From: Peptostreptococcaceae bacterium pGA-8
GTDB lineage: Bacteria; Bacillota; Clostridia; Peptostreptococcales; Anaerovoracaceae
Length of the DNA stretch: 64,000 bases
Direction of reading: 5' to 3'
Assembly: GCA_900112915.1 (NCBI GenBank)
Contig: FONK01000001.1
Span: 1 to 64,000, forward strand
Part shown: positions 1-64,000 of the stretch, piece after piece
Numbering within the stretch: position 1 is the first letter of the stretch
Layout of the letters: every line of letters starts with the position of its first letter
Notes under the pieces: generated by a model
Database searches by the model: none
What the model was told of the DNA's origin: nothing
What the model saw: only the letters and a program-made list of their open reading frames with translations
Made by a program: the position numbers and the translations under genes

Positions 1-1684
<1,684 letters not shown>

Positions 1685-1750
1685 AATGGTTTACGGAAGT
1701 GATAACATTATTTAGTTTTGAGAGTGCAAGCTTTCAGAAAAATATTTAAA

Positions 1751-1866
1751 TCCGGTGACTATAGCGAGGAGGTCACACCTGTTCCCATCTCGAACACAGT
1801 AGTTAAGCTCCTCTGCGCCTATGATACTTGGTGGGTGACTGCCTGGGAAAGCGGGTCGTTGCCGGT
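1751..1866 (+). rRNA. rrf: 5S ribosomal RNA
   Basis: About 116 nt. The ends TCCGGTGAC and GTTGCCGG pair as helix I. The conserved loop CCCATCTCGAACACAG lies at 1784-1799 and TGGGAAAGCGGGTCG at 1845-1859. It sits 3' of 23S and before a terminator, so it closes the rrn operon. No tRNA gene is seen between 23S and 5S or after 5S. Confidence 0.95.
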
Positions 1867-1875
1867 TATTAAAAA

Positions 1876-1913
1876 AAGGATCGTCGAAATTAGTTTCGAC
1901 GGTTCTTTTTCTT
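1876..1913 (+). terminator. rrn operon terminator
   Basis: Inverted repeat GTCGAAA / TTTCGAC (1883-1889 and 1894-1900) extended by G-U pairs, followed by a T-rich run (1906-1914), directly after the 5S gene. Confidence 0.85.
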
Positions 1914-1931
1914 TATATTGTTTTTTATGAG

Positions 1932-1960
1932 TAGTTAAAAAAGGTAATATATGGTATAAT
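1932..1960 (+). promoter_or_regulatory. Sigma-A-type promoter for the tmk gene block
   Basis: A perfect -10 box TATAAT (1955-1960) with a weak -35 box TAGTTA 17 bases upstream, ahead of the first gene of the block at 1992. Confidence 0.5.
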
Positions 1961-1991
1961 TGTATGATATTGCAATTAAGGGGAGTACACC

Positions 1992-2267
1992 ATGTTCACT
2001 GTATTTAAAATAGCTTTTGCAGTTCTTCTGACAGTTCCTTTTGTGTATTTGGCATTGTATCTTTTTAGAAGTACAATGATAGAAATGCGGAGAAAGAATG
2101 AACAGGAGGCAAAGGAAGCAAGATTAAATTCTCAGTTTGGCTTAGGCAGCGGTTTTGAGAATCCTTCTAATAAGCGGCGGAATGGGCTAAAGGACACAAA
2201 TAGTCCATACACCTATAGGGGGAAGTACAAGAGCCCGTATTCAAATCCTTATGGTAGGAGGAAGTAA
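1992..2267 (+). CDS. Small membrane-anchored protein of unknown function
   Basis: A 91-residue protein with one N-terminal membrane segment (about residues 4-26) and then a charged, low-complexity tail rich in Arg, Lys, Asn and Tyr that should lie in the cytoplasm. The start follows AAGGGGAG 7-8 bases upstream. The gene ends two bases before tmk, so the two are very likely co-transcribed. No known family is recognised. The neighbourhood (nucleotide kinase, clamp-loader subunit, RicT) does not define a role. Being the first gene after an rrn terminator and a good promoter, it appears to be a genuine leader gene and not a chance frame. Confidence 0.75.
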   Translation: MFTVFKIAFAVLLTVPFVYLALYLFRSTMIEMRRKNEQEAKEARLNSQFGLGSGFENPSNKRRNGLKDTNSPYTYRGKYKSPYSNPYGRRK

Positions 2268-2269
2268 GC

Positions 2270-2905
2270 ATGGCCGGAGGTATATTTATTTCTATTGAAG
2301 GGGCTGATGGAGCAGGAAAGTCTACACAGGTCTCTCTCATTAAAGAGTTTTTAGAAAAATCCTTTGGGGATAGAGAGGTTATCTTTACAAGAGAACCCGG
2401 CGGCACGACTATCGGTGAAAGTATCAGGGCGTTGATTCTGGATCCTAAGAATGAAGCTATGTCAGATATGGCAGAGGCTCTTTTGTATGCTGCATCGAGG
2501 GCTCAGCATGTTAAACAAGTGATAAAACCGGCTTTAGATGCGGGAAAAATTGTGATTTGCGATCGATTTATAGATTCAAGTATTGCATATCAGGGATATG
2601 GCAGAAAGTTGGGGGACTGTGTCAGGGTAATCAACGAATATGCCGTTGAAGGTGTTATGCCGGACTTAACCATATATATATCCGTGACACCTGAGGTGAG
2701 CAAGGCACGAGTTATGGACGGAAGAGAGCTGGATCGCCTTGAACTTGAGGAGCTTGAATTTTTTGAGAGAGTTTATGACGGATATTGCAAGCTTGAAAAA
2801 ATCTATGGCAATAGATTTTTTGTTGTGGATGGCAGTCAGACTGTTGAGAAGGTTGCCGACGAGATTAGGGCAAAGCTTGGAGATTTTTTGAGGGAATTTA
2901 AGTAG
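2270..2905 (+). CDS. tmk: Thymidylate kinase
   Basis: Phosphorylates dTMP to dTDP with ATP in the cytoplasm, an essential step of dTTP supply for replication. At 211 residues it has normal family length. The P-loop GADGAGKST lies at residues 11-19, the dTMP-binding REPGG at 41-45, and the DRF motif that positions the substrate phosphate near residue 98. Start chosen at the ATG seven bases after AGGAGG. It is followed one base later by the delta-prime-like gene, an order common in Clostridia and Bacilli. Confidence 0.95.
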   Translation: MAGGIFISIEGADGAGKSTQVSLIKEFLEKSFGDREVIFTREPGGTTIGESIRALILDPKNEAMSDMAEALLYAASRAQHVKQVIKPALDAGKIVICDRFIDSSIAYQGYGRKLGDCVRVINEYAVEGVMPDLTIYISVTPEVSKARVMDGRELDRLELEELEFFERVYDGYCKLEKIYGNRFFVVDGSQTVEKVADEIRAKLGDFLREFK

Positions 2906-2906
2906 T

Positions 2907-3710
2907 ATGTCCTTGAAGGAATATGTTGAGTACAATCAAATATTGGATTTGCACAAGGCCATAGAAGCCGGTAATATTTTCCACGCATATATTTTAGAAG
3001 GCGGCAGAGGTGTTGATACCGGTGAGCTGGCGAAGGGGTTGATTAAGGCTGTTTTGCACAAAACAGCTGCAGGTCGGACAGGTGAGGCTCTATGCAGGAG
3101 GCTTGATAATGGCAATTATTTGGACTTGTATGAGGTTTATCCGGCAACGGAGGGAACAGTAAAAACAGAGCAGATTGGAGAGCTGATACGAAATCTTTCC
3201 AGGGCTTCTCTGGACGGAAATTATAAGTTTGCCGTTATTTATGAGGCGGATAAGCTGAGCGAAGAGGCACAGAATAAGTTTTTGAAGACCTTAGAGGAGC
3301 CTACCCCTCATACAGTTATAATTTTGTTGTGTCACAATGTGAATAACCTTTTACCTACAATTAAGTCACGCTGCATATATGTTTCAGCGGGAGACTATTT
3401 TGATAGAGGCTCTGAGGCAGAGCAGAGCAGTCAGTATGCACAGCTGGCAGAAGAAATTTTTTCCATGGTCAGAGAGAAATCGTATTTCTACAAAATAAAG
3501 GAAAAGCTTGACAAGGGGACCGGAAGCAGAGACGGAGCTATGAAGTTTTTGGATGCCTTTGAGGTTATGGTCGGGGAGAGATTGCTGAAGGACAGACTTT
3601 CCCAGGTTGAAAAGGAAATTAAAGCCATTGAAGATGCCAGGCGCAGCATCTTGGAAAATGTGAACTATAAATATGCCCTGAGGGCGATGATTTTAAAAAT
3701 TGGAGGATAG
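2907..3710 (+). CDS. holB: DNA polymerase III delta-prime subunit-like protein
   Basis: Clamp-loader family protein of 267 residues, shorter than the roughly 320 usual. The conserved core EEAQNKFLKTLEEP followed by LLPTIKSRC (about residues 115-150) carries the sensor-1/SRC region that contacts the partner ATPase. The cysteine cluster of the zinc module normally found in HolB/DnaX-type proteins is missing, and no Walker A is seen, as expected for a non-ATPase clamp-loader subunit. Its place between tmk and ricT is the classical holB position. It is probably part of the beta-clamp loading complex at the replication fork. Confidence 0.85.
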   Translation: MSLKEYVEYNQILDLHKAIEAGNIFHAYILEGGRGVDTGELAKGLIKAVLHKTAAGRTGEALCRRLDNGNYLDLYEVYPATEGTVKTEQIGELIRNLSRASLDGNYKFAVIYEADKLSEEAQNKFLKTLEEPTPHTVIILLCHNVNNLLPTIKSRCIYVSAGDYFDRGSEAEQSSQYAQLAEEIFSMVREKSYFYKIKEKLDKGTGSRDGAMKFLDAFEVMVGERLLKDRLSQVEKEIKAIEDARRSILENVNYKYALRAMILKIGG

Positions 3711-3717
3711 GCAGTTT

Positions 3718-4623
3718 ATGATAAAAGTTGTTGGTGTCAAATTTAAAAGTACGGGGAAAACCTACTATTTTGACCCAGGTTGTATCGATGTAGAGCAAGG
3801 CGACATGGTAATCGTTGAGACAGCCAGAGGGCTTGAATTTGGTAATGTTTGTTTGGGGATTACTGAAGTTAAGAATGAGGATGTTGTTAAGCCATTGAAG
3901 AAGGTTGTAAGAATTGCCAATGATAATGATATAAAGAAGCATCAGGAGCATGAGGCAAAGAAGGCAGATGCCATGGCGAAGTGTCAAGAGCTGGTGGAAA
4001 AGCACAAGCTGGAAATGAAGCTGGTTGATGTGGAATTTACCTTTGACAGCTGCAAAATAATTTTCTATTTTACAGCGGAGGGCAGAATTGACTTTAGAGA
4101 GTTGGTTAAGGACTTAGCTGCAGCCTTTAGAATGAGAATTGAGCTGAGACAGGTTGGAGCCAGAGATGAGGCAAAAATGCTTGGCGGTGTCGGGAATTGC
4201 GGCAAAGGTCTGTGCTGTGCTACATGGCTTTCAGACTTTCAGCCTGTGTCAATTAAAATGGCGAAGACTCAGAATCTATCTTTAAATCCTGCAAAGATTT
4301 CAGGTATTTGCGGAAGGCTCATGTGCTGCTTGAAGTATGAGAATGATTTATACACTGAAATGAGGAAGGGCATGCCTGATAATGGGGAAAAGGTTAAAAC
4401 GCCGTCAGGTATGGGAAAAGTTTTTGATACCAATATTCTTGAGGGTAAGGTTCGAGTAAGGCTGATGACCGGCGAAAAGGAAGACAATGGAGCTGACAAG
4501 CTGGACTCGGAGATTTTGGTCTTTGATAAAAGTGAAATCAGACGCACTAAAGGTCAAAAAAAGCCGAATGATACTCAACAAGAGGAAATGACAGAGGAAA
4601 TTAAGAAGCTGATGCAGGATTAA
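3718..4623 (+). CDS. ricT: PSP1-domain protein RicT (YaaT)
   Basis: A 301-residue PSP1 family protein. In Bacillus, RicT works with RicA and RicF as an iron-sulfur complex that supports RNase Y-dependent mRNA maturation and affects sporulation and competence phosphorelays. Visible here is the conserved cysteine-rich core NCGKGLCC followed by ICGRLMCCLKYE (about residues 160-208), with the cysteines proposed to bind the cluster. The start at 3718 is preferred over an ATG at 3700 because GGAGG (3702-3706) lies inside the longer version and is correctly spaced from 3718. It follows the holB stop by seven bases and precedes a methyltransferase by two, so it is operonic. Confidence 0.9.
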   Translation: MIKVVGVKFKSTGKTYYFDPGCIDVEQGDMVIVETARGLEFGNVCLGITEVKNEDVVKPLKKVVRIANDNDIKKHQEHEAKKADAMAKCQELVEKHKLEMKLVDVEFTFDSCKIIFYFTAEGRIDFRELVKDLAAAFRMRIELRQVGARDEAKMLGGVGNCGKGLCCATWLSDFQPVSIKMAKTQNLSLNPAKISGICGRLMCCLKYENDLYTEMRKGMPDNGEKVKTPSGMGKVFDTNILEGKVRVRLMTGEKEDNGADKLDSEILVFDKSEIRRTKGQKKPNDTQQEEMTEEIKKLMQD

Positions 4624-4625
4624 TT

Positions 4626-5381
4626 ATGACTCTTAGACTAGATGATACAGGATTTTTCAATAAGGATATCGGAAAAGGAAATATAAAGATTTATCAGGAT
4701 AGTGATATTTTTTGTTACGGTGTCGATGCAGTGATTTTAGCGGATTTTGCAGCAGGTCGGAAGAGCTTCAACAGGATTTTGGACCTGGGAACAGGCAATG
4801 GAGTCATTCCATTGATATTGAGCCACAAAACATCTGCCTCGTATATAGTCGGTATTGAGGTGCAAGAGAAATCCTACGGACTGGCTGTAAAAAATGCAGA
4901 GTTTAATGAGCTTTCCCATAGGGTGCAGTTTGTATTGGGAAATGTCAATGATGCAAATTCCGGAATGCAGGCTCTACGGGATGAAAGCTTTGACGCTGTA
5001 ACCTGTAATCCTCCCTATTTCACCAATGGGGCATCAGTTGTCAGCAAAAATCCGGAGGTTGCCATTGCCAGACAAGAGGTTTTGGCAGGACTTGAGGATT
5101 TTTTGTTGTATGGGAAAAGAAAGCTCAGGGATAAGGGAGAATTCTTCCTCATACATAGGCCGGAGCGGTTGGTGGATATTTTGAGCCTGGGAAGGCAGTT
5201 TGGACTAGAGGCCAGGGAGATTAGGCTAGTGGCAAATAAAGCTGCTGAGAAGCCTAAAATGGTCCTTGTAAGGATGATTAAAGGCGGCGGAAGGAATTTA
5301 ACTATTCTTGAGCCACTGATTATTCATAAGGACGATGGAAGCTATACGGATGAGATTTTGAAAATCTATGAGAGAATTTAG
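4626..5381 (+). CDS. tRNA1(Val) (adenine-37-N6)-methyltransferase-like protein
   Basis: A 251-residue AdoMet-dependent methyltransferase. Motif I DLGTGNG is at residues 53-59 and the amino-methyltransferase motif NPPY near residue 131, followed by F. This is the arrangement of TrmN6/YfiC/YabB proteins, which methylate N6 of A37 in a valine tRNA. In Bacillota this gene regularly follows ricT, as here. The exact tRNA substrate is inferred from the family; another small RNA substrate cannot be excluded. Confidence 0.82.
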   Translation: MTLRLDDTGFFNKDIGKGNIKIYQDSDIFCYGVDAVILADFAAGRKSFNRILDLGTGNGVIPLILSHKTSASYIVGIEVQEKSYGLAVKNAEFNELSHRVQFVLGNVNDANSGMQALRDESFDAVTCNPPYFTNGASVVSKNPEVAIARQEVLAGLEDFLLYGKRKLRDKGEFFLIHRPERLVDILSLGRQFGLEAREIRLVANKAAEKPKMVLVRMIKGGGRNLTILEPLIIHKDDGSYTDEILKIYERI

Positions 5382-5406
5382 TTGAGTCTTTGAGGATAAT
5401 TTTTTA

Positions 5407-5435
5407 TTGCTAAATAATGGAAAATAAACTATAAT
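5407..5435 (+). promoter_or_regulatory. Sigma-A-type promoter
   Basis: TTGCTA (5407-5412), 17-base spacer, perfect TATAAT (5430-5435), 27 bases upstream of the next start. It probably drives the membrane protein, AbrB and perhaps the guaB-guaA genes. Confidence 0.6.
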
Positions 5436-5461
5436 CTATAAAAACGGATGGAGGAAATTAT

Positions 5462-5788
5462 ATGCTTACGATTGAACTTAAGGATTTATTAGTTGGAGCA
5501 GTGCTGGTTGCATTATTTGTTCTTGTGATTTATTTGATTGTTTTGGTTGCGAATATGATTCAAACAGTTAAGAAGGCCAATGCAATGCTAGATGACAGCA
5601 AGGTGATTTCCGGAATTGCTGCAGAGAGGGCCAATCAGTTAAATGATGTTGTTTCAGACGTGGCGGAGTCAGTGGCCGGTTTTGCAACCTCTTTTAATGG
5701 GAATGAAAGCGTTATAAGCTCCATTAAGGGTTTAACCAGAGCAGTAAAAAGTGTTGCAAATACTGTTAGAAAAAGAAGAGAAAAGTAG
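5462..5788 (+). CDS. DUF948-like membrane protein
   Basis: A 108-residue protein with one membrane helix (about residues 10-32), followed by a hydrophilic region with heptad-like spacing and a basic C-terminus ending RKRREK. This is the pattern of short DUF948/YtxG-like general-stress membrane proteins. The function is unknown. It has a good GGAGG site and ends eight bases before the AbrB gene, so the two are probably one unit. Family assignment rests on architecture only. Confidence 0.6.
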   Translation: MLTIELKDLLVGAVLVALFVLVIYLIVLVANMIQTVKKANAMLDDSKVISGIAAERANQLNDVVSDVAESVAGFATSFNGNESVISSIKGLTRAVKSVANTVRKRREK

Positions 5789-5796
5789 GTGATGAT

Positions 5797-6039
5797 ATGA
5801 AAACTACCGGAATTGTAAGACCTGTAGATGCTCTCGGGAGAGTCGTAATCCCTGTTGAACTTAGACGCAATTTGGAAATAAGTACAGATGATTTGTTGGA
5901 AATTTATGTGGATGGGTCATATATCATTCTTAAGAAGCATGAGGTATCGTGCATTTTCTGTGGATCAAAGGATGAAATTGAAACCGTCCATGGAAAGAAT
6001 ATTTGTAAAAAATGCTTGAAAGAGCTTAAGTCTTTATAA
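5797..6039 (+). CDS. AbrB/MazE-type transcription regulator with zinc-ribbon tail
   Basis: An 80-residue protein. Residues 1-47 form a swapped-hairpin AbrB DNA-binding domain (GIVRPVDALGRVVIPVELRR). The C-terminus has a CxxC-CxxC pair (CIFC, CKKC), suggesting a small zinc ribbon as in clostridial AbrB/SpoVT-like regulators. Such proteins act as dimers on AT-rich promoters during growth-phase transitions. It lies 24 bases before guaB; whether it regulates guaB-guaA is not shown. Confidence 0.85.
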   Translation: MKTTGIVRPVDALGRVVIPVELRRNLEISTDDLLEIYVDGSYIILKKHEVSCIFCGSKDEIETVHGKNICKKCLKELKSL

Positions 6040-6063
6040 AAACATAACTACTGAGGAGGAATA

Positions 6064-7572
6064 ATGGCAAAATTTTTTAATGAACCATCAAGAACCTTTA
6101 ATGAATATTTGTTAGTACCGGGATATTCATCAAAGGAGTGCAGAATTGAAAATGTTGATTTAAGCACACCGATTGTAAAATATAAAAAGGGTGAAGAGCC
6201 TAAGATTAAGGCTAATATCCCCCTGGTTTCTGCAGTAATGCAGGCTGTTTCTGACGATAAAATGGCTGTTGCATTGGCTAGAGAAGGGGGAATTTCTTTT
6301 ATTTTTGGTTCTCAGACTATAGAAAACCAAGCCGAAATGGTTAGAAAGGTAAAGGATCACAAGGCCGGATTTGTTAGAAGTGACAGTAATCTTAGACCGG
6401 ATCAGACCTTGGCTGATGTCCTTGACCTGAAGGCAAGAAGAGGGCATTCAACTATTGCAATTACTGACGATGGCACTGCAGAGGGTAGAATTGTAGGCCT
6501 TGTTACAAGCAGAGACTATAGAATTAGCAGAATGGCTCCAGGTACTAAAATTTCAGAGTTTATGACACCGTTTGACAAGCTCATTTACGCGGAGGATGGA
6601 TGTACTTTAAGTGAGGCTAACGATATGCTTTGGGATAATAAGCTTAATGCACTTCCAATTATTGATAAAAATCAGAGACTCACTCATTTTGTATTCAGAA
6701 AGGACTACGACAACCATAAGTCTAATCCCAATGAGCTTTTAGATGAGCACAAAAGATATGTTGTTGGAGCCGGTATCAATACAAGAGACTACGAGGAAAG
6801 AATCCCTGCACTGGTTGAAGCCGGAGTAGATGTTCTTTGTATAGATTCATCGGAGGGTTTCTCAGAATGGCAGGCTGATACCCTTGCTTGGACAAGGGCA
6901 AAGTACGGTGACGACATTAAAATCGGTGCCGGAAATGTTGTAGATAGGGAAGGCTTTATGTATCTTGCCGAGGCCGGTGCTGATTTTGTTAAGATAGGTA
7001 TCGGTGGCGGATCAATTTGTATAACAAGAGAGCAGAAGGGCATTGGTAGAGGACAGGCGTCTGCTGTCATTGAGGTGGCGGCTGCACGAGACGAATATTT
7101 TGAGAAAACCGGTATTTATGTTCCGATTTGCTCTGACGGCGGTATTGTATATGACTATCATATGACCCTTGCACTGGCTATGGGAGCAGACTTTATTATG
7201 CTCGGCAGATATTTTGCCAGATTTGATGAATCACCTTCAAACAAGCTCAATATCAACGGAAATTATGTCAAGGAGTATTGGGGTGAGGGCTCAAACAGAG
7301 CTAGAAACTGGCAGCGATATGACCTTGGCGGAGATGCAAAGATGAAGTTTGAAGAAGGCGTTGATTCATATGTTCCATACGCCGGCTCACTTCATGACAA
7401 TGTAACACTTTCTTTGAACAAGGTTAAGGCAACAATGTGTAACTGTGGTCTTTTAACTATTAACGACCTGCAGAGGGATGCTAAATTGACTCTTGTTTCT
7501 GCGACAAGTATTGTTGAAGGCGGAGCTCACGATGTTATCCTGCGTGACTCATCACAAAATGGAATTAGATAG
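6064..7572 (+). CDS. guaB: Inosine-5'-monophosphate dehydrogenase
   Basis: Oxidises IMP to XMP with NAD+, the committed step to GMP. The 502-residue protein has the (beta/alpha)8 barrel interrupted by a pair of CBS domains (about residues 96-220). The active-site loop reads [10 protein letters not shown] with the catalytic cysteine at residue 319, and the flap carries the Arg418-Tyr419 dyad (NWQRYDLGG). The loop has GGGS where most bacterial enzymes have GPGS. Loop sequence and numbering match the Tritrichomonas foetus type of enzyme as I recall it. GuaA follows after 17 bases, giving a guaB-guaA operon for IMP to GMP. Confidence 0.96.
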
Positions 7573-7589
7573 GTAGTGTTAGGTAATAT

Positions 7590-9131
7590 ATGGTAAATGA
7601 AATGATAATGGTTATTGACTTTGGTGGTCAATATAACCAGTTAATTGCAAGGCGTGTAAGGGAATGTGGAGTTTATTGCCAGATTCATCCTTATACTATT
7701 TCTGTGGAAAAAATTAGGGAAATGGCTCCGAAAGGAATAATTTTGACAGGAGGTCCCAATAGTGTCTATGACGAAAAATCTCCTCATGCCGGCAAGGAGC
7801 TTTTTCAGCTGGGAATTCCTATTCTTGGAATTTGCTATGGAGCACAGCTAATGGCCCATACATTAGGTGGTAAGGTCGCTACAGCGCCAACCAGTGAGTA
7901 TGGCAAAACTCTTGTGAAGCTTAAAGCGGACGGAGCTTTATTTAGGGTGCTTCCAAGTGAGGCTGTATGCTGGATGAGCCATACGGATTATATAGAAGAT
8001 GTCCCTGTAGGATTTAAAATAACCGGCAGCACTGATGTCTGTCCGGTTGCGGCAATGGAAAATGACGCTGAAAAGCTTTATGCATTTCAGTTTCACCCTG
8101 AGGTGACACATTCCGTTTATGGAAGAGATATGCTTAAGTCATTTGTATATGGACCTTGTGGCTGCCGGGGAAGCTGGAAGATGGACTCTTTTGTTCGAGA
8201 AGCCATTGACGGCATTAAGGAAAAAGTGGGAGATGGCAAGGCATTGTGTGCACTTTCCGGTGGAGTTGACTCCAGCGTGGCGGCAGTGCTGATGTCAAAG
8301 GCTATAGGAAAGCAGCTTACTTGCGTATTTGTTGACCACGGGCTTTTGAGAAAAAATGAAGCTGATGAGGTTGAAGCTATCTTCGGAGAAGCTGGTAATT
8401 ACGATTTAAACTTTGTGAGGGTCAACGCTCAAGAAAGATTTTACAAAAAATTGGCAGGCGTTATAGAGCCTGAAGAAAAGCGAAAGATAATTGGCGAGGA
8501 ATTCATCAGGGTTTTTGAAGAAGAAGCCAAGAAAATCGGTGCGGTAGATTTTCTTGTTCAGGGAACTATATATGCTGATGTAATTGAGAGCGGTTTAGGC
8601 CAGTCGGCAGTAATCAAGTCACATCACAATGTTGGCGGACTGCCTGATTATGTGGATTTTAAGGAGATAATTGAACCTTTAAGGGATTTATTTAAGGATG
8701 AGGTAAGGAAGGTCGGCTTAGAGCTTGGACTTCCTGAGCACCTTGTTTTTAGGCAGCCTTTCCCCGGCCCGGGACTTGGTGTAAGAATCATTGGTGAGGT
8801 CAATGCTGATAAGGTTAAAATCGTACAGGATGCTGACCATATCTTCCGTGAAGAGGTTAAAAATTGGGGTCTTGAGGGTGAAATTAACCAGTACTTCGCA
8901 GCTCTGACAAACATGAAATCAGTTGGCGTTATGGGCGACTTCAGGACCTATGACTATGCTATTGCTCTTAGAGCTGTTACTACTGAGGACTTTATGACGG
9001 CTGAGTCAGCGAAGCTTCCTTGGGATTTAATTGAAAAGGTTACTACAAGAATTGTAAACGAGGTGGATCATGTGAACAGGGTGTTATATGATTGCACAGG
9101 AAAACCGCCAGGAACGGTGGAGTTTGAGTAA
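7590..9131 (+). CDS. guaA: GMP synthase (glutamine-hydrolysing), full length
   Basis: Converts XMP to GMP using glutamine and ATP. The 513-residue protein has an N-terminal class I amidotransferase domain (nucleophile in GICYGAQL, about residue 82; FHPEVTHS His near 170), a central ATP pyrophosphatase domain (SGGVDSSV near 225) and the C-terminal dimerisation domain ending [10 protein letters not shown]. It is co-transcribed with guaB. The 3' end of guaA genes is a common integration target, and the DNA directly after this stop codon looks like a mobile-element end. A second, shorter guaA lies at 29638. Confidence 0.97.
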
Positions 9132-9209
9132 CAGAAGCAAATATGTTACTGCTATAGCGCTGTTGAAAACAGTGGGGTTAGCGGTTTTATAGCGTGAAAA
9201 ATGACTCGC

Positions 9210-9235
9210 TGATACTGTTTTGATACTAAAAAGTT
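9210..9235 (+). repeat. Element-end repeat (paired TGATACT), copy 1
   Basis: Contains TGATACTGTTTTGATACT then AAAAAGTT: two TGATACT units 11 bases apart, one helical turn. The same motif is at 30698 and 42517. It is probably an arm-type binding site for the tyrosine integrase. Confidence 0.65.
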
Positions 9236-9237
9236 TA

Positions 9238-9270
9238 GAAAGCCTTCCATCGTTTTGATGGGAGGCTTTT
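9238..9270 (+). terminator. Terminator behind guaA
   Basis: Hairpin AAAGCCTTCCATC / GATGGGAGGCTTTT with a T-rich end. A near-identical copy lies behind the second guaA at 30771. Confidence 0.8.
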
Positions 9271-9336
9271 GTGGAAATGGTGGGTGACAAATTAGAATTG
9301 TAGGAATATTAATATTATTGAATTTCAGAGGTGAAA

Positions 9337-9471
9337 ATGATGGATAGAATCACATTAGTAATTGGGAATTCCGATTATTCGAATGTAGGCAAGTTGAATA
9401 ATCCTAAAAATGATGCTAACGATATTGCTAGTATTTTGCGCAAGCTCAACCTATTAAAGGAGAAGAGTTGA
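9337..9471 (+). pseudogene. N-terminal fragment of a caspase-like (peptidase C14) protein
   Basis: A 44-codon frame starting ATG ATG after AGAGGTG. It reads ITLVIGNSDYSNVGKLNNP then KNDANDIASILRKL and stops. This is the first strand and helix of the caspase/metacaspase fold (ALVIGN.Y, L..P.NDA.D...L), whose catalytic His-Cys dyad would lie much further on. Only the start survives; the following 79 bases do not continue the fold. It is a degraded cargo gene. Bacterial caspase-like proteins often act in defence or cell death, but this fragment cannot be active. Confidence 0.65.
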
Positions 9472-9550
9472 AAATTGAAGCCTCTTTAATTTCAGAAATG
9501 AATGATGGGAATTTGAAAGATTAAATTATGTTTTTTGTGAGGTTGATTAA

Positions 9551-10018
9551 GTGAACAATTATAAAATAAACAATATTAATGATAAATTGAAACTCCCTTT
9601 TGAACTATTTAGTATTGATGTAATCAAGAGTAGACTGGAAGAATTAAAAAAAGAAGATAATCCTATTAGTAATTTTTATGAATTAGATAAAGCAACAAAG
9701 AAAAAAATTAGAGAAAATGGTTATCAGGATAATGCTCGTTTTTTTGCTTATATTAAATTTTTAAATGTTAATGGTGATAAATATGGGCTTGTTGGGGGTA
9801 AAACAAATTACACCTCTCCAGATTTAGATTTCAGTAAGAACTATGGAAATTCACTGACGTCTTTTGCAAGAAAGTTTTTAAGTGATAAAGATTTAAATTG
9901 GGATGATACCATTATTATTATTGAACACATTCCAACCAATAATAAAGAAAGTGATAATGAGATGGCATTATTTATAGAATTTTTCTTACAACGAGAATTT
10001 AATTTGTTTGATTGTTAA
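9551..10018 (+). CDS. Hypothetical protein, possibly GIY-YIG-like
   Basis: A 155-residue protein starting at a GTG with GAGG upstream. No family is recognised with certainty. The core KYGLVGGKTNY, then ARKFL, then NNKESDNEMALFIEFFLQRE and a C-terminal FNLFDC recall the strand-helix pattern of GIY-YIG nuclease-like domains, which have a catalytic Glu in such a helix, but the diagnostic GIY and YIG strands are not clear. It is very AT-rich compared with the guaA side and lies inside the island remnant, so it is likely acquired cargo. Confidence 0.5.
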   Translation: MNNYKINNINDKLKLPFELFSIDVIKSRLEELKKEDNPISNFYELDKATKKKIRENGYQDNARFFAYIKFLNVNGDKYGLVGGKTNYTSPDLDFSKNYGNSLTSFARKFLSDKDLNWDDTIIIIEHIPTNNKESDNEMALFIEFFLQREFNLFDC

Positions 10019-10066
10019 TTATTGTATAAATTCTAGTTTCTTTAAGTCATCGAATAGTGTGAAAAT

Positions 10067-10105
10067 AAAGCACATAACTTTAAGACACGAAAATCTTTAA
10101 GCTAT
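10067..10105 (+). repeat. 39-bp block shared with the IME1 cargo/backbone junction
   Basis: Begins AAAGCACATAACTTTAAGAC; 35 of 39 bases match 31687-31725. In IME1 the block is one side of a hairpin (AGCACATA...TATGTGCT). Here the second arm is destroyed, so the remnant's break lies within this former terminator. Confidence 0.75.
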
Positions 10106-10138
10106 AAATTTTAATCTTTAATGAAAGGAAAAAAGATT

Positions 10139-10717
10139 ATGGCAATAAATTATGAAAATAAAAAATTTTTAGAAGAGCTTTTATTAAAAGCAGATGTTGC
10201 AGGTTCTGATTATTATTTCAAGATGGAGAAAGAAGTTTTTGTGCAAGCAATGGAAGGGGATGAAGATAAAGATTTTTATAAGGAATATCTAAAACAAAGA
10301 GAAGTTGGTTTTGAAGTGTATCAAAATCAGGTAAAGGAAGAGTTTAATCGGATTTTATCATCAGAAGAATTGCATTTTTGTGCCTCTGAATATAATTATG
10401 ATGGTGGAAATTTTTTGTTGGAGCAAGTTGTTTTACACCCTTTATGTGATATAGAAACTGTAAAACTTATTTATTGGTTTTTGTCACCAATTTACATCTA
10501 TGAAAAATATGGCAGTTTAGAAAATTGCCCAAAAGAAGATTATATTTGCTATGATGATTCAAGACTTTTAATGAAAATTGAAGAAAAAGTAAAAAATAAA
10601 GAGTTTCAAACAGGTCTTCGAGTAGAAAAAAATGCGTGTGTTATAGAAATGATAGAAGAAACAAATTTTTCTGTTGAACCTTTTGTGAATATTCCGGAAG
10701 ATTTGAGGAAAATATAA
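10139..10717 (+). CDS. DUF4274-like protein (orphan immunity-type)
   Basis: A 192-residue acidic protein. Residues about 85-125 (ELHFCASEYNYDGG, then LHPLCDIETVKLIYWFLSP) match the pattern of DUF4274, a small domain frequent among immunity proteins of polymorphic toxin systems. The start at 10139 is chosen because AAAGGA lies 10 bases upstream; an in-frame ATG at 10121 contains that site. The next gene is another immunity-type family (DUF2004), and no cognate toxin gene is visible. Role inferred from family context only. Confidence 0.6.
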   Translation: MAINYENKKFLEELLLKADVAGSDYYFKMEKEVFVQAMEGDEDKDFYKEYLKQREVGFEVYQNQVKEEFNRILSSEELHFCASEYNYDGGNFLLEQVVLHPLCDIETVKLIYWFLSPIYIYEKYGSLENCPKEDYICYDDSRLLMKIEEKVKNKEFQTGLRVEKNACVIEMIEETNFSVEPFVNIPEDLRKI

Positions 10718-10747
10718 ATTTTAATTTTAAATGAACGGGGAAATTTT

Positions 10748-11221
10748 ATGGAAAAAATCAATCATACTTTTTTTGGAGAATTGGATTTAGTAAAAGGATT
10801 GGAGAATGAAATTGATTTTGGTGATGACGTTATTGTACTTTGGGAAAAGGAGATAAATGAAATCAATATATCACTTTGGTACGATAAAGCGGCTGAAATT
10901 ACAATAAAAACTTTAGATGCTTTTACTAAGTTTATAACTGATTTTAAACAAAATGATGAAAAAGCTAGATTACAAATAGAAAAATACTTATCAGAAGATA
11001 ATGAATATATCGTTTTTCATAGGGAAGAGATAGAACTTGATTTGCCGGAAGATCCAAGAGAATTTGTCCAAAATATGAAAGTTAGGAATATAGGTCTCTG
11101 GACAGATGAGGAAAATACGATTATTGTAGACTATATGATTGCTCCGGGAGAAAGCGATCAGATACTAGCGGTAAGATTTAATGATAAGCTTGAATTTATG
11201 GATATTTCTTGGGAAAGTTAA
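10748..11221 (+). CDS. DUF2004-like protein (orphan immunity-type)
   Basis: A 157-residue acidic soluble protein. The central part (ISLWYDKAAEITIKTLDAF, then KARLQIEKYL) and the C-terminal strand pattern fit DUF2004, another family repeatedly found as antidotes in toxin-immunity arrays. It has a GGGG-type ribosome site and lies 30 bases after the DUF4274 gene, so the two may be one transcript. No toxin, VgrG/PAAR or LXG-type gene is nearby, so this looks like a left-over or collected immunity bank. Confidence 0.55.
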   Translation: MEKINHTFFGELDLVKGLENEIDFGDDVIVLWEKEINEINISLWYDKAAEITIKTLDAFTKFITDFKQNDEKARLQIEKYLSEDNEYIVFHREEIELDLPEDPREFVQNMKVRNIGLWTDEENTIIVDYMIAPGESDQILAVRFNDKLEFMDISWES

Positions 11222-11260
11222 ATTTTAAAATGGAGATGGATACTTGAGCCATCAGGTAAA

Positions 11261-11395
11261 ATGAAAAATTCAATTATATTCTCAGCAATAATAGATAAAT
11301 GGGGAGAAAATGGGTTAAGAGCTATAAATATTTTCTTTGGGAGTATATTAATAGTCTGCGGACTTGTACTTTTGATATTAGACACAAGATATTAA
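11261..11395 (+). CDS. Small membrane peptide, possibly a gene remnant
   Basis: 44 codons, one hydrophobic helix (INIFFGSILIVCGLVLLIL) near the C-terminus. No clear ribosome site before the ATG, so this may be the tail of a decayed membrane protein. Function unknown. Confidence 0.35.
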   Translation: MKNSIIFSAIIDKWGENGLRAINIFFGSILIVCGLVLLILDTRY

Positions 11396-11789
11396 AAACT
11401 AAAATCAGAAGACATACAAATAAAAATATGTAATAAAAAAAGAAGAGGTTTCAAAAATCCGGTTGCAGCTAGGGCGAAATTTTCACTATTAAAGTATAGG
11501 GGGAATTTCGCTCTTTCCTTTTTACATGCGCAATATTTAATATTATTTTTATTATATTGCCGCCCTTAATATTATTGCATTTCTTACATCTGAGGTATTT
11601 GAAAATATAAGAATGTTTGACGAACTGAAAGCGAAACCAACAATGCTTATTAAATAAATGGGCCTCATAAAGCTTTTAATTTTCAGCTTGAAATAATTCT
11701 AATTGACAAAGTGTAAATTGTTATGGTATTATAATAACAATAATAACAACAATAACAAAGATGACATCAATGGTTAAGGGAGAATAAAA
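11396..11789. other. Gene-free 394-bp stretch
   Basis: AT-rich sequence without a credible frame. It contains one terminator-like hairpin, GGGCGAAATT (11472-11481) pairing with AATTTCGCTC (11504-11513), followed by a T-rich run, and the promoter region of the GntR gene at its right end. Nothing else is recognised. Confidence 0.6.
11703..11738 (+). promoter_or_regulatory. Promoter and candidate operator of the GntR operon
   Basis: TTGACA (11703-11708), an 18-base spacer, then TATTAT (11727-11732), overlapping TATAAT (11730-11735). The imperfect palindrome GTTAT...ATAAC (11720-11724, 11734-11738) covers the -10, and a run of AATAAC/AACAAT units follows to 11759. This placement suits autoregulation by the GntR protein encoded next. 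Confidence 0.55.
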
Positions 11790-12167
11790 GTGAAATTACG
11801 AATTCATAATCATAGCGACATTCCAATATATCAGCAATTATATGAGCAAATAAAAAATAGTATTTTGTGTGGTGATTTATCTGAAAGAGATCAATTGCCC
11901 ACAATGAGATACTTGGCAAAAGAGCTTAGGATAAGCGTGGTTACAACAAAACGAGTTTACGATGAATTAGAAAAGGATGGGTTGATTTATTCTATCCAAG
12001 GTAAAGGAAGCTTTGTTGCAGCACGAAATAAAGAAATTGTTAGAGAAGAATATCTTCGAAAAGTTGAATCTAGTCTAATTGAGGCATTGAAATATAGAAT
12101 TTTGGCAGGCTTATCAATTGAAGAACTAAAATCAATGATCGATATTCTGGAGGTAACAGATGAATAG
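11790..12167 (+). CDS. GntR family (YtrA subfamily) transcription regulator
   Basis: A 125-residue protein: winged-helix GntR domain at residues 10-75 (IYQQLYEQIKNSILCGDL, then LPTMRYLAKELRISVVTTKR) and only a short C-terminal dimerisation helix. This is the YtrA type that controls ABC transporter operons and responds to cell-wall-active compounds. The stop overlaps the next ABC gene by eight bases, so it heads a GntR-ABC-permease operon and probably represses it. Confidence 0.88.
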   Translation: MKLRIHNHSDIPIYQQLYEQIKNSILCGDLSERDQLPTMRYLAKELRISVVTTKRVYDELEKDGLIYSIQGKGSFVAARNKEIVREEYLRKVESSLIEALKYRILAGLSIEELKSMIDILEVTDE

Positions 12168-13002
12168 TATTAGAATAAAAGAATTAAGAAAAAATTACGA
12201 TAAATTTTCTGTAGACATTGATGATTTGACGATTCCCTCAGGCTGTATAGTTGGAATAATAGGGATAAACGGTTCAGGTAAAACAAGTTTATTAAAAATC
12301 CTATCAGGAATAACAAAATTTGATTTTGGATATGTTGAATTGTTTGGAACGAAGCTAGATGGTTTGCAGATTAGAGAATTACAAAAGATAGCTAGCGTTT
12401 TTGAAGATATAAATTTCCCCGGCAATATGACAATCAGACAGGTGGAAAAATACTGTTCTATGACTTTCATTGAATGGGATAATGATAAATTTGATCTTTT
12501 ATTGGCTGAATTTAGAATTGAAAGAAATATAAAAATTATATCTCTTTCAAAGGGAATGAGGTCAAAGTTACTCTTATCAATTGCACTAAGTCATAATCCT
12601 AACTTACTATTACTGGATGAGACGCTGAGCGGTTTAGATCCTATTGCAAAAGATGTAGTTCTAAAAAAATTGTCTGCATTTATAGAAAATGAAAATAATA
12701 CAGTTATCATATCTTCAAATAATGTGAACGATTTTCAAAATAAAGTAGACTATATTTTGCTTATTAGCCAAGGAAAAGTTAGATTTTTTGAATCTTGCGA
12801 ACGACTTCTAGAAAACTTTATGATATGCGACTATGACGAACTTATAAGTGTTTGTGGATATAAAAACAGTCTTCAAGGCGTTCGTTCAAATGCTTTTTCT
12901 AAAGAAGCTTTAGTCGATGTAAACAAGCTTGAAGGATACAAAAACTTATCAATGAGACCTGCCACAATAGAAGAAATCTTGATTTTCATGGAGGAGCAGT
13001 AG
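12160..13002 (+). CDS. ABC transporter ATP-binding protein
   Basis: A 280-residue ATPase: Walker A GINGSGKTS near residue 37, signature LSKGMRSKL near 130, Walker B LLLLDETLSGLD near 148. The GMRS-type signature and C-terminal extension resemble YtrB/BcrA-like ATPases coupled to small permeases. It is translationally coupled to the GntR gene before it and lies one base before the permease. The substrate is unknown; peptide antibiotic or lipid-II-binding compound export is likely from family context. Confidence 0.88.
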   Translation: MNSIRIKELRKNYDKFSVDIDDLTIPSGCIVGIIGINGSGKTSLLKILSGITKFDFGYVELFGTKLDGLQIRELQKIASVFEDINFPGNMTIRQVEKYCSMTFIEWDNDKFDLLLAEFRIERNIKIISLSKGMRSKLLLSIALSHNPNLLLLDETLSGLDPIAKDVVLKKLSAFIENENNTVIISSNNVNDFQNKVDYILLISQGKVRFFESCERLLENFMICDYDELISVCGYKNSLQGVRSNAFSKEALVDVNKLEGYKNLSMRPATIEEILIFMEEQ

Positions 13003-13003
13003 G

Positions 13004-13681
13004 ATGATACAAGGAATTCTATACAAAAATTTTATAGTGTTGAGGAAATATTATATTTGGTTATTAGTCGGACTTACAATAATTTACTTCGTTTTGTCGG
13101 GGAATTTGGTAATTCTTACAACTCCATTTGTATTACTCATTTTCCAAGGAATTTGTATGAGCAGTATTTTCCAAGTGGATGATGACTCGAAGTTTAAAGA
13201 ACTAATATATTCTTCAGTCGGAGAACAAAAGTATATTCGCAGTCTTTATATTATGGCAGTATTCAATATGGGCATAAGCATATTAGCTATGTTATTTATT
13301 ATGCTTTCTTACCATGTTTCTCATAATATAATTCTTTTGTTTTTGGGCTTTTTTACAGCCATATGCTCATTGATTTGGGCATTTCAAATTCCACTTTCTT
13401 ATAAAGGCGGGACTTCTACATTTAGAATAATTGAATTTTTGTTTATTATAGGGATAATTGTATTTTTAGGTGGATTTGCAAGTCAGTATTTTGGTGTCGT
13501 GTTAGATACCATAATTAAATTTGAACCTGTAGAGTGGAATAGACGGTTAGGAATTAACTTTGCACCAATCAGTGAATTTTTATTATTGATTTTTTCGGTA
13601 TTTGTGCTTGTCATTTCAAGATTTGCTTTGATTAAAGTAATTGAAAAAGGAAGTGAGAATAATGTTGAAAAATTTAATTAA
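13004..13681 (+). CDS. ABC-2-type permease
   Basis: A 225-residue protein with about six membrane helices and little soluble sequence. It is the membrane partner of the preceding ATPase. Its end overlaps the next gene by 20 bases, so the first ABC pair and the bacteriocin-type genes behind it form one transcript. No substrate motif can be read. Confidence 0.8.
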   Translation: MIQGILYKNFIVLRKYYIWLLVGLTIIYFVLSGNLVILTTPFVLLIFQGICMSSIFQVDDDSKFKELIYSSVGEQKYIRSLYIMAVFNMGISILAMLFIMLSYHVSHNIILLFLGFFTAICSLIWAFQIPLSYKGGTSTFRIIEFLFIIGIIVFLGGFASQYFGVVLDTIIKFEPVEWNRRLGINFAPISEFLLLIFSVFVLVISRFALIKVIEKGSENNVEKFN

Positions 13682-15665
13682 AATAGTTTCTGCTATACTA
13701 ATTATATTTAGCATGATCACATTGATGCAATATTTTCAAGTCAAGGAACAAAAATATCCATTCAATACGAATATAAGTATAGAGCTTGATGTGGCAGAGA
13801 AAAGCGGTAGTAAAGCAGAAAAAATACAAAGCCTTAATAATCTTGTATCCAAACATAAAGTTGTATTTATTAAATCTATGGCAGATTTAAAAGATTATGA
13901 GCATAAAAGGGATATTATTTACTTTGGTGATACAAAATTAAAAGAAATTAATCCTATTGTTGAAAACAATAAAATATATTGGCTTGGGGGACAGTTATCG
14001 GGCTCATTGATATCATCAGAAGAAATCGGCGAACGAAATTTATCTGGAACCTATACTCATAATGGAGATCAATCATTCTGTTATGCGCTACAAGAGTGGG
14101 CAAAAGAAAATAATGTTTTGATTAAAGAGAATCAAAAAGATTCTGTATTTGAAACAGCGTATAAATTTATTTTTGCTAACGGCTTTGGAAATGGGATGCT
14201 AACAGCATCAATTCTATTGGTTACTTTGTTCTTATTATGGTTTGTGATGAATGCAAAATCTAGAGGAATTCGTTTTATAGCAGGGAAGAGTATAAGACGA
14301 ATTCATTATGAGGATACACTAGAAATCACTAAATCTGTTTTTGGGGGCGAAATAGTAGGTTCACTAATAGTGATTATATTTCTTTTAAGTAGACAGAGCC
14401 TCGCTTTAACAGTTTCTATGTTGCTACCGTTTTTTCTTTGTTTCATGATTGTTTTATTGGTATCGATGATGAGCATATACATGCTTTCAATTTTTTCTGC
14501 ACCAAAGGCAAGGCATATCGCTGAGAGGAAAGCGCCTCTTAAAACCTTTGCTAACATAAGTAAGATAAATAGATTTGTTGCTATGCTAATCGCTTTCATT
14601 GTACTTCCAACAACAATTCAAGGAATAATATTAACAAAAAATCTACTGGAGAAACAGGATGTTTGGAATGAGAATAATGAAATGGTTAGTATATCGATTA
14701 GTGACTATGATGCAATGGTCACAGATGAGATGTTAGCAGAAACAGAAAAAATTTTTAACGATGCTTATAGCTCAAATATATTAACAGTCTCTTATGTTTT
14801 AGATAAAGGAATCAACTTTAGTTCAAAGGAGTTGGGTGGCTACGATCATATTGTCATTGTAAATTCATCTTGGCTTAATATAATACATGTTGGAATAAAC
14901 CAAGAAAAAGAAAATGGTAAATTAAAAAAAATCGAATATGAAAAACTTGATAAACCTCTAAGGGAATCTTTAGAATCACAGTTGCAGACTCTTATAAAGA
15001 GTAAAGAAATAAAGCAGGCGAGAATGGAGTTTTATGAGTATCAAGGGAAAAATTTTATTGCCCTACCTCCGGGAATTGGAGTAGGAGAATCTGCAATAAA
15101 AGCAAAAAATCCACTTGTAATAGTTGCGGCAAATCCGGTTGAAGTGTTTAAAACAAATGGATTTATATTGGATGCATCAACTACCGGAAATGTTCTATTC
15201 AATGATGCCCAAAAACTAAAAAACATTATTTCTGAATCGAAAGTTAAACCATTTGTGACTTCTGTGGACTATGTAGCAGAAGAGTCCCTTGAAATGGCAC
15301 AGAAGTTTAGTAAGCAAATTATAGCCTATATAATATCCAGCATTGTTGTATTTGCTTCAATATTTTTTATGATTGCTTTAAATGGTGAGATTTGGAGTCT
15401 AAAGAACAAAAAAAGGATATTTACTTTGCATACTTCAGGAATAAACTTTACGAAGATTATTTCAGAGCCTATGATAAAGGAGATTTATTTTGCGATTACA
15501 ACTGTGATCTTTGGATCGGCAATCGCATATTTTTTACACCACACGGATACAATGGTATTATTGTCCGTAATACTTATAATATTACTTTTGCAATTGATCT
15601 TTGGAGCGCTTACCTATAAAACCTGTTCAGAGAAGATGTTCAGAGAAATGATTCATAGAAACTAA
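13662..15665 (+). CDS. Bacteriocin-associated integral membrane protein (lactococcin 972 type)
   Basis: A 667-residue protein with an N-terminal membrane helix, a large outer region, a central group of helices (about residues 180-320), a second outer domain and a C-terminal helix group. This resembles the putative immunity/export permeases of the lactococcin 972 group. Start at the ATG at 13662, with AAGGAAG upstream; a TTG at 13641 is less likely. It lies 16 bases before an ABC ATPase of the same group. No lactococcin 972-like precursor precedes it, so its client peptide is unknown; a FtsX/MacB-like role is possible. Confidence 0.75.
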   Translation: MLKNLIKIVSAILIIFSMITLMQYFQVKEQKYPFNTNISIELDVAEKSGSKAEKIQSLNNLVSKHKVVFIKSMADLKDYEHKRDIIYFGDTKLKEINPIVENNKIYWLGGQLSGSLISSEEIGERNLSGTYTHNGDQSFCYALQEWAKENNVLIKENQKDSVFETAYKFIFANGFGNGMLTASILLVTLFLLWFVMNAKSRGIRFIAGKSIRRIHYEDTLEITKSVFGGEIVGSLIVIIFLLSRQSLALTVSMLLPFFLCFMIVLLVSMMSIYMLSIFSAPKARHIAERKAPLKTFANISKINRFVAMLIAFIVLPTTIQGIILTKNLLEKQDVWNENNEMVSISISDYDAMVTDEMLAETEKIFNDAYSSNILTVSYVLDKGINFSSKELGGYDHIVIVNSSWLNIIHVGINQEKENGKLKKIEYEKLDKPLRESLESQLQTLIKSKEIKQARMEFYEYQGKNFIALPPGIGVGESAIKAKNPLVIVAANPVEVFKTNGFILDASTTGNVLFNDAQKLKNIISESKVKPFVTSVDYVAEESLEMAQKFSKQIIAYIISSIVVFASIFFMIALNGEIWSLKNKKRIFTLHTSGINFTKIISEPMIKEIYFAITTVIFGSAIAYFLHHTDTMVLLSVILIILLLQLIFGALTYKTCSEKMFREMIHRN

Positions 15666-15681
15666 GAGAGGAAATAAGAAA

Positions 15682-16317
15682 ATGAATATTACTACAAACA
15701 AAATAGCGGTATCAATTAAAGATAAAACTATATTTGAAAATATTAACATCGCTTTAGAAGGTAACAAGCTTATCGCTATAACAGGAAAATCAGGCTGTGG
15801 AAAAACAACCTTGCTAAACTGTTTAGGTCTTATACAAGAAATCGGTAAAGGCAGCATTTTCATTGACGGGAAAAATACCGGCATATGGAAGGATAAAGAT
15901 AAAACAAAGTTTTGGCATGAATCAGCAAGCTTTATATATCAAGATTATGGAATAATAGACAATGAATCAGTTTTTTATAACATTACTCTTTCTAAGGATA
16001 GAAGAACTTATAAGGAATCAGAAAAAATATTGAGCCTTGTCGGTTTGGAGGGTAGGGGGAAAGATCAAGCCTCTGTATTATCAGGAGGAGAAAAACAAAG
16101 ATTGGGTATTGCTAGAGCTATATATAAAAAGGCAAAAGTAATTTTTGCAGATGAACCAACAGCATCTTTAGATACCAAAAATAGAGAGATGGTTGTTGAA
16201 TTATTAAAAAGCAGAAGAGATTCGGGAACGCTGATTATACTAGCCACTCATGATGACAGGCTAATTGCAGAATGTGATGAAATCGTCGATATGGAGTTGA
16301 TAAAAAATAGAATTTAA
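15682..16317 (+). CDS. ABC ATPase, bacteriocin export (lactococcin 972) type
   Basis: A 211-residue ATPase of the LolD/MacB class: Walker A GKSGCGKTT near residue 36, Q-loop near 88, signature LSGGEKQRLGIARA near 133, Walker B VIFADEPTASLD near 155, H-loop ATHDD near 190. It works with the large membrane protein before it, probably as a mechanotransmission pump or resistance unit rather than a classical exporter. It is the last gene of the operon. Confidence 0.85.
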   Translation: MNITTNKIAVSIKDKTIFENINIALEGNKLIAITGKSGCGKTTLLNCLGLIQEIGKGSIFIDGKNTGIWKDKDKTKFWHESASFIYQDYGIIDNESVFYNITLSKDRRTYKESEKILSLVGLEGRGKDQASVLSGGEKQRLGIARAIYKKAKVIFADEPTASLDTKNREMVVELLKSRRDSGTLIILATHDDRLIAECDEIVDMELIKNRI

Positions 16318-16626
16318 TTATAAACATAAATGATGATAGATGCCAACTTGAAACAATCATAAAGTCACTACACGGGTAAAGTGATAAGATACTCGGAGTA
16401 TTCGAAGCAAACAATCAAGAGCATCTGCAAAAAGAAATATGACTGGAGTGTTTTTGAAAACGAAAGACCAATTATGGATGGTGCCACCGGTACACAGAAT
16501 GTCATCAAACAAATCGGTAGGCTTGGGGCGGTAATCTAATCTGTCAACCAAAAAGTCTGTAAAAACTTGACACCATCTAATCGTGATGAAGCGTTTGAGT
16601 TTTAAGTTGAATTATGTTCTATTTTC
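16318..16626. other. Gene-free 309-bp stretch with a decayed reading frame
   Basis: A short open stretch at about 16380-16540 reads IRYSEYSKQTIKSICKKKYD then WSVFENERPIMDGATGTQNV without a start or ribosome site. It looks like a fragment of a larger lost gene, family not recognised. No strong terminator or repeat is seen. Confidence 0.4.
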
Positions 16627-16896
16627 TCATATTACGTTTTTGATGTAGAATACTATTAATGATAGTATGGGAATAGTAAAAACTATTATGATCTTTGATT
16701 CTAGCTCCTTGAAAGCTTTCAATAAATACTTCGAAAACAATATTACTGCATCCACTATCATTGCTAATAGCATACCGTAGACTATGTAGGGACTAACATG
16801 CATATTGAAATGCAATATGTATACTGTGATACCTATGAGATACAATATGATGTTTATTACAATAGTCTTTTTCGCTGTAGATGAAATGCTATTCAT
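16627..16896 (-). CDS. Small three-helix membrane protein
   Basis: 89 residues with three hydrophobic helices (about 11-30, 37-57, 69-86). It begins four bases after the stop of the secreted 177-residue protein on the same strand, so the two are translated together. Size, topology and position fit a self-immunity protein for a secreted peptide. This is an inference; no family is recognised. Confidence 0.55.
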   Translation of the reverse strand: MNSISSTAKKTIVINIILYLIGITVYILHFNMHVSPYIVYGMLLAMIVDAVILFSKYLLKAFKELESKIIIVFTIPILSLIVFYIKNVI

Positions 16897-16900
16897 AATA

Positions 16901-17434
16901 CTAATATGCCTTTACGGAAGACAATTTCCATACATGGAACCAGCTTCCTGTTTGTACTTTTTGTGTACAACTAAAGGTGGATACTATCTTTACGTAAGAG
17001 TCGGTGGTATTGTCCAGTATTCTCACGCAATCATTTGCTACTGAAGGCACAAATGGAGTAGCGAGTCCCATGGCTAATCCAAGCGAAATTGAAAAGACTC
17101 CAACGAATGAACCTGCTAACATGCTCCTAATATTGACTTCTAAGCTGCTACTCTTACGCCAACTTTGGAGTGTGGCACGACTGACTTTAGAAGTAATGGT
17201 TTTTGAGCGAGAAGGACATTTGCCACTACCTGGTGGAATATCAGTTTTTGACATAGTGACAACATATAAATCTCCGTCCTCAACATACGATGTCAGAATA
17301 ACTTCCCCATCGAAATCACTAGATTCGATTACGGTGTCTGTAGGCGTATCGCTTGCATAAATAGACATTGGTGTCATAATCGCAAATATGAGCAAGCTTA
17401 GTATGCATACAATACTTGTGAATGATTTTTTCAT
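16901..17434 (-). CDS. Secreted protein of unknown function, bacteriocin candidate
   Basis: 177 residues. A clear signal peptide (MKKSFTSIVCILSLLIFAIM, likely cleaved after YAS) is followed by an acidic linker, a basic segment with one Cys, a glycine-rich hydrophobic stretch (residues about 104-130: SMLAGSFVGVFSISLGLAMG) and a tail with two further Cys and a Trp-rich end (GSWFHVWKL). It converges on the lactococcin-972-type ABC genes and is coupled to a three-helix membrane protein. It lacks the usual lactococcin 972 sequence. A membrane-active secreted peptide is possible but unproved. Confidence 0.55.
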   Translation of the reverse strand: MKKSFTSIVCILSLLIFAIMTPMSIYASDTPTDTVIESSDFDGEVILTSYVEDGDLYVVTMSKTDIPPGSGKCPSRSKTITSKVSRATLQSWRKSSSLEVNIRSMLAGSFVGVFSISLGLAMGLATPFVPSVANDCVRILDNTTDSYVKIVSTFSCTQKVQTGSWFHVWKLSSVKAY

Positions 17435-17659
17435 ATCTAATTCCTTTTTTTTATGTCAAAACGACGGTTAACTCAATTCCATTTTATCGAGTAAGGCTGG
17501 AAAAACAAGACTTGTATTTCTATCACCTTTATGATAAAGCTAAAGAATATTGAGAATATTAAAAATATAGGTTTCTGCTAACTTCGTGCCAGCTGTAAAA
17601 AACGATAATGTTAACGAAAATATGATTCTAAGACTCGTGCCCACAAATAATTTATGTTT

Positions 17660-18298
17660 TTATTTTCCCATTTCCATCCAATATGGCATGCCGGGAGTTT
17701 TGCCTTTTTCTAATGGAATTTCTACATCGGTTCTACCTGCACCATATAGAGCTTTATGCCATTTCATGATAGATTCTACCGGGATTTTATTTGCATTAAT
17801 TAAGAGTGCTTGCCATCTCATTCCACATGTAGCCATTTCATATGCCGGAATGAATCCGTTTCTCTTGTAAAAATTAATTCTACGAACTCTAATATTATTT
17901 TCATTTTCTGAATCACCTTCTACAGGCAATTCCGATTCGGTAACAATAGGAGTGTTCAAATCTTTTAAATGCTTTAATATCTGTGCGCCAATCCCACCAT
18001 TTCTTAATTTTGCACTTACACCAAGATAATCTAATAGAATTAATGGTACATGGGAAGATTTCCAGAGACTTGCATATCCAAGTAAATGATTGCCCTCAAA
18101 AATACCCCAAACTTCGTATTTATTCTCTTTGATGAGGGTGATAATATCCTGAAATGGTTTTCTCTCATTTTCTACAAAGGCTTCTGAGAATTCAATGTTG
18201 TACCAATATTCCAATTCTGAAAAATTCATTTTTCTAAAAACTCTTTTTTGATCAGTAGTCATACTATACCTCATGCCGTACATCGTACTATACTCCAT
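17660..18298 (-). CDS. GNAT family N-acetyltransferase
   Basis: A 212-residue protein. The acetyl-CoA-binding segment LRNGGIGAQILKHLK (about residues 97-111) is the Q/RxxGxG/A signature of GNAT enzymes, followed by FYKRNGFIPAYEM, the usual strand-helix near the acceptor site. The substrate is unknown. Start uncertain: ATGs at 18298 and 18265 both have weak purine-rich sites. It is a single gene between the bacteriocin-like pair and a divergent small membrane gene. Confidence 0.8.
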   Translation of the reverse strand: MEYSTMYGMRYSMTTDQKRVFRKMNFSELEYWYNIEFSEAFVENERKPFQDIITLIKENKYEVWGIFEGNHLLGYASLWKSSHVPLILLDYLGVSAKLRNGGIGAQILKHLKDLNTPIVTESELPVEGDSENENNIRVRRINFYKRNGFIPAYEMATCGMRWQALLINANKIPVESIMKWHKALYGAGRTDVEIPLEKGKTPGMPYWMEMGK

Positions 18299-18423
18299 AA
18301 GTTTTATCCTAAATAGCTGCTTTTATATTACAAGCATTTTAACATAGAGTTACCTTATTTACAATTTTTTGCGTTTAACTGTATTACCAATTCGTCAAAA
18401 TGATATGCCTAGAGAGTTTACAA

Positions 18424-18452
18424 TTGCATTATGCAAGTTATAGGATTACAAT
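18424..18452 (+). promoter_or_regulatory. Sigma-A-type promoter
   Basis: TTGCAT (18424-18429), 17-base spacer, TACAAT (18447-18452), 42 bases before the next start. Confidence 0.55.
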
Positions 18453-18493
18453 GATATTAGAATAAGTGGGAGCTTTGCAAGGAGGATGTACTA

Positions 18494-18715
18494 ATGTTAA
18501 TTTTAAAAATAGTCTTGATATTAGCGGGATTGGGGTTCACTTTATTCGGATATTTTATTCTCTTCAAGAAAAAGTATCATTTAATAAATGGATTTACAGA
18601 GGAGTATAAGGCCGGCATAAAAGACGAGTTTTATGCAAGAAGAGTGGGTAAGGTTGAATTGATGCTTGGGATTGTGCTGTTAAGTGCAGGAGTTTTGCTG
18701 ACGGTTTTTAAATAA
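18494..18715 (+). CDS. DUF3784-like small membrane protein
   Basis: 73 residues with two membrane helices (about 4-24 and 53-71) and the loop KKKYHLINGF characteristic of DUF3784 proteins. AAGGAGG lies ten bases upstream. Function unknown; such proteins are widespread in Bacillota membranes. Monocistronic with its own promoter. Confidence 0.7.
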   Translation: MLILKIVLILAGLGFTLFGYFILFKKKYHLINGFTEEYKAGIKDEFYARRVGKVELMLGIVLLSAGVLLTVFK

Positions 18716-18798
18716 AAGAGTAGAATTATAGTTGAACTTGTAAACTGAAAGTCACCACTAGGAATTTACCAATAAATGCAGACTGACTTTCAATGCTC

Positions 18799-19335
18799 TC
18801 AAAACTTTAACGGTTCATAATCAGTAAGCTTCGCCAAAAAACCCCTCTCGGTTAGGCGCTCTTGAATTAAGTTGAGGATTTCCACCGACGGAGCCTCAAT
18901 AGTGTGATAGTGATAGCCGGATGTGGCACTTGAAAGTAGCCTTGATTTGCCTGTTTTGATGCAGGATATGTACTGCTGCACATCAAGTCTTGATGCCAGA
19001 TTAAGGGGAGCCTTAATTATCCCATAGATTTTATGGTAGATAAATATATCCCTTACCTTAGCGCCATGGTCGACGAAAAGATAAAGCTCCTCTTCTGTTT
19101 GTTCTTCGCTGTGTTTAACCTTGAAAACTCTAATGCATGCCGGTTCATTTGTCATCAAAATATAACCTCGGCTAGTTGAAATAATATCATGTCCGGCAGC
19201 TCTCAAAAGAGCGATATCCTGAACTATAACCTGCCGACTGACAGCCAGCTTGGAGGCAAGGACTGTACCGGATAGTGGATTGGAGCTTGATGTTATAAGT
19301 GTTAGAAGCTCATGCCTTCTAGCTTCACCGTTCAT
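18799..19335 (-). CDS. niaR: Niacin-responsive repressor of NAD synthesis
   Basis: A 178-residue protein: N-terminal HTH_11 winged helix (residues 5-58) and a C-terminal 3H domain (about 75-175) whose conserved histidines appear in FVDHG, IYHKIYG and GYHYHTIE. This is the NiaR/YrxA design: niacin binds the 3H domain and increases repression of NAD genes. It is the third gene of the leftward nadB-nadC-niaR unit, so it controls its own operon. It begins 25 bases after the nadC stop. Confidence 0.9.
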   Translation of the reverse strand: MNGEARRHELLTLITSSSNPLSGTVLASKLAVSRQVIVQDIALLRAAGHDIISTSRGYILMTNEPACIRVFKVKHSEEQTEEELYLFVDHGAKVRDIFIYHKIYGIIKAPLNLASRLDVQQYISCIKTGKSRLLSSATSGYHYHTIEAPSVEILNLIQERLTERGFLAKLTDYEPLKF

Positions 19336-19360
19336 AGTTTTACAACCTCATTTCTAAGAA

Positions 19361-20218
19361 TTAACCTATGGCTTTTAGGCTTTTCAACGAAAAATCCAAA
19401 ATAGGAGCTGAGTGAGTCAGCGCACCCATGGAAATGTAGTCTGCGCCCAGGTTCGCCAAGGAAGGTAGGGTTTCCTCATTTACATTTCCGGAAATTTCAA
19501 TTAATGCTCTATTATTAATCATCTTAATGGCGGATTTCATCATTTCAATGGGCATATTGTCCAGCATGATTATGTCGGCTCCCGCTTCCAAAGCCTCTTT
19601 AACCATTTCAAGATTTTCCGTCTCTACCTCAATTTTGTTCACAAAAGAGCCGTACCTTCTGGCTTTTTCAACTGCTGAAGCGATACTGCCGGCTGCACTG
19701 ATGTGATTGTCCTTCAGCATAATTGCATCGGATAAGTTATAGCGATGATTTTGAGCACCGCCGATTTTAGCAGCATACTTTTCGAAAATCCTGTTGTTCG
19801 GAGTAGTTTTTCTGGTGTCCAGAAGCTTAGTTTTGCTGGAACCGAGGAGGGCAACTGTTTTGTTGGTGTAGGTTGCAATTCCACTCATTCTTTGAAGGTA
19901 ATTTAAAGCTGTGCGTTCACCGGACAGCAGTGCAATCAGGTTTCCTTTGATTTCTGCAATAACATCTCCCTTATGGACAGCATCTCCATCAGAGAAGAAG
20001 CCGGTAAAGGAGAAGCCTGAATCCAGCAGGGTGAAAATCCTGAAGAAAATATCTATGCCACACAAGACACCATTTTCTTTACAAATTAAATCAGCAGTGC
20101 CTTTCTGTGAGGTTCCTACTACGGAGCAGGCGGAAATATCCTCGTTGGAAATGTCTTCCCTTAAGGCAGATAGCAGTAAAGGGTCTATATTAAGCTTCAT
20201 CGTCGTTTCATTAAACAT
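19361..20218 (-). CDS. nadC: Nicotinate-nucleotide pyrophosphorylase (quinolinate phosphoribosyltransferase)
   Basis: Makes nicotinate mononucleotide from quinolinate and PRPP. The 285-residue protein has family length and the signatures SGERTALNYLQRMSGIAT (about residues 102-119) and DTRKTTPNNR (about 135-144), with substrate-binding basic residues, then a barrel with the IMLDNM strand near 220. Start at 20218 with GAGGAG upstream. It follows nadB by 65 bases, and a TAGTATAAT-like box in that gap may give a secondary promoter. Confidence 0.95.
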   Translation of the reverse strand: MFNETTMKLNIDPLLLSALREDISNEDISACSVVGTSQKGTADLICKENGVLCGIDIFFRIFTLLDSGFSFTGFFSDGDAVHKGDVIAEIKGNLIALLSGERTALNYLQRMSGIATYTNKTVALLGSSKTKLLDTRKTTPNNRIFEKYAAKIGGAQNHRYNLSDAIMLKDNHISAAGSIASAVEKARRYGSFVNKIEVETENLEMVKEALEAGADIIMLDNMPIEMMKSAIKMINNRALIEISGNVNEETLPSLANLGADYISMGALTHSAPILDFSLKSLKAIG

Positions 20219-20283
20219 TTTGAGTACATTCTCCTCTCGATATTATACTAAATATTTATCCCTCTTGTATAGAGGCAAATGGG

Positions 20284-21714
20284 TTATTCTGCAGAAAAAT
20301 CCCTGTATGGGACCCCTGAAGTATTTATGCCGCCATTGCTTTCATCAATGGCATTTTGGATTATTTTGGCATATTGAATTTTGAGCTTATTGGTATCAGC
20401 GTATGGGGACAGATCGACAGCTTCCAAAAATTCAATTCTGTTCAGAGAATCTGAGTTGATAGACGGAGTTGAAAGGATTTTCTGACTTGAATGCGCTGCC
20501 GCCCGTGTGGCGTACGCTGCTTTTTTAGGGTTTAACTGAGCATTTTCAATGTCCAGGGCGGCTCTTTCTGCGAAGACCAAGGCTTCCAGAAGAGAGTTGC
20601 TGGCAAGGCGATTTCTGCCATGAACCCCGTTACAAGCAGTTTCCCCAATCGCATAAAGGTTTTCCATAGATGTTCTTCCACTACAGTCTGTTGCGATGCC
20701 ACCCATGAAATAGTGCTGTGCCGGAACAACGGGAATGCACTGATGAAGAGGATCGTAGCCATTTTTCATGCAGTGAGCCGCTATATTCGGGAAATGATTA
20801 CTCAGCTTGTCGGGACCTATTTTGCTCAAATCCTCCCAGACGAAGTCTGAATTGTCAGCTTCCATTCTTTTCCTGATTTCCTTGGTTAAAAGGTCACGTG
20901 GAAGCAGCTCGTTTGCAAATCTTTCCATAGATTTTCCGTAGAGCTTGGCACCCTCGCCTCTCGTTGACTCAGAGATAAGAAAACTGCGATCTTCCGGCTC
21001 TTTTGTGTAGAATGTCGTTGGGTGAACCTGAACATAGCCTATGTCCTTAAGCTTTATATTATGGTTAATCGCCATGGCGATGGCATCACCGGTCAGATGC
21101 TTGAAGTTTGTCGAATGCTTGTACAGACCGCCGATTCCACCGGTTGCAAGAATTGTAGTCTGAGCATTTACTATGGAAATTTCCCCCTTAGGGGACTTGA
21201 TTATTCCGCCTAAGCAAGAGCCGCCATGCTCGATTATGTCAAGTAGAGTCGTGTTTTGATGCATTTTAACATTTGGAAGTCGCTTTACATGTTCAAGCAG
21301 GGTTTCTGTAATAGCCTTGCCGGTGATGTCCTTGTGATGGAGAATTCTTTTTTTTGAGTGACAGCCCTCTTTTGTGAAGATGTATTGGCCGAATTCATCC
21401 TGCTCGAAGGGCACGCCCAAGGAAATTAAATCCTTGATGACCTGTTTGGAAGAGCGGATCATAATATCTACAGACTTCTCATCGTTCTCGTAATGACCGG
21501 CTTTCAGCGTATCGTTAAAAAACGATTGGTAGTCAGAGTCATCTCTTAATACGCATATTCCACCTTGAGCAAGGAAGGAGTCGCTGCTTTCAAAATCGGA
21601 TTTGGTTATCAGGGTAATTTGTGTGTTTCTTGGTGCTTTGAGAGCAAAGAACAAGGCAGAACAGCCGCTGCCTACTAATAAAATATCCGTATTTTTAATT
21701 TTTGCTTTCGTCAT
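20284..21714 (-). CDS. nadB: L-aspartate oxidase
   Basis: Flavoenzyme that oxidises L-aspartate to iminoaspartate (with fumarate or oxygen as acceptor), which NadA then turns into quinolinate. 476 residues. The N-terminal dinucleotide-binding strand reads LLVGSGCSAL, with Ala at the third Gly position; STRGEGAKLYG and GGIATDCSGRT identify the succinate dehydrogenase/fumarate reductase flavoprotein family. The start is set at 21714 (AAAGGA upstream); the longer frame to 21798 adds an unconserved 28 residues. The C-terminal helical domain is shorter than in E. coli. Confidence 0.92.
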   Translation of the reverse strand: MTKAKIKNTDILLVGSGCSALFFALKAPRNTQITLITKSDFESSDSFLAQGGICVLRDDSDYQSFFNDTLKAGHYENDEKSVDIMIRSSKQVIKDLISLGVPFEQDEFGQYIFTKEGCHSKKRILHHKDITGKAITETLLEHVKRLPNVKMHQNTTLLDIIEHGGSCLGGIIKSPKGEISIVNAQTTILATGGIGGLYKHSTNFKHLTGDAIAMAINHNIKLKDIGYVQVHPTTFYTKEPEDRSFLISESTRGEGAKLYGKSMERFANELLPRDLLTKEIRKRMEADNSDFVWEDLSKIGPDKLSNHFPNIAAHCMKNGYDPLHQCIPVVPAQHYFMGGIATDCSGRTSMENLYAIGETACNGVHGRNRLASNSLLEALVFAERAALDIENAQLNPKKAAYATRAAAHSSQKILSTPSINSDSLNRIEFLEAVDLSPYADTNKLKIQYAKIIQNAIDESNGGINTSGVPYRDFSAE

Positions 21715-21826
21715 TTTATCATATATCCTTTGAAGTAAAATTAAAGAGTATGCTTTTAAACTTTTAATGCAGTTGAAGCATGTGTCAGTTGCATGCAATG
21801 GGTATTATAGCACTTATTTTTTGATA

Positions 21827-21843
21827 TGACAAGACAGCTGTCA
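21827..21843. promoter_or_regulatory. Candidate NiaR operator between nadB and nadA
   Basis: TGACA-N7-TGTCA enclosing the perfect palindrome GACAGCTGTC (21833-21842), midway between the divergent nad genes. A further TTGACA lies at the likely nadA -35. No other palindrome of this quality occurs in the gap. Assignment to NiaR is inferred from context. Confidence 0.5.
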
Positions 21844-21940
21844 ATTAAAAATATTAACACTATCTTGACAATTATACTTCTATTGCTTAAACTTGTATGG
21901 TGGCAGTGAGGAATCTGCCGGAATACGAGGAGATATAATC

Positions 21941-22879
21941 ATGAAGGATATGGATACAAGAATTTTAACTACCGGAGAGATGCAGGCGGAAATAATCAGA
22001 TTGAAGAAAGAAAATGACGTTTGCATATTGGCACACGCATATCAGTCCCATGACATTTGGGAAATCGCAGACTATGTGGGAGATTCTTTCGGACTTAGCT
22101 TAAAGGCCGAAGCGGCAGCTCAGGACACTGTTGTTATGTGTGGCGTAAGATTTATGGCAGAAACTGTAAAGATTTTGGCACCTCATAAACGGGTTATTTT
22201 GCCAAATCCGGAAAGTACCTGTCCTATGGCGGAGCAATATGGGAAAGAAGAGGCAAGAAAGCTGAAGGAAATGTATCCTGATCATAAGATTGTTGCATAT
22301 ATTAATACGACAGCGGAGTTGAAAACGGAAACGGATGTTGTTGTCACATCATCATCAGCGTTGAAAATACTGAAGAATATGAAAGAAGAGGATATTATAT
22401 TTCTTCCGGACCCTAATTTAGGTGGGTGGATATCAAAAAAGCTGCCTGAGAAAAATATAAAGGTCTTTGAGGGAGGATGTCCTGTTCATATGGGAATTTC
22501 TGCGGAGAATGTTGTTGCAACAAAAGAGTCTCATCCCGAGGCTTTATTGCTTGTCCATCCTGAATGCAGAGAAGAGGTCATTTCCGGGGCAGATTTTGTA
22601 GGCAGCACAACGGAGATAATTGACTTTGCCAAGGAAAGTGATAATGAAGAGTTTATTATTGGCACAGAAACATCTATTGTAGATCACCTGAAATTCGCAT
22701 GTCCGGAAAAGAAATTTTTTCCGCTCTTTAAGGGCACTATATGCAGTGATATGAAAAATACCTGCTTGGCAGATATTTACGGTGCTTTACTTGGAACCTG
22801 CGGTGAGGAAATTGTTTTGGAGCCTCAGGTGATTGAAGCCGCAAGGAGACCAATTGAGCGTATGATAGAGTTAGGATAA
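21941..22879 (+). CDS. nadA: Quinolinate synthase
   Basis: A [4Fe-4S] enzyme condensing iminoaspartate with dihydroxyacetone phosphate to quinolinate. 312 residues, normal length. The three cluster ligands are expected in MCGVRFMAE, HPECREE and CLADIYGALL, all present; HAYQSHDIW near residue 32 supplies substrate-binding residues. The start at 21941 has GAGGAG ten bases upstream. It is transcribed away from nadB-nadC-niaR, so the complete de novo route from aspartate to nicotinate mononucleotide is encoded here. Confidence 0.95.
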   Translation: MKDMDTRILTTGEMQAEIIRLKKENDVCILAHAYQSHDIWEIADYVGDSFGLSLKAEAAAQDTVVMCGVRFMAETVKILAPHKRVILPNPESTCPMAEQYGKEEARKLKEMYPDHKIVAYINTTAELKTETDVVVTSSSALKILKNMKEEDIIFLPDPNLGGWISKKLPEKNIKVFEGGCPVHMGISAENVVATKESHPEALLLVHPECREEVISGADFVGSTTEIIDFAKESDNEEFIIGTETSIVDHLKFACPEKKFFPLFKGTICSDMKNTCLADIYGALLGTCGEEIVLEPQVIEAARRPIERMIELG

Positions 22880-23053
22880 GCTCATAAGTTTTAAACTTAA
22901 AATATTACGGTTTACTTACAATCAAAATAAGAAATCACTATAGTACTTTCATAAAGTTGATACGAAAAGGAAAGTTTGTTAAAATTGATAAACATAAAAG
23001 AAATTAAGGTGTATTCGTGCATCTTAAAATATGTTATGCAAGGAGAGAAAATT

Positions 23054-23617
23054 ATGTTTAACAAAAAACTTTTTAAAATTTTAATTTCTACTATGATGAT
23101 TATAGCCCTTGGACTATCCATTGCAGCTTGTGGAAATAAAGATGATGATAATTCAAAGGCTACCGGCGATAAAAAATCATTTGAAAATCTAAGCACAACA
23201 GATATTGACGGAAACAAGGTAGACAGCTCTATATTTAAGGATAAGAAGCTGACTCTTGTTAATGTATGGGGCATCAACTGCCCACCTTGTATCGCTGAGA
23301 TTCCGGAGCTGGAGACAGTTAGTAAGAATTATGCAGATAAGGGCGTTGCAGTAGTTGGATTGCTTGCAGAGCAGGGAGTTGCCAATGATGAGGAAGCCAA
23401 GTCACAGGTGAAGAAGCTTCTTGAGAAGAGCGGAGCCACATACAAGCAGCTTGTATTATCCGATGAGCTTCTAAAAACAGATGCAATGAAGAATATAGAG
23501 TTTACGCCTACAAGCTTTTTTGTTAACTCTAAAGGAGAGATTGTAAATACAGTTGTCGGAGCTAAAAATGTCAAGGGCTGGTCGGAGCTCATTGATGAGC
23601 AGCTGGGGAAGCTGTAG
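23054..23617 (+). CDS. TlpA-like thioredoxin-fold lipoprotein
   Basis: 187 residues. Signal peptide with lipobox LSIAAC (lipidated Cys near residue 25), a short charged linker, then a TlpA/ResA domain whose redox motif is CPPC in GINCPPCIAEIPELE and whose cis-Pro is in EFTPTSFFVNS. It should be tethered outside the membrane and reduce or isomerise thiols on exported proteins. The start at 23054 follows AAGGAGAG. The electron donor (a CcdA-like protein) is not in the window. The next gene begins 32 bases on. Confidence 0.88.
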   Translation: MFNKKLFKILISTMMIIALGLSIAACGNKDDDNSKATGDKKSFENLSTTDIDGNKVDSSIFKDKKLTLVNVWGINCPPCIAEIPELETVSKNYADKGVAVVGLLAEQGVANDEEAKSQVKKLLEKSGATYKQLVLSDELLKTDAMKNIEFTPTSFFVNSKGEIVNTVVGAKNVKGWSELIDEQLGKL

Positions 23618-23649
23618 AAGCTTTGTGAATAATGGTAAGGAGTAGACCG

Positions 23650-24531
23650 TTGGACAAAATTGCGAGACTAAAAAACCTGATGATATTTACAATGCTTCCT
23701 GTGGCATTTGCAATTAGTTATTCCTTGCTTCAAGGATTAATGTATTTAATAATAGAAAGCTTTGGAGATATGCTATACCCCGGTATTCTTGATATCTTAG
23801 ATGAAAAAAGCTTTTTGCTGGATAACCTGTTAACATTTCCGCTGTTTATAATCTATGGCTGGATATTCATAAAAATTTTCGCAAACAAAAAAGCTATAGA
23901 CGACGAAAGGTTGGATGATGAAGCCGTTGAAAATACTGCTATGGAAGGTGGGCCCAAAAAGATGAAGCTATCTGATAGCTTCATGCCGCTGAGCATCGGT
24001 AAGTGTCTTATAATTGCTCTAGGAGCTCAAGGCATTTCCAGCATTTGGTTTATATTTGTAGAGCATGTTCTTCTAAAATACGACTTCTGGGCTGAAAGCT
24101 ATGAAAGCTTTAACGAAACATGGTCGGGTGTGGCTGAAGGAGATTATGTGTGGATGATAATTTCCGTTGTCATATTAGGCCCCATCGTTGAGGAGATCCT
24201 ATTTAGGGGAATAATATTTCATTGCTTGTCAAAGGTTAGCAGCGGATGGTTCCCAATTTTTGGTTCTGCAATCCTCTTCGGCGCATTCCATGAGGAACCG
24301 GTACAAGTTGTGTATACCTTCCTAATGGGAATAGTTTTAGGATATGTCTACGATAAAACCGGCAGATTCGAGCTTGTGGTAATCATTCATATTTTAAATA
24401 ACCTTTTATCGGAGCTATTTTCTCTTGGAGACTCACCACTCTTATATAATCTGGCAAATTACGGTGTAATAGCATTTTGCATTCCAATGATGATGATTTT
24501 ACATAGAATAAAGATTACAAGGAGGATGTAG
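23650..24531 (+). CDS. CPBP family intramembrane metalloprotease
   Basis: About 293 residues with roughly seven to eight membrane helices. Abi/CAAX-protease motifs are present in order: EEILFRG (motif 1, near residue 182), AFHEE (motif 2) and HILNN (motif 3), supplying the Glu and His residues thought to bind the metal. The start is taken as TTG at 23650 because AAGGAG (23637-23642) is inside the longer ATG version. In Bacillota such proteins can process exported peptides or confer bacteriocin self-immunity; the substrate is unknown. Confidence 0.85.
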   Translation: MDKIARLKNLMIFTMLPVAFAISYSLLQGLMYLIIESFGDMLYPGILDILDEKSFLLDNLLTFPLFIIYGWIFIKIFANKKAIDDERLDDEAVENTAMEGGPKKMKLSDSFMPLSIGKCLIIALGAQGISSIWFIFVEHVLLKYDFWAESYESFNETWSGVAEGDYVWMIISVVILGPIVEEILFRGIIFHCLSKVSSGWFPIFGSAILFGAFHEEPVQVVYTFLMGIVLGYVYDKTGRFELVVIIHILNNLLSELFSLGDSPLLYNLANYGVIAFCIPMMMILHRIKITRRM

Positions 24532-24650
24532 ATAAGAAGAGGCATACAGATAACAAGAGGAATATAGACAGTATCTGTAAATTGGCAGATTTTCCATAGA
24601 CGAGAAGTATATATTTTGATATAATTTAATAAATTAGACATATTTTAAGC

Positions 24651-24735
24651 AAGGGGAGCGGAATCGCTGAGAGGTTTTGCTGGAATGCAGAACGACCCTA
24701 GACCTGATTTGGATAATGCCAACGTAGGGATGTGG
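24651..24735 (+). ncRNA. TPP riboswitch (THI element)
   Basis: Conserved THI blocks appear in order: GGGGAGC, CGCTGAGAGG, GACCCTAGACCTGAT and GGATAATGCCAACGTAGGGA. The latter two form the pyrimidine- and pyrophosphate-sensing helices. It lies before the thiamine operon, after a TATAAT at 24620-24625, and is followed by a terminator hairpin, so high TPP should stop transcription of thiM-thiE-thiW-thiD-thiC. Confidence 0.95.
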
Positions 24736-24751
24736 AAACGAGTGTTTTGTC

Positions 24752-24785
24752 GCGTAGTATCTTAAAGTTGGTACTACGCTTTTTT
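24752..24785 (+). terminator. Riboswitch-controlled terminator
   Basis: GCGTAGTA (24752-24759) pairs with TACTACGC (24772-24779), followed by six T. It is the expression platform of the TPP riboswitch and lies 33 bases before the thiM start. Confidence 0.88.
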
Positions 24786-24818
24786 ATTCCCTTAATGGTA
24801 GTCGCTATGGGGGAAATA

Positions 24819-25646
24819 ATGAATAATCGTATTTCATTATTGCAGGATTTTCAGGAGATATTACAGATAACGGAGGAGATTATGCCCTTAGTTCATTTGA
24901 TTTCTAACAAGGTAACGATGGCTGACACTGTAAATGCAATACTTGCAGCCGGAGGCAGAGGAATTTGCGGTGATAATATTTCAGAAGTAGAAGAGGTAAA
25001 TGCTATAAGCGATGCTTTGCTTTTGAACATCGGAACGCCTCACGAAAGGACACTTGACACAATGTTGAAGGCGGGAAGATTTGCAAACAAGCGAGGAATT
25101 CCGGTAGTTTTGGATCCTGTAGGTGTGGGAGTATCCCGTTTTAGAGTCGAAATTATTCGAGAAATATTGGATAAGGTTAAGATAACATGCATTAGGGGCA
25201 ATGGTAATGAAATTTGTACGCTCTGCAATTTGTTTAATGTAGGGGCAGGCTTAGAAGATGACTATACAATGTTAACGGGTGACAAATCGCCTTATGAGCC
25301 GATAAAAGCCCTAGCCGGTATTTTAAATACCATTGTAATATCTACAGGGGGAACTGATTATGTGACCGATGGTGTGCGAGAGCAGTTTATAACAGGCGGC
25401 TCCGAATATTGCGATAAAATTACCGGTTTTGGCTGCATGCTCAGCGGTGTCATTGCCAAAGACTTGGCAGCAGGCAAAGACTTGAATATTAGTGACTTTG
25501 AGAAAATTTGCAGAACCTTAAGGCTGTACAAAAAAGCGGCAGAAGATGCTGAATTTCAAATGCAGATAATTAATTTTGCCGGTCCGGGGACCTTTAAATG
25601 TTTATTTATGGACAAGCTATATGAATACTTTTACAAACGAGCATAG
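24819..25646 (+). CDS. thiM: Hydroxyethylthiazole kinase
   Basis: Phosphorylates salvaged 4-methyl-5-(2-hydroxyethyl)thiazole. 275 residues, ribokinase-like fold. HLISNKVTMADTVNAILAAG near the N-terminus binds the thiazole, PVVLDPVGVG the phosphates, and TGFGCMLSG (near residue 205) contains the anion hole. The start at 24819 is chosen after GGGGGA; the longer frame would begin inside the riboswitch region. Since no thiG/thiS/thiH is in the operon, the thiazole half of thiamine appears to come from salvage. Confidence 0.93.
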   Translation: MNNRISLLQDFQEILQITEEIMPLVHLISNKVTMADTVNAILAAGGRGICGDNISEVEEVNAISDALLLNIGTPHERTLDTMLKAGRFANKRGIPVVLDPVGVGVSRFRVEIIREILDKVKITCIRGNGNEICTLCNLFNVGAGLEDDYTMLTGDKSPYEPIKALAGILNTIVISTGGTDYVTDGVREQFITGGSEYCDKITGFGCMLSGVIAKDLAAGKDLNISDFEKICRTLRLYKKAAEDAEFQMQIINFAGPGTFKCLFMDKLYEYFYKRA

Positions 25647-26286
25647 AAAAAATTCTATTAAGAACAGTTTGAGGTTATATGGAATCATTGGTAGCGATAA
25701 CGTAAATGTCCCACTTTTGGATGCAGCTGAAGAGGCATTAAGAGGTGGAATAACAATGCTCCAGCTAAGGGAAAAAACTCTCCCCATAGAAGAATGTATA
25801 TGGGAAGGAAGAGCATTAAAGTCACTTTGCGTGAGGTACGGTGTTCCGTTGATAATAAACGATAATGTAGAAGTTGCCAAAGAGGTGGGGGCGGATGGTA
25901 TTCACTTAGGGGTAGGTGACCCAGATATAAATGCTGCACGCAGAATACTGGGCCAGAATGCGATAATTGGAGCAAGTGCCCACAACATCCGTGAAGCTGT
26001 AGAAGCAGAAAGAAAGGGAGCCGACTATTTGGGAGTCGGTGCAGCCTTTGGCTCAGGTTCCAAGGGCAATGCCGTTTCTTTGTCAGGATTACAGATATAT
26101 CAGGAAATTTCATCAAGGGTATCAATCCCCATTGTTGCTATTGGAGGCATAACTTCAGCCAACTTGATGAAGCTCAGGGGACTCGGGATTTCCGGAATCG
26201 CATTGATTTCAGCAATTTTCGGGACAGAGAATATTGAAGTGGAGACAGCCCGATTTGCACAGCTGGTGAAAGAATTCTTAGATTGA
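25621..26286 (+). CDS. thiE: Thiamine-phosphate synthase
   Basis: Joins HMP-pyrophosphate and thiazole phosphate to thiamine monophosphate. 222-residue TIM barrel. Typical segments are MLQLREKTL (pyrophosphate-binding Arg/Lys), LIINDNVEVAKEVGADGIHL and YLGVGAAFGSGSKGNA near the substrate phosphate. The ATG at 25621 overlaps the thiM end by 26 bases, so translation is coupled. Confidence 0.93.
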   Translation: MNTFTNEHRKNSIKNSLRLYGIIGSDNVNVPLLDAAEEALRGGITMLQLREKTLPIEECIWEGRALKSLCVRYGVPLIINDNVEVAKEVGADGIHLGVGDPDINAARRILGQNAIIGASAHNIREAVEAERKGADYLGVGAAFGSGSKGNAVSLSGLQIYQEISSRVSIPIVAIGGITSANLMKLRGLGISGIALISAIFGTENIEVETARFAQLVKEFLD

Positions 26287-26342
26287 AATTCTAAGTTGAA
26301 GCCACAATAACATATATTATTTAAAGACATATGGAGGTCAAA

Positions 26343-26852
26343 ATGAAAAGTATACATCTCAGAAAATTAGTTATTGCAGCTATGTTTATAGCCTTGGCGG
26401 TTGCTCTATCGCCGCTGTCAATTCCCGTTGGAGCATCGAAGTGCTTTCCCATTCAGCATATGATAAATATTTTAGGTGCGATCTTTCTCGGACCGGCCTA
26501 TGGGGTAGGAATAGCACTTTCAACATCGCTCATTCGTAATCTTATGGGGACAGGCTCCCTCTTAGCTTTTCCGGGAAGTATGATTGGAGCCTTCTGCTGT
26601 GGCATGATGTACCGGTACACAAAAAATCTTGTTGCCACATGTATTGCCGAAGTAATAGGAACAGGCATAATTGGCGGTTTATTGGCATATCCGGTGGCAG
26701 CTATGTTTATGGGAATGACAGGAGCAATATTTGTATTCATAGTGCCGTTCTTAGTGAGCACCATTGGAGGCACTCTCATTGGAGCTGCTCTTGTAGCGGT
26801 GATGACCCAAATAGGTGCTCTTGCATATTTGAAAAGGCAGATAGAGTCATGA
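26343..26852 (+). CDS. thiW: ThiW, thiazole-specific S component of an ECF transporter
   Basis: A 169-residue membrane protein with about five to six helices. It is the substrate-binding S component that takes up the thiazole precursor, using a shared ECF energy module encoded elsewhere. The motif SIPVGASKCFPIQHMINILG and its place between thiE and thiD under a TPP riboswitch identify it. The start at 26343 has GGAGG seven bases upstream; an ORF start at 26331 would include that site. It supports thiazole salvage together with thiM. Confidence 0.9.
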   Translation: MKSIHLRKLVIAAMFIALAVALSPLSIPVGASKCFPIQHMINILGAIFLGPAYGVGIALSTSLIRNLMGTGSLLAFPGSMIGAFCCGMMYRYTKNLVATCIAEVIGTGIIGGLLAYPVAAMFMGMTGAIFVFIVPFLVSTIGGTLIGAALVAVMTQIGALAYLKRQIES

Positions 26853-27760
26853 GGGGAATGAATTTGAATAGCTTAAATTTTAACAAAAAAAGCTTGATAA
26901 AAACCGATTTATGTGAAGCCAATTTCTGCAAAGACAATGTAAGCAAAGGAAGCGACAAGCTCCCCTGCGTACTATCAATTGCAGGAAGTGATCCCGGAGG
27001 GGGAGCAGGAATACAAGGGGATATAAAAACAATTATTTCTAACGGAGCATACGGAATGGCTGTAATTTCAGCTTTAACAGTTCAGAACACTATGGGAGTT
27101 AAGGGCGTGACGGCTGTACCGACTGAAATCTTTCAGCAACAAATAAGTTGTATATGCGACGACATTAGACCTGACAGCATAAAAATAGGGATGCTCTCAA
27201 ATGGGGAACAGGTAGAAATTATAAGGGAACTTATATGGGAATATAGTCTAAGTAATATTGTAATAGATCCGGTTATGATTTCAACCAGCGGCAAGCAGCT
27301 AATGGGAAACAGCGTAATTGAAAAGCTTATGAGGATGCTCTTTCCCATAGCGACTTTAGTAACTCCTAACATACCGGAGGCAAGGAAGCTGTTAGAGCTT
27401 AAAAACATAGATGTCGGTAGTGACATTCCTCAGGAGTCCTTAGCTTCAGAGCTGGAAAAGGCATTAGGATGTCCGGTTCTTGTGAAAGGCGGACATCTAT
27501 ATCATAAGGATGTTGCCAATGATATCCTATGCAAAAATGGGGAAATCACATGCTTTTCCGGAAAATACATAAGAAATCCTAATACCCATGGTACAGGATG
27601 TGCCCTATCGAGCGCCATTGCGACCTATCTTGCAAGGGGATATTCATTGGAAGAAAGCATCGACAGAAGCAAGGTATATTTGAATAAAATACTAAAATCC
27701 CCGTTAAACCTTGGGAAGGGTAATGGACCCTTGGATCACGGGCTTTTTTGTGGAAATTAA
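26849..27760 (+). CDS. thiD: Hydroxymethylpyrimidine/phosphomethylpyrimidine kinase
   Basis: Phosphorylates HMP twice to HMP-pyrophosphate. The ribokinase-like core starts at SIAGSDPGGGAGIQGDIKT (about residue 45) and ends with the ATP/anion-hole motif NTHGTGCALSSAIA. 303 residues because of an unusual 35-40 residue N-terminal extension rich in Asn and Lys. The ATG at 26849 overlaps the thiW stop (ATGA); ATG at 26858 is an alternative. Confidence 0.92.
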   Translation: MRGMNLNSLNFNKKSLIKTDLCEANFCKDNVSKGSDKLPCVLSIAGSDPGGGAGIQGDIKTIISNGAYGMAVISALTVQNTMGVKGVTAVPTEIFQQQISCICDDIRPDSIKIGMLSNGEQVEIIRELIWEYSLSNIVIDPVMISTSGKQLMGNSVIEKLMRMLFPIATLVTPNIPEARKLLELKNIDVGSDIPQESLASELEKALGCPVLVKGGHLYHKDVANDILCKNGEITCFSGKYIRNPNTHGTGCALSSAIATYLARGYSLEESIDRSKVYLNKILKSPLNLGKGNGPLDHGLFCGN

Positions 27761-27814
27761 AATACGACTACAATTGTGTTAGAAGACCCATTGAAGGGAC
27801 GAAAGGAATTTAAG

Positions 27815-29128
27815 ATGGAAAGAAAATATTGTACACAAATGGACGCAGCTAGAAAAAACATTGTTACTCCGGAAATGGAAATTGTTGCAAGAAAAGAGAA
27901 TAGAAGGGTAGAGGAAATTTTACCCCTTATAGCACAAGGAAAAATTGCAATTCCCGCAAATGTTAATCATAAGGCTCTGGACCCTAACGGAATTGGGAGC
28001 ATGCTCAAAACTAAAATAAATGTAAACCTGGGTGTGAGCAGGGACTGCAAGGATTACGACCTGGAAATGGAAAAGGTGATGAAGGCTGTTGAGCTTGGCG
28101 CAGAGTCTATTATGGACTTATCCAGCCACGGTGATACCCGGCCGTTCAGAAAGAGGCTATGCAACGAATGCCCGGCTATGATCGGAACTGTTCCGATTTA
28201 TGATTCTGTAATTCACTACAAAAGAGATCTACAGGAGCTTACAGCTCAGGACTTTCTTGACGTAATTAGGCTTCACGCTGAAGACGGAGTGGATTTTGTA
28301 ACACTGCATTGCGGAATAACAAGAAAGACCATTGACCGGATTAAAGCAGGGAGTAGAAGGATGAATATTGTAAGCCGTGGAGGAAGCCTTGTTTTTGCAT
28401 GGATGACAATGACCGGAGAGGAAAATCCTTTTTATGAATTTTACGATGAAATTCTGGATATATGCAGAGAATTCGATGTGACTGTAAGCCTTGGTGATGC
28501 ATGCAGACCCGGATGCTTGGCTGATGCCGGTGACGGGTGTCAAATTGAAGAGCTTATTAGATTAGGGGAGCTGACTGAACGAGCATGGGCAAAGGATGTT
28601 CAGGTTCTGGTTGAAGGTCCGGGCCATGTTCCAATGGATCAAATCGCAGCGAATATGAAAATGCAAGAAACCATCTGCAAAGGAGCACCATTTTATGTGC
28701 TCGGTCCTCTGGTAACTGACATTGCCCCGGGCTATGACCATATAACAGGTGCAATTGGAGGAGCCATTGCAGCTTGGCAGGGAGCAGCTTTTTTGTGTTA
28801 TGTTACACCGGCTGAACACCTTGCACTGCCTAATGTTGAGGATGTTCATCAGGGAATTATTGCAAGCAAAATAGCCGCCCACGCAGCTGATATAGCTAAG
28901 GGGGTTCCCGGTGCTCAGGACAGAGACAATAGAATGGCAGATGCTCGAAAATCCTTGGACTGGGATGCTCAGTGGCTTGAGGCACTTGACCCTGAGGCTG
29001 CTCAAGTAATTAGAAACAGCAGGATGCCGGAGGAGGACCATTCGGATACCTGTAGTATGTGCGGCAAGTTCTGTGCGGTGAGAAGTATGAATAAGGCATT
29101 AGCAGGGGAAGTTATAGACATATTGTAA
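27815..29128 (+). CDS. thiC: Phosphomethylpyrimidine synthase
   Basis: Radical-AdoMet enzyme that rearranges aminoimidazole ribonucleotide into HMP-phosphate. 437 residues. The C-terminal cluster motif [11 protein letters not shown] (CxxCxxxxC) is intact, and [18 protein letters not shown] and [11 protein letters not shown] are hallmark stretches. Start at 27815 with AAAGGA eight bases upstream. It is the last gene of the riboswitch operon, so the pyrimidine half of thiamine is made de novo while the thiazole half is salvaged. Confidence 0.96.
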
Positions 29129-29250
29129 GTAGCTGTAAAAAACTCGCTTTTGGGATATTTCTGTTCTTCTTTAAGGCAGAGGAGCTTTTGTTTAGAATTT
29201 TGCAAAAGGAAAAACAGCTTGTGCCACCACAACAAAATCATCTAAAAATG

Positions 29251-29311
29251 TTCACAACTAACTCAAACTGGTGTACAATACATATAACTTTTCCCCATAG
29301 AATATATGGGG
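29251..29311 (+). promoter_or_regulatory. Promoter with downstream palindrome
   Basis: TTCACA (29251-29256), 17-base spacer, TACAAT (29274-29279), then the perfect inverted repeat CCCCATA-N5-TATGGGG (29293-29299, 29305-29311) in the leader of the glutaredoxin-like gene. The palindrome could be an operator or a short mRNA hairpin. Confidence 0.5.
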
Positions 29312-29341
29312 ACTTCTATGAGAAAAAGGAGGGAAAACATA

Positions 29342-29620
29342 ATGAAAGTTACAATGTTTGTATTGCCGCTCTGCCCATATTGCAAGCGTGCAGATAGAAT
29401 TATAAATGAGCTTCAAAGGGAAAATCCCCAGTATGGGATCGTGCAGTTTGAACGTTACAACGAGCTCAGCAATATAAAAATGGCAAGTGAATATGATTAC
29501 TACCATGTACCTGCGTTTTTCTATGGGGAAGAAAAACTATATGAGGCAACGCCGGATGATGACGATGAGATTATGTATGGGAAAATCAAAGCTATGTTTG
29601 AAACATTAATGGAAAAATAA
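29342..29620 (+). CDS. Glutaredoxin-like thiol protein
   Basis: A 92-residue thioredoxin-fold protein with the redox motif CPYC (LPLCPYCKRAD, residues about 8-18) and the cis-Pro in YYHVPAFF. It resembles short glutaredoxins of anaerobic Clostridia. AAGGAGG precedes the ATG at 29342. It is 17 bases ahead of the second guaA and may be co-transcribed with it. Confidence 0.85.
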   Translation: MKVTMFVLPLCPYCKRADRIINELQRENPQYGIVQFERYNELSNIKMASEYDYYHVPAFFYGEEKLYEATPDDDDEIMYGKIKAMFETLMEK

Positions 29621-29637
29621 AAAGTTGGAGGGAATTT

Positions 29638-30618
29638 ATGTTAGAGAACAAAAGACCGGAGTCTATGGCGAGAATTACCACAAAGGAGCTGGCAGACAAG
29701 TTCATAGCCGAGCAGTTGGATGCTCTTAGAGCACAAATTGGAGACAAAAAAGTTTTGCTTGCACTTTCAGGGGGCGTAGACTCATCAGTGGTTGCAGCTC
29801 TTTTGATAAAAGCCATTGGCAAGCAGCTTGTTTGTGTTCACGTTAATCACGGTCTTCTCCGTCAGGGAGAGCCTGAGCAGGTGGTCCGGGTTTTCAGAAA
29901 TGAACTGGATGCAAATTTGATTTATGTGGATGCAGTGGATAGATTTTTGGAGCGCCTGGTTGATGTGACTGATCCTGAGGCAAAGCGCAAAATAATCGGC
30001 GCTGAGTTCATTGCGGTTTTTGCTGAAGAGGCAAAAAAGTTGGATGGCATTGAATTCCTTGCTCAAGGCACAATCTACCCGGATATTTTGGAAAGTGGCG
30101 GCGTGAAGTCTCACCATAATGTTGGTGGGCTGCCTCAAGAGCTTAATTTTGAATTGGTTGAGCCGGTGAGGCTGCTTTTCAAGGATGAGGTTAGAGTGGT
30201 CGGCAAGGCGCTTGGGCTTCCTGATGAGATGGTTTTCCGTCAGCCGTTTCCGGGTCCGGGGCTTGGAGTTCGTTGTCTAGGTGCAATTACTCGTGACAGA
30301 CTTGAAGCTCTTAGACACTCTGATGCTATTCTTCGTGAGGAGTTCGCAAAGGCCGGCCTGGAGGGCAAGGTTTGGCAGTATTTTACTGTGGTTCCCGACT
30401 TCAAATCAACAGGGGTTAAGAACGATGTTCGTTCTTTCGAATGGCCTGCAATTATCCGTGCAGTGAATACTGTAGATGCAATGACTGCTACTATTGAGGA
30501 AATCCCATATGCGGTGCTTCACAAGATTACTGACCGTATAACAAAAGAGGTGCCGGGCATTAACCGTGTGCTCTACGACTTGACACCAAAACCCAGCGGG
30601 ACTATCGAGTGGGAATAA
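29638..30618 (+). CDS. GMP synthase lacking the amidotransferase domain (GuaAb-like)
   Basis: 326 residues covering only the ATP pyrophosphatase domain ([11 protein letters not shown] near residue 42) and the dimerisation domain (ends SGTIEWE). The N-terminal glutamine amidotransferase of the full-length GuaA at 7590 is absent, as in two-subunit archaeal enzymes; no separate GATase gene is near. It may use free ammonia or another partner. It uses CGT/CGC arginine codons more than its neighbours, suggesting a different origin. Its 3' end is the integration site of IME1, which leaves the coding sequence intact. Confidence 0.85.
   Translation: MLENKRPESMARITTKELADKFIAEQLDALRAQIGDKKVLLALSGGVDSSVVAALLIKAIGKQLVCVHVNHGLLRQGEPEQVVRVFRNELDANLIYVDAVDRFLERLVDVTDPEAKRKIIGAEFIAVFAEEAKKLDGIEFLAQGTIYPDILESGGVKSHHNVGGLPQELNFELVEPVRLLFKDEVRVVGKALGLPDEMVFRQPFPGPGLGVRCLGAITRDRLEALRHSDAILREEFAKAGLEGKVWQYFTVVPDFKSTGVKNDVRSFEWPAIIRAVNTVDAMTATIEEIPYAVLHKITDRITKEVPGINRVLYDLTPKPSGTIEWE
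30604..30617 (+). repeat. attL core of IME1 in the guaA 3' end
   Basis: ATCGAGTGGGAATA encodes the last residues IEWE and part of the stop codon. The right copy at 42637 differs at two positions. The guaA 3' end is a known target of tyrosine integrases. Confidence 0.8.
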
Positions 30619-30697
30619 CAGAATCAAATATGTTACTGTTGCAAAACTATTGAAAACTGTGGATTTTAGCGATTTGAAAGCGTAAAAACTGCCTTAG

Positions 30698-30723
30698 TGA
30701 TACTGTTTTGATACTAAAAAGTT
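30698..30723 (+). repeat. Element-end repeat (paired TGATACT), copy 2
   Basis: Identical over 26 bases to 9210-9235, 80 bases inside attL. Probable integrase arm site. Confidence 0.7.
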
Positions 30724-30770
30724 GAAATAGTAGGTTCAAAAGGGAGTTGTTGAATTAAGGTAAATTATTT

Positions 30771-30804
30771 AGAAAGCCTTCCATCATTTTGTTGGGAGGC
30801 TTTT
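30771..30804 (+). terminator. Terminator behind the second guaA
   Basis: AAAGCCTTCCATCA / TTGGGAGGCTTTT hairpin; nearly the same as 9238-9270. Confidence 0.75.
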
Positions 30805-30900
30805 GTGGACACGGTTTAAAGAACTATATTAACTGCTTGAAGATGCGGCTATTGTATAGAAAAAATTAAAAATAACTTATGTAAAGGAGAAGTAAAAATA

Positions 30901-31626
30901 ATGATAAAGAGTATTGTTTCACAAGTTATTAGTGGTGCAGTTGGTCACATTACTGATATTTTTAAATCGAATCTTGAAAATTATATAGGTGAGCGTAATA
31001 AAGATACTTCATGGAATAATGTTGTCCAAGAAGCTATTAAGGCTACAGAAGGTATTGACGAAGAAATCGGAAAATACATATTTAGTCGGTTATCTATTTT
31101 GAATTTGAAAAAGCATTTATTCGATAAAAATTACAATAATATTCACAGAAAGTTTGTATTGACTTTGGCAATGGAATTATGCAAGTTTGATAAGGAAAAA
31201 GACTTTTCGATTTCTTTGGGGACGGCAGTGGTTGATAAGTGGCTTGAAAAAAACAAACTATCACCAGATTGTGATAGCTATAATGTTGAGGAACTTAATA
31301 GGCTAATAAGTAACCGTGAGGAACTATACCGCAATTATTTTAAATTATTTGAAGATAACAATGGAGTTGATAAAATAAGAATATTTTACCCTAAAAACGG
31401 AGAAAGTTGGATTAGATGGGACGATAAATATTCAATCGATATTAATGTAAACTTGTCAAAGGGACTTTCTTGTGGATTTTGCAGGGAGGGTTTTGATTAT
31501 TACAGAATTAATGGCGACGACGAGAAAACTCTCAAGTGTGCATATATTGAGAATGATAAAGAGATAATGCGTTTTAATAACTTTTCGTGTAGTGACGATA
31601 ATATAATCATGATTTGGATTAGATAA
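30901..31626 (+). CDS. Hypothetical IME1 cargo protein
   Basis: 241 residues, no recognised family. The N-terminus (IVSQVISGAVGHITDIFKSN) is a possibly amphipathic helix; the middle is helical and charged; the last 90 residues (IRIFYPKNGESWIRWDDKYS) look beta-rich with two Cys. AAAGGAG lies nine bases upstream. It is very AT-rich and sits between the left element end and the backbone, the same position as the unknown gene at 9551 in the guaA remnant, so this is an exchangeable cargo slot. Confidence 0.55.
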   Translation: MIKSIVSQVISGAVGHITDIFKSNLENYIGERNKDTSWNNVVQEAIKATEGIDEEIGKYIFSRLSILNLKKHLFDKNYNNIHRKFVLTLAMELCKFDKEKDFSISLGTAVVDKWLEKNKLSPDCDSYNVEELNRLISNREELYRNYFKLFEDNNGVDKIRIFYPKNGESWIRWDDKYSIDINVNLSKGLSCGFCREGFDYYRINGDDEKTLKCAYIENDKEIMRFNNFSCSDDNIIMIWIR

Positions 31627-31686
31627 TAAACTTCTATACGAAAATAATAATCTATATATTATATTGCTTGCTAGTTATTTGGATTA

Positions 31687-31738
31687 AAAGCACATAACTT
31701 TAAGACCTAAAAATCTTTCAGCTATGTGCTTTTTCTGT
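31687..31738. terminator. Hairpin between cargo and repressor genes
   Basis: AGCACATA (31689-31696) pairs with TATGTGCT (31723-31730), with a T run after it and an A run before it. It can terminate both convergent genes. The first 39 bases recur at 10067. Confidence 0.7.
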
Positions 31739-31740
31739 GC

Positions 31741-32277
31741 TTATTTTATATCCGGTGGAACTTTTGCTCCGATACTGCTTTTATAGAATTTTACATTGCT
31801 TTCTTCAAAAGGAATGTAATCTTTTTTCAGACTGTCAGGATAGTTAGCTTTCCAATCCTGCAATGCTTCTTTAGTGATTTCGTTATTTTCATACTTCTGT
31901 TTCATTTCCTGCCATTGTTCAAGCATGTTCCGTATTCTCAAAATAGCTTCACTACCGAAATAGATGCCTGTGGTAGTGTATTCAGGATCTTCATCATTTA
32001 GAATAACAGGACGGATTTTTACTTCAATACTGTCATCCAGCTTAAACAAAAATCGCATTAAATCATGTTCCGTATAGGGATAATCAGGTTCTTTTAAATA
32101 TTCTTTGTTTACATGGAGTGCAGCAGAAATATTTTCCAAGACGTCATCTTTAGGAGTACGAATATCAAGTTCGTATTGTCTTATTCTCACATCATCTAAT
32201 CTGGTTCTGTCTCCTAATGCCTTTTGAGTAATTCTCCTTAGTTCACGGAATTTCTTTATCAATTTACCCAAACTCAA
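31741..32277 (-). CDS. XRE-family repressor of IME1
   Basis: About 178 residues with an N-terminal lambda-repressor-like HTH (residues 3-60: LGKLIKKFRELRRITQKALG) and a C-terminal region shared with IME-type regulators (ITKEALQDWKANYPDSLKK). A GTG at 32286 abuts GGAGG too closely, so TTG at 32277, eight bases after GGAGG, is preferred. It diverges from xis-int; direct repeats in the promoter region are likely operators. IME2 has a shorter relative at 43544. Confidence 0.8.
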   Translation of the reverse strand: MSLGKLIKKFRELRRITQKALGDRTRLDDVRIRQYELDIRTPKDDVLENISAALHVNKEYLKEPDYPYTEHDLMRFLFKLDDSIEVKIRPVILNDEDPEYTTTGIYFGSEAILRIRNMLEQWQEMKQKYENNEITKEALQDWKANYPDSLKKDYIPFEESNVKFYKSSIGAKVPPDIK

Positions 32278-32302
32278 TTTAAACACCTCCTTAGGAGCAA
32301 AT

Positions 32303-32430
32303 TTGTTTCTCTTTTAATAATATAATCGAAAATAGACAAAAAAACAATAGAAAAATAAAATTTAGAAAAAGTATTGACAGAAACAAAAAAGCTACTTATA
32401 ATCTAAAATAGAAACAGAAACAAATAAGCT
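32303..32430. promoter_or_regulatory. xis-int promoter with three repressor-site-like repeats
   Basis: TTGACA (32374-32379), exact 17-base spacer, TATAAT (32397-32402). The 17-base repeat ACAGAAACAAAAAAGCT (32377-32393) overlaps the -35/spacer, recurs with one change at 32414-32430, and an inverted partial copy (ATTTGTTTCTC) lies near 32303 at the repressor gene. This layout suits divergent control by the XRE protein. Confidence 0.75.
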
Positions 32431-32455
32431 TCTGAAAAGAAAGGAGGAAAGTACG

Positions 32456-32641
32456 ATGGAGAAATTATTTCTTACTTCAAATGAAGTTGCCGATTTACTA
32501 AATATATCGCAGCAGCAGGCTTATAAAATCATTCGTGATATGAATAAGCAGATGGCTGAACACGGCTTTCTTATCCTAAGGGGAAGAATCAATAAGAAAT
32601 ATTTTATGGAACAAATCTACAAATCAAAGGAGGGAGAATAA
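32456..32641 (+). CDS. xis: Excisionase-like HTH protein
   Basis: 61 residues with a MerR/Xis-like helix-turn-helix (LTSNEVADLLNISQQQAYKI) followed by a basic wing (LRGRINKKYF). It stands directly before the integrase (stop overlaps the next ATG), the usual place of a recombination directionality factor. AAAGGAGG lies before the start. IME2 has the same gene at 44275. Confidence 0.85.
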   Translation: MEKLFLTSNEVADLLNISQQQAYKIIRDMNKQMAEHGFLILRGRINKKYFMEQIYKSKEGE

Positions 32642-33744
32642 TGCCTGCATATAAGGACGAAAAAAATGGAAAATGGTTCGTTTCGTTCTACTACAAGGAT
32701 TGGGATGGACAAAGCAGAAAGAAGCTAAAAAGAGGCTTTGAAACAAAGAAAGAGGCGGTTGCCTACGAAAGAAATTTTACAGTTAAAATGTCCGGTTCAC
32801 TCAATATGCTTTTTGAGGATTACTTTGAACTCTATAAAGCCGATGTTATAGGAACCATTCGCCTTAATACATGGATGACAAAAGAACACATGATAAGGAC
32901 AAAGATTTTACCGTTTTTCAGCGGCATGAAAATGAGTGAGATTAAGCCTGTTGTAGTAAAGAAGTGGCATAATGTACTCTTAAACATTGAAAATGCGGAA
33001 GGAGAAGCATATAAGCCGACTTATCTTAAGTCAATTCACGCACAACTAAGCTGTATGTTCAACCATGCCGTTAAGTATTACGGACTAAGACAAAATCCTT
33101 GTAAGGTTACAGGTAGAATCGGAAAGCAAAAGAGTGATGAGGAAGTGGAGTTCTGGACTAAAGATGAATATCTGCAATTTATTGAAGCTGTTAAAGATAA
33201 GGATATTTCATTTTATGCTTTTGAAATTCTTTATTGGACAGGGATTCGTTTAGGAGAACTCAGAGCATTGACAAAAGGGGATTTTGACTTTGATAAAAAG
33301 ACAATGCGAATCAGTAAATCAGCACAGAGAATTAACGGAGAAGAAGTTATAACAGACCCGAAAACCCCTAAAAGCAAGAGAACAATAATGCTTCCTGATT
33401 TTTTAATCAGAGAGCTACAGGATTACTTCCTTAAAATCGGATACTTTTCAGAGGATGAGCAGATTTTCCCTAAATGTAAAACATATTTCAATAAGGAAAT
33501 GGAAAGAGGAATAAAGAAGTCGGGAGTAAAGAAAATTAAGCTTCATGCACTAAGACACAGTCATATATCGCTGCTTATAGAAATGGGATTTACACCGGTA
33601 GATATTGCAGCGAGAACAGGGCATGAAAGTATTAAGGTTTTGATGGATTACAGTCATATGTTCCCGAACAAACAGTTGGATATGGCAGATAAGCTTAATA
33701 AGGAGGGAGAGTACAGTGAAAGCACCGAAATTTCCAAGCTATGA
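32641..33744 (+). CDS. int: Tyrosine integrase of IME1
   Basis: 367 residues. N-terminal AP2-like arm-binding domain (residues 1-60: DEKNGKWFVSFYYKDWDGQS), SAM-like core-binding domain, then the catalytic domain with Arg in TGIRLGELRAL (near 205), HALRHSHIS (near 303), GHES and the nucleophile Tyr near YSHMF (near 340). It is expected to recombine the guaA 3' end with the element end. The 3' end overlaps the next gene by 29 bases. Confidence 0.93.
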   Translation: MPAYKDEKNGKWFVSFYYKDWDGQSRKKLKRGFETKKEAVAYERNFTVKMSGSLNMLFEDYFELYKADVIGTIRLNTWMTKEHMIRTKILPFFSGMKMSEIKPVVVKKWHNVLLNIENAEGEAYKPTYLKSIHAQLSCMFNHAVKYYGLRQNPCKVTGRIGKQKSDEEVEFWTKDEYLQFIEAVKDKDISFYAFEILYWTGIRLGELRALTKGDFDFDKKTMRISKSAQRINGEEVITDPKTPKSKRTIMLPDFLIRELQDYFLKIGYFSEDEQIFPKCKTYFNKEMERGIKKSGVKKIKLHALRHSHISLLIEMGFTPVDIAARTGHESIKVLMDYSHMFPNKQLDMADKLNKEGEYSESTEISKL

Positions 33745-34165
33745 TGAAGCTGTCAATCGTAAAAAGAAAAAGACTCAAAATTTGCTGAGTAAAGAAGAGT
33801 GGCAAGCGTTGGAAGAAGAGAGAAAGCAAAAGGAAAGGGATAAAGGCAAGCGATTTGCAGGTCACAGAAAAAAAGATGTAACTATAGCATTTAGAACAAA
33901 TCAAAAAGACAGAGAGCTTATTTTCAATAAGATTGCGATGTCCGGACTGAGCAGACAGGATTATATGACAAATGCAATCCTTAATGCTCCAATAAAGGTG
34001 TTTGCTACAAGAAATGTCATAGATAGTTGTAAAAGTGAGTTACAGGAAATTTTATCGGAACTGAAACGAGTGAAAGAATATGGAGAACTAGATGCTAATT
34101 ATAGACATGAACTTAGGATGATTGTTGAAATAATAGATGCAGCAATACAAGAAAAAAGCCTTTAG
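33716..34165 (+). CDS. RHH-type accessory (mobilisation-related) protein
   Basis: 149 residues. A very basic N-terminus (KKKKTQNLLSKEEWQ), then a ribbon-helix-helix-like segment (VTIAFRTNQKDRELIFNKIA, MSGLSRQDYMTNAIL) as in plasmid relaxosome or copy-control proteins, then a helical tail. GTG start at 33716 after AAGGAGGG, inside the integrase end. IME2 carries a shorter homologue (45580). It could act on the structured DNA or RNA directly downstream. Confidence 0.65.
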   Translation: MKAPKFPSYDEAVNRKKKKTQNLLSKEEWQALEEERKQKERDKGKRFAGHRKKDVTIAFRTNQKDRELIFNKIAMSGLSRQDYMTNAILNAPIKVFATRNVIDSCKSELQEILSELKRVKEYGELDANYRHELRMIVEIIDAAIQEKSL

Positions 34166-34243
34166 CCATAAAGACCAAAGGCAAGATGAAAGTACAACTT
34201 GGTATTGCATCCCTGACAAGATCATTTTATCAGGTTGTACTTC
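34158..34243 (+). other. Conserved tandem hairpins before the primase gene (IME1)
   Basis: Hairpin 1: GCCTTT (34158) with AAAGGC (34177). Hairpin 2: AAGTACAAC (34190) with GTTGTACTT (34234), a 12-13-base 5' bulge, and an inner stem CCTGA/TCAGG (34212, 34230). The same structure occurs at 45944 in IME2; base changes there fall in loops and bulges. Candidate replication origin, primase loading site or leader RNA. Confidence 0.65.
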
Positions 34244-34272
34244 TATCAGCAATAAAAAGATAGGAGGTTACG

Positions 34273-35205
34273 ATGATAAACAGTGAGAAATATATTGAAA
34301 ATATTCCGCAAGACTTAAAAAACCATAGTCAATGGTTATGGTTTAAAAGAATAGTAAATGTTGACAAGCACGGAATGGAAAAAGTCATAAAGATACCAGT
34401 AAGCCCGATAACATTGAAATCGAATTTTTGGAATCAAAAAGAAAATTGGGCAGATTTTGAAACGGCAGTTAATAATATGAAAAGTAGTGGCTGTGACGGA
34501 TTGTCTTTTGTACTAAGCAAAGATGATCCGTTTGTGTGTATCGACTTGGACAATGTGGATAATAAAAAACTTGAGATATTTATAAAGGACTTTAACGATA
34601 CTTATATCGAAATATCACAATCTGGAAGAGGATTACACATTTTTGTAAAGGGGAAAATAGAAAAGAACTTTAATAACCAGCTTGAGAAAGTTGAAATGTA
34701 TCAAGAAAACAGATGTATTGCCATGACAGGTAATGTCTACAAATTTAATGATTTTGTTGCAAACAAAGTTCTCTTGAAACAAAAGGAGTTGGATAAATAC
34801 TACAAGCTATTTTCCCCCAAAAAAAGTGTCAGAGAAGTTATTAGAAAATATCAGGAAGCTGCTGAATGTGTTCCTGATAGTGATACGGTTTTAGAAACTA
34901 TGTGCAGGTATAACGCAAGGGCAAGAGCGTTATTTGAAGGCTCATATACAAGCGGAGACGCCAGTAAAGATGACTTTTCATTGCTTCTTTTTCTAAACAG
35001 TTTTACTCACGGAAATGCAGAAATGGTGAAAGAAATATTTTTGAAATCTGCACTTAATCGCATGGGCGATCGGAGTAAAAGAAGAACGGAAAAAGGATAC
35101 ATGAAATATTTAGAGGACAGCATTTCAAAAGCGATACAGGGAGGAAATAAGAGATATTGGGATTATAACTATCACAGAAGTAAAGGAGGATACTCGCTTG
35201 AATAA
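34273..35205 (+). CDS. Primase-polymerase (AEP/NrS-1-like) replication protein
   Basis: 310 residues. The archaeo-eukaryotic primase core shows the metal-binding CIDLDN (Asp91, Asp93), SGRGLHIF (His122) and MTG further on. This is the domain found in phage NrS-1-type polymerases and VapE-linked primases. Start ATG with AGGAGG. It overlaps the VapE gene by eight bases, so primase and helicase are made together, giving the element its own replication module. Confidence 0.82.
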   Translation: MINSEKYIENIPQDLKNHSQWLWFKRIVNVDKHGMEKVIKIPVSPITLKSNFWNQKENWADFETAVNNMKSSGCDGLSFVLSKDDPFVCIDLDNVDNKKLEIFIKDFNDTYIEISQSGRGLHIFVKGKIEKNFNNQLEKVEMYQENRCIAMTGNVYKFNDFVANKVLLKQKELDKYYKLFSPKKSVREVIRKYQEAAECVPDSDTVLETMCRYNARARALFEGSYTSGDASKDDFSLLLFLNSFTHGNAEMVKEIFLKSALNRMGDRSKRRTEKGYMKYLEDSISKAIQGGNKRYWDYNYHRSKGGYSLE

Positions 35206-36589
35206 TTGGCTTAAATTTGATGATTTGGAGCTAAGCGATTATGTAGATCGTGAACTTGAAATCACAGATAAGGGACAAGTCAAAAGTACAACAACCAATC
35301 TCATAACTTTGTTAGTGAATCCCTGTTTTTGTAAAGAACAAGATATTTTATCAGGATATATTTTCTTTGACACTTGCAGCAGAACAATTCGTTTTTACGG
35401 AAAGCTAAAGGGAGAAAAAAGCACTGATTTAGAAATACGAAAATGGAATGACCATATGACAAATATCCTCGGTGTTGAAATCGAAAGAGAATTTGGAATT
35501 AAGTATTCTAAAAATCGTATGGAAGATGCCGTTCTTTTTGTCGCTCATAAGAGGGCAATCAATTTACCGGCGATGTATATGGAATCGCTACCATATGACG
35601 GGCAAGAATATATTTCAAAATTACTACCCAAATATCTTGGAGCAGAGGATACAAAATTAAATTCTTGGATTATGAAACATATCTTGGTCGGTATGGTAAA
35701 AAGAGCGTTTAATCCCGGATGTAAGTTTGATGAACTGATGGTTCTTACAGGGGTGCAGGGCGTTGGGAAAACTTCATTTATTGAAAAACTGGCACTGTTT
35801 CCTGAATGGTATTGCTCATTAAACAATATAAAAGGGAAAGATGCCGTCAGTAATTTGGTAGGTAAGATTGTTGTTGAGCTTGAAGAATTTGTTGCTCTTA
35901 GAAATGCGAAAAGTGCTGATGAAGCAAAACTTTTTATTTCGGCAAGAACAAGCACGGTAAGACTTCCATATGAACGCTTTTCAACAGATGTTAAACGAAG
36001 TTGTATTTTGATTGCGACAACAAACGACGCTACATTCTTGGGAGATTTTTCAGGGGAAAGAAGGTACTTACCTGTAAAAGTGAACAGTGAAAAGATACAA
36101 ATTCCGTTGATGTATGATCCGGAAAAATTTCCTGTATTGGAAACTATCACAAGAAAAGAACATGCAGAAATGCTGAAAAATGATTTTGAAGGAGCTATTG
36201 CAGAAGCGGTATATCTTTATAAAAATAAGCTGCATAATTTCTATTTGCCGAAGGAATTAAGGGGCGATTTGGACTATGTCATTCAAACACACAAGAGCGA
36301 AAACAGACATGTGCAAAATTTCTTAGACTTTATGGAATGGAAGATAACAAAGTCTGATACTCCTAATTTATTATGTTCCGCAGAATTTACAAGCAAGTAT
36401 CCTGAAACAAATGAAAAAGTATTTTCAGAGCTGATGGCAAATGAGATGGCTGACGAATGGATTTTAGAGCCTAATGTAAAAAGTAAGAAAGTAAGGATTG
36501 ACGGAATCGTTAGAGTGAGTAAGAAGTTCTATAAGAGAAATGCAACCACAGACTTTGTTGAAGTAAAAGATATGGAAATACCATTTTAA
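35198..36589 (+). CDS. VapE-like replicative ATPase/helicase
   Basis: 463 residues of the virulence-associated E family. Walker A GVQGVGKTSF at 185-194, a Walker B-like VVELEEF, and the sensor-like ILIATTNDATFLGD followed by SGERRYLPV typical of the family. It probably unwinds the element's DNA with the primase encoded before it. TTG start after AAAGGAGG. Long segments are identical to the IME2 copy, making it the best conserved gene of the two elements. Confidence 0.85.
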   Translation: MNNWLKFDDLELSDYVDRELEITDKGQVKSTTTNLITLLVNPCFCKEQDILSGYIFFDTCSRTIRFYGKLKGEKSTDLEIRKWNDHMTNILGVEIEREFGIKYSKNRMEDAVLFVAHKRAINLPAMYMESLPYDGQEYISKLLPKYLGAEDTKLNSWIMKHILVGMVKRAFNPGCKFDELMVLTGVQGVGKTSFIEKLALFPEWYCSLNNIKGKDAVSNLVGKIVVELEEFVALRNAKSADEAKLFISARTSTVRLPYERFSTDVKRSCILIATTNDATFLGDFSGERRYLPVKVNSEKIQIPLMYDPEKFPVLETITRKEHAEMLKNDFEGAIAEAVYLYKNKLHNFYLPKELRGDLDYVIQTHKSENRHVQNFLDFMEWKITKSDTPNLLCSAEFTSKYPETNEKVFSELMANEMADEWILEPNVKSKKVRIDGIVRVSKKFYKRNATTDFVEVKDMEIPF

Positions 36590-36606
36590 GAGTTTTGAAA
36601 AAGTCT

Positions 36607-36656
36607 GCTACCGCTACTTTGCTACCCGGCATAAAAGGTAGCGGGGTAGTGGTAGC
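36607..36656 (+). other. 20-bp wobble-conserved hairpin behind vapE (IME1)
   Basis: 5' arm GCTACCGCTACTTTGCTACC (36607-36626), 10-base loop, 3' arm GGTAGCGGGGTAGTGGTAGC (36637-36656). The three T of the 5' arm face three G (G-U pairs). There is no U tract, so it is not a plain terminator. It is kept in IME2 at 48383. Confidence 0.7.
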
Positions 36657-36856
36657 GAAAACTTTTAAACTTTTGTAGAAAAGAAAAAACTCAGGATTTC
36701 TTGGCTGAATTGCTTATGCCGATTCTTATGCTTTCTCTGTGATAGTCATAAGAGCTTATTAGTAAAAGTATTATTTTCAGTGAGATAGCAAGCATATACT
36801 TTTTGACCACAGTCAAAAAAGTAGGCTTGTAAGCTGGTAATTCAGCTTAATCAATT

Positions 36857-36878
36857 TTAGGGAGAACCCTAAGACCCC
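36857..36878 (+). other. Candidate oriT core of IME1
   Basis: Inverted repeat TTAGGG-AGAA-CCCTAA followed by GACCCC, 24 bases before the mobC start. The same 22 bases occur at the same place in IME2 (48630-48651), though flanking sequence differs. A short inverted repeat next to a fixed sequence is typical of a relaxase nick region. Confidence 0.6.
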
Positions 36879-36901
36879 GAAGAAGAAAGGAGTTATGAAA
36901 A

Positions 36902-37282
36902 ATGACAAAGACCGTTAATCGTAAAAACAATTGTACCGTTCATTTTATGGTGAATGAAGAAGATATGAATGAGCTTAACCGAAGATTTGCAATGACCAAT
37001 TTCAAAAACAAGAGAGAATTTTACCGAGACAGTATTTTTAAGAACAGAATTATTAGCATAGATATTTCCGGTGTCTTTAGAAAGGAACTGAGAGAACTAT
37101 CTTCTCTTGTAAGTCGTAACTCAGCAAACCTGAATCAAATTGCAAAGGCAGTAAACAGCACAGGAGTTATTTACAAAGATGATATTGAAAGTATCAAGAA
37201 CGCCTTGCAGGGAGAATTAATTTTCCTAACAGACTTTAGAGAAAAGGTAACAGACCATATCATTAATCAGGTGGTAGGATAA
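36902..37282 (+). CDS. mobC: Mobilisation protein MobC
   Basis: 126 residues: N-terminal ribbon-helix-helix-like part (NCTVHFMVNEEDMNELNRRF) and the MobC signature SANLNQIAKAVNSTG (about 80-94). MobC opens the oriT and helps the relaxase. AAAGGAG lies before the ATG. Its stop codon overlaps the relaxase ATG (TAATG). Confidence 0.85.
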   Translation: MTKTVNRKNNCTVHFMVNEEDMNELNRRFAMTNFKNKREFYRDSIFKNRIISIDISGVFRKELRELSSLVSRNSANLNQIAKAVNSTGVIYKDDIESIKNALQGELIFLTDFREKVTDHIINQVVG

Positions 37283-38739
37283 TGGCAGTTACAAAGATAC
37301 ATCCGATCAAAACAACACTGAAAAAGGCAATAGATTATATCTGTAACGGAGATAAAACGGATGATGAAATCTATGTTACAACCAATCTTTGCAGTAGAGA
37401 AAATGCTTATAAAGAATTTGAACTTACCAAGAAACAATTTGGTTCAAAAACCAAGACCTTAGCCCATCATTTAATTCAATCCTTTGTCCCGGAAGAAGTC
37501 AGTTTTGAAGAAGCACATCAGGTAGGAATTGAACTCTGTGAAAAGATTTTAGAAGGAAAATATGAGTATGTTTTAGCGACACATATCGACAAAGACCATA
37601 TCCACAATCACATAATTTTTAATTCCATTGATGTCAAAGAAGGTAAGATATATCATTCCTATTACGGTTCCTATATGAATATTCGAAATCAAAGCGACAA
37701 GCTTTGTAAGGAGCATAATTTATCTGTAATTGACCAAGAAACAGAAAAAGAAATCAACGAAATTAAGCGAAGAAAATTTGTGAATTGGTACGACTGGAAT
37801 GAAGATAAAAAAGGCATCAGTTATAAATCAAGGCTTCAATTTGATATTGATAGAACTATAAAACAGTCCATCAACTGGCAGGACTTCTTATCTAAAATGG
37901 AAAGCTATGGTTATGAGATTAAACAAGGAAAACACATAGCTTTAAGGACTAAAAATCAGCAGAGATTTACCCGAGCAAAGACCATAGGAGCCAACTATAC
38001 CGAAGAAAGAATTAAGGAACGAATCCTGAATAAAGATAGAGAGATTGGCAATATCGTAGATATTAGGAATAACGATAAAGCAAAGTCAAGTAGAGGATAT
38101 GAGCGTTGGGCGACAAAGTATAATCTTCAAACAGCGGCTTCAACGCTGGTTGAGATTAGAAACAAAGGCTTTAGGTCAATGGAAGAATTGGAGCGTGGTA
38201 TTAGCAGACTCTCCATTGAAAAGAATGAACTAAGACAGGAATTTGATAAGCTGTTATGGGAGCAAAAGAGGATAAAGGAAGTCGTTAAACATATTCAAAT
38301 TTGTATCAGCAAGAGAGAACATTACGAAGGTTATCGTAAAAATCCGAATGACAATATTTATATGATGATGAATCGAAAAGATGTAGAAGTCTATCAGAAA
38401 TCTTATGAAGAAATAGATACTTTCCTTAAGCAATTTCCACACTTAAGACATATGATATTGGGAGAGTTAAAGACAAAATCAAGTAAAAATCTTTTCAAGA
38501 AATTAAACGAGCATTCCAAAAATTTACAAGCTAAACAAGAGGAGATTGCGAAGAAACATAATTCATTATCGGCACAGTATGATGAATTGGAACATCTGAA
38601 AGTTAATATGAATGAATATCTTGGTCGAAATAAAACGGAGAAAAAAGAATCGGTTATTGCTGTAATTAAAAGGCATCAGGCTGAAGACAAGGAAAAGCCA
38701 AAAGAAAAGATTAGAATATCTAAAGAAGCAGAAAGATAA
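37282..38739 (+). CDS. Relaxase/mobilisation nuclease
   Basis: 485 residues. The MobA/VirD2-type relaxase domain occupies about residues 1-190, with the metal-binding motif HIDKDHIHNH at 101-110 and a likely nucleophile Tyr19 in AIDYIC. The C-terminal half is a long charged coiled-coil region ending in a Lys/Glu-rich tail. It should nick the candidate oriT upstream and pilot the strand into a helper's secretion channel. It has no counterpart in IME2. Confidence 0.88.
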   Translation: MAVTKIHPIKTTLKKAIDYICNGDKTDDEIYVTTNLCSRENAYKEFELTKKQFGSKTKTLAHHLIQSFVPEEVSFEEAHQVGIELCEKILEGKYEYVLATHIDKDHIHNHIIFNSIDVKEGKIYHSYYGSYMNIRNQSDKLCKEHNLSVIDQETEKEINEIKRRKFVNWYDWNEDKKGISYKSRLQFDIDRTIKQSINWQDFLSKMESYGYEIKQGKHIALRTKNQQRFTRAKTIGANYTEERIKERILNKDREIGNIVDIRNNDKAKSSRGYERWATKYNLQTAASTLVEIRNKGFRSMEELERGISRLSIEKNELRQEFDKLLWEQKRIKEVVKHIQICISKREHYEGYRKNPNDNIYMMMNRKDVEVYQKSYEEIDTFLKQFPHLRHMILGELKTKSSKNLFKKLNEHSKNLQAKQEEIAKKHNSLSAQYDELEHLKVNMNEYLGRNKTEKKESVIAVIKRHQAEDKEKPKEKIRISKEAER

Positions 38740-38743
38740 TTTT

Positions 38744-38782
38744 ATAGTCGGTGTGGTCTTAAGACTGCACCGACTATATTTT
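38744..38782 (+). terminator. Terminator behind the relaxase gene
   Basis: ATAGTCGGTG...CACCGACTAT hairpin (38744-38777) followed by ATTTT. It separates the mobilisation module from the defence cargo. Confidence 0.8.
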
Positions 38783-38828
38783 ACCAAAGATAAAATGGAG
38801 AGAATATCTAATGATAACGTGAGATTTG

Positions 38829-38857
38829 TTGAATAAATTGCTTGTTTATGCTATAAT
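38829..38857 (+). promoter_or_regulatory. Promoter of the defence cargo operon
   Basis: TTGAAT (38829-38834), 17-base spacer, TATAAT (38852-38857), 45 bases before the methyltransferase start. Confidence 0.65.
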
Positions 38858-38902
38858 CTAATAAACCATAACTGTGTGGTTGTGACTTTAGGAGGTGTGA
38901 AA

Positions 38903-40126
38903 GTGGCAGTTTGCTATAACAATCTTTGGAAATTGCTTATAGATAAAAATATGAATAAAACCGAATTAAAAGAGGCTGCAGGCATAAGCTTTAATGTGAT
39001 GGCTCGCATGGGGAAAAATGAGACTATTTCTTTTGAGAGTATTGAAAAAATATGTACTGCATTGAATTGTGATGTAGGAGATATTATTTCGATTGCTCAA
39101 AATACAGAAGCGGAAGTTAAAGCTTTTAAAACAATAGAATTGTTTGCAGGAGCAGGAGGGTTAGCTTTAGGCATCGAAAAAGCGGGATTTGATACGATTG
39201 GATTGATAGAATTTGACAAATCAGCTTCAGATACATTGAAATGTAATCGACCTGATTGGAGAGTTATAAATGATGACATTGCTAACGTATCGTGTTTGGA
39301 CTTAGAGAAATATTTTGACATAAAAAAGGGGGAACTTGATTTGTTATCAGGAGGAGCTCCTTGTCAATCTTTTTCTTACGCTGGCAAAAGATTGGGATTA
39401 GAGGATGCAAGAGGGACTTTATTTTATCATTATGCAAAGTTCTTGGATAAACTCCAACCCAAAATGTTTTTGTTTGAAAATGTTAAAGGATTGCTTACTC
39501 ATGATAGAGGTCGAACATATAAAACTATTACAGATATCTTTGAAAATTCAGGATATACAATTCAGAAAAGTATACTAAATGCTTGGGATTATGGAGTGGC
39601 ACAAAAAAGAGAACGTCTTATTACCATTGGAATACGAAATGATTTGATTGATAAAATGCATTTTGACTTTCCAATTCCGCATAAATATAAACCTGTGTTA
39701 CGAGATATCCTAATGGATTGCCCTGAGAGTGAAGGGACACCTTATTCTGAAACTAAGCGAAAAATTTTTGAATTGGTTCCTCCAGGAGGTTACTGGAGAG
39801 ATATTCCAGAGGATATAGCCAAGGAGTACATGAAAAGTTGCTGGTATATGGAGGGGGGAAGAACAGGTATCTTAAGGAGATTGAGCTTAGATGAGCCATC
39901 TCTTACAGTATTAACTTCGCCAAGTCAAAAACAGACGGATCGTTGTCATCCTTTAGAACCACGCCCATTTACTATAAGGGAAAATGCAAGATGTCAAAGT
40001 TTTCCGGATGATTGGCAATTTTGTGGAAGTATTGGACAACAGTACAAGCAAGTTGGGAATGCTGTTCCTGTAAATTTAGCATATGATATTGCTATAAAAA
40101 TAAAAGAAGCATTGGAGGAATTATAA
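38903..40126 (+). CDS. DNA C5-cytosine methyltransferase with N-terminal HTH
   Basis: 407 residues. Residues 1-65 form an XRE-type HTH (LWKLLIDKNMNKTELKEAAG), then a complete m5C methyltransferase: motif I ELFAGAGGLALG, catalytic PCQ in GGAPCQSFS, ENVKG, RERL, and QVGNAVP at the end. The HTH allows it to repress its own operon until DNA is protected, as known for Ecl18kI/SsoII-like enzymes. The GTG at 38903 is chosen because it lies eight bases after GGAGG. The stop overlaps the nuclease ATG. Confidence 0.93.
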   Translation: MAVCYNNLWKLLIDKNMNKTELKEAAGISFNVMARMGKNETISFESIEKICTALNCDVGDIISIAQNTEAEVKAFKTIELFAGAGGLALGIEKAGFDTIGLIEFDKSASDTLKCNRPDWRVINDDIANVSCLDLEKYFDIKKGELDLLSGGAPCQSFSYAGKRLGLEDARGTLFYHYAKFLDKLQPKMFLFENVKGLLTHDRGRTYKTITDIFENSGYTIQKSILNAWDYGVAQKRERLITIGIRNDLIDKMHFDFPIPHKYKPVLRDILMDCPESEGTPYSETKRKIFELVPPGGYWRDIPEDIAKEYMKSCWYMEGGRTGILRRLSLDEPSLTVLTSPSQKQTDRCHPLEPRPFTIRENARCQSFPDDWQFCGSIGQQYKQVGNAVPVNLAYDIAIKIKEALEEL

Positions 40127-40938
40127 TGTGGAATTTAACTTTTATAACAGAAGAAGATTTTACAAATCATGTGAAATCTACCATTGAAAAATATGGCGAA
40201 AAGCTAGAATCTTTCGATTTGAAGCGTTTCAACAAAAATATTATTGATCCGATAAAACTTATTTTTGATAAGACGGTGTATCAATCATCGTGGGAAGAAA
40301 TTGTAAGTAATGAAATATTTCGTCAAAGAGATAAATCAAATAATAATGATATAGGGTATTTTCATCAAAGAATTTTTCAGTATATAGCAAATTGTCATGT
40401 TCCACCTAATGGTGAAGAGGGCGGTTGGGATGTCATATATGAAAATGCTACTGGAATTGAAATCCCTGATGCAGGTAGTGTTCATACTGTATATGTTGAG
40501 ATGAAGAACAAACATAATACTATGAACTCAGCTTCAGCCGGTAAGACGTTTATTAAAATGCAAAATCAGCTTTTGAACGACGATGATTGTGCTTGCTTTT
40601 TGGTTGAAGCGATTGCACAGCGTTCTCAAAATATCAAGTGGGAAACTACTGTAGATAAGAAAAAAGTAGGGCATAAATTGATTCGTAGAGTAAGTCTTGA
40701 TCAATTTTATGCACTTGTAACGGGGCAGGAAGATGCTTTTTATCAAATGTGTATGGCTCTTCCAACAGTAATAGAAAAAGCAGTAAAAGATTTTGAAGGG
40801 ACAATTGTTCCTCATGACACAGTTATTGATGAATTAAGAGAAATGGCAGCTAAACAGGATATTGAGTCCGAAGATATGGCAATTGCAATGGCAGCGTATA
40901 TGCTTGGGTTTGGTAGTTATATAGGATTTTTAAAATAG
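40126..40938 (+). CDS. Eco47II-family restriction endonuclease
   Basis: 270 residues matching the Eco47II/Sau96I type of type II enzymes, which cut GGNCC. A PD-(D/E)xK-like core is visible: GGWDVIYEN and VYVEMKNKHNTMN (Glu and Lys of the metal site, near residues 125-131). It is translated from an ATG overlapping the methyltransferase stop, so methylation and cleavage are co-produced. The recognition sequence is inferred from the family. Sixteen bases after it begins the CBASS gene. Confidence 0.85.
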   Translation: MWNLTFITEEDFTNHVKSTIEKYGEKLESFDLKRFNKNIIDPIKLIFDKTVYQSSWEEIVSNEIFRQRDKSNNNDIGYFHQRIFQYIANCHVPPNGEEGGWDVIYENATGIEIPDAGSVHTVYVEMKNKHNTMNSASAGKTFIKMQNQLLNDDDCACFLVEAIAQRSQNIKWETTVDKKKVGHKLIRRVSLDQFYALVTGQEDAFYQMCMALPTVIEKAVKDFEGTIVPHDTVIDELREMAAKQDIESEDMAIAMAAYMLGFGSYIGFLK

Positions 40939-40954
40939 TTATGGAGGATTCGAG

Positions 40955-41926
40955 TTGAAATTTACGGAAAAACAAATAAATAGTATGGCATCTCCTATTA
41001 GTCAGTCAGAAGATGAAAAGTGTAGAAATGCAATTCGCATGGTGCGAGATGCAATGAAAAAACTTGATTATACAGATGATGGGAAAGAAATTCGTTCCTA
41101 TATGGCGGACACCTATTCATATGCTCTCGATCTGCGTCAACGATATACAAGTAAGAAAATAACGTTGCTTGTTCAAGGTTCATATGCCAATAGGACAAAC
41201 ATTACAACAGAAAGTGATGTTGATGTAGCAGTAATTTTGGAATCAACCTTTATACCTAAGTATAGAAACGGAGTTACTGGTAGTGATTATGGTTTCAGTG
41301 ATGGTACATTTTCTGTTTATGAATTAAAGAATGAGGTTCAAGATGCATTAAACCAGCACTTTAGAGGCCAAGGGGTTGAAAGACATGATAAGTGCATAAA
41401 AGTTGTTGGGAATACATATCGAGTAGATGCAGATGTTGTTCCTGCATATAGGTATAGAGATTATTCTGATGATTATCGATATGATGATGGTAATTATGTT
41501 GGTGGCATTGAAATCAGACCAGACAGCGGAGGGAAAATAATTAATTATCCAGAACAACATATTCGTTTAGGTATAGCTAAAAATAAGGTAACAAAGTACA
41601 ATTTTAAAAAATGTGTTCGTATAATTAAGAGCATGAGGGAAAGAATGGAAGAAAATGGATACAGAGTTAATTCGAAAGTATCATCTTTTGGGTTAGAGTC
41701 ATTGCTTTGGAATGTGGATGTGTCGGCGTATACTAAATATTCAAGTATATTAAGATATACATTTGGTGAGATTGTTTCTTTTCTTAAGAATGATTTCGTT
41801 AATTTTGGAACTTACGTGGAGATAAATGGTATTAAGAGTCTTTTCCCTGATTTGGTAACACAGAATGCTTATCAGAATTTTATCAATGATTTATATAATT
41901 TTTATGAGTATGATATTCAGGAGTAA
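40955..41926 (+). CDS. CBASS CD-NTase (cyclic oligonucleotide synthase)
   Basis: 323 residues, nucleotidyltransferase of the SMODS class. GS at 75-76 (LLVQGSYANR), metal-binding Asp88 and Asp90 (ESDVDVAV) and a third Asp near 158-160 (YRVDADVVP). On phage infection such enzymes make a cyclic di- or trinucleotide that activates a downstream effector. TTG start with GGAGG. It is followed five bases later by a Cap15-like gene, with no Cap2/Cap3 or HORMA/TRIP13 genes, so this is a minimal type I CBASS. Confidence 0.9.
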   Translation: MKFTEKQINSMASPISQSEDEKCRNAIRMVRDAMKKLDYTDDGKEIRSYMADTYSYALDLRQRYTSKKITLLVQGSYANRTNITTESDVDVAVILESTFIPKYRNGVTGSDYGFSDGTFSVYELKNEVQDALNQHFRGQGVERHDKCIKVVGNTYRVDADVVPAYRYRDYSDDYRYDDGNYVGGIEIRPDSGGKIINYPEQHIRLGIAKNKVTKYNFKKCVRIIKSMRERMEENGYRVNSKVSSFGLESLLWNVDVSAYTKYSSILRYTFGEIVSFLKNDFVNFGTYVEINGIKSLFPDLVTQNAYQNFINDLYNFYEYDIQE

Positions 41927-41931
41927 TAAAA

Positions 41932-42486
41932 TTGGATAGTAGAATAATAAAATTATTGTCAAAAAGTTTGTGGGTTGCGTTGGCTTTGTTTGCAATTCGC
42001 TATTTAATATGGAATTTTAATTCTTTATATGACTTTATAGGAGCTGCAGGAGAGGTAATTTCTATTACAATAGTCATTATGGGGCTATATAGTGGATTTT
42101 TATGGAGATATAATCCTCTTGAAAAAATACCTAAATTGATGGGGTTGTATGAGGGGATTATAGAATATAGTTACAATGGAACTGTGGCAAAAAAGGATAC
42201 GTTTGTAAAAATAAGACAGACATTACTTTCTATTAAGGTACAGATCACAACAAATGAAATAACAAGTAATACGATTGTTGCTAATCTCGTGGAGGAAAAT
42301 GAGGAATATGTTTTGTATTATACATACATAACAAATCCTAAAAGTAAATATAGTAAAGAAAATCCGATACAGCACGGTACATGCAGACTTATATTAAGTA
42401 CCAAGGACTGTTTGACAGGTAATTACTGGACCTCTCGACAGACAATAGGAGATATTGAATTGAAGAGAATAAATAATAGTAAATAG
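41932..42486 (+). CDS. cap15: Cap15-type CBASS membrane effector
   Basis: 184 residues: two membrane helices (about 11-27 and 37-57), then a beta-rich domain (about 70-182) with features such as YEGIIEYSYNG, IRQTLLSIKVQI and GNYWTSRQTIGDIELKR. This is the 2TM plus beta-barrel plan of Cap15 (S-2TM-beta) effectors, which bind the CD-NTase product and disrupt the inner membrane. TTG start after CAGGAG. It is the last gene of the four-gene defence operon. Confidence 0.82.
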   Translation: MDSRIIKLLSKSLWVALALFAIRYLIWNFNSLYDFIGAAGEVISITIVIMGLYSGFLWRYNPLEKIPKLMGLYEGIIEYSYNGTVAKKDTFVKIRQTLLSIKVQITTNEITSNTIVANLVEENEEYVLYYTYITNPKSKYSKENPIQHGTCRLILSTKDCLTGNYWTSRQTIGDIELKRINNSK

Positions 42487-42516
42487 TGAAATGAAGGGAT
42501 TGTGTAGTATCACTAT

Positions 42517-42540
42517 TGATACTGTTTTGATACTAAAAAA
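42517..42540 (+). repeat. Element-end repeat (paired TGATACT), copy 3
   Basis: TGATACTGTTTTGATACT plus AAAAAA, about 100 bases inside attR of IME1, in the same orientation as the left copy. A further GATACT-like unit follows at about 42594. Confidence 0.65.
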
Positions 42541-42636
42541 CTCTAAAACCACAAAAAATAGGTATAAAAATAGCTGAAAATAGAAACTAAAAAGATACTA
42601 ATACAAAATTTAAGAAACAAATGTGCTATGGTAATT

Positions 42637-42650
42637 ATTGAGTGGGAGTA
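42637..42650 (+). repeat. attR core of IME1
   Basis: ATTGAGTGGGAGTA, 12/14 identical to the guaA end at 30604. Upstream it reads like a second guaA-type end (V-I-I-E-W-E-stop). Confidence 0.75.
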
Positions 42651-42791
42651 GAGCGAAAAATCACAGAAATGGCTTAAAATAAGGATTTTGAGCCTATTAA
42701 GACAAGCGACTGGGACAAAATTGGGTAAAGATTATAAAAAGAATAATCTCAATAATTGTTCAAAGAGGCTTGCAATTGAATATAAAAAATC

Positions 42792-42821
42792 AGACCGTAG
42801 CGTGAGTGCTTCGGTCTTTTT
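42792..42821 (+). terminator. Terminator-like hairpin
   Basis: AGACCG-T-AGC / GCT-T-CGGTCT with TTTT, between the IME1 right end and the TfoX-like gene. The bases between 42651 and 42791 show no gene. Confidence 0.6.
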
Positions 42822-42871
42822 GTGGTTCATTAGGATATATATTGTTAAGCGAAATTTGGACAAACTGGGAT

Positions 42872-43489
42872 TTATTTGCGATGAGATTGCATTCTTTCTA
42901 TACCTTCTGAATATTCTAAAAGCTTAACAATTAGTGGATTATCAAACTCCCATTGGTCAATTATATATCTTGGATAAGAAAGTACATATGTAGGATTTTT
43001 TTCTAATTGCTTAAGTTCAAATAAAATTTGTTGAAGATTATTAATTCTCCATTTATCTAAATCCATCATGTTATTTTTTATCTCATTTTGTATAAGTTCC
43101 TGTATTTCTTTATTTTTCATTAAGTCCTTTAAATTCAAATTTCCCAGCTCTACAAGCGAAGGATTTAGTTGTTTCTTCTTTTTGGGTTTTGGTGCAGGTA
43201 ATTCATCATACATTGAATTGAATAAGTCAGTTAGAAATTCTTTGTTATCTACATCATCTACCAACAACATTTCCTTTGCTCCATCATATGGTAACTCATA
43301 CTTTGCATTTGGCATATATGCTATTGCAGATTTAACAGGCTTCACTAAAAACCTATCATCATAAATTCCACCAACAATTTTTCCACGATAATAAATTATA
43401 TATTCGCCCATCATTGATCTATATGTTATTTCTTCCAACTCGGATAGTTGTTCTAAAATGAAATCTAAATATTCTTTACTTGAAGCCAT
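42872..43489 (-). CDS. TfoX N-terminal-domain protein
   Basis: 205 residues. Residues 1-95 match the TfoX/Sxy N-terminal fold (YRSMMGEYIIYYRGKIVGGI, then RFLVKPVKSA). TfoX proteins influence competence genes in Gram-negatives, but stand-alone N-domains in Bacillota have no known role. The second half (residues 110-205) is unrelated, Lys/Asn-rich and helical. GAGGTG precedes the ATG. It stands in the cargo slot left of the IME2 repressor. Confidence 0.75.
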   Translation of the reverse strand: MASSKEYLDFILEQLSELEEITYRSMMGEYIIYYRGKIVGGIYDDRFLVKPVKSAIAYMPNAKYELPYDGAKEMLLVDDVDNKEFLTDLFNSMYDELPAPKPKKKKQLNPSLVELGNLNLKDLMKNKEIQELIQNEIKNNMMDLDKWRINNLQQILFELKQLEKNPTYVLSYPRYIIDQWEFDNPLIVKLLEYSEGIERMQSHRK

Positions 43490-43543
43490 GACTTCACCTC
43501 ACAAATTCAAATTTGCTAAATAATAGCCTTCTAATCATTTGTA

Positions 43544-43987
43544 TTATTTTTTGTTTTTCTTCAAAAACCTTGATTTTTTAGGAAACGATAGTTTCCAGTC
43601 TTCTAATTCTTCATCAGAGATTTCTCCGTTATAATGCTTTTTTCTCATCTCATCCCACTCTACTAAAAAATCATCAAAGTGAGGATTATGAGATAGTAGT
43701 GCAGTAGGTTCACCGTTTCCTGAAAGGGGACGGAACTTCATTTCCTTTTCATAGTCAAAGATAATATGCATGATCTCAAAAATAGAGTTTGGATCATGGT
43801 CGATTAAAGCAGAAATATCACAGTTAAGTGCATCTGCTATTTTTCGTAATTGTTCAATGTTTGGTGATCTATTTCCCAATTCATAATTACGAATTGCAGC
43901 ATCAGTCAGTCCGGACATGATGGCAAGCTCTTTTTGTGTTAGTTTTCTAAATAAGCGAATTTGCTTTAATTTCTTACCGGAAATCAT
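43544..43987 (-). CDS. XRE-family repressor of IME2
   Basis: 147 residues with an N-terminal HTH (KLKQIRLFRKLTQKELAIMS, residues 6-60) and a C-terminal part with IDHDPNSIFEI and NGEISDEELEDWKLSFPK; the last motif is shared with the IME1 repressor. It has a good GAGGAG site. It diverges from the excisionase-integrase genes; palindromes in between are likely targets. Confidence 0.82.
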   Translation of the reverse strand: MISGKKLKQIRLFRKLTQKELAIMSGLTDAAIRNYELGNRSPNIEQLRKIADALNCDISALIDHDPNSIFEIMHIIFDYEKEMKFRPLSGNGEPTALLSHNPHFDDFLVEWDEMRKKHYNGEISDEELEDWKLSFPKKSRFLKKNKK

Positions 43988-44048
43988 TTCAAGACTCCTC
44001 TCTTAAAAATTCTCTATTATATTTTATCACAAATTGTACTTCAACACA

Positions 44049-44182
44049 ACAGAAGTGTTCTGTACATAACATGAAATAATCCCGTAATAATAGCCTGCAC
44101 GGAATAATAAAAATTATAATAGGGCTTGACAGAACGAAAATGAACTATTATAATACAAATATACAGTTCAAATACGAACTGT
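44049..44182. promoter_or_regulatory. IME2 divergent regulatory region
   Basis: Perfect palindrome ACAGAAGTGTTCTGT (44049-44063) on the repressor side; TTGACA (44126-44131), 17-base spacer, TATAAT (44149-44154) for xis-int; perfect inverted repeat ACAGTTC-N6-GAACTGT (44163-44182) just after the -10. AGAAC half-sites recur around the -35. The motif differs from that in IME1, as expected for different repressors. Confidence 0.75.
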
Positions 44183-44274
44183 TAGAACGCAAGATATTTA
44201 GATTGACGCTCGTCCTATCTCAAGACATGGATGCAGAACCTTGCAAAAACTATGAATTGAAAGGAGGGCTAAAA

Positions 44275-44469
44275 ATGCAAAAGGTATTCATGACAGCAAA
44301 AGAAGTTCAAGATTTTTTAGAAGTCAGCAGAACGACTGCATATCAGTTGATAAACGAAATGAATCAAGAACTGACAAAGCTCGGCTATCGAGTACAAAGA
44401 GGTAAAGTGAATCGACAGTATTTCATGGAAAAGTATTGTTATGGAAATGAAGTTAGAAAAGAGGTGTAA
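44275..44469 (+). CDS. xis: Excisionase-like HTH protein
   Basis: 64 residues, HTH (MTAKEVQDFLEVSRTTAYQL) and basic wing (VQRGKVNRQYFMEKY). The start at 44275 has AAAGGAGG; the open frame extends upstream through the promoter but is not coding there. Homologous to the IME1 gene at 32456 and placed directly before the integrase. Confidence 0.83.
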   Translation: MQKVFMTAKEVQDFLEVSRTTAYQLINEMNQELTKLGYRVQRGKVNRQYFMEKYCYGNEVRKEV

Positions 44470-44471
44470 AG

Positions 44472-45596
44472 GTGGGTGCATATAGAGATGAAAATAAAAA
44501 TGGCACTTGGTACTGCAAGTTCAGTTATGTGAATTGGAAAGGGGAAAAGTTATATAAGAAAAAAAGAGGATTTTCAACAAAGAAGGAAGCTTTGAATTGG
44601 GAAAAAGAGTTTCTATCACAACAAGCCGGGACGGTTGAAATGACATTTAGGGAATTCTTTGAACTGTATAAAAGAGATAAAAAGCCACGTATTAGAGAGA
44701 ACACATGGCGAACTAAAGAAGCAATCGTTATGACTAAAATAATGCCATATTTAGGAGATTTGTTAATGAATGAAATTAGCAATGTAGCCATTATACAGTG
44801 GCAGAATGAATTGATGAAAATTAAAGATGATAGAGGTCAAACATACTCACCGACTTATCTTCGAACAATACATGCTCAACTTAGCAGTATCCTAAATCAT
44901 GCTTGCAGATATTATAGTTTGAAAACCAATGTGGCAAGAGATGTTGGCACTATGGGAGAAAAAGAAGCTGATGAAATGTCGTTCTGGACACAGGAAGAAT
45001 ATGAATCATTTATTGAAGTGATTAAGGACAAGCCACAGTCGTTTTATGCATTTGAAATTCTTTATTGGTGTGGACTTAGAATGGGAGAGCTTCTTGCACT
45101 GACCAAAGAAAAATTTGATTTCAAGACTGGAACTATCAAAATTGATGAATCGTTGCAAAGAATTGATGGAAAGAATGTTATAACTCCACCTAAAACAAAA
45201 AAGAGCATTAGAAAAGTTGTTATGCCTGATTTCTTGGCAGAGGAAATCAAAATTTATCTGGATGGTTTTTATAAATTAAAGCCGAAAGACCTAATATTTA
45301 GTTTTTCTAAGAGTTTTCTACATCATGAAATGGATAGAGGCTCTAAGAAAGCCAATATAAAAAGAATAAGAGTGCATGATTTAAGACATTCCCATGTATC
45401 CCTGCTAATTGAACTGGGATTTTCTGCTACAGCTATTGCAGATAGAGTAGGGCATGAATCAATTGATATAACTTATAGATATGCACATCTGTTTCCGAGT
45501 AAGCAAAAAGAAATGGCGGTTTCACTAACACAGGTTAGGGCAAAATCTCAAAATGATTGGGAAGATTTATTGAAAGAGGATGAAGATGATGTTTAG
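44472..45596 (+). CDS. int: Tyrosine integrase of IME2
   Basis: 374 residues with AP2-like arm-binding N-terminus, core-binding domain and catalytic residues in CGLRMGELLAL, HDLRHSHVSLL, GHESI and the Tyr near YAHLFPS. It shares the domain plan of the IME1 integrase but differs at many positions, so it may use the same or a related target. GTG start after GAGGTG. It overlaps the following RHH gene by 17 bases. Confidence 0.92.
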   Translation: MGAYRDENKNGTWYCKFSYVNWKGEKLYKKKRGFSTKKEALNWEKEFLSQQAGTVEMTFREFFELYKRDKKPRIRENTWRTKEAIVMTKIMPYLGDLLMNEISNVAIIQWQNELMKIKDDRGQTYSPTYLRTIHAQLSSILNHACRYYSLKTNVARDVGTMGEKEADEMSFWTQEEYESFIEVIKDKPQSFYAFEILYWCGLRMGELLALTKEKFDFKTGTIKIDESLQRIDGKNVITPPKTKKSIRKVVMPDFLAEEIKIYLDGFYKLKPKDLIFSFSKSFLHHEMDRGSKKANIKRIRVHDLRHSHVSLLIELGFSATAIADRVGHESIDITYRYAHLFPSKQKEMAVSLTQVRAKSQNDWEDLLKEDEDDV

Positions 45597-45951
45597 ACCG
45601 GAGTCATTGCAAAGAAGAACAAAGCAGATTAAATCAAATAATAAAAAGAATGAAGAAAATAGAAAGCGTAACCGTATTTTGAATTTTAGAGTTTCAGAGG
45701 AAGAATATGATCTGATAAATAAGCAAATTGAAATAAGTGGGTTATCAAAACAAGAGTATTTCATACAGCTACTTGGAGAACATCAAATCAAAATTATAGC
45801 TGACTACAGAGTATTAGATGCTATATCAAAAGAGATATTCCAGTTTGCAAAAGTGGTTAAAAAGTTCGGGAAATTAAATGAAGAAGAGCAAGATGTTTTG
45901 CTGTATATTTTAGAGATTTATGAAGAAATTAAACAAGAAAAAAGCCTTTAG
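45580..45951 (+). CDS. RHH-type accessory protein
   Basis: 123 residues, shorter homologue of the IME1 protein at 33716: basic N-terminus, LNFRVSEEEYDLINKQIEIS and GLSKQEYFIQLLGEHQ as ribbon-helix-helix, helical tail ending KQEKSL as in IME1. ATGs at 45580, 45586 and 45589 are possible starts; AGAGG favours the later two. Its stop lies inside the first of the conserved hairpins. Confidence 0.6.
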   Translation: MKMMFRPESLQRRTKQIKSNNKKNEENRKRNRILNFRVSEEEYDLINKQIEISGLSKQEYFIQLLGEHQIKIIADYRVLDAISKEIFQFAKVVKKFGKLNEEEQDVLLYILEIYEEIKQEKSL

Positions 45952-46028
45952 CCAAAAGACCAAAGGCAAGATGAAAGTACAACTTGGTATTTCATCCCTG
46001 ACAAGATTATTCTATCAGGTTGTACTTC
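45944..46028 (+). other. Conserved tandem hairpins before the primase gene (IME2)
   Basis: GCCTTT (45944) with AAAGGC (45962); AAGTACAAC (45975) with GTTGTACTT (46019-46027); inner CCTGA/TCAGG stem. Stems are identical to IME1 (34158-34243); substitutions lie in the loop and bulge. Confidence 0.65.
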
Positions 46029-46057
46029 CGTCAGCAACATAAAGATTGGAGGACAAA

Positions 46058-46981
46058 ATGATAAAAACAGAAAAGTATAAACAAAATATTCCAATGGAAT
46101 TAAGAGAATATAAACAGTGGTTATGGTTTAAGAAGATTAGGAAAATGGATTTGAAAGGAAGAGAAAAAACTCTCAAGATTCCAGTAAGTCAAATTACCTT
46201 GAAATCAAGCGATTGGAATAATAAAGAAAACTGGGCAGACTTTGAAACAGCAGTTAATAATATAGAAAGTAGTGGTTGTGATGGATTGTCTTTTGTATTA
46301 AGCAAGGATGATCCATTTCTTTGTATCGACTTGGATAATGTATCTCATGATATGAGAGAAATGTTTTGCAGAGATTTTCATGACACATATATTGAAACGT
46401 CTCAATCCGGCAAAGGACTTCACATTTTTGCAAAAGGGAAAATTGCTTATAATTTCAATAACCAAATTGAGAAAGTGGAAATGTATCAAAATAACAGATG
46501 TATTGCTATGACGGGGAATAGTGTTGATGGAACGCTAAATAACATCATAGACAAGCAAAAGGAGATTGATAAATACTATGAATGCTTTGCACCAAAAAAG
46601 AGCATTAGAGAGCAAATAAAAGCATATCAATCAGATAATGATTTACTGCCTGATGCACCTATAATTATAGAAACGATGTGCAAGCATAATACAAAAGCTA
46701 AAGGATTGTTTGAGGGAACTATCTCAAGTGGTGATGACAGTAAAGATGATTTCCTATTACTACTATTATTAAATAGCTACACACATGGCAATGAGGTGTT
46801 GATGAAAGATATATTTCTAAAATCTGCCTTAAATCGTATTGATGATAAGAGTAAAAGAAAAAATGAAGCTGCTTATATCAGATATTTGGAGGATAGTATT
46901 AAAAAAGCAATTCAGTATGGGAATCAAAGATATTGGGATTATAACTATCACAGAAAAAGTGTAGGTGATAGTCGTGACTGA
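46058..46981 (+). CDS. Primase-polymerase (AEP/NrS-1-like) replication protein
   Basis: 307 residues, close homologue of the IME1 primase: LCIDLDN metal site, SGKGLHIFAKG, MTGNS. The start is set at 46058, six bases after GGAGG; an ATG at 46046 contains the site. It overlaps the VapE gene. Confidence 0.82.
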   Translation: MIKTEKYKQNIPMELREYKQWLWFKKIRKMDLKGREKTLKIPVSQITLKSSDWNNKENWADFETAVNNIESSGCDGLSFVLSKDDPFLCIDLDNVSHDMREMFCRDFHDTYIETSQSGKGLHIFAKGKIAYNFNNQIEKVEMYQNNRCIAMTGNSVDGTLNNIIDKQKEIDKYYECFAPKKSIREQIKAYQSDNDLLPDAPIIIETMCKHNTKAKGLFEGTISSGDDSKDDFLLLLLLNSYTHGNEVLMKDIFLKSALNRIDDKSKRKNEAAYIRYLEDSIKKAIQYGNQRYWDYNYHRKSVGDSRD

Positions 46982-48365
46982 TTGGTTGAAATTTAATGAC
47001 GATGAACTGTCGGATTATCTTAATAGAGATTTAGAATACACAGATAAGGGACAAATAAAGAGTAACACAACCAATATCATCACGGTGTTAGTAAATCCAC
47101 TATTTTGCAGAGAAAAACAGATGATAGACGGAACAATTTTCTTTGATACTTGTAGCATGACAGTCAGGTTTTTTGGAACTTTGAAAGGTGAAAAGCAGAA
47201 AGAAAATGAGATAAGAAAATGGAACGATCACTTAACCAACCTTTTAGGGGTAGAGATAGAAAGGGAATTTGGCATTAAGTATTCAAAAAATAGAATGGAT
47301 GATGCCATAACCTTTATTGCTCATAAAAGGGCGATAAATCTTCCTGCTATGTATATGAAATCTCTTGCGTATGATGGTGAGGGTTATATATCTAAATTGC
47401 TTCCTAAATACCTTGGAGCAGAAGATACAAAATTAAATGCCTGGATTATGGAGCATATGCTAGTTGGTATGGTAAAAAGAGTTTTTAATCCCGGATGCAA
47501 GTTTGATGAGCTGATGGTTCTTACGGGAATTCAAGGTGTAGGTAAAACCAGCTTTATAGAGAAGCTGGCTTTATTTCCTGAATGGTATTGTTCCTTAAAC
47601 AATATTAAGGGCAAGGATGCAGTCAGTAATCTTGTTGGAAAAGTTGTAGTGGAATTGGAAGAATTTGTAGCTCTTAGGAATGCGAAAAGTGCAGATGAAG
47701 CGAAGCTGTTTATCTCTGCAAGAACAAGCACTGTAAGACTTCCATACGAAAGATTTTCTGCTGATGTAAAGAGAACTTGCATATTGATTGCAACTACCAA
47801 TGATGCAACTTTTTTAGGAGACTTCTCAGGCGAAAGAAGATATCTACCTGTGAAAGTGAACAGTGAAAATATTGAATTACCAATCATGTACGATATAGAA
47901 AAATTTCCTGTACTGGAAACTATCACAAGAGAAGAGCATCGTAATATTGTTCAACATGATTTTGAGGGAGCTATCGCAGAAGCGGTATATCTTTATGAAA
48001 ACAAACTTTATGATTTCTATTTACCTAAGGAGTTGCGTTCAGATTTGGATTTTGTTATTCAAACCCATAAGAGTGAGAACAGGCATGTACAAAATTTCTT
48101 GGACTTTATGGAATGGAAATCTACAAAATCAGACACTCCAGATTTGCTATGCTCTGCTGAATTTACAAGTAGATACCCTGAAACCAATGAAAAAGTATTT
48201 TCGGAATTGATGGCAAACGAAATGGTATATGACTGGAAACTTGAACCATCTGTAAAAAGCAAGAAGGTAAGAATTGACGGAGTGGTTCGGGTTAGTAAGA
48301 AGTTTTATAAACGAAATATTAATACAGATTTTGTTGAGGTTAATGCAGAGGACATACCATTCTAA
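46974..48365 (+). CDS. VapE-like replicative ATPase/helicase
   Basis: 463 residues. Walker A GIQGVGKTSF, Walker B-like VVELEEF and SGERRYLPV as in IME1; several stretches of 20 or more residues are identical to the copy at 35198. GTG at 46974 is chosen (AGGTG upstream, and the protein then starts TDWLKFND like its sister); the open frame begins at 46965. Confidence 0.85.
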   Translation: MTDWLKFNDDELSDYLNRDLEYTDKGQIKSNTTNIITVLVNPLFCREKQMIDGTIFFDTCSMTVRFFGTLKGEKQKENEIRKWNDHLTNLLGVEIEREFGIKYSKNRMDDAITFIAHKRAINLPAMYMKSLAYDGEGYISKLLPKYLGAEDTKLNAWIMEHMLVGMVKRVFNPGCKFDELMVLTGIQGVGKTSFIEKLALFPEWYCSLNNIKGKDAVSNLVGKVVVELEEFVALRNAKSADEAKLFISARTSTVRLPYERFSADVKRTCILIATTNDATFLGDFSGERRYLPVKVNSENIELPIMYDIEKFPVLETITREEHRNIVQHDFEGAIAEAVYLYENKLYDFYLPKELRSDLDFVIQTHKSENRHVQNFLDFMEWKSTKSDTPDLLCSAEFTSRYPETNEKVFSELMANEMVYDWKLEPSVKSKKVRIDGVVRVSKKFYKRNINTDFVEVNAEDIPF

Positions 48366-48382
48366 TAGTTTTGAAAAATTCC

Positions 48383-48432
48383 GCTACCGCTACTTTGCTA
48401 CCCGTAAGATAAGGTGGTGAGGTAGTGGTAGC
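48383..48432 (+). other. 20-bp wobble-conserved hairpin behind vapE (IME2)
   Basis: 5' arm identical to IME1 (48383-48402); loop changed; 3' arm GGTGGTGAGGTAGTGGTAGC (48413-48432). All three 3'-arm differences from IME1 (two transitions creating G-U pairs, one changing a G-U to A-U) keep pairing. Confidence 0.7.
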
Positions 48433-48629
48433 GATAATTTTTAACTTTTATAGAATTTACCTAAACGAAGCATACAGTATTTCTGTGATAGTTAAAAGTA
48501 TGAAAAAGCTTGATAAATGGAATGCAAAGTTCACTTTAGTAGCAAGCACAGTAAGTGTGTGTACACTTACAGAAAAATGACTTTAGAAATCAAATCGGAG
48601 ATTTAATTTCGAGCAACATTTTTAGCTTG

Positions 48630-48651
48630 TTAGGGAGAACCCTAAGACCCC
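48630..48651 (+). other. Candidate oriT core of IME2
   Basis: TTAGGG-AGAA-CCCTAA-GACCCC, identical to IME1, 28 bases before the MobC-like start. Kept although no relaxase gene follows. Confidence 0.6.
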
Positions 48652-48679
48652 AAAACTTAATAGAAGGAGGATATTTAAG

Positions 48680-49021
48680 ATGGAAAATAGAAAAAGAAAT
48701 GTAAGGTTGAGATTTGATTTAACAGATAAAGAAAAAGAATTATTTGAAAGGAAAAAGGAAGAAAGCGGAGCGAAAAGAATGAGTCATTTTATACGAAAAA
48801 CAGTTTTAGAAAAGGAAATTTATGAAGTTGATTTGGAGCCTTTGAGAGATTTATACGGAACATTATCCGTTGCCACAAATAAAATAAATCAGATTGCCAA
48901 GAGGATAAATCAAACAGGAGTTATTTATAAGAGTGATATTGATGATATGAAGAAATCTATTGAAGAGTTCTCAAAAGAAGTGTGGGATATACATTCGTTG
49001 TTGCTTAAGAACATCAAATAA
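48680..49021 (+). CDS. mobC: MobC-like mobilisation protein
   Basis: 113 residues: RHH-like N-terminus (RLRFDLTDKEKELFERKKEE) and MobC core ATNKINQIAKRINQTG. It is distinct from the IME1 MobC but has the same core motif and position relative to the oriT-like repeat. AGAAGGAGG before ATG. No relaxase follows, so it could only serve a relaxase supplied in trans. Confidence 0.78.
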   Translation: MENRKRNVRLRFDLTDKEKELFERKKEESGAKRMSHFIRKTVLEKEIYEVDLEPLRDLYGTLSVATNKINQIAKRINQTGVIYKSDIDDMKKSIEEFSKEVWDIHSLLLKNIK

Positions 49022-49109
49022 TTGAAGATTTAATTTTATATTAAATAACTATCAGTAGATCTAAAATTCATAAATTAGAACTGATATATTGAAAATATTA
49101 GACCGATAT

Positions 49110-49126
49110 GGTATAGTAATTATACC
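49110..49126. promoter_or_regulatory. Palindrome upstream of the HTH/type I R-M genes
   Basis: GGTATA-N5-TATACC, 20 bases before the HTH start. Likely the operator of that regulator. Confidence 0.5.
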
Positions 49127-49145
49127 GTTAAGAATGGAGGGAGCC

Positions 49146-49418
49146 ATGATGTCTAACTTTTTTGTTAATGATAAATTTAAAGTCCTTGAATGTATGGAAC
49201 AGAGACAAATTCAAGTTAATGATGAATCAATAGTTAAATTATCGCAGCAAGAGATTGCAGATATATTAGGTTTTACGAAAACAAAAGTAAATAATATAGT
49301 TAGAGAACTGAAGGAAAATGGGTATTTGACTCAGCTTAGTTCAAGAGGAAAGTATATATTAACTGATATTGCAAATGAAGAAATTAATAAAATGAAGAAT
49401 GAGGAGGCGACAAAATGA
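49146..49418 (+). CDS. Winged-helix regulator, probable controller of the R-M gene
   Basis: About 90 residues with a Crp/MarR-type winged helix (LSQQEIADILGFTKTKVNNI, then ENGYLTQLSSRGKYIL). GGAGGGA precedes paired ATGs at 49146/49149. Its stop overlaps the start of the R-M gene, so it probably regulates it, using the palindrome at 49110. Confidence 0.75.
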   Translation: MMSNFFVNDKFKVLECMEQRQIQVNDESIVKLSQQEIADILGFTKTKVNNIVRELKENGYLTQLSSRGKYILTDIANEEINKMKNEEATK

Positions 49419-50431
49419 ACACAAATACAATGCCATTAGAGGCAGAAACAAGAGTGCTTATTGACAGAAGCCTCGAAAATCTTGGTTGGAAATTCAAAGG
49501 GAAAGATAAGAATGTATTTTTTGAACAACCTAGAACAGAATCAGAGAGAAAAAAGTTGGATGGCAAGCGTCCGGATTATGTTTTATATTCTAAGGATAGT
49601 GATAAACCGCTAATCATTATTGAGGCTAAGAAAAAAGGATCACGTATCGATGCTGCATTAGAACAAGGTATTAGTTATGCGAGAGCATTAGAAGCACCAT
49701 TAGTATTTGCTACGGATGGAGTATTTTGTAAAGCGTTCCATACTGTTGCAAATCGTGCACCAATATTAAATGGTGAAGAAGTTGATGAATTTATTCGTGA
49801 AGCTCTTGCACTACGTTATTTAGCTACATACGAGGTTAATACTGTAAGTCCTAAGGTTCAGTATGACAGAAAGGAACTTATTAGAATTTTTGATGAAGCA
49901 AATAATATGCTTAGAGGTGAAGGCTTACGTGCTGGTATTGAACGCTTTGGGGAGTTTGCAAATATACTTTTCTTAAAACTTATCAGTGAAAGTGAGCAAA
50001 TTAAAAGAGAAAGTGGAATAAAAACAAATTTTGATATTGCTTGTAGTTGGGATAGTATAAAAAATATTCCGATTTCAACACGTATAGAATATATAAATAA
50101 GACTGTTTATGAAAAATTGAATAACCTTTATAAAACAGATATATTTACTCCTCTTCAAATACGAGACACAAGTATTCTAAAAGAAATTATGGATAAATTG
50201 GATCCTTTAATGCTTACGGATGTTGATAGTGATGTTAAGGGAGATGCCTTTGAATATTTTCTTAAAGCTTCAACTTCTACCAAAAATGATTTAGGTGAAT
50301 ATTTTACTCCAAGGCATATTGTGAAAACAATGGTGCGTTTGGTCAATCCGCAAATAGGTGAAACTATTTATGAGAAGAAGATTAAGGAATGGATACACAA
50401 ACCTACACTTTATTCTCTTCAAAGTGCTTAA
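49415..50431 (+). pseudogene. Type I restriction-modification gene (HsdR_N-HsdM fusion), 3'-truncated
   Basis: 338 codons remain. Residues 1-150 are a restriction-type PD-(D/E)xK domain (RPDYVLYSKDSD, LIIIEAKKKG). Residues about 160-310 are the HsdM N-terminal helical domain, leading into the methyltransferase start GEYFTPRHIVKTMVRLVNPQ and GETIY. Where the AdoMet motif DPFCGTGGF should follow, the sequence turns to an unrelated EKKIKEWIHK and stops. The catalytic domain is missing, so the gene is inactive as it stands. The break, about 50370, coincides with the start of the serine-recombinase element. Confidence 0.82.
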
Positions 50432-50479
50432 ATTAAAGGATTTAAGAAAAATCAAAAATCGAATAGAAATAATCGTTGT

Positions 50480-50508
50480 TCTAGCTAATCGAAAGGCTAG
50501 ATTTTTTT
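50480..50508 (+). terminator. Terminator-like hairpin
   Basis: TCTAGC / GCTAGA (50480-50485, 50496-50501) followed by seven T, at the left edge of the serine-recombinase element. Confidence 0.7.
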
Positions 50509-50628
50509 ATTTTAGGTGTGTCAATTTCAACGACAAGGGGGTCAACAAAATTATTTGGGGTGTGTCTTGATATTACTTGACTTATTTGGGTTTAAGAGTG
50601 ATGTATATTAGCCAAGGAGGTCATTGAA

Positions 50629-50793
50629 GTGAGAGAAGTCAAACAAATAATAAAAGACGAGATGGATTATAGCCTTTGTAAATTGTTACTGGACTATTTA
50701 TATTTCATAGAATTAATAGATGAAGAAAAGTGGATAGATACAAGTATCGAGGTAAAAGAGAAATATGATCCACCAACACTAATGCTGGAGTAA
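50629..50793 (+). CDS. Small acidic protein before the serine recombinase
   Basis: 54 residues from a GTG with AAGGAGG at ideal spacing (REVKQIIKDEMDYSLCKLLL ...). It ends four bases before the recombinase ATG, so they are co-translated. Helical, no family recognised. A recombination directionality factor or partner is possible from position only. Confidence 0.6.
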   Translation: MREVKQIIKDEMDYSLCKLLLDYLYFIELIDEEKWIDTSIEVKEKYDPPTLMLE

Positions 50794-50797
50794 CGAT

Positions 50798-52444
50798 ATG
50801 GGAAAAGAAGTAATTAAGCTTGAACCGAAGTTCCCACAACTCATCAAAGTTGAGAAATTAAAAGTTGCTGCATATGCGAGAGTGTCAACAGAAAAAGATG
50901 AGCAGCATAATAGCCTAGAAGCGCAAAAAGATTATTTCTTGAAGTATATAAAAAATGAACCGGAATGGGAGTATGTAGGATTATATTATGACGATGGTAT
51001 TTCAGGACTTAGTAAAAAGAATAGAGATGGTTTTAATAGCCTTGTGAAAGATGCACTTGATGGGAACATAGATCTAATTGTCACAAAATCAATAAGCCGA
51101 TTTGCTAGGAATACTGTAGATACCATCAGCACAATTAGAAAACTAAAGAGGGAAGGAGTAGGTGTATTTTTTCAAAAAGAAAATATTTATACTTTGGATA
51201 GCAAGAGCGAGTTTGTTTTAACTCTTATGTCCAGTTTTGCTCAAGAGGAATCTAGGTCTATTTCAGAAAATTGTACATGGGGACAGAGAAAAAGATTTGC
51301 TGATGGTAAAGTGTCAATTCCATTTGCAAGGTTTTTAGGATATGACAGAGGTGAAAATGGAGAACTTGTTGTCAATGAGAAAGAAGCTAGAATAGTTGAA
51401 TATATTTATTCTTTGTTTATTTTAGGATTTACATTTAGTGAGATAAAAAGTGCGCTTGAATTCTATAAAATCAAGTCCCCAGGAGGAACTGATAGTTGGA
51501 ATCATCAAAATATAAAATCAATATTAACCAATGAAAAGTACAAGGGAGATGCACTATTACAGAAATCCTTTACTGTCGATTTCATGACTAAAAAGAAGAA
51601 AAAGAATGAAGGTGAACTTCCTATGTATTATGTGGAAAATAACCATCAAGCAATTATTCCTAAGAAGATTCACGATTATGTTCAAAACAAAATGAATAAC
51701 GATGTAACAATAAGAGTTTCTCATTTAGGAGGTAAAATTATCTGCGCCAAGTGTGGTGAATATTTTGGTCGCTTTAAAATTCATCCAGATTGGTATGGCG
51801 GCAGATGGGCTTGGAGATGTAGAAACAAATACAGCAAAAGCAATAAATGTGTAATGAGACACCTTTATGATGATAATGTCCATCAAGCTATAAATGTTGC
51901 TGCATTTGAAGTTCTTTCAGCTAGAAAAGATCTAATTACTTATGTCAGCAAGATTACTGGTATTACAAGCAGAAAGATAAATAAGATAATAAAGGAAATG
52001 GGCGTTGATTTTACAGGGAATTATCAAATACTAGAAAATATTATTGATAGCATCAAGGTTAAAGAAAGCCATGATACTACTTTTTTATTTATTGATGGTA
52101 GCAAAGCAAAAGGCCATATATTTGGAACTGGAAAGACAAGAATAAAAGGTGTAAGAGAAGGTAAGACACATAACTATGGAAATAAAAGCATAAGACCAGA
52201 ACCAGAGCATTTTGATGAATTTGTTAAATGGCTAAAAGAAGAAAGCGGTCTATCAGAATCAACTCAGAAAAGCATAAGAAAAAGAACTAGACTTGCTCAT
52301 AGCATTTGCAAGTTAGACGATATTGAAGGGTATATTGAGAAACTTGAAACTAGGGCAAAGTATAAGAAACTGGATGATGGTGTAAAGTCGAATGTGAAGT
52401 ATGCGTTCAGAGTGTATTTTAGGTTTTTGGAGCAGTGTAAGTAG
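50798..52444 (+). CDS. Large serine recombinase
   Basis: 548 residues. The N-terminal resolvase domain has the catalytic Ser30 in YARVSTEKDEQHNSLEAQ and helix-E region SRFARNTVDTI. It is followed by the recombinase domain (about 190-300) and a zinc ribbon (CAKCGEYF, then WRCRNKYSKSNKC). The C-terminal 120 residues (from about 430) are an extra helical region. It probably inserted the element into hsdM. Confidence 0.92.
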   Translation: MGKEVIKLEPKFPQLIKVEKLKVAAYARVSTEKDEQHNSLEAQKDYFLKYIKNEPEWEYVGLYYDDGISGLSKKNRDGFNSLVKDALDGNIDLIVTKSISRFARNTVDTISTIRKLKREGVGVFFQKENIYTLDSKSEFVLTLMSSFAQEESRSISENCTWGQRKRFADGKVSIPFARFLGYDRGENGELVVNEKEARIVEYIYSLFILGFTFSEIKSALEFYKIKSPGGTDSWNHQNIKSILTNEKYKGDALLQKSFTVDFMTKKKKKNEGELPMYYVENNHQAIIPKKIHDYVQNKMNNDVTIRVSHLGGKIICAKCGEYFGRFKIHPDWYGGRWAWRCRNKYSKSNKCVMRHLYDDNVHQAINVAAFEVLSARKDLITYVSKITGITSRKINKIIKEMGVDFTGNYQILENIIDSIKVKESHDTTFLFIDGSKAKGHIFGTGKTRIKGVREGKTHNYGNKSIRPEPEHFDEFVKWLKEESGLSESTQKSIRKRTRLAHSICKLDDIEGYIEKLETRAKYKKLDDGVKSNVKYAFRVYFRFLEQCK

Positions 52445-52524
52445 AATAAAATAGCATTTGTATTTTATGTGTAGGGCGTTGCAGTGACAAAAAAAGAGGT
52501 GTCCCCACCAATAAGTGCAAATAA

Positions 52525-52558
52525 AAAGTAGCCTGCAAATTCTGCAAGCTACTAAAAA
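52525..52558 (-). terminator. Terminator of the leftward defence operon
   Basis: AGTAGC (52528-52533) and GCTACT (52548-52553) with an inner TGCA/TGCA. On the minus strand the hairpin is followed by TTTTTATT, so it ends the hamB transcript. Confidence 0.75.
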
Positions 52559-52575
52559 TTTAGATAAAGATTTAC

Positions 52576-55230
52576 TTAATTGCGGATTTTCTCAAAAACT
52601 TCAGGCATATTAAGAATTACATTTAAAGCCTCGTTTCTGACATTGTGGTTAGAACAGTCAATAAGAGATTTGCTTAATTTAATACCCTTATTTGACAATT
52701 CTATAATGTATTCTGGATGTTGCTTTATATATGATGCAGTTTCGCGACTAAATCCAATCCTTTGCAGCAAAATAGTGCTTGGATTTGTCGTACCATATTC
52801 AACATATTCATACCAATCATTATCAAATGAAGTTACTCCATGTATTCTTTTATACTCGTTTGAAAATTTCAAAAAATAATTTGATAGACTGAAAAGAATT
52901 ATGTTATCAATAACTTCAAGGGTATCTGCAAACAATATATTTCTAAATTCTTTTGTATCTTGATAATACGCCATTTGAGTTTTATTAATCCAGAAATTAT
53001 TAGGATTTTCCCTATGAAAGTCTATGCCTTTATTTATAATATTGCTTAATCCAAAGCCAGAAATCCACTGAAGTAGTAATACTCCGTACCATCTTAACTT
53101 TTTATGTTTTCCGTCAGTGATTTTACCTAGTGTTGAATATTCGTATTGCTCCCATTTGAAAATATCACAAAGTTTTTCAAGAAATTCCATTACATCATTG
53201 TACCTGAAATGACCTTCTTTTCTTTCTGGATAGTGAAGCCCATTTCTAATTGCCTCGGATAAATTTAATGATTGGTCTGCAGAAATATTTATGTCATCGT
53301 CTGGATGAAAATTATTCTCTTTTAGTTTATTTCTTATTGAAATTTCATCTTCAGAAGATAATAAATCAGAGAATGAACTGCGAACTAAGCTGCTGTTATC
53401 AGAAACAATATCTTTTGCCAATATCAAGCTAAATTTTCTTGTTAACTCATAAGATTCTTCGCTTTGTCTTTCATTTCGTTTTTTTATTTCTACATTTCCT
53501 GATTTTAATGTCTCGATGATATATTTTCTTTCTGGATTGGTTAGAACTCCGGCACCAGCTTCTACTGATAAAATTTGCTCAGGAACTTTAGTTTTTAGCA
53601 TTTCAATAAATTCTGATTCATCTGATTTATCGTCTTGCTCAGTTACGAATATAACATTACCATAGAGGTTATATTCAATTCGTCCGACTCTTCCAATAAG
53701 ATTTCTAAAGTCAACGGGAGTCATTTTACGTGTGAATATCTTTTTAGTAGTAATAAATAAGTTATCGGCTGGTAGGTTGACTCCTTCAAGTAAAGTGCTT
53801 GTGCAGAATAGTGTAGTAATTTTTCCTTTACGGAATAAATCTTCTATACGCATCCTAATTGACGAAGGCAGATAACCAATATGGTATGCAATACCTTTTT
53901 TAACCATTTCAGCCAAATAATAGTCTTTATGTACTGCACTAGAAATATCGCGAGATAAAACATCTAATTCTTTATCATTTAGTAGATTTAGCCTATTTGC
54001 AAAATTTTGAGCTGTTTGAACAGCCTTGTTTTTTGAATTAAAAAATACTATTGTTTGTCTATTACGAGATACCTCACTATTTCTATTGTTATATTCAATT
54101 ACATGTAAAAAATCCTCTAAAGTAGCATTTTTATCGTTTATTTTGGCTATATTGATAGGTGCTTCGGTATGAGGATTATATACAGAAACATCTTTGCCTT
54201 TAAGATCAAGTAAAAACTTGATTTGTGTAACAGGAGAAAAAGAGGTCTTTAGAGCTTTAAAATTATTTTTACTAATATCTGTTAATAGTCGCAAATACAC
54301 CTCTGGATTAGGAATATTTGGAGAGGCGAAAATAAACTTTGGTGGAGTATGTCGCTTATTTAACATATCTACAGTTTTATAATAAAAGGGAGCTCTGCTA
54401 TTTTTTGCTGATAGTTTATGAGCTTCATCAATAAATAAATAATCTATTTTAAGATTAGGATGTGCGATAAGCATATATAATAAGCGTTCGGGTGTAACAA
54501 TATATATGAAGTTATGCTCTCCCTCTAAAGCAATATCACTCGAAGCCGTAATTACTTTATAATTATGCTGCTCTAAAAGTTCATTAAGATCCTCACGAAT
54601 AATCTTTTGAGAGACTTCATTAATTAAAGCTTTTGTTGGTACAACTATAGCAAAATTTTTTCTTGCATTATTTTCGATTTGCTCTTTTATAAACATCCTC
54701 ATTAAGAAGGATTTACCCATAGATGTTGGAGCGGAGTAGCTAAAACACCTGTCGTTTAGATGATCGTATACTTGCTTTTGAGCCGATAGAAAATGCAAAT
54801 TTTTTTGAGATGGAATTCTTAAGTAATCTTTTTTGAATTCAAGATAAGCTTGGCTTAAAAAGAATGGTTCGTTAAAACTTGTACCTAAGATATTTATTCC
54901 ACGACTATTATCAGTATTTGAGAAGACAGAACCTCCAAATGCTTTGATACTATTGCTATGTGGAAATAGATAATTTAATAAAACAATAATCTCTTGAGCC
55001 CACATTTTCTGTTGTTCAGATTTTTCGTTATGGTTTGATTTTGAAAGCAAATCAGCAAAACGAAGTAAGTCATTGATTTCATTGTTATTTAATGTGTCTG
55101 TATTATCTGTAACTTGTAGAGTTTTCTTAGCATATGAAATCAAAGTTTTTTCATAAAGATTATTTAGATATGCGTTATTTTCTATATCATTAAAAAGTAG
55201 ATTACCAATTTTTACTTTATTATCACTCAT
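52576..55230 (-). CDS. hamB: Hachiman helicase HamB
   Basis: 884 residues, superfamily 2 DNA helicase. After a helical N-terminus come Walker A in SAPTSMGKSFL (near residue 170), PTKALINE (Ia), DEAH in FIDEAHKLSA (near 270), SPNIPNP (III) and the C-terminal lobe FCTSTLLEGVNLP with NLIGRVGR (motif VI, near 520). In Hachiman, HamB holds the nuclease HamA in check and releases it on sensing damaged or foreign DNA. ATG at 55230 with GAGG upstream; 13 bases after the hamA stop. Last gene of the operon. Confidence 0.85.
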   Translation of the reverse strand: MSDNKVKIGNLLFNDIENNAYLNNLYEKTLISYAKKTLQVTDNTDTLNNNEINDLLRFADLLSKSNHNEKSEQQKMWAQEIIVLLNYLFPHSNSIKAFGGSVFSNTDNSRGINILGTSFNEPFFLSQAYLEFKKDYLRIPSQKNLHFLSAQKQVYDHLNDRCFSYSAPTSMGKSFLMRMFIKEQIENNARKNFAIVVPTKALINEVSQKIIREDLNELLEQHNYKVITASSDIALEGEHNFIYIVTPERLLYMLIAHPNLKIDYLFIDEAHKLSAKNSRAPFYYKTVDMLNKRHTPPKFIFASPNIPNPEVYLRLLTDISKNNFKALKTSFSPVTQIKFLLDLKGKDVSVYNPHTEAPINIAKINDKNATLEDFLHVIEYNNRNSEVSRNRQTIVFFNSKNKAVQTAQNFANRLNLLNDKELDVLSRDISSAVHKDYYLAEMVKKGIAYHIGYLPSSIRMRIEDLFRKGKITTLFCTSTLLEGVNLPADNLFITTKKIFTRKMTPVDFRNLIGRVGRIEYNLYGNVIFVTEQDDKSDESEFIEMLKTKVPEQILSVEAGAGVLTNPERKYIIETLKSGNVEIKKRNERQSEESYELTRKFSLILAKDIVSDNSSLVRSSFSDLLSSEDEISIRNKLKENNFHPDDDINISADQSLNLSEAIRNGLHYPERKEGHFRYNDVMEFLEKLCDIFKWEQYEYSTLGKITDGKHKKLRWYGVLLLQWISGFGLSNIINKGIDFHRENPNNFWINKTQMAYYQDTKEFRNILFADTLEVIDNIILFSLSNYFLKFSNEYKRIHGVTSFDNDWYEYVEYGTTNPSTILLQRIGFSRETASYIKQHPEYIIELSNKGIKLSKSLIDCSNHNVRNEALNVILNMPEVFEKIRN

Positions 55231-55243
55231 AATCAAACCTCAC

Positions 55244-56164
55244 TTATATCAGTAAATCTTCCATTATTTTTCTCTTATCATTTTCTGCATCATTGAATGG
55301 AACGATATAGAAATAAAATGAGTGGGTATTCAGATTTAAGTTGTTTATTTTTGCTGTAATGTATGAAGAGTGTTGTTTTATATCGGTTTGCATTTTTGCA
55401 TCCATAGCTTTACGAAAATCAATGTTTGATCTACCATTAGGATTTAATCCTAGAGAGTATCCTAGAAAAACTCCATAGGCTGTATCATTTATTACTGGGT
55501 TATTTCCTTGTGGGAGCATAATATCTATGATTCTTTTTGCAGTATTGGTATCAAAAGATTCTTCGAAAATGCGATTATCTACAAGCATTGCACTTGTATT
55601 GTTAGTATCATTCTCGATTCTTTCAATCGTAGCAAACGCGTTATCTATTGCTGAACGTATGTCTCCATTTATTTCAGATGAACCAAATACTGTCTGATAA
55701 CATGGAATAGGGGATCCTGGGAGTTCTAGCAAATGGATAGCATCACTATATTTACCAAAACTAGAAGACGAAGCATTTAATTCAACCTTACTAAATAGCT
55801 TTGGTGCTCCAAGAATATCTTCCATAAATGCATACAGAAGAATTTCTCCTAATTCATTGCCAGTACCCTTAGTATCAGCAGGACCATTTTTTTTCATAAT
55901 TCTGAGAGCTTGAATTCCAATGGAATGGGGATTAGTAGTTTTGCTTAACTTTTCAACTTGAGCTCTTGAAAAGACATATTCACTTATTGTTCCAACCAAA
56001 AAGTCATTTAAATTGGTATAAGTAAATAAATTGCTACTAACAGCAAGATGAAAGAGGCGTAGTTGTTCGGGATTAACTAGGCCTAGGGTTTCATTATGCT
56101 TTACCTCTGTGAAAATAGAGTTAAGGCTATTTCCTTTTATAGATTTATTTATTACAGAACTCAC
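55244..56164 (-). CDS. hamA: Hachiman nuclease HamA (DUF1837)
   Basis: 306 residues of the DUF1837 family. PD-(D/E)xK-like elements are in order: Glu in NELGEILLYAFMEDILG (near 106), Asp in GKYSDAIHLLE (near 138) and Glu in VFGSSEINGDIRSAI (near 160). HamA is the effector nuclease of Hachiman and degrades DNA when freed by HamB. GTG start with AAAGGAGG. It lies 31 bases after the Res gene, in the same transcript. Confidence 0.85.
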   Translation of the reverse strand: MSSVINKSIKGNSLNSIFTEVKHNETLGLVNPEQLRLFHLAVSSNLFTYTNLNDFLVGTISEYVFSRAQVEKLSKTTNPHSIGIQALRIMKKNGPADTKGTGNELGEILLYAFMEDILGAPKLFSKVELNASSSSFGKYSDAIHLLELPGSPIPCYQTVFGSSEINGDIRSAIDNAFATIERIENDTNNTSAMLVDNRIFEESFDTNTAKRIIDIMLPQGNNPVINDTAYGVFLGYSLGLNPNGRSNIDFRKAMDAKMQTDIKQHSSYITAKINNLNLNTHSFYFYIVPFNDAENDKRKIMEDLLI

Positions 56165-56195
56165 TACGTTCCTCCTTTCATTGTGTTATTGAACT

Positions 56196-59048
56196 TTATT
56201 CAAACTTACCATCTGTATCAAAGATATGGTTTAACTCTTCATCTGTCATTGCTCTGGATACTTTATCGCGAACCGAACTCATAGACATATCAAGTCTCTT
56301 AAAACGTAAATTTCCAGCAGCATCTTTTCCTTTTCTGATAAGCTCAATCCTACCAACTCCTGGATTTTGTCTTGCATACTCTGCAAATCCTTTAGCCTTG
56401 CCAAGATTATCATTAAAAGCTGGATTATGTGGTTCTAGCACATCGATGATAAATTCATCTGGCATCACTGGATCTTTGCGGATTACTATGAAATCTGGAT
56501 ATGTTGGCTTTGTATCACCATCTATCTCGTAAGGAATACATAATGACCAAGATGCTCTAGGTGGATTTCTAAGCCAACATATGAAATCATCTCGATTAGA
56601 TTCTTCATCTAAAACGCCAGATTCCCAGTCATTTAATTTCATTTTTGCAAATCCATCATCATTCACAAAAAGGTGATCATAGTATGCTTTGCCATCTGGG
56701 TCATGGGCGACGGTAATTGTTTCAGGAAGACGGAAATTATGTTTGCTTATTACATCTCCATCAGAAACTATGCGGTCGTATTGCTTACGGTAACTATCTG
56801 TTAATTTAGTCATGTATCTACGGTATTTATCATTTATTTCATGATATTTGAATTTTGCGTATTTGTTTAAATTGGCAATACATTCATCGTCTGCTGAAAA
56901 TAGTATTACATCAATCTTTAGGTTTACTAAAAGATCTGGATTAAAATACGAATTCAGGTATTCATTTCCAATACCTTCAGATCCAAGACGTGTTTCTGCT
57001 AATCTAAATTGTCTATCAATATCTGCATCAGTTGTAAAAAACGAGTTCTCTCCATAACTTGATTTCATTGATTCCCCAAATACATCAAAGACTTGTGTCG
57101 ATAACTTGAATTCTTTAGCTTTTTGTACAAGTTCATCGTATACATTTCGAGTCTTAAGATTTTCAACATAACTATTTATTAGTTGCACAATTTCCTTATG
57201 TGTTTCAGGTAAAACGTCTCTATCCATACTTGTTTGACTTAATAGGCGAGCAAGGCTAAACATTGATTTTAAGTAGTCATTAATTCGTATCTGTCTTACG
57301 TTGTAAGTCAATAATCCGGAATCATTTATTGCTTTTACTATTTTCTGACGATCTATGGTAGATGAACCAGTAAATTCATTATCCTCTATTATCTCATGAT
57401 CTTTAGTTAGAGTAGTTTTGCCACAATTATCATCTGAATTATTTGGCATAGATGATTCTATATCTGTCTCTACAGTTTCAGTGTTGCTATTATTACTTGG
57501 AATTAAACTGTTATTTTCTTTGGAAGAAATATTTGTAGCTGTTGAAACATTATTTTTTTCTGGTTGATCACTAAAATTGCTATTATCAAATCCAGCTCCT
57601 GAAAAATCAAAATTCTGTTGACCAGGTATCTGCAGTGTAATATGTGAGGCTCTTCTTTTTGGAGTTATTGTTAATGTTTCAGTTTTTTTGTTTTCAATAG
57701 ATTCACCATATATATCTGTTGGAATGCTGCCACCTTCTTCTGACTGTAAAGCCTTTATTACATCATCAACAGTTTCTTTTTCAAAGAAAGGCAGATATAG
57801 ATGCACATCATTTAATGTATCATCTACTTGAATGTGCATTTGCATAGGTGTTCTTATCATTCTTCCTAGAAGCTGCGCAATATATGTAGCATCTTTAGCC
57901 CTACGAAAACTCATCATCGTTTCTGCTCTTGGACAATCCCATCCAGTTGAAAGATTTTCCTTGAAGAATACTACTTTGATTTTTTTATTTTCCTGAATTC
58001 GTGAAGGTTCTTCATATGGAACTTCTAGACCGGAGATTGTTATTGAAGAGTCAGTTTCACCAAATGTATGAACTACTTCTCCTTTAACAAAGTTCAAACC
58101 TGTTCGTTCTTCAATTTTTTTTAAGCATTCATCTAAATCTGTAGCAGAAATTGTTGATTGTGTACCATTTTCAACTTGAACGACAAAAATAGGATTAACA
58201 TAAGCATAATGTTGTTCATAGCAGTACTGCGTCCAGTGATCCCATTTATCCTTCCAATCATCAGCAGCTGCCTGAAGAACGGCCATTGATTTATTTACAG
58301 AAGATTCTTCAGAATATGATATTACGATTCTATCTTTTAACAGGCCAGAAGAACGGACTTCTTCAGGTGACACTACAACTTTATGAATAGTAGATGACGT
58401 CCCCTCAACAAGTGCATTAAAACGTTCGGAAGTTGCTGACATGCCAATAACGACTGGCATAGCAGGGAGTTTATCTTCCTGGCTGCCTTTTAAGAACTTT
58501 TGCATAATTGTTGTTGCCTTCGCTGCATCTTTGTCTTTCATTCCTCGATGTGCTTCATCGATAATAAAATATAAACGGTTTGATTTTTCCGTAATTGTAT
58601 TTCTTAATGTTTCCCAAATGGTGAAAGAACGACCGTCGCCAGTCTTTGTAAGGTTTTTACCTTTTCCTATTTTTTGAGTGTTTAAGAAATATATATGGCC
58701 GTCTTCTAAAAACTCTGCATCAAAATTCTCGTCATTTATAGTTTGACATTGACCAAGACGGATTTTGTCAGCTTTTGTATCGATTTTTAATTTAGATTGT
58801 TCGTTTAATTCTGGAGAATCAGATAGCCATACAAAAATAGCATCAGTTTGTTCTGGATAGTTTTCATCTCCGAACAGAATGCTTTCTATAAACGCAGTCA
58901 TAATGATAGTTTTTCCAGCACCGGTTGGAGCTGTGAAAGAAATTACTTGCGGTGTATGCGTTCTTTGATAACTGCCTAAAGCTTCTGCCGTATTAATACG
59001 GAGATGTTTAAGGGCGAGTTCTTGAAATGGAAATAATGATACTTTCAT
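56196..59048 (-). CDS. Type III-like restriction subunit (Res) helicase-nuclease
   Basis: 950 residues. Walker A APTGAGKT at 40-47, DEAHRG near 165, SATSERF near 205, helicase C-lobe GWDCPRAETM and LLGRMIRTP, then a long linker (about 480-580) rich in Ser, Asn and Thr. The C-terminal nuclease-like region has YPDFIVIRKDPVMPDEFIID then VLEPH, where the usual D-x-K lysine is replaced, so cleavage competence is uncertain. It needs the Mod subunit encoded four bases upstream. Confidence 0.82.
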   Translation of the reverse strand: MKVSLFPFQELALKHLRINTAEALGSYQRTHTPQVISFTAPTGAGKTIIMTAFIESILFGDENYPEQTDAIFVWLSDSPELNEQSKLKIDTKADKIRLGQCQTINDENFDAEFLEDGHIYFLNTQKIGKGKNLTKTGDGRSFTIWETLRNTITEKSNRLYFIIDEAHRGMKDKDAAKATTIMQKFLKGSQEDKLPAMPVVIGMSATSERFNALVEGTSSTIHKVVVSPEEVRSSGLLKDRIVISYSEESSVNKSMAVLQAAADDWKDKWDHWTQYCYEQHYAYVNPIFVVQVENGTQSTISATDLDECLKKIEERTGLNFVKGEVVHTFGETDSSITISGLEVPYEEPSRIQENKKIKVVFFKENLSTGWDCPRAETMMSFRRAKDATYIAQLLGRMIRTPMQMHIQVDDTLNDVHLYLPFFEKETVDDVIKALQSEEGGSIPTDIYGESIENKKTETLTITPKRRASHITLQIPGQQNFDFSGAGFDNSNFSDQPEKNNVSTATNISSKENNSLIPSNNSNTETVETDIESSMPNNSDDNCGKTTLTKDHEIIEDNEFTGSSTIDRQKIVKAINDSGLLTYNVRQIRINDYLKSMFSLARLLSQTSMDRDVLPETHKEIVQLINSYVENLKTRNVYDELVQKAKEFKLSTQVFDVFGESMKSSYGENSFFTTDADIDRQFRLAETRLGSEGIGNEYLNSYFNPDLLVNLKIDVILFSADDECIANLNKYAKFKYHEINDKYRRYMTKLTDSYRKQYDRIVSDGDVISKHNFRLPETITVAHDPDGKAYYDHLFVNDDGFAKMKLNDWESGVLDEESNRDDFICWLRNPPRASWSLCIPYEIDGDTKPTYPDFIVIRKDPVMPDEFIIDVLEPHNPAFNDNLGKAKGFAEYARQNPGVGRIELIRKGKDAAGNLRFKRLDMSMSSVRDKVSRAMTDEELNHIFDTDGKFE

Positions 59049-59051
59049 GGT

Positions 59052-61163
59052 TTACCTCCCCGTATTTATCCTAAAATTATCTAAATAATCTCTGTATAAC
59101 TGATATGATTTTTCAATGTTTAAATGTGAAATCATTTCTCTATATCCGCCTATTGAGTCAGTAACAATGAAGACGTTGTTAATAGAACTTTCTGTATTTA
59201 TTTTCTCTTTGAACTCAGAAAATTCGTGTTCATCTATAAGAACAGCAAAGTCATTTTCTGGAAGTATTAACATTGACGGCAAGTTTTTAGTCGACAGTTC
59301 TGGGCACTTGCCTATACATCCGGTTTTCATCCATAAAACAGGTAAAAGTTCTTTGAATTGTCGTCCTAACGCGACAGCATTTTTATCAAGAAAACCAAGT
59401 TTAAAGAAGGCGGCATTAGATTTGAAACCGTCTGACATATCAAGGGTTGTATCAAGGTATGTTCCATTTAATGGCTTTTCGTTTATATCTATCCCTTTAA
59501 TAGAACATACTGTTCGTGGCCAAGTTACATAATGGGCGATACCTAGTTTTTCCCATTCTGGATCACCTGGTTTATATCCGCCTTTTCTCAATTTTTTTGA
59601 TTCTTCATCAGATACCTCGTTATTTGTAACCATAATACATCTACGGTTTCCTCCATCTTTTGCATTTAATAAATTAATTGCATGAAGTGTTGTACCAGAT
59701 CCAGCAAAAAAGTCTAAAACAAGTGCCTCTGGTTTATTAGCTACAAAAAAATTCAATGTATCTCTTACTGCATAGAGGGATTTTGGAAACGAAAAATGTC
59801 TTTGTTGAAGTATTTTAATTAGTAAGTTTGAACCGTTAACACCTGCATCGTGAGAAGAAATATTCCAGCTGTTTCCAGGAATAAAACGAATACTTGTGTT
59901 TGTATTATCACAATCATCAAAAACAATTCCGTTATCAGTTTTAATGAAATTTCCATATTCACCAGATAGTGTACGATTTCGATCTCCACTTTTTACATAA
60001 TATATAGCAGCACGATTGTTTTTTATAGGTCCACACTTCAAGAAACCTTGTTCTAGAAGTTTATTTGCATTTTCCGGAGTTATTTGCCAGCGCCCTTCAC
60101 TTCCATTTTTACGCATTGGCCATACAGGAATCGTATTTTGAGGTGTTTCATTTACACTTTCTTTATTTACATCAAGAGCAATGGAAGAACCTATAGAGTG
60201 GATTTTGTTGTCTTCAGTACTTACATAAATAGGGTAAAAGCATCCAGGACTATTTTTTCTAAAACCAGTTGAATCTGTTCTGCTTAAGGATGTCCAGTGC
60301 ATTTTCCCACGTACGGTTTTCTTGTTATCTTGTTGTACAAGCCATTCAGAACTTAATTCTAATGCATTTGGAGATGATTTACCTAAAAATACAAAGAAAA
60401 TATACTCGTTAACTCTGCCAAATTCACCTTCTCTAGCTACAGAACGGACATTAATAACGCTTGTAACCATTTGAATTCTTGACGAAGGGAAAAGTTCCTC
60501 TAATAAACAACCAAGATGTAAATACTCTTTTTCATCTATGGTTACTATTAGAACGGAATCTGACGAATTGAGTAACTTTTTTGCCAATCTAAGTCTTTTA
60601 TCCATCATTGATAACCATTTGCTGTGCCTATATGAATCAGAAGAATCTACATAGTCATTATTGTACTTCCAGTCTCTCGCACCAGAATTGTAGGGTGGAT
60701 CGATATATATACAGTCTACTTTTTCAGCATATAAGTACTCTAGTAATTGAAGTGCATGATAATTGTCTGCTTCAATTAATGTGTGCCAAAGATTACTATC
60801 TGGAGCGTTACATACAGAGTCGATTGGTTTAAGATAAGGGTATATTGCCTCACCGAATTCAGCAATTGTAACAAGATCTTTTAATGGCAATTCGACTGTT
60901 TCTTGAGTGCTCTTATCTAGACAAATAGCAGTGTTTTCAACAATATCTTTCACTATGTAAATAGCATTAATCTTTTTATCCTTAATTGCTACTTTGCTAC
61001 CAACATGAACTGGAACATCAAACAGAGGAGTGCATTCAGGCATATGTTCCTCAAAAACAAGACCAAATTTTTTTTGTTTTGATAGCTTATCTATTTCTTC
61101 TTGTATTCTGTTTTTCAAATCAGAATCTTGTATTTTATTTATTAAATCGTTAATTACAGACAT
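59052..61163 (-). CDS. Type III-like modification methyltransferase (Mod)
   Basis: 703 residues, beta-class amino-methyltransferase: catalytic DPPY at 155-158 (CIYIDPPYNSG) precedes the AdoMet motif DFFAGSGTTLHA (near 490). A large target-recognition region lies between them. Modifies adenine N6 (or cytosine N4) at an unknown site and guides Res. The ATG overlaps the end of the upstream HTH gene by 14 bases. Size and order Mod-Res are those of type III R-M systems. Confidence 0.88.
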   Translation of the reverse strand: MSVINDLINKIQDSDLKNRIQEEIDKLSKQKKFGLVFEEHMPECTPLFDVPVHVGSKVAIKDKKINAIYIVKDIVENTAICLDKSTQETVELPLKDLVTIAEFGEAIYPYLKPIDSVCNAPDSNLWHTLIEADNYHALQLLEYLYAEKVDCIYIDPPYNSGARDWKYNNDYVDSSDSYRHSKWLSMMDKRLRLAKKLLNSSDSVLIVTIDEKEYLHLGCLLEELFPSSRIQMVTSVINVRSVAREGEFGRVNEYIFFVFLGKSSPNALELSSEWLVQQDNKKTVRGKMHWTSLSRTDSTGFRKNSPGCFYPIYVSTEDNKIHSIGSSIALDVNKESVNETPQNTIPVWPMRKNGSEGRWQITPENANKLLEQGFLKCGPIKNNRAAIYYVKSGDRNRTLSGEYGNFIKTDNGIVFDDCDNTNTSIRFIPGNSWNISSHDAGVNGSNLLIKILQQRHFSFPKSLYAVRDTLNFFVANKPEALVLDFFAGSGTTLHAINLLNAKDGGNRRCIMVTNNEVSDEESKKLRKGGYKPGDPEWEKLGIAHYVTWPRTVCSIKGIDINEKPLNGTYLDTTLDMSDGFKSNAAFFKLGFLDKNAVALGRQFKELLPVLWMKTGCIGKCPELSTKNLPSMLILPENDFAVLIDEHEFSEFKEKINTESSINNVFIVTDSIGGYREMISHLNIEKSYQLYRDYLDNFRINTGR

Positions 61164-61422
61164 TTTTGTCTCCTTCGTTTGAATTGTTGAGAGGAGAATT
61201 AGTTGATTTTTCCTCAGGTGTTTCTAATTTATAGTTGTCATCAGAAGCTCCACCAGATCTAATCCATTCATCTACTTCTGATATTTTAAATTTCCAAAGA
61301 CGACCTACTTTATACGCAGGCATTTCACGTTTTGCTATCCATTGTAGAATAGTTTCACGTCCAACACCAAGGTAGATTTGAATGTCTTTTAGACTGGTCC
61401 ATTTTTCGATTTTGTTATTCAT
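61150..61422 (-). CDS. Excisionase-family HTH protein
   Basis: 90 residues: MerR-like HTH (SLKDIQIYLGVGRETILQWI) and wing (MPAYKVGRLWKFKISEVDEW), followed by a Ser/Asn-rich tail. Such HTH_17 proteins often head type III and other R-M operons as regulators. It overlaps the mod start, so it is translated with it. Confidence 0.8.
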   Translation of the reverse strand: MNNKIEKWTSLKDIQIYLGVGRETILQWIAKREMPAYKVGRLWKFKISEVDEWIRSGGASDDNYKLETPEEKSTNSPLNNSNEGDKNVCN

Positions 61423-61436
61423 TAAAAGCCTCCACT

Positions 61437-62069
61437 TTAATCTGGTATAAAAGTAACTTTAATTCTTATATCAAATGTGTTTCTATTTGGGAAACAATCA
61501 TTTCCATCGCTATCTTGCATAATATAATGGCATACGAATTCGCCTTCAGATCCTCGTGTTTCGAACTCTATAGTTTTTGTAAAATAATTGTTTGGCTCAA
61601 TATCGGGAATATTGATTTCACGTTCTGCCTTGGGAATAGGGCAGGACGTTTTTTCTTGCTTAAAAATAAGCCTTCGATTTATCCAAGGAACTGATCCCGA
61701 ATTTAAAATATTAATCTTAACCTGTATTACTTCATAAGTTTTTGCATCTATCCATTCAATACTTGAAATACGGTTTGCAGAATCGCCATCGTATAAGGCT
61801 TTGTGATATTTAATACCATTTGAAATATGGCCAGCCTCAATTTTTTGATATTCAGAAATAATGATATTTTCAACATCATTTTTTTTACTGGTAAAGATTA
61901 AATGGTATTGACGTGCAATCGCAAGCGATAGCATTTTCTTATCAGGAATAATAGATTTTGAGAATCCAAATGAAATAGAAAGATTTTGTAAATTAGAATC
62001 TTGTATGTTCTCAAAGCAAAAATTAGATAATTTTTCTTCTGAAAAAGAAGCTAAAGCATCCTTCTTCAT
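61437..62069 (-). CDS. Protein with C-terminal Ig-like (NBR1-type) domain, 3' part of a split gene
   Basis: 210 residues. The N-terminal 90 are helical (DALASFSEEKLSNFCFENIQ ... ISFGFSKSIIPDKKML). Residues about 115-208 are a beta-sandwich resembling NBR1/next-to-BRCA1 Ig-like domains: INILNSGSVPWINRRLIF, IPDIEPNNYFTKTIEF and GEFVCHYIMQDSDGN. It starts at an ATG overlapping the stop of the 61-residue frame (ATGA) with no good ribosome site of its own. It may be made as a -1 frameshift product of that frame. It sits at the head of the R-M/Hachiman operon. Confidence 0.65.
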   Translation of the reverse strand: MKKDALASFSEEKLSNFCFENIQDSNLQNLSISFGFSKSIIPDKKMLSLAIARQYHLIFTSKKNDVENIIISEYQKIEAGHISNGIKYHKALYDGDSANRISSIEWIDAKTYEVIQVKINILNSGSVPWINRRLIFKQEKTSCPIPKAEREINIPDIEPNNYFTKTIEFETRGSEGEFVCHYIMQDSDGNDCFPNRNTFDIRIKVTFIPD

Positions 62070-62251
62070 TTTATCAGTAAGTTTTTTGCTTCCGTTACAA
62101 AGTTTTTTTCATAATCATGGTCACTATATCTTAAAGCGTTTGTAGGATTACAATCTAGTGCTTCAAATAATTTGAATACAAACATTCCTTGGTTACTTAT
62201 TTTTGGTTTACAACTCTTTTGAATTGGCAAGCTGCACTCTGAAAAGTTCAT
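62066..62251 (-). CDS. 61-codon frame, 5' part of the split gene
   Basis: Starts ATG after GAGAGG at good spacing, so translation of the operon begins here. The sequence (FVFKLFEALDCNPTNALRYS ...) is helical, and its end runs without a gap into the helical N-terminus of the 210-residue protein if a -1 shift occurs at an A6 tract. As a stand-alone protein it has no recognisable family. Confidence 0.55.
   Translation of the reverse strand: MNFSECSLPIQKSCKPKISNQGMFVFKLFEALDCNPTNALRYSDHDYEKNFVTEAKNLLIK
62081..62087 (-). other. Possible -1 frameshift site A-AAA-AAC
   Basis: In the frame of the 61-codon gene the codons read gcA AAA AAC, a classical slippery heptamer. Slipping back one base continues as CTT ACT GAT AAA ATG, in the frame of the 210-residue protein. 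A second A-AAA-AAC lies 18 bases upstream (about 62099-62105) in the same phase. Confidence 0.5.
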
Positions 62252-62494
62252 TCTAATTTCCTCTCAAATAATCGGTCCCATAATTTTAAATTATCAGTCC
62301 CAAAGTCCCTTTTTAGTCATAAGTAAGTCCCTTTCCTTCAAGGTATCCTATGAGTAGATAGATGAGAGAGTGGACTAATTATTATCTAATATTATATACC
62401 ATATTGCCATCTTATTCAATATAAACAAGTATAAATGGTTGATAATCCACTAAAATCGTCTATCGGCCCAATTTAAGAAAGCGAGGTGATAGAA

Positions 62495-62626
62495 ATGGCA
62501 AAGAATACTAAGCAAACTTCTAAGCGAGTAGCTTCCAAAGCAAGCAAAGTTCTTCGTGACGGACGCTACAGCAAGACATCAAAATCTGTTGCAGGTAGTG
62601 CTCTGTCTCAGACAAAGAAGAAGTAA
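62495..62626 (+). CDS. Small basic phage/ICE-type protein
   Basis: 43 residues, very rich in Lys and Ser (SKASKVLRDGRYSKTSKSVA ...), highly basic, no membrane segment. GAGGTGAT lies eight bases before the ATG. Short proteins of this kind are common in mobile elements of Bacillota; nucleic-acid binding is likely but the role is unknown. Confidence 0.7.
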   Translation: MAKNTKQTSKRVASKASKVLRDGRYSKTSKSVAGSALSQTKKK

Positions 62627-62894
62627 AGAAAAAAATAGGCAGTGACAGATTGGAATAATCAGCCTGCCTATCTCCTTTGGGGGAACAAACAACTAAATTA
62701 TCACAGAGCCTGATTAGCTATAGGGCGATGGGATACATCATACGGCACTCACGGATTTATTCGTGAGGTGCTATGTGAGGTACCTCTATTTTTCTATGGC
62801 TATTTTTAGGCAAGAGAGTCGGTGCTTCATATAGCATCGACTCTTTTTGTATCCCTTCGTCCTACTGCAATCAGCAGAAAGGGAAGGGATTTTT
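62627..62894 (+). other. Intergenic region with hairpins
   Basis: No gene. Inverted repeat GCAC-TCACG / CGTGA-GGTGC (about 62744-62771), and a strong terminator GAGTCGGTGCT / AGCATCGACTC with five T (62816-62848). The region between the small gene and this terminator could be a stable small RNA or a long 3' UTR. Confidence 0.5.
62815..62848 (+). terminator. Terminator of the small basic protein transcript
   Basis: 11-bp stem with a 6-base loop followed by TTTTT; see the inverted repeat GAGTCGGTGCT / AGCATCGACTC. Confidence 0.85.
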
Positions 62895-63524
62895 ATGAAA
62901 ATCAAAATACGTTACGAAAAAGAGTTTACAACATTCGAACTAAACCTATCGGACATTAAAGGCTGGTTAAACATTGACTTGTTACCAGACGAATCAGAAG
63001 AAGAGTTTGAAGAACGAGTACAAGAAGAGATAGACACTCAGTATAACCGTCCAGAATACAATGTCATGCATAAGCAAGAAAGGCATAAAGGATTTGCTAT
63101 TTCAACAAAGTATGAAGATGGTGAAGAGACAGGTGATTTTGAACCAAGTATGAGTGAGGTGGTGGATCCGTCTATATTCCTTAAAGATGAGATTGATAGA
63201 GAAAACAAAGAAAACTATGAGGCTGTTAAGGAGTTTGTTTATTCAGTTTTGAAACCAGAAGTTGCTGATTTATTTATGGCAGTGCGAATTGATGGGGTGT
63301 CAATCAACGAAAAAGCAGAATCAATGCTAAGCCGAGATGCATTTGAATCTGAAGAGGAATACAACAAGGCGGTTTCAAGACTTTCCAACTCTATCACACA
63401 AAAATTAAAGAGAGCGAATAAAAATTTAGAAAAAAGTTTTTCAAAAGCGTCAGATTTTGGACTCTCCCAAGGCTACCAAGTAGGAGGACAAAATTCCTCC
63501 AATAAAAATAAGGAGGTCAAATAG
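62895..63524 (+). CDS. Acidic sigma-like protein of mobile-element origin
   Basis: 209 residues. The first half is very acidic (LPDESEEEFEERVQEEID). The second half (about 118-190: ADLFMAVRIDGVSINEKAES, then LSNSITQKLKRANKNLEKSF) has the helix pattern of sigma-70 region 4/HTH proteins found in phages and ICEs. The start at 62895 has GGGAAGGG upstream; an open frame from 62847 runs through the terminator and is not used. The exact role is unknown. Confidence 0.6.
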   Translation: MKIKIRYEKEFTTFELNLSDIKGWLNIDLLPDESEEEFEERVQEEIDTQYNRPEYNVMHKQERHKGFAISTKYEDGEETGDFEPSMSEVVDPSIFLKDEIDRENKENYEAVKEFVYSVLKPEVADLFMAVRIDGVSINEKAESMLSRDAFESEEEYNKAVSRLSNSITQKLKRANKNLEKSFSKASDFGLSQGYQVGGQNSSNKNKEVK

Positions 63525-63671
63525 ATGACTATTGAAGAAAGAATCACCTACTTGGAAACAATGGATAAGGTAAGAGACCAGCAAATAAAAGAGCTCCAAG
63601 TGGCAGTAGAAGAATTAAGCGGATGTGTGAATGGAGGTGTTAATCATGAAAGCAATGATTCCAATGAATGA
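63525..63671 (+). CDS. Short coiled-coil protein
   Basis: 48 residues, mostly one charged helix (TIEERITYLETMDKVRDQQI ...) with heptad hydrophobics. AAGGAGG lies directly upstream. Its end overlaps the Rha gene by 26 bases in another frame. Small helical genes like this are usual in phage early regions; function unknown. Confidence 0.6.
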   Translation: MTIEERITYLETMDKVRDQQIKELQVAVEELSGCVNGGVNHESNDSNE

Positions 63672-64000
63672 TTATGGCATTATGGCTGACAAGAATAATA
63701 CCGCCAGAGTAGATAGCAGATTTGTTGCACAGTTCTTTGAGAAGAATCATAAAGAAGTGCTAAGGGATATCAGAAAAGTAGTATCAACTGACTCTGGTTT
63801 AAGTGAAGAATTCACTAAGCTCAATTTTGCGCTCAGTGAATATAGAGATACTACTGGAAGAAAACTACCATGCTATCTGTTAACAAGAGACGGTTTTACC
63901 ATTTTGGCAATGGGTTATACCGGACCAAAGGCTATGAAGTTTAAAGAACTATATATCAAAAAGTTTAATGAGATGGAAGATTTCATAACTACGCTTATTT
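63646..64000 (+). CDS. Rha-family phage regulatory protein (partial)
   Basis: 118 codons to the window edge. FFEKNHKEVLRDIRKVVS, RKLPCYLLTRDGFTILAMGY and GPKAMKFKELYIKKFNEME are the hallmark strands and helices of the Rha domain (pRha), a phage regulator that in phi-80-like phages interferes with growth in certain hosts. The C-terminus, often a second DNA-binding domain (ORF6N/ANT), lies beyond the window. GGAGGTG before ATG. It supports a prophage or phage-derived origin for this end of the element. Confidence 0.85.
   Translation, partial: MKAMIPMNDYGIMADKNNTARVDSRFVAQFFEKNHKEVLRDIRKVVSTDSGLSEEFTKLNFALSEYRDTTGRKLPCYLLTRDGFTILAMGYTGPKAMKFKELYIKKFNEMEDFITTLI

Follow-up and report, generated by a model that had tools for sequence, protein, structure and literature searches.

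Why does a restriction-modification (R-M) gene end exactly in front of the motif with which its methylase would bind AdoMet? This question is raised by a locus in Peptostreptococcaceae bacterium pGA-8, within the first 64,000 nucleotides of contig FONK01000001.1 (hereafter the window). A first-pass annotation, made from the letters of the window, described a nuclease fused to HsdM that breaks off at GETIY, and proposed a site-specific insertion that would switch the gene off reversibly. The reading that we favor, with a probability of about 0.87, is that a phage of the Ca. Heliusviridae type was integrated by a large serine recombinase (LSR) at a GA dinucleotide in the motif I codons (Y|DPFCGTGGF) of a single-chain restriction-modification-specificity (R-M-S) gene. 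Within this reading, we count as established the insertion, its ends at the level of single bases, the open frame regained when the flanks are joined, the presence of phage genes, and the finding of the same attachment arm and class of target in other phages.

Results

The split gene and its missing half

The target R-M operon probably begins with a winged-helix protein gene (49089-49418, + strand), since in five of the eight intact homologues that were aligned, similarity at the DNA level extends back at least to this gene. The next open reading frame (49415-50431, + strand) encodes 338 aa, in which Pfam recognizes an HSDR_N nuclease domain and no more of the 311-position N6_Mtase profile than positions 2-52, in agreement with the fusion of a restriction-type nuclease to HsdM that had been described. 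Residues 1-319 belong to the gene proper (49415-50371, ending in GETIY), whereas the last 19 ('EKKIKEWIHK...'; 50374-50431, + strand, from the ORF translation) are read-through into the inserted element. That homology ends after GETIY was also borne out. Among the best 80 of 130 named homologues, 78 continue at this point into DP-x-C-G-(T/S)-G, one continues into DPFSGTGG and one is cut by a contig end; none of these 80 is interrupted at GETIY/motif I, and a few have stops elsewhere in the gene.

The closest of these 80 homologues, 94% identical over the left half, is found in Peptoniphilus vaginalis, the lowest listed is 42% identical, and matches at 83-92% come from records, in many cases MAGs, with the labels Clostridia, Spirochaetia, Paraprevotella and Muribaculaceae. 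Because close homologues are spread over records of Peptoniphilus and all these groups, the R-M-S gene seems to have been widely transferred. At the DNA level, its two halves are 90% and 88% identical to P. vaginalis (blastn). No close homologue of the left half was found among 60 relatives, of which 16 have a weak match; the best of these by E-value is 30% identical, and the top identity is 45% over 67 residues.

The first-pass annotation had suggested searching for the missing hsdM half beyond position 64000. A profile search of the assembly found the rest of the N6_Mtase domain (profile positions 49-308) at contig position 106014, on the same contig and strand, with the continuation of the gene 55,651 bp downstream of the break. 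The far flank does encode the missing hsdM part, the observation on which the insertion claim had been made to hang. Since the right half carries two Methylase_S stretches in addition to N6_Mtase (Pfam), the target is, as predicted from its domains, a single-chain nuclease-methylase-specificity enzyme. Nuclease, N6-methylase and target-recognition domains stand in one joined frame, as in a type IIG-like or fused type I enzyme, and this frame is open over 981 aa and 77.5% identical in full length to a 983-aa P. vaginalis protein.

Ends of the insertion and the attachment site

When eight of the 80 homologues were compared with the contig by blastn, the left match ended at 50373 and the right match started at 106023 in every case. 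The two ends have GA in common and nothing beyond it, and the element between them measures 55,651 bp. Homologue alignment places the GA crossover core of attL at 50372-50373 (+ strand) and its attR copy at contig 106023-106024. The core occupies the identical place in the motif in the related viral contigs L165, L230 and L233 and at both ends of the element in G157. The left attP half-site, GA-N17-GGATACAC (50372-50398, + strand), forms an imperfect inverted repeat with the right half-site, TTGTATCA-N17-GA, whose last base is contig 106024; six of the eight outer positions agree. The phage attP would then be a single 52-bp imperfect inverted repeat, TTGTATCA-N17-GA-N17-GGATACAC, and inverted-repeat arms about a core are the form expected of a serine-integrase attP. 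Because the arms form a repeat of this type, both outer ends can be assigned to one element. The 2-bp core, the imperfect inverted repeats and the flanks that rejoin to an intact empty site are the marks of a temperate phage integrated by an LSR, and base-level ends and a restored frame now support the proposal that an element was inserted site-specifically into the methylase portion of an R-M gene.

With nuclease and N-terminus on one piece and the SAM motif and specificity domains on the other, and with no ATG, GTG or TTG in the right piece between an upstream in-frame stop and motif I, there is, as far as the gene structure tells, almost no doubt that the R-M enzyme is inactive. The left piece is devoid of both the SAM motif and the specificity domains.

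Surroundings of the R-M operon

Just upstream of the operon, window positions 44140-49021 encode a tyrosine integrase, two NikA-like proteins and a VapE-domain protein, which together look like a mobilizable-satellite-like module; a second stretch, 75% identical to the VapE part, lies at 34147-36680. Downstream of the split operon, contig 110021-110252 holds short pieces with 77-83% identity to window 47851-47982 and 48909-49003, which may mean that remnants of one satellite lie on either side of the R-M operon. The operon may be cargo of such a satellite element. Further along, DDTFGRGGFL and a short ORF continue in frame from a second TTGTATCA-N17-GA at contig 151918, and two short serine recombinase genes lie 1.7 and 5 kb beyond this arm; another insertion of this kind may have left it as a scar. 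The arm matches at 38326 (+) and 12987 (-) seem fortuitous.

The prophage and its cargo

Gene content identifies the 55.65 kb of inserted DNA as a prophage of the Ca. Heliusviridae type. It encodes terminase, portal, protease, major capsid, tape measure, distal tail, holin, endolysin, DNA polymerase and anti-repressor. The accessible part of the 2022 description lists as genes shared by Ca. Heliusviridae those for DUF2800, DUF2815, DNA polymerase I, a VRR-NUC nuclease, an SNF2-like helicase, a terminase subunit, portal, Clp protease and major capsid, the sixth of which ('...subunit') was taken as the large terminase subunit (PMC9226167). All nine were found in the element by Pfam, VRR_NUC with 20.6 bits, below its cut-off of 23.8. 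For this count, the ssDNA-binding family PF10991 is what we take to be DUF2815.

Within the window, the left end of the prophage is occupied by defence genes on the minus strand. HamB helicase (52576-55236; PADLOC, E=0) and the adjacent HamA (55244-56164; Pfam and PADLOC) constitute a Hachiman system, and are followed by the restriction subunit Res (56196-59048) and the methyltransferase Mod (59052-61163) of a type III R-M system, both found by Pfam and PADLOC, and by a small helix-turn-helix protein of this defence block (61150-61422; a weak, mad1-like PADLOC match). A Rha-like/anti-repressor gene starts at 63631 on the plus strand and runs past the end of the window at 64000. Outside the window, up to attR at 106023, lie phage replication, head, tail and lysis genes, the recombinase genes LSR2 and LSR3, and an ars cluster. 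The last lies between LSR3 and attR (contig 102736-105879), and its ArsR-type regulator, ArsP-type permease, LMWP-type protein and SBF-family transporter can be read as a putative ACR3-type arsenic cluster. The viral contigs L165 and L167 hold other DNA at this place (in L167 a gene that is MerR-like by eye), which seems to be a cargo slot.

The phage also carries a ParB-domain N4/N6 methyltransferase with a neighbor that appears C5-type by eye (contig pair 71152-72414 and 72395-73987), and may protect its own DNA independently of the broken host system. An IMG/VR phage, G061, of which 80,000 of 81,141 bases were read, has the stretch from 60453, inside Mod, to 102639, at LSR3, in pieces at 85-95% identity (60453-61163 at ~95%); because this stretch starts inside Mod, the type III system travels with the phage. 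PV036460, deposited as a 'Ca. Heliusvirales' phage, shows partial DNA similarity of 63-70% to HamB and LSR2/LSR3. The idea that defence block and phage are two nested elements was set aside, since the inverted-repeat arms unite the outer ends and G061 has the stretch from Mod to LSR3 in the same order.

The same junction in other phages

Three serine recombinases are encoded in the element: LSR1 (548 aa; 50798-52444, + strand) near attL, and LSR2 (contig 99300-101075) and LSR3 (contig 101057-102634), a twin pair at the other end. All three contain Resolvase, Recombinase and Zn-ribbon domains with a YARVS motif, and LSR1 is 54% identical to LSR3 over ~370 aa. LSR1, which starts 424 bp after the junction, is the recombinase that the first-pass annotation had placed some 400 bases on, correctly as to position but probably wrongly if it is cast as the main integrase. 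It is with the twin LSR2/LSR3 that the attR-side arm and a methylase target are found again in other phages; the insertion would therefore be catalyzed by LSR2 and/or LSR3, and a role as main integrase is improbable for LSR1.

In L165, which shares 95% identity with our element in LSR2 and 96% in LSR3, the identical right arm is followed by a different hsdM at exactly DPACGTGGM. The LSR3 gene of this contig (6001-7575) has one in-frame stop, at codon 421, which may be a sequencing error or decay. With more distant LSR3 proteins (62% and 61%), L230 and L233 show TTGTATCA-N17-GA followed by DPACGTGGM and DPCCGSGGF, respectively. Both gene halves can be seen in G157, in which a type I hsdM surrounds a 55,807-bp element with the same core (...INKVY|DPACGSG...), and in record G159 a single contig shows a left hsdM end (L213, L333) as well as a right end (L266).

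Scanning of viral contigs for the arm joined to motif-I codons gave 18 contigs, all 18 in frame with a methyltransferase motif I and of several gene types (L260 and L264 look like one gene), and the same scan with a reversed arm gave none. Because the scan was built on motif-I codons, this agreement shows that the junctions are real and says nothing of target preference. The PF02384 match starts at profile position 44-51 in 16 of the 18, two of these below the cut-off, and the remaining two contigs keep only 12 and 18 residues. A twin LSR pair is present in 12 of the contigs, a partial match in one and none in five; the pair can adjoin either gene half among these phages. A scan of viral contigs for the left junction (hsdM codons plus left arm) returned eight matches, our own being the sole methylase among them, and the stretches read of G160 and G165 yielded no such junction. 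Partial PF02384 matches, among those listed for 119 family genomes, suggest other split genes, for example in G124, G073 and G086. Contigs L060-L070 were scanned for methylase motifs only.

An attP-like palindrome occurs in 43 contigs; one of them, L244, is the junction in G061. There (L167/G061, near 36.6 kb), the right arm of our phage joins the arm of another twin-LSR phage head to head in an attP-like junction, which we infer is best read as a tandem insertion of two related phages at one site.

Targets beside relatives of LSR3

A survey of targets was made on 80 viral loci, the best 80 of at least 595 LSR3 relatives. The sequence TGTATCA-N17-(GA or TC) occurs downstream of LSR3 relatives at 35 places in 34 of these loci, a count in which related IMG/VR contigs are included and which is not one of independent events. 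For 200 permuted arms, the mean is 1.8 places (maximum 11), and spacings from 10 to 24 other than 17 give 1-11. No recognizable arm lies downstream in 40 of the 80 loci, many of which end within a few hundred bases, and at least one true end, that of G157 (L221), whose arm reads TTGTATTA, was missed, so that the survey is partial.

From the 34 loci, L185 and L193 (no usable sequence past the arm), L167 (abutting another phage), and L186 and L240 (flank not open) were dropped. The remaining 29 readable phage ends lie in 19 DNA methyltransferases, seven serine recombinases and three genes of no recognized family (L199, L227, L235); with these last ten, the lineage is not exclusively methyltransferase-targeting. 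The 19 include type I-like, type III and SNF2-type enzymes and rest on Pfam or PADLOC in 12 cases (L176 weakly), on PF02384 in the same record in two (L233, L213), and on motif reading by eye in five (L179, L183, L200, L218, L222). Left-hand pieces, which are mostly short, match no Pfam family in eight of ten, including L179, L200 and L222. L203, L217 and L241 come from one genome. A looser arm (TGTATCG) added the recombinases L220 and L224 for the tree only, and L215, L216, L234 and L237, also with looser arms, were set aside as likely chance. Six of the resulting nine recombinase targets were called by Pfam and three (L168, L220, L224) by reading, which makes one of the seven in the survey a call by eye.

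In pieces with a readable profile, the break points within a family agree to the residue. Left pieces of N6_Mtase end at profile position 51 (L177, L182) and right pieces start at 52 (L165, L230); in one PADLOC profile for type III enzymes, left pieces end at 122 (L175, L178, L194) and a right piece starts at 123 (L187). Among the recombinases, right pieces start at position 39 of PF00239 in all five that match it (L169, L184, L201, L203, L217), and L196 is split at a different point. A sister clade, comprising these five and, by eye, L168, L220 and L224, enters serine recombinase genes before D(D/E)GxSG; the broken genes are probably those of other mobile elements.

In a tree of 31 LSR3 proteins, from which L222 was left out, all nine recombinase-targeting members fall on one side of a branch with support 100/100, and the three target labels need three changes versus 10.6 when shuffled. 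Methylase subclasses are not clustered (type I-like, eight changes versus 8.5 shuffled; type III, six versus 5.6) in an earlier tree, which contained several badly extracted rows and supported the recombinase-targeting group at 91/0. Two integrases that are 95.7% identical enter a type I/IIG-like gene (L176, a weak profile match) and a type III mod (L178), and two that are 98.5% identical enter a type I methylase (L230) and an SNF2-type methylase (L241). Because near-identical integrases enter unrelated families, this is the strongest sign that one specificity may cover unrelated methylase families. With a good number of related phages sitting likewise in other DNA-methylating genes, methyltransferase insertion looks like a habit of the lineage and not an accident.

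Discussion

Taken as a mechanism, LSR recombination at the GA dinucleotide inside the AdoMet-binding motif I codons would leave two gene halves 55.65 kb apart, and the integrases of this lineage would have been selected for DNA methyltransferase genes, which may serve as targets that occur widely, are mobile and can be broken safely. Type I, type III and single-chain enzymes depend on the M part for cutting, and a break in the methyltransferase should therefore be tolerated. Since Hachiman and type III R-M systems come with the phage, lysogeny would exchange one defence for others. The broken R-M gene may be a safe, common landing site, or its loss may rid the cell of resident restriction, with the phage contributing Hachiman and an R-M system of its own.

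How firmly do other explanations compete with phage integration by LSR2 and/or LSR3? Ordinary gene decay or misassembly has in its favor that the genome is a draft in 24 contigs, but it faces sharp ends with a 2-bp overlap, a rejoined frame that is open, and other records with the identical geometry, and we consider it practically negligible. Because eight of eight homologues give identical breaks and the joined 981-aa frame is open, a product of chance or assembly error would be very unlikely. LSR1 could itself be the integrase here and LSR2/LSR3 serve another role: it lies nearer to an att site than the twin pair, it has the YARVS motif and all three LSR domains, and the circular form would put all three LSR genes around attP on one strand. 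Yet LSR2/LSR3 recur with identical arm and target, the target class tracks LSR3, and LSR1 matches no Pfam family beyond residue 365. In viral contigs, its only full-length match is our own element, and seven others reach residue 363-380 at 51-53%, a comparison in which the far ends of the closest relatives, L165 and G061, lie beyond their contigs. On balance, an integrase role for LSR1 is unlikely. The claim that the gene was switched off reversibly held in part, in that the gene is split and its frame would be restorable on precise excision. In a true reversible switch (active lysogeny), the prophage would excise without killing the cell and restore the R-M enzyme, as in the case of A118, whose serine integrase interrupts comK precisely and leaves a restorable frame. 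The base-precise insertion and the frame restored on rejoining fit this possibility, and Ambroset 2016, in the portion available, suggests likewise for ICEs in hsdM, citing A118/comK (PMC4701971). However, a phage with head, tail and lysis genes would normally be expected to lyse the cell on excision, and two adjacent phages probably account for the attP-like site in G061; we therefore consider a reversible switch quite improbable.

The reach of the phage-integration reading is a further question. A tentative extension, to which we give somewhat less than even odds, is that an attB written in conserved methyltransferase motif codons would offer a landing site in almost any restriction system, that lysogeny would disarm this system and supply the phage Hachiman and R-M, and that the sister clade has shifted to recombinase codons. 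The motifs concerned are motif I (type I and single-chain enzymes), DPPYNTG (type III Mod) and EPSMGTG (SNF2 methylases). Targets may instead reflect dispensability only, being common, mobile and harmless to break, with no benefit from disarming restriction; we put the chances of this at about even. The second target class, serine recombinases, which are not defence genes, speaks for it, and phage from a lysogen without host methylation would be more exposed to restriction by sibling cells. Ambroset 2016, as far as accessible, argues that specificities evolved to minimise host impact (PMC4701971). Dispensability alone does not predict, however, that near-identical integrases enter type I-like genes at motif I, type III genes at motif IV and SNF2-type genes, and against it also stands the finding of Durrant 2022, in the sections available, of no LSR target enrichment in defence genes outside a multi-targeting clade (PMC10083194). 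If targeting of methylase motifs holds, these phages would remove host restriction by landing in the catalytic motif of the methylase and not by an inhibitor protein; scattered split hsdM and mod genes that pass for pseudogenes would be explained; and natural integrases would be at hand whose sites are predictable from protein motifs.

Comparison with known systems

The class of target is partly known, as ICEs and IMEs entering hsdM or SNF2 genes have been published. In the parts of these papers available, ICEs with serine-integrase triplets enter hsdM, mutT and traG (PMC4701971), and Tn1806-like ICEs enter hsdM, SNF2 and Eco57I-type methylases with TGGG/GGGA repeats (PMC12942858, PMC13006639). 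Our element is like Tn1806-like and triplet streptococcal ICEs in its multiple serine integrases, its split hsdM/adenine methylase gene and its very short direct repeats (PMC4701971, PMC12942858, PMC13006639). Unlike the Tn1806-like ICEs as described, which are conjugative, it is a phage, and its core is GA, placed at the Asp codon; no TGGG/GGGA was found at its ends, which share GA and nothing more. Our guess is that the Tn1806 repeat lies in the same motif, at the Cys-Gly-Thr codons. Type III mod and serine recombinase targets also set our phages apart from streptococcal ICEs as these are described in the text available. Similarly, IMEs of S. suis are reported in SNF2 (COG4646 methylase) genes (PMC7168690, in part), and share with our element a serine recombinase and an adenine methylase target, but they are mobilizable elements and ours is a phage.

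No report of a phage lineage specialized on methylase genes was found in a literature search that left subscription papers and preprints mostly outside. Our prophage resembles the Ca. Heliusviridae/Heliusvirales gut phages in having the nine shared genes of the 2022 paper, the main text of which, as available, has none of the words integrase, recombinase, methyltransferase or 'att site' (PMC9226167). The interruption of comK by A118 is likewise that of a host gene by a serine integrase, precise and with a restorable frame (A118/comK as cited in the available part of PMC4701971), whereas the target here is a defence gene. Finally, with one integrase lineage and several unrelated target genes, our phages are like the multi-targeting LSRs of Durrant 2022, as far as that text goes (PMC10083194). 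In that clade, DUF4368 occurs in 63% of members, whereas Pfam finds no DUF4368 in LSR1-3. The same survey reports no enrichment within or near anti-phage defence genes outside the multi-targeting clade, in its accessible part, with which the methyltransferase targeting proposed here would stand in contrast (PMC10083194).
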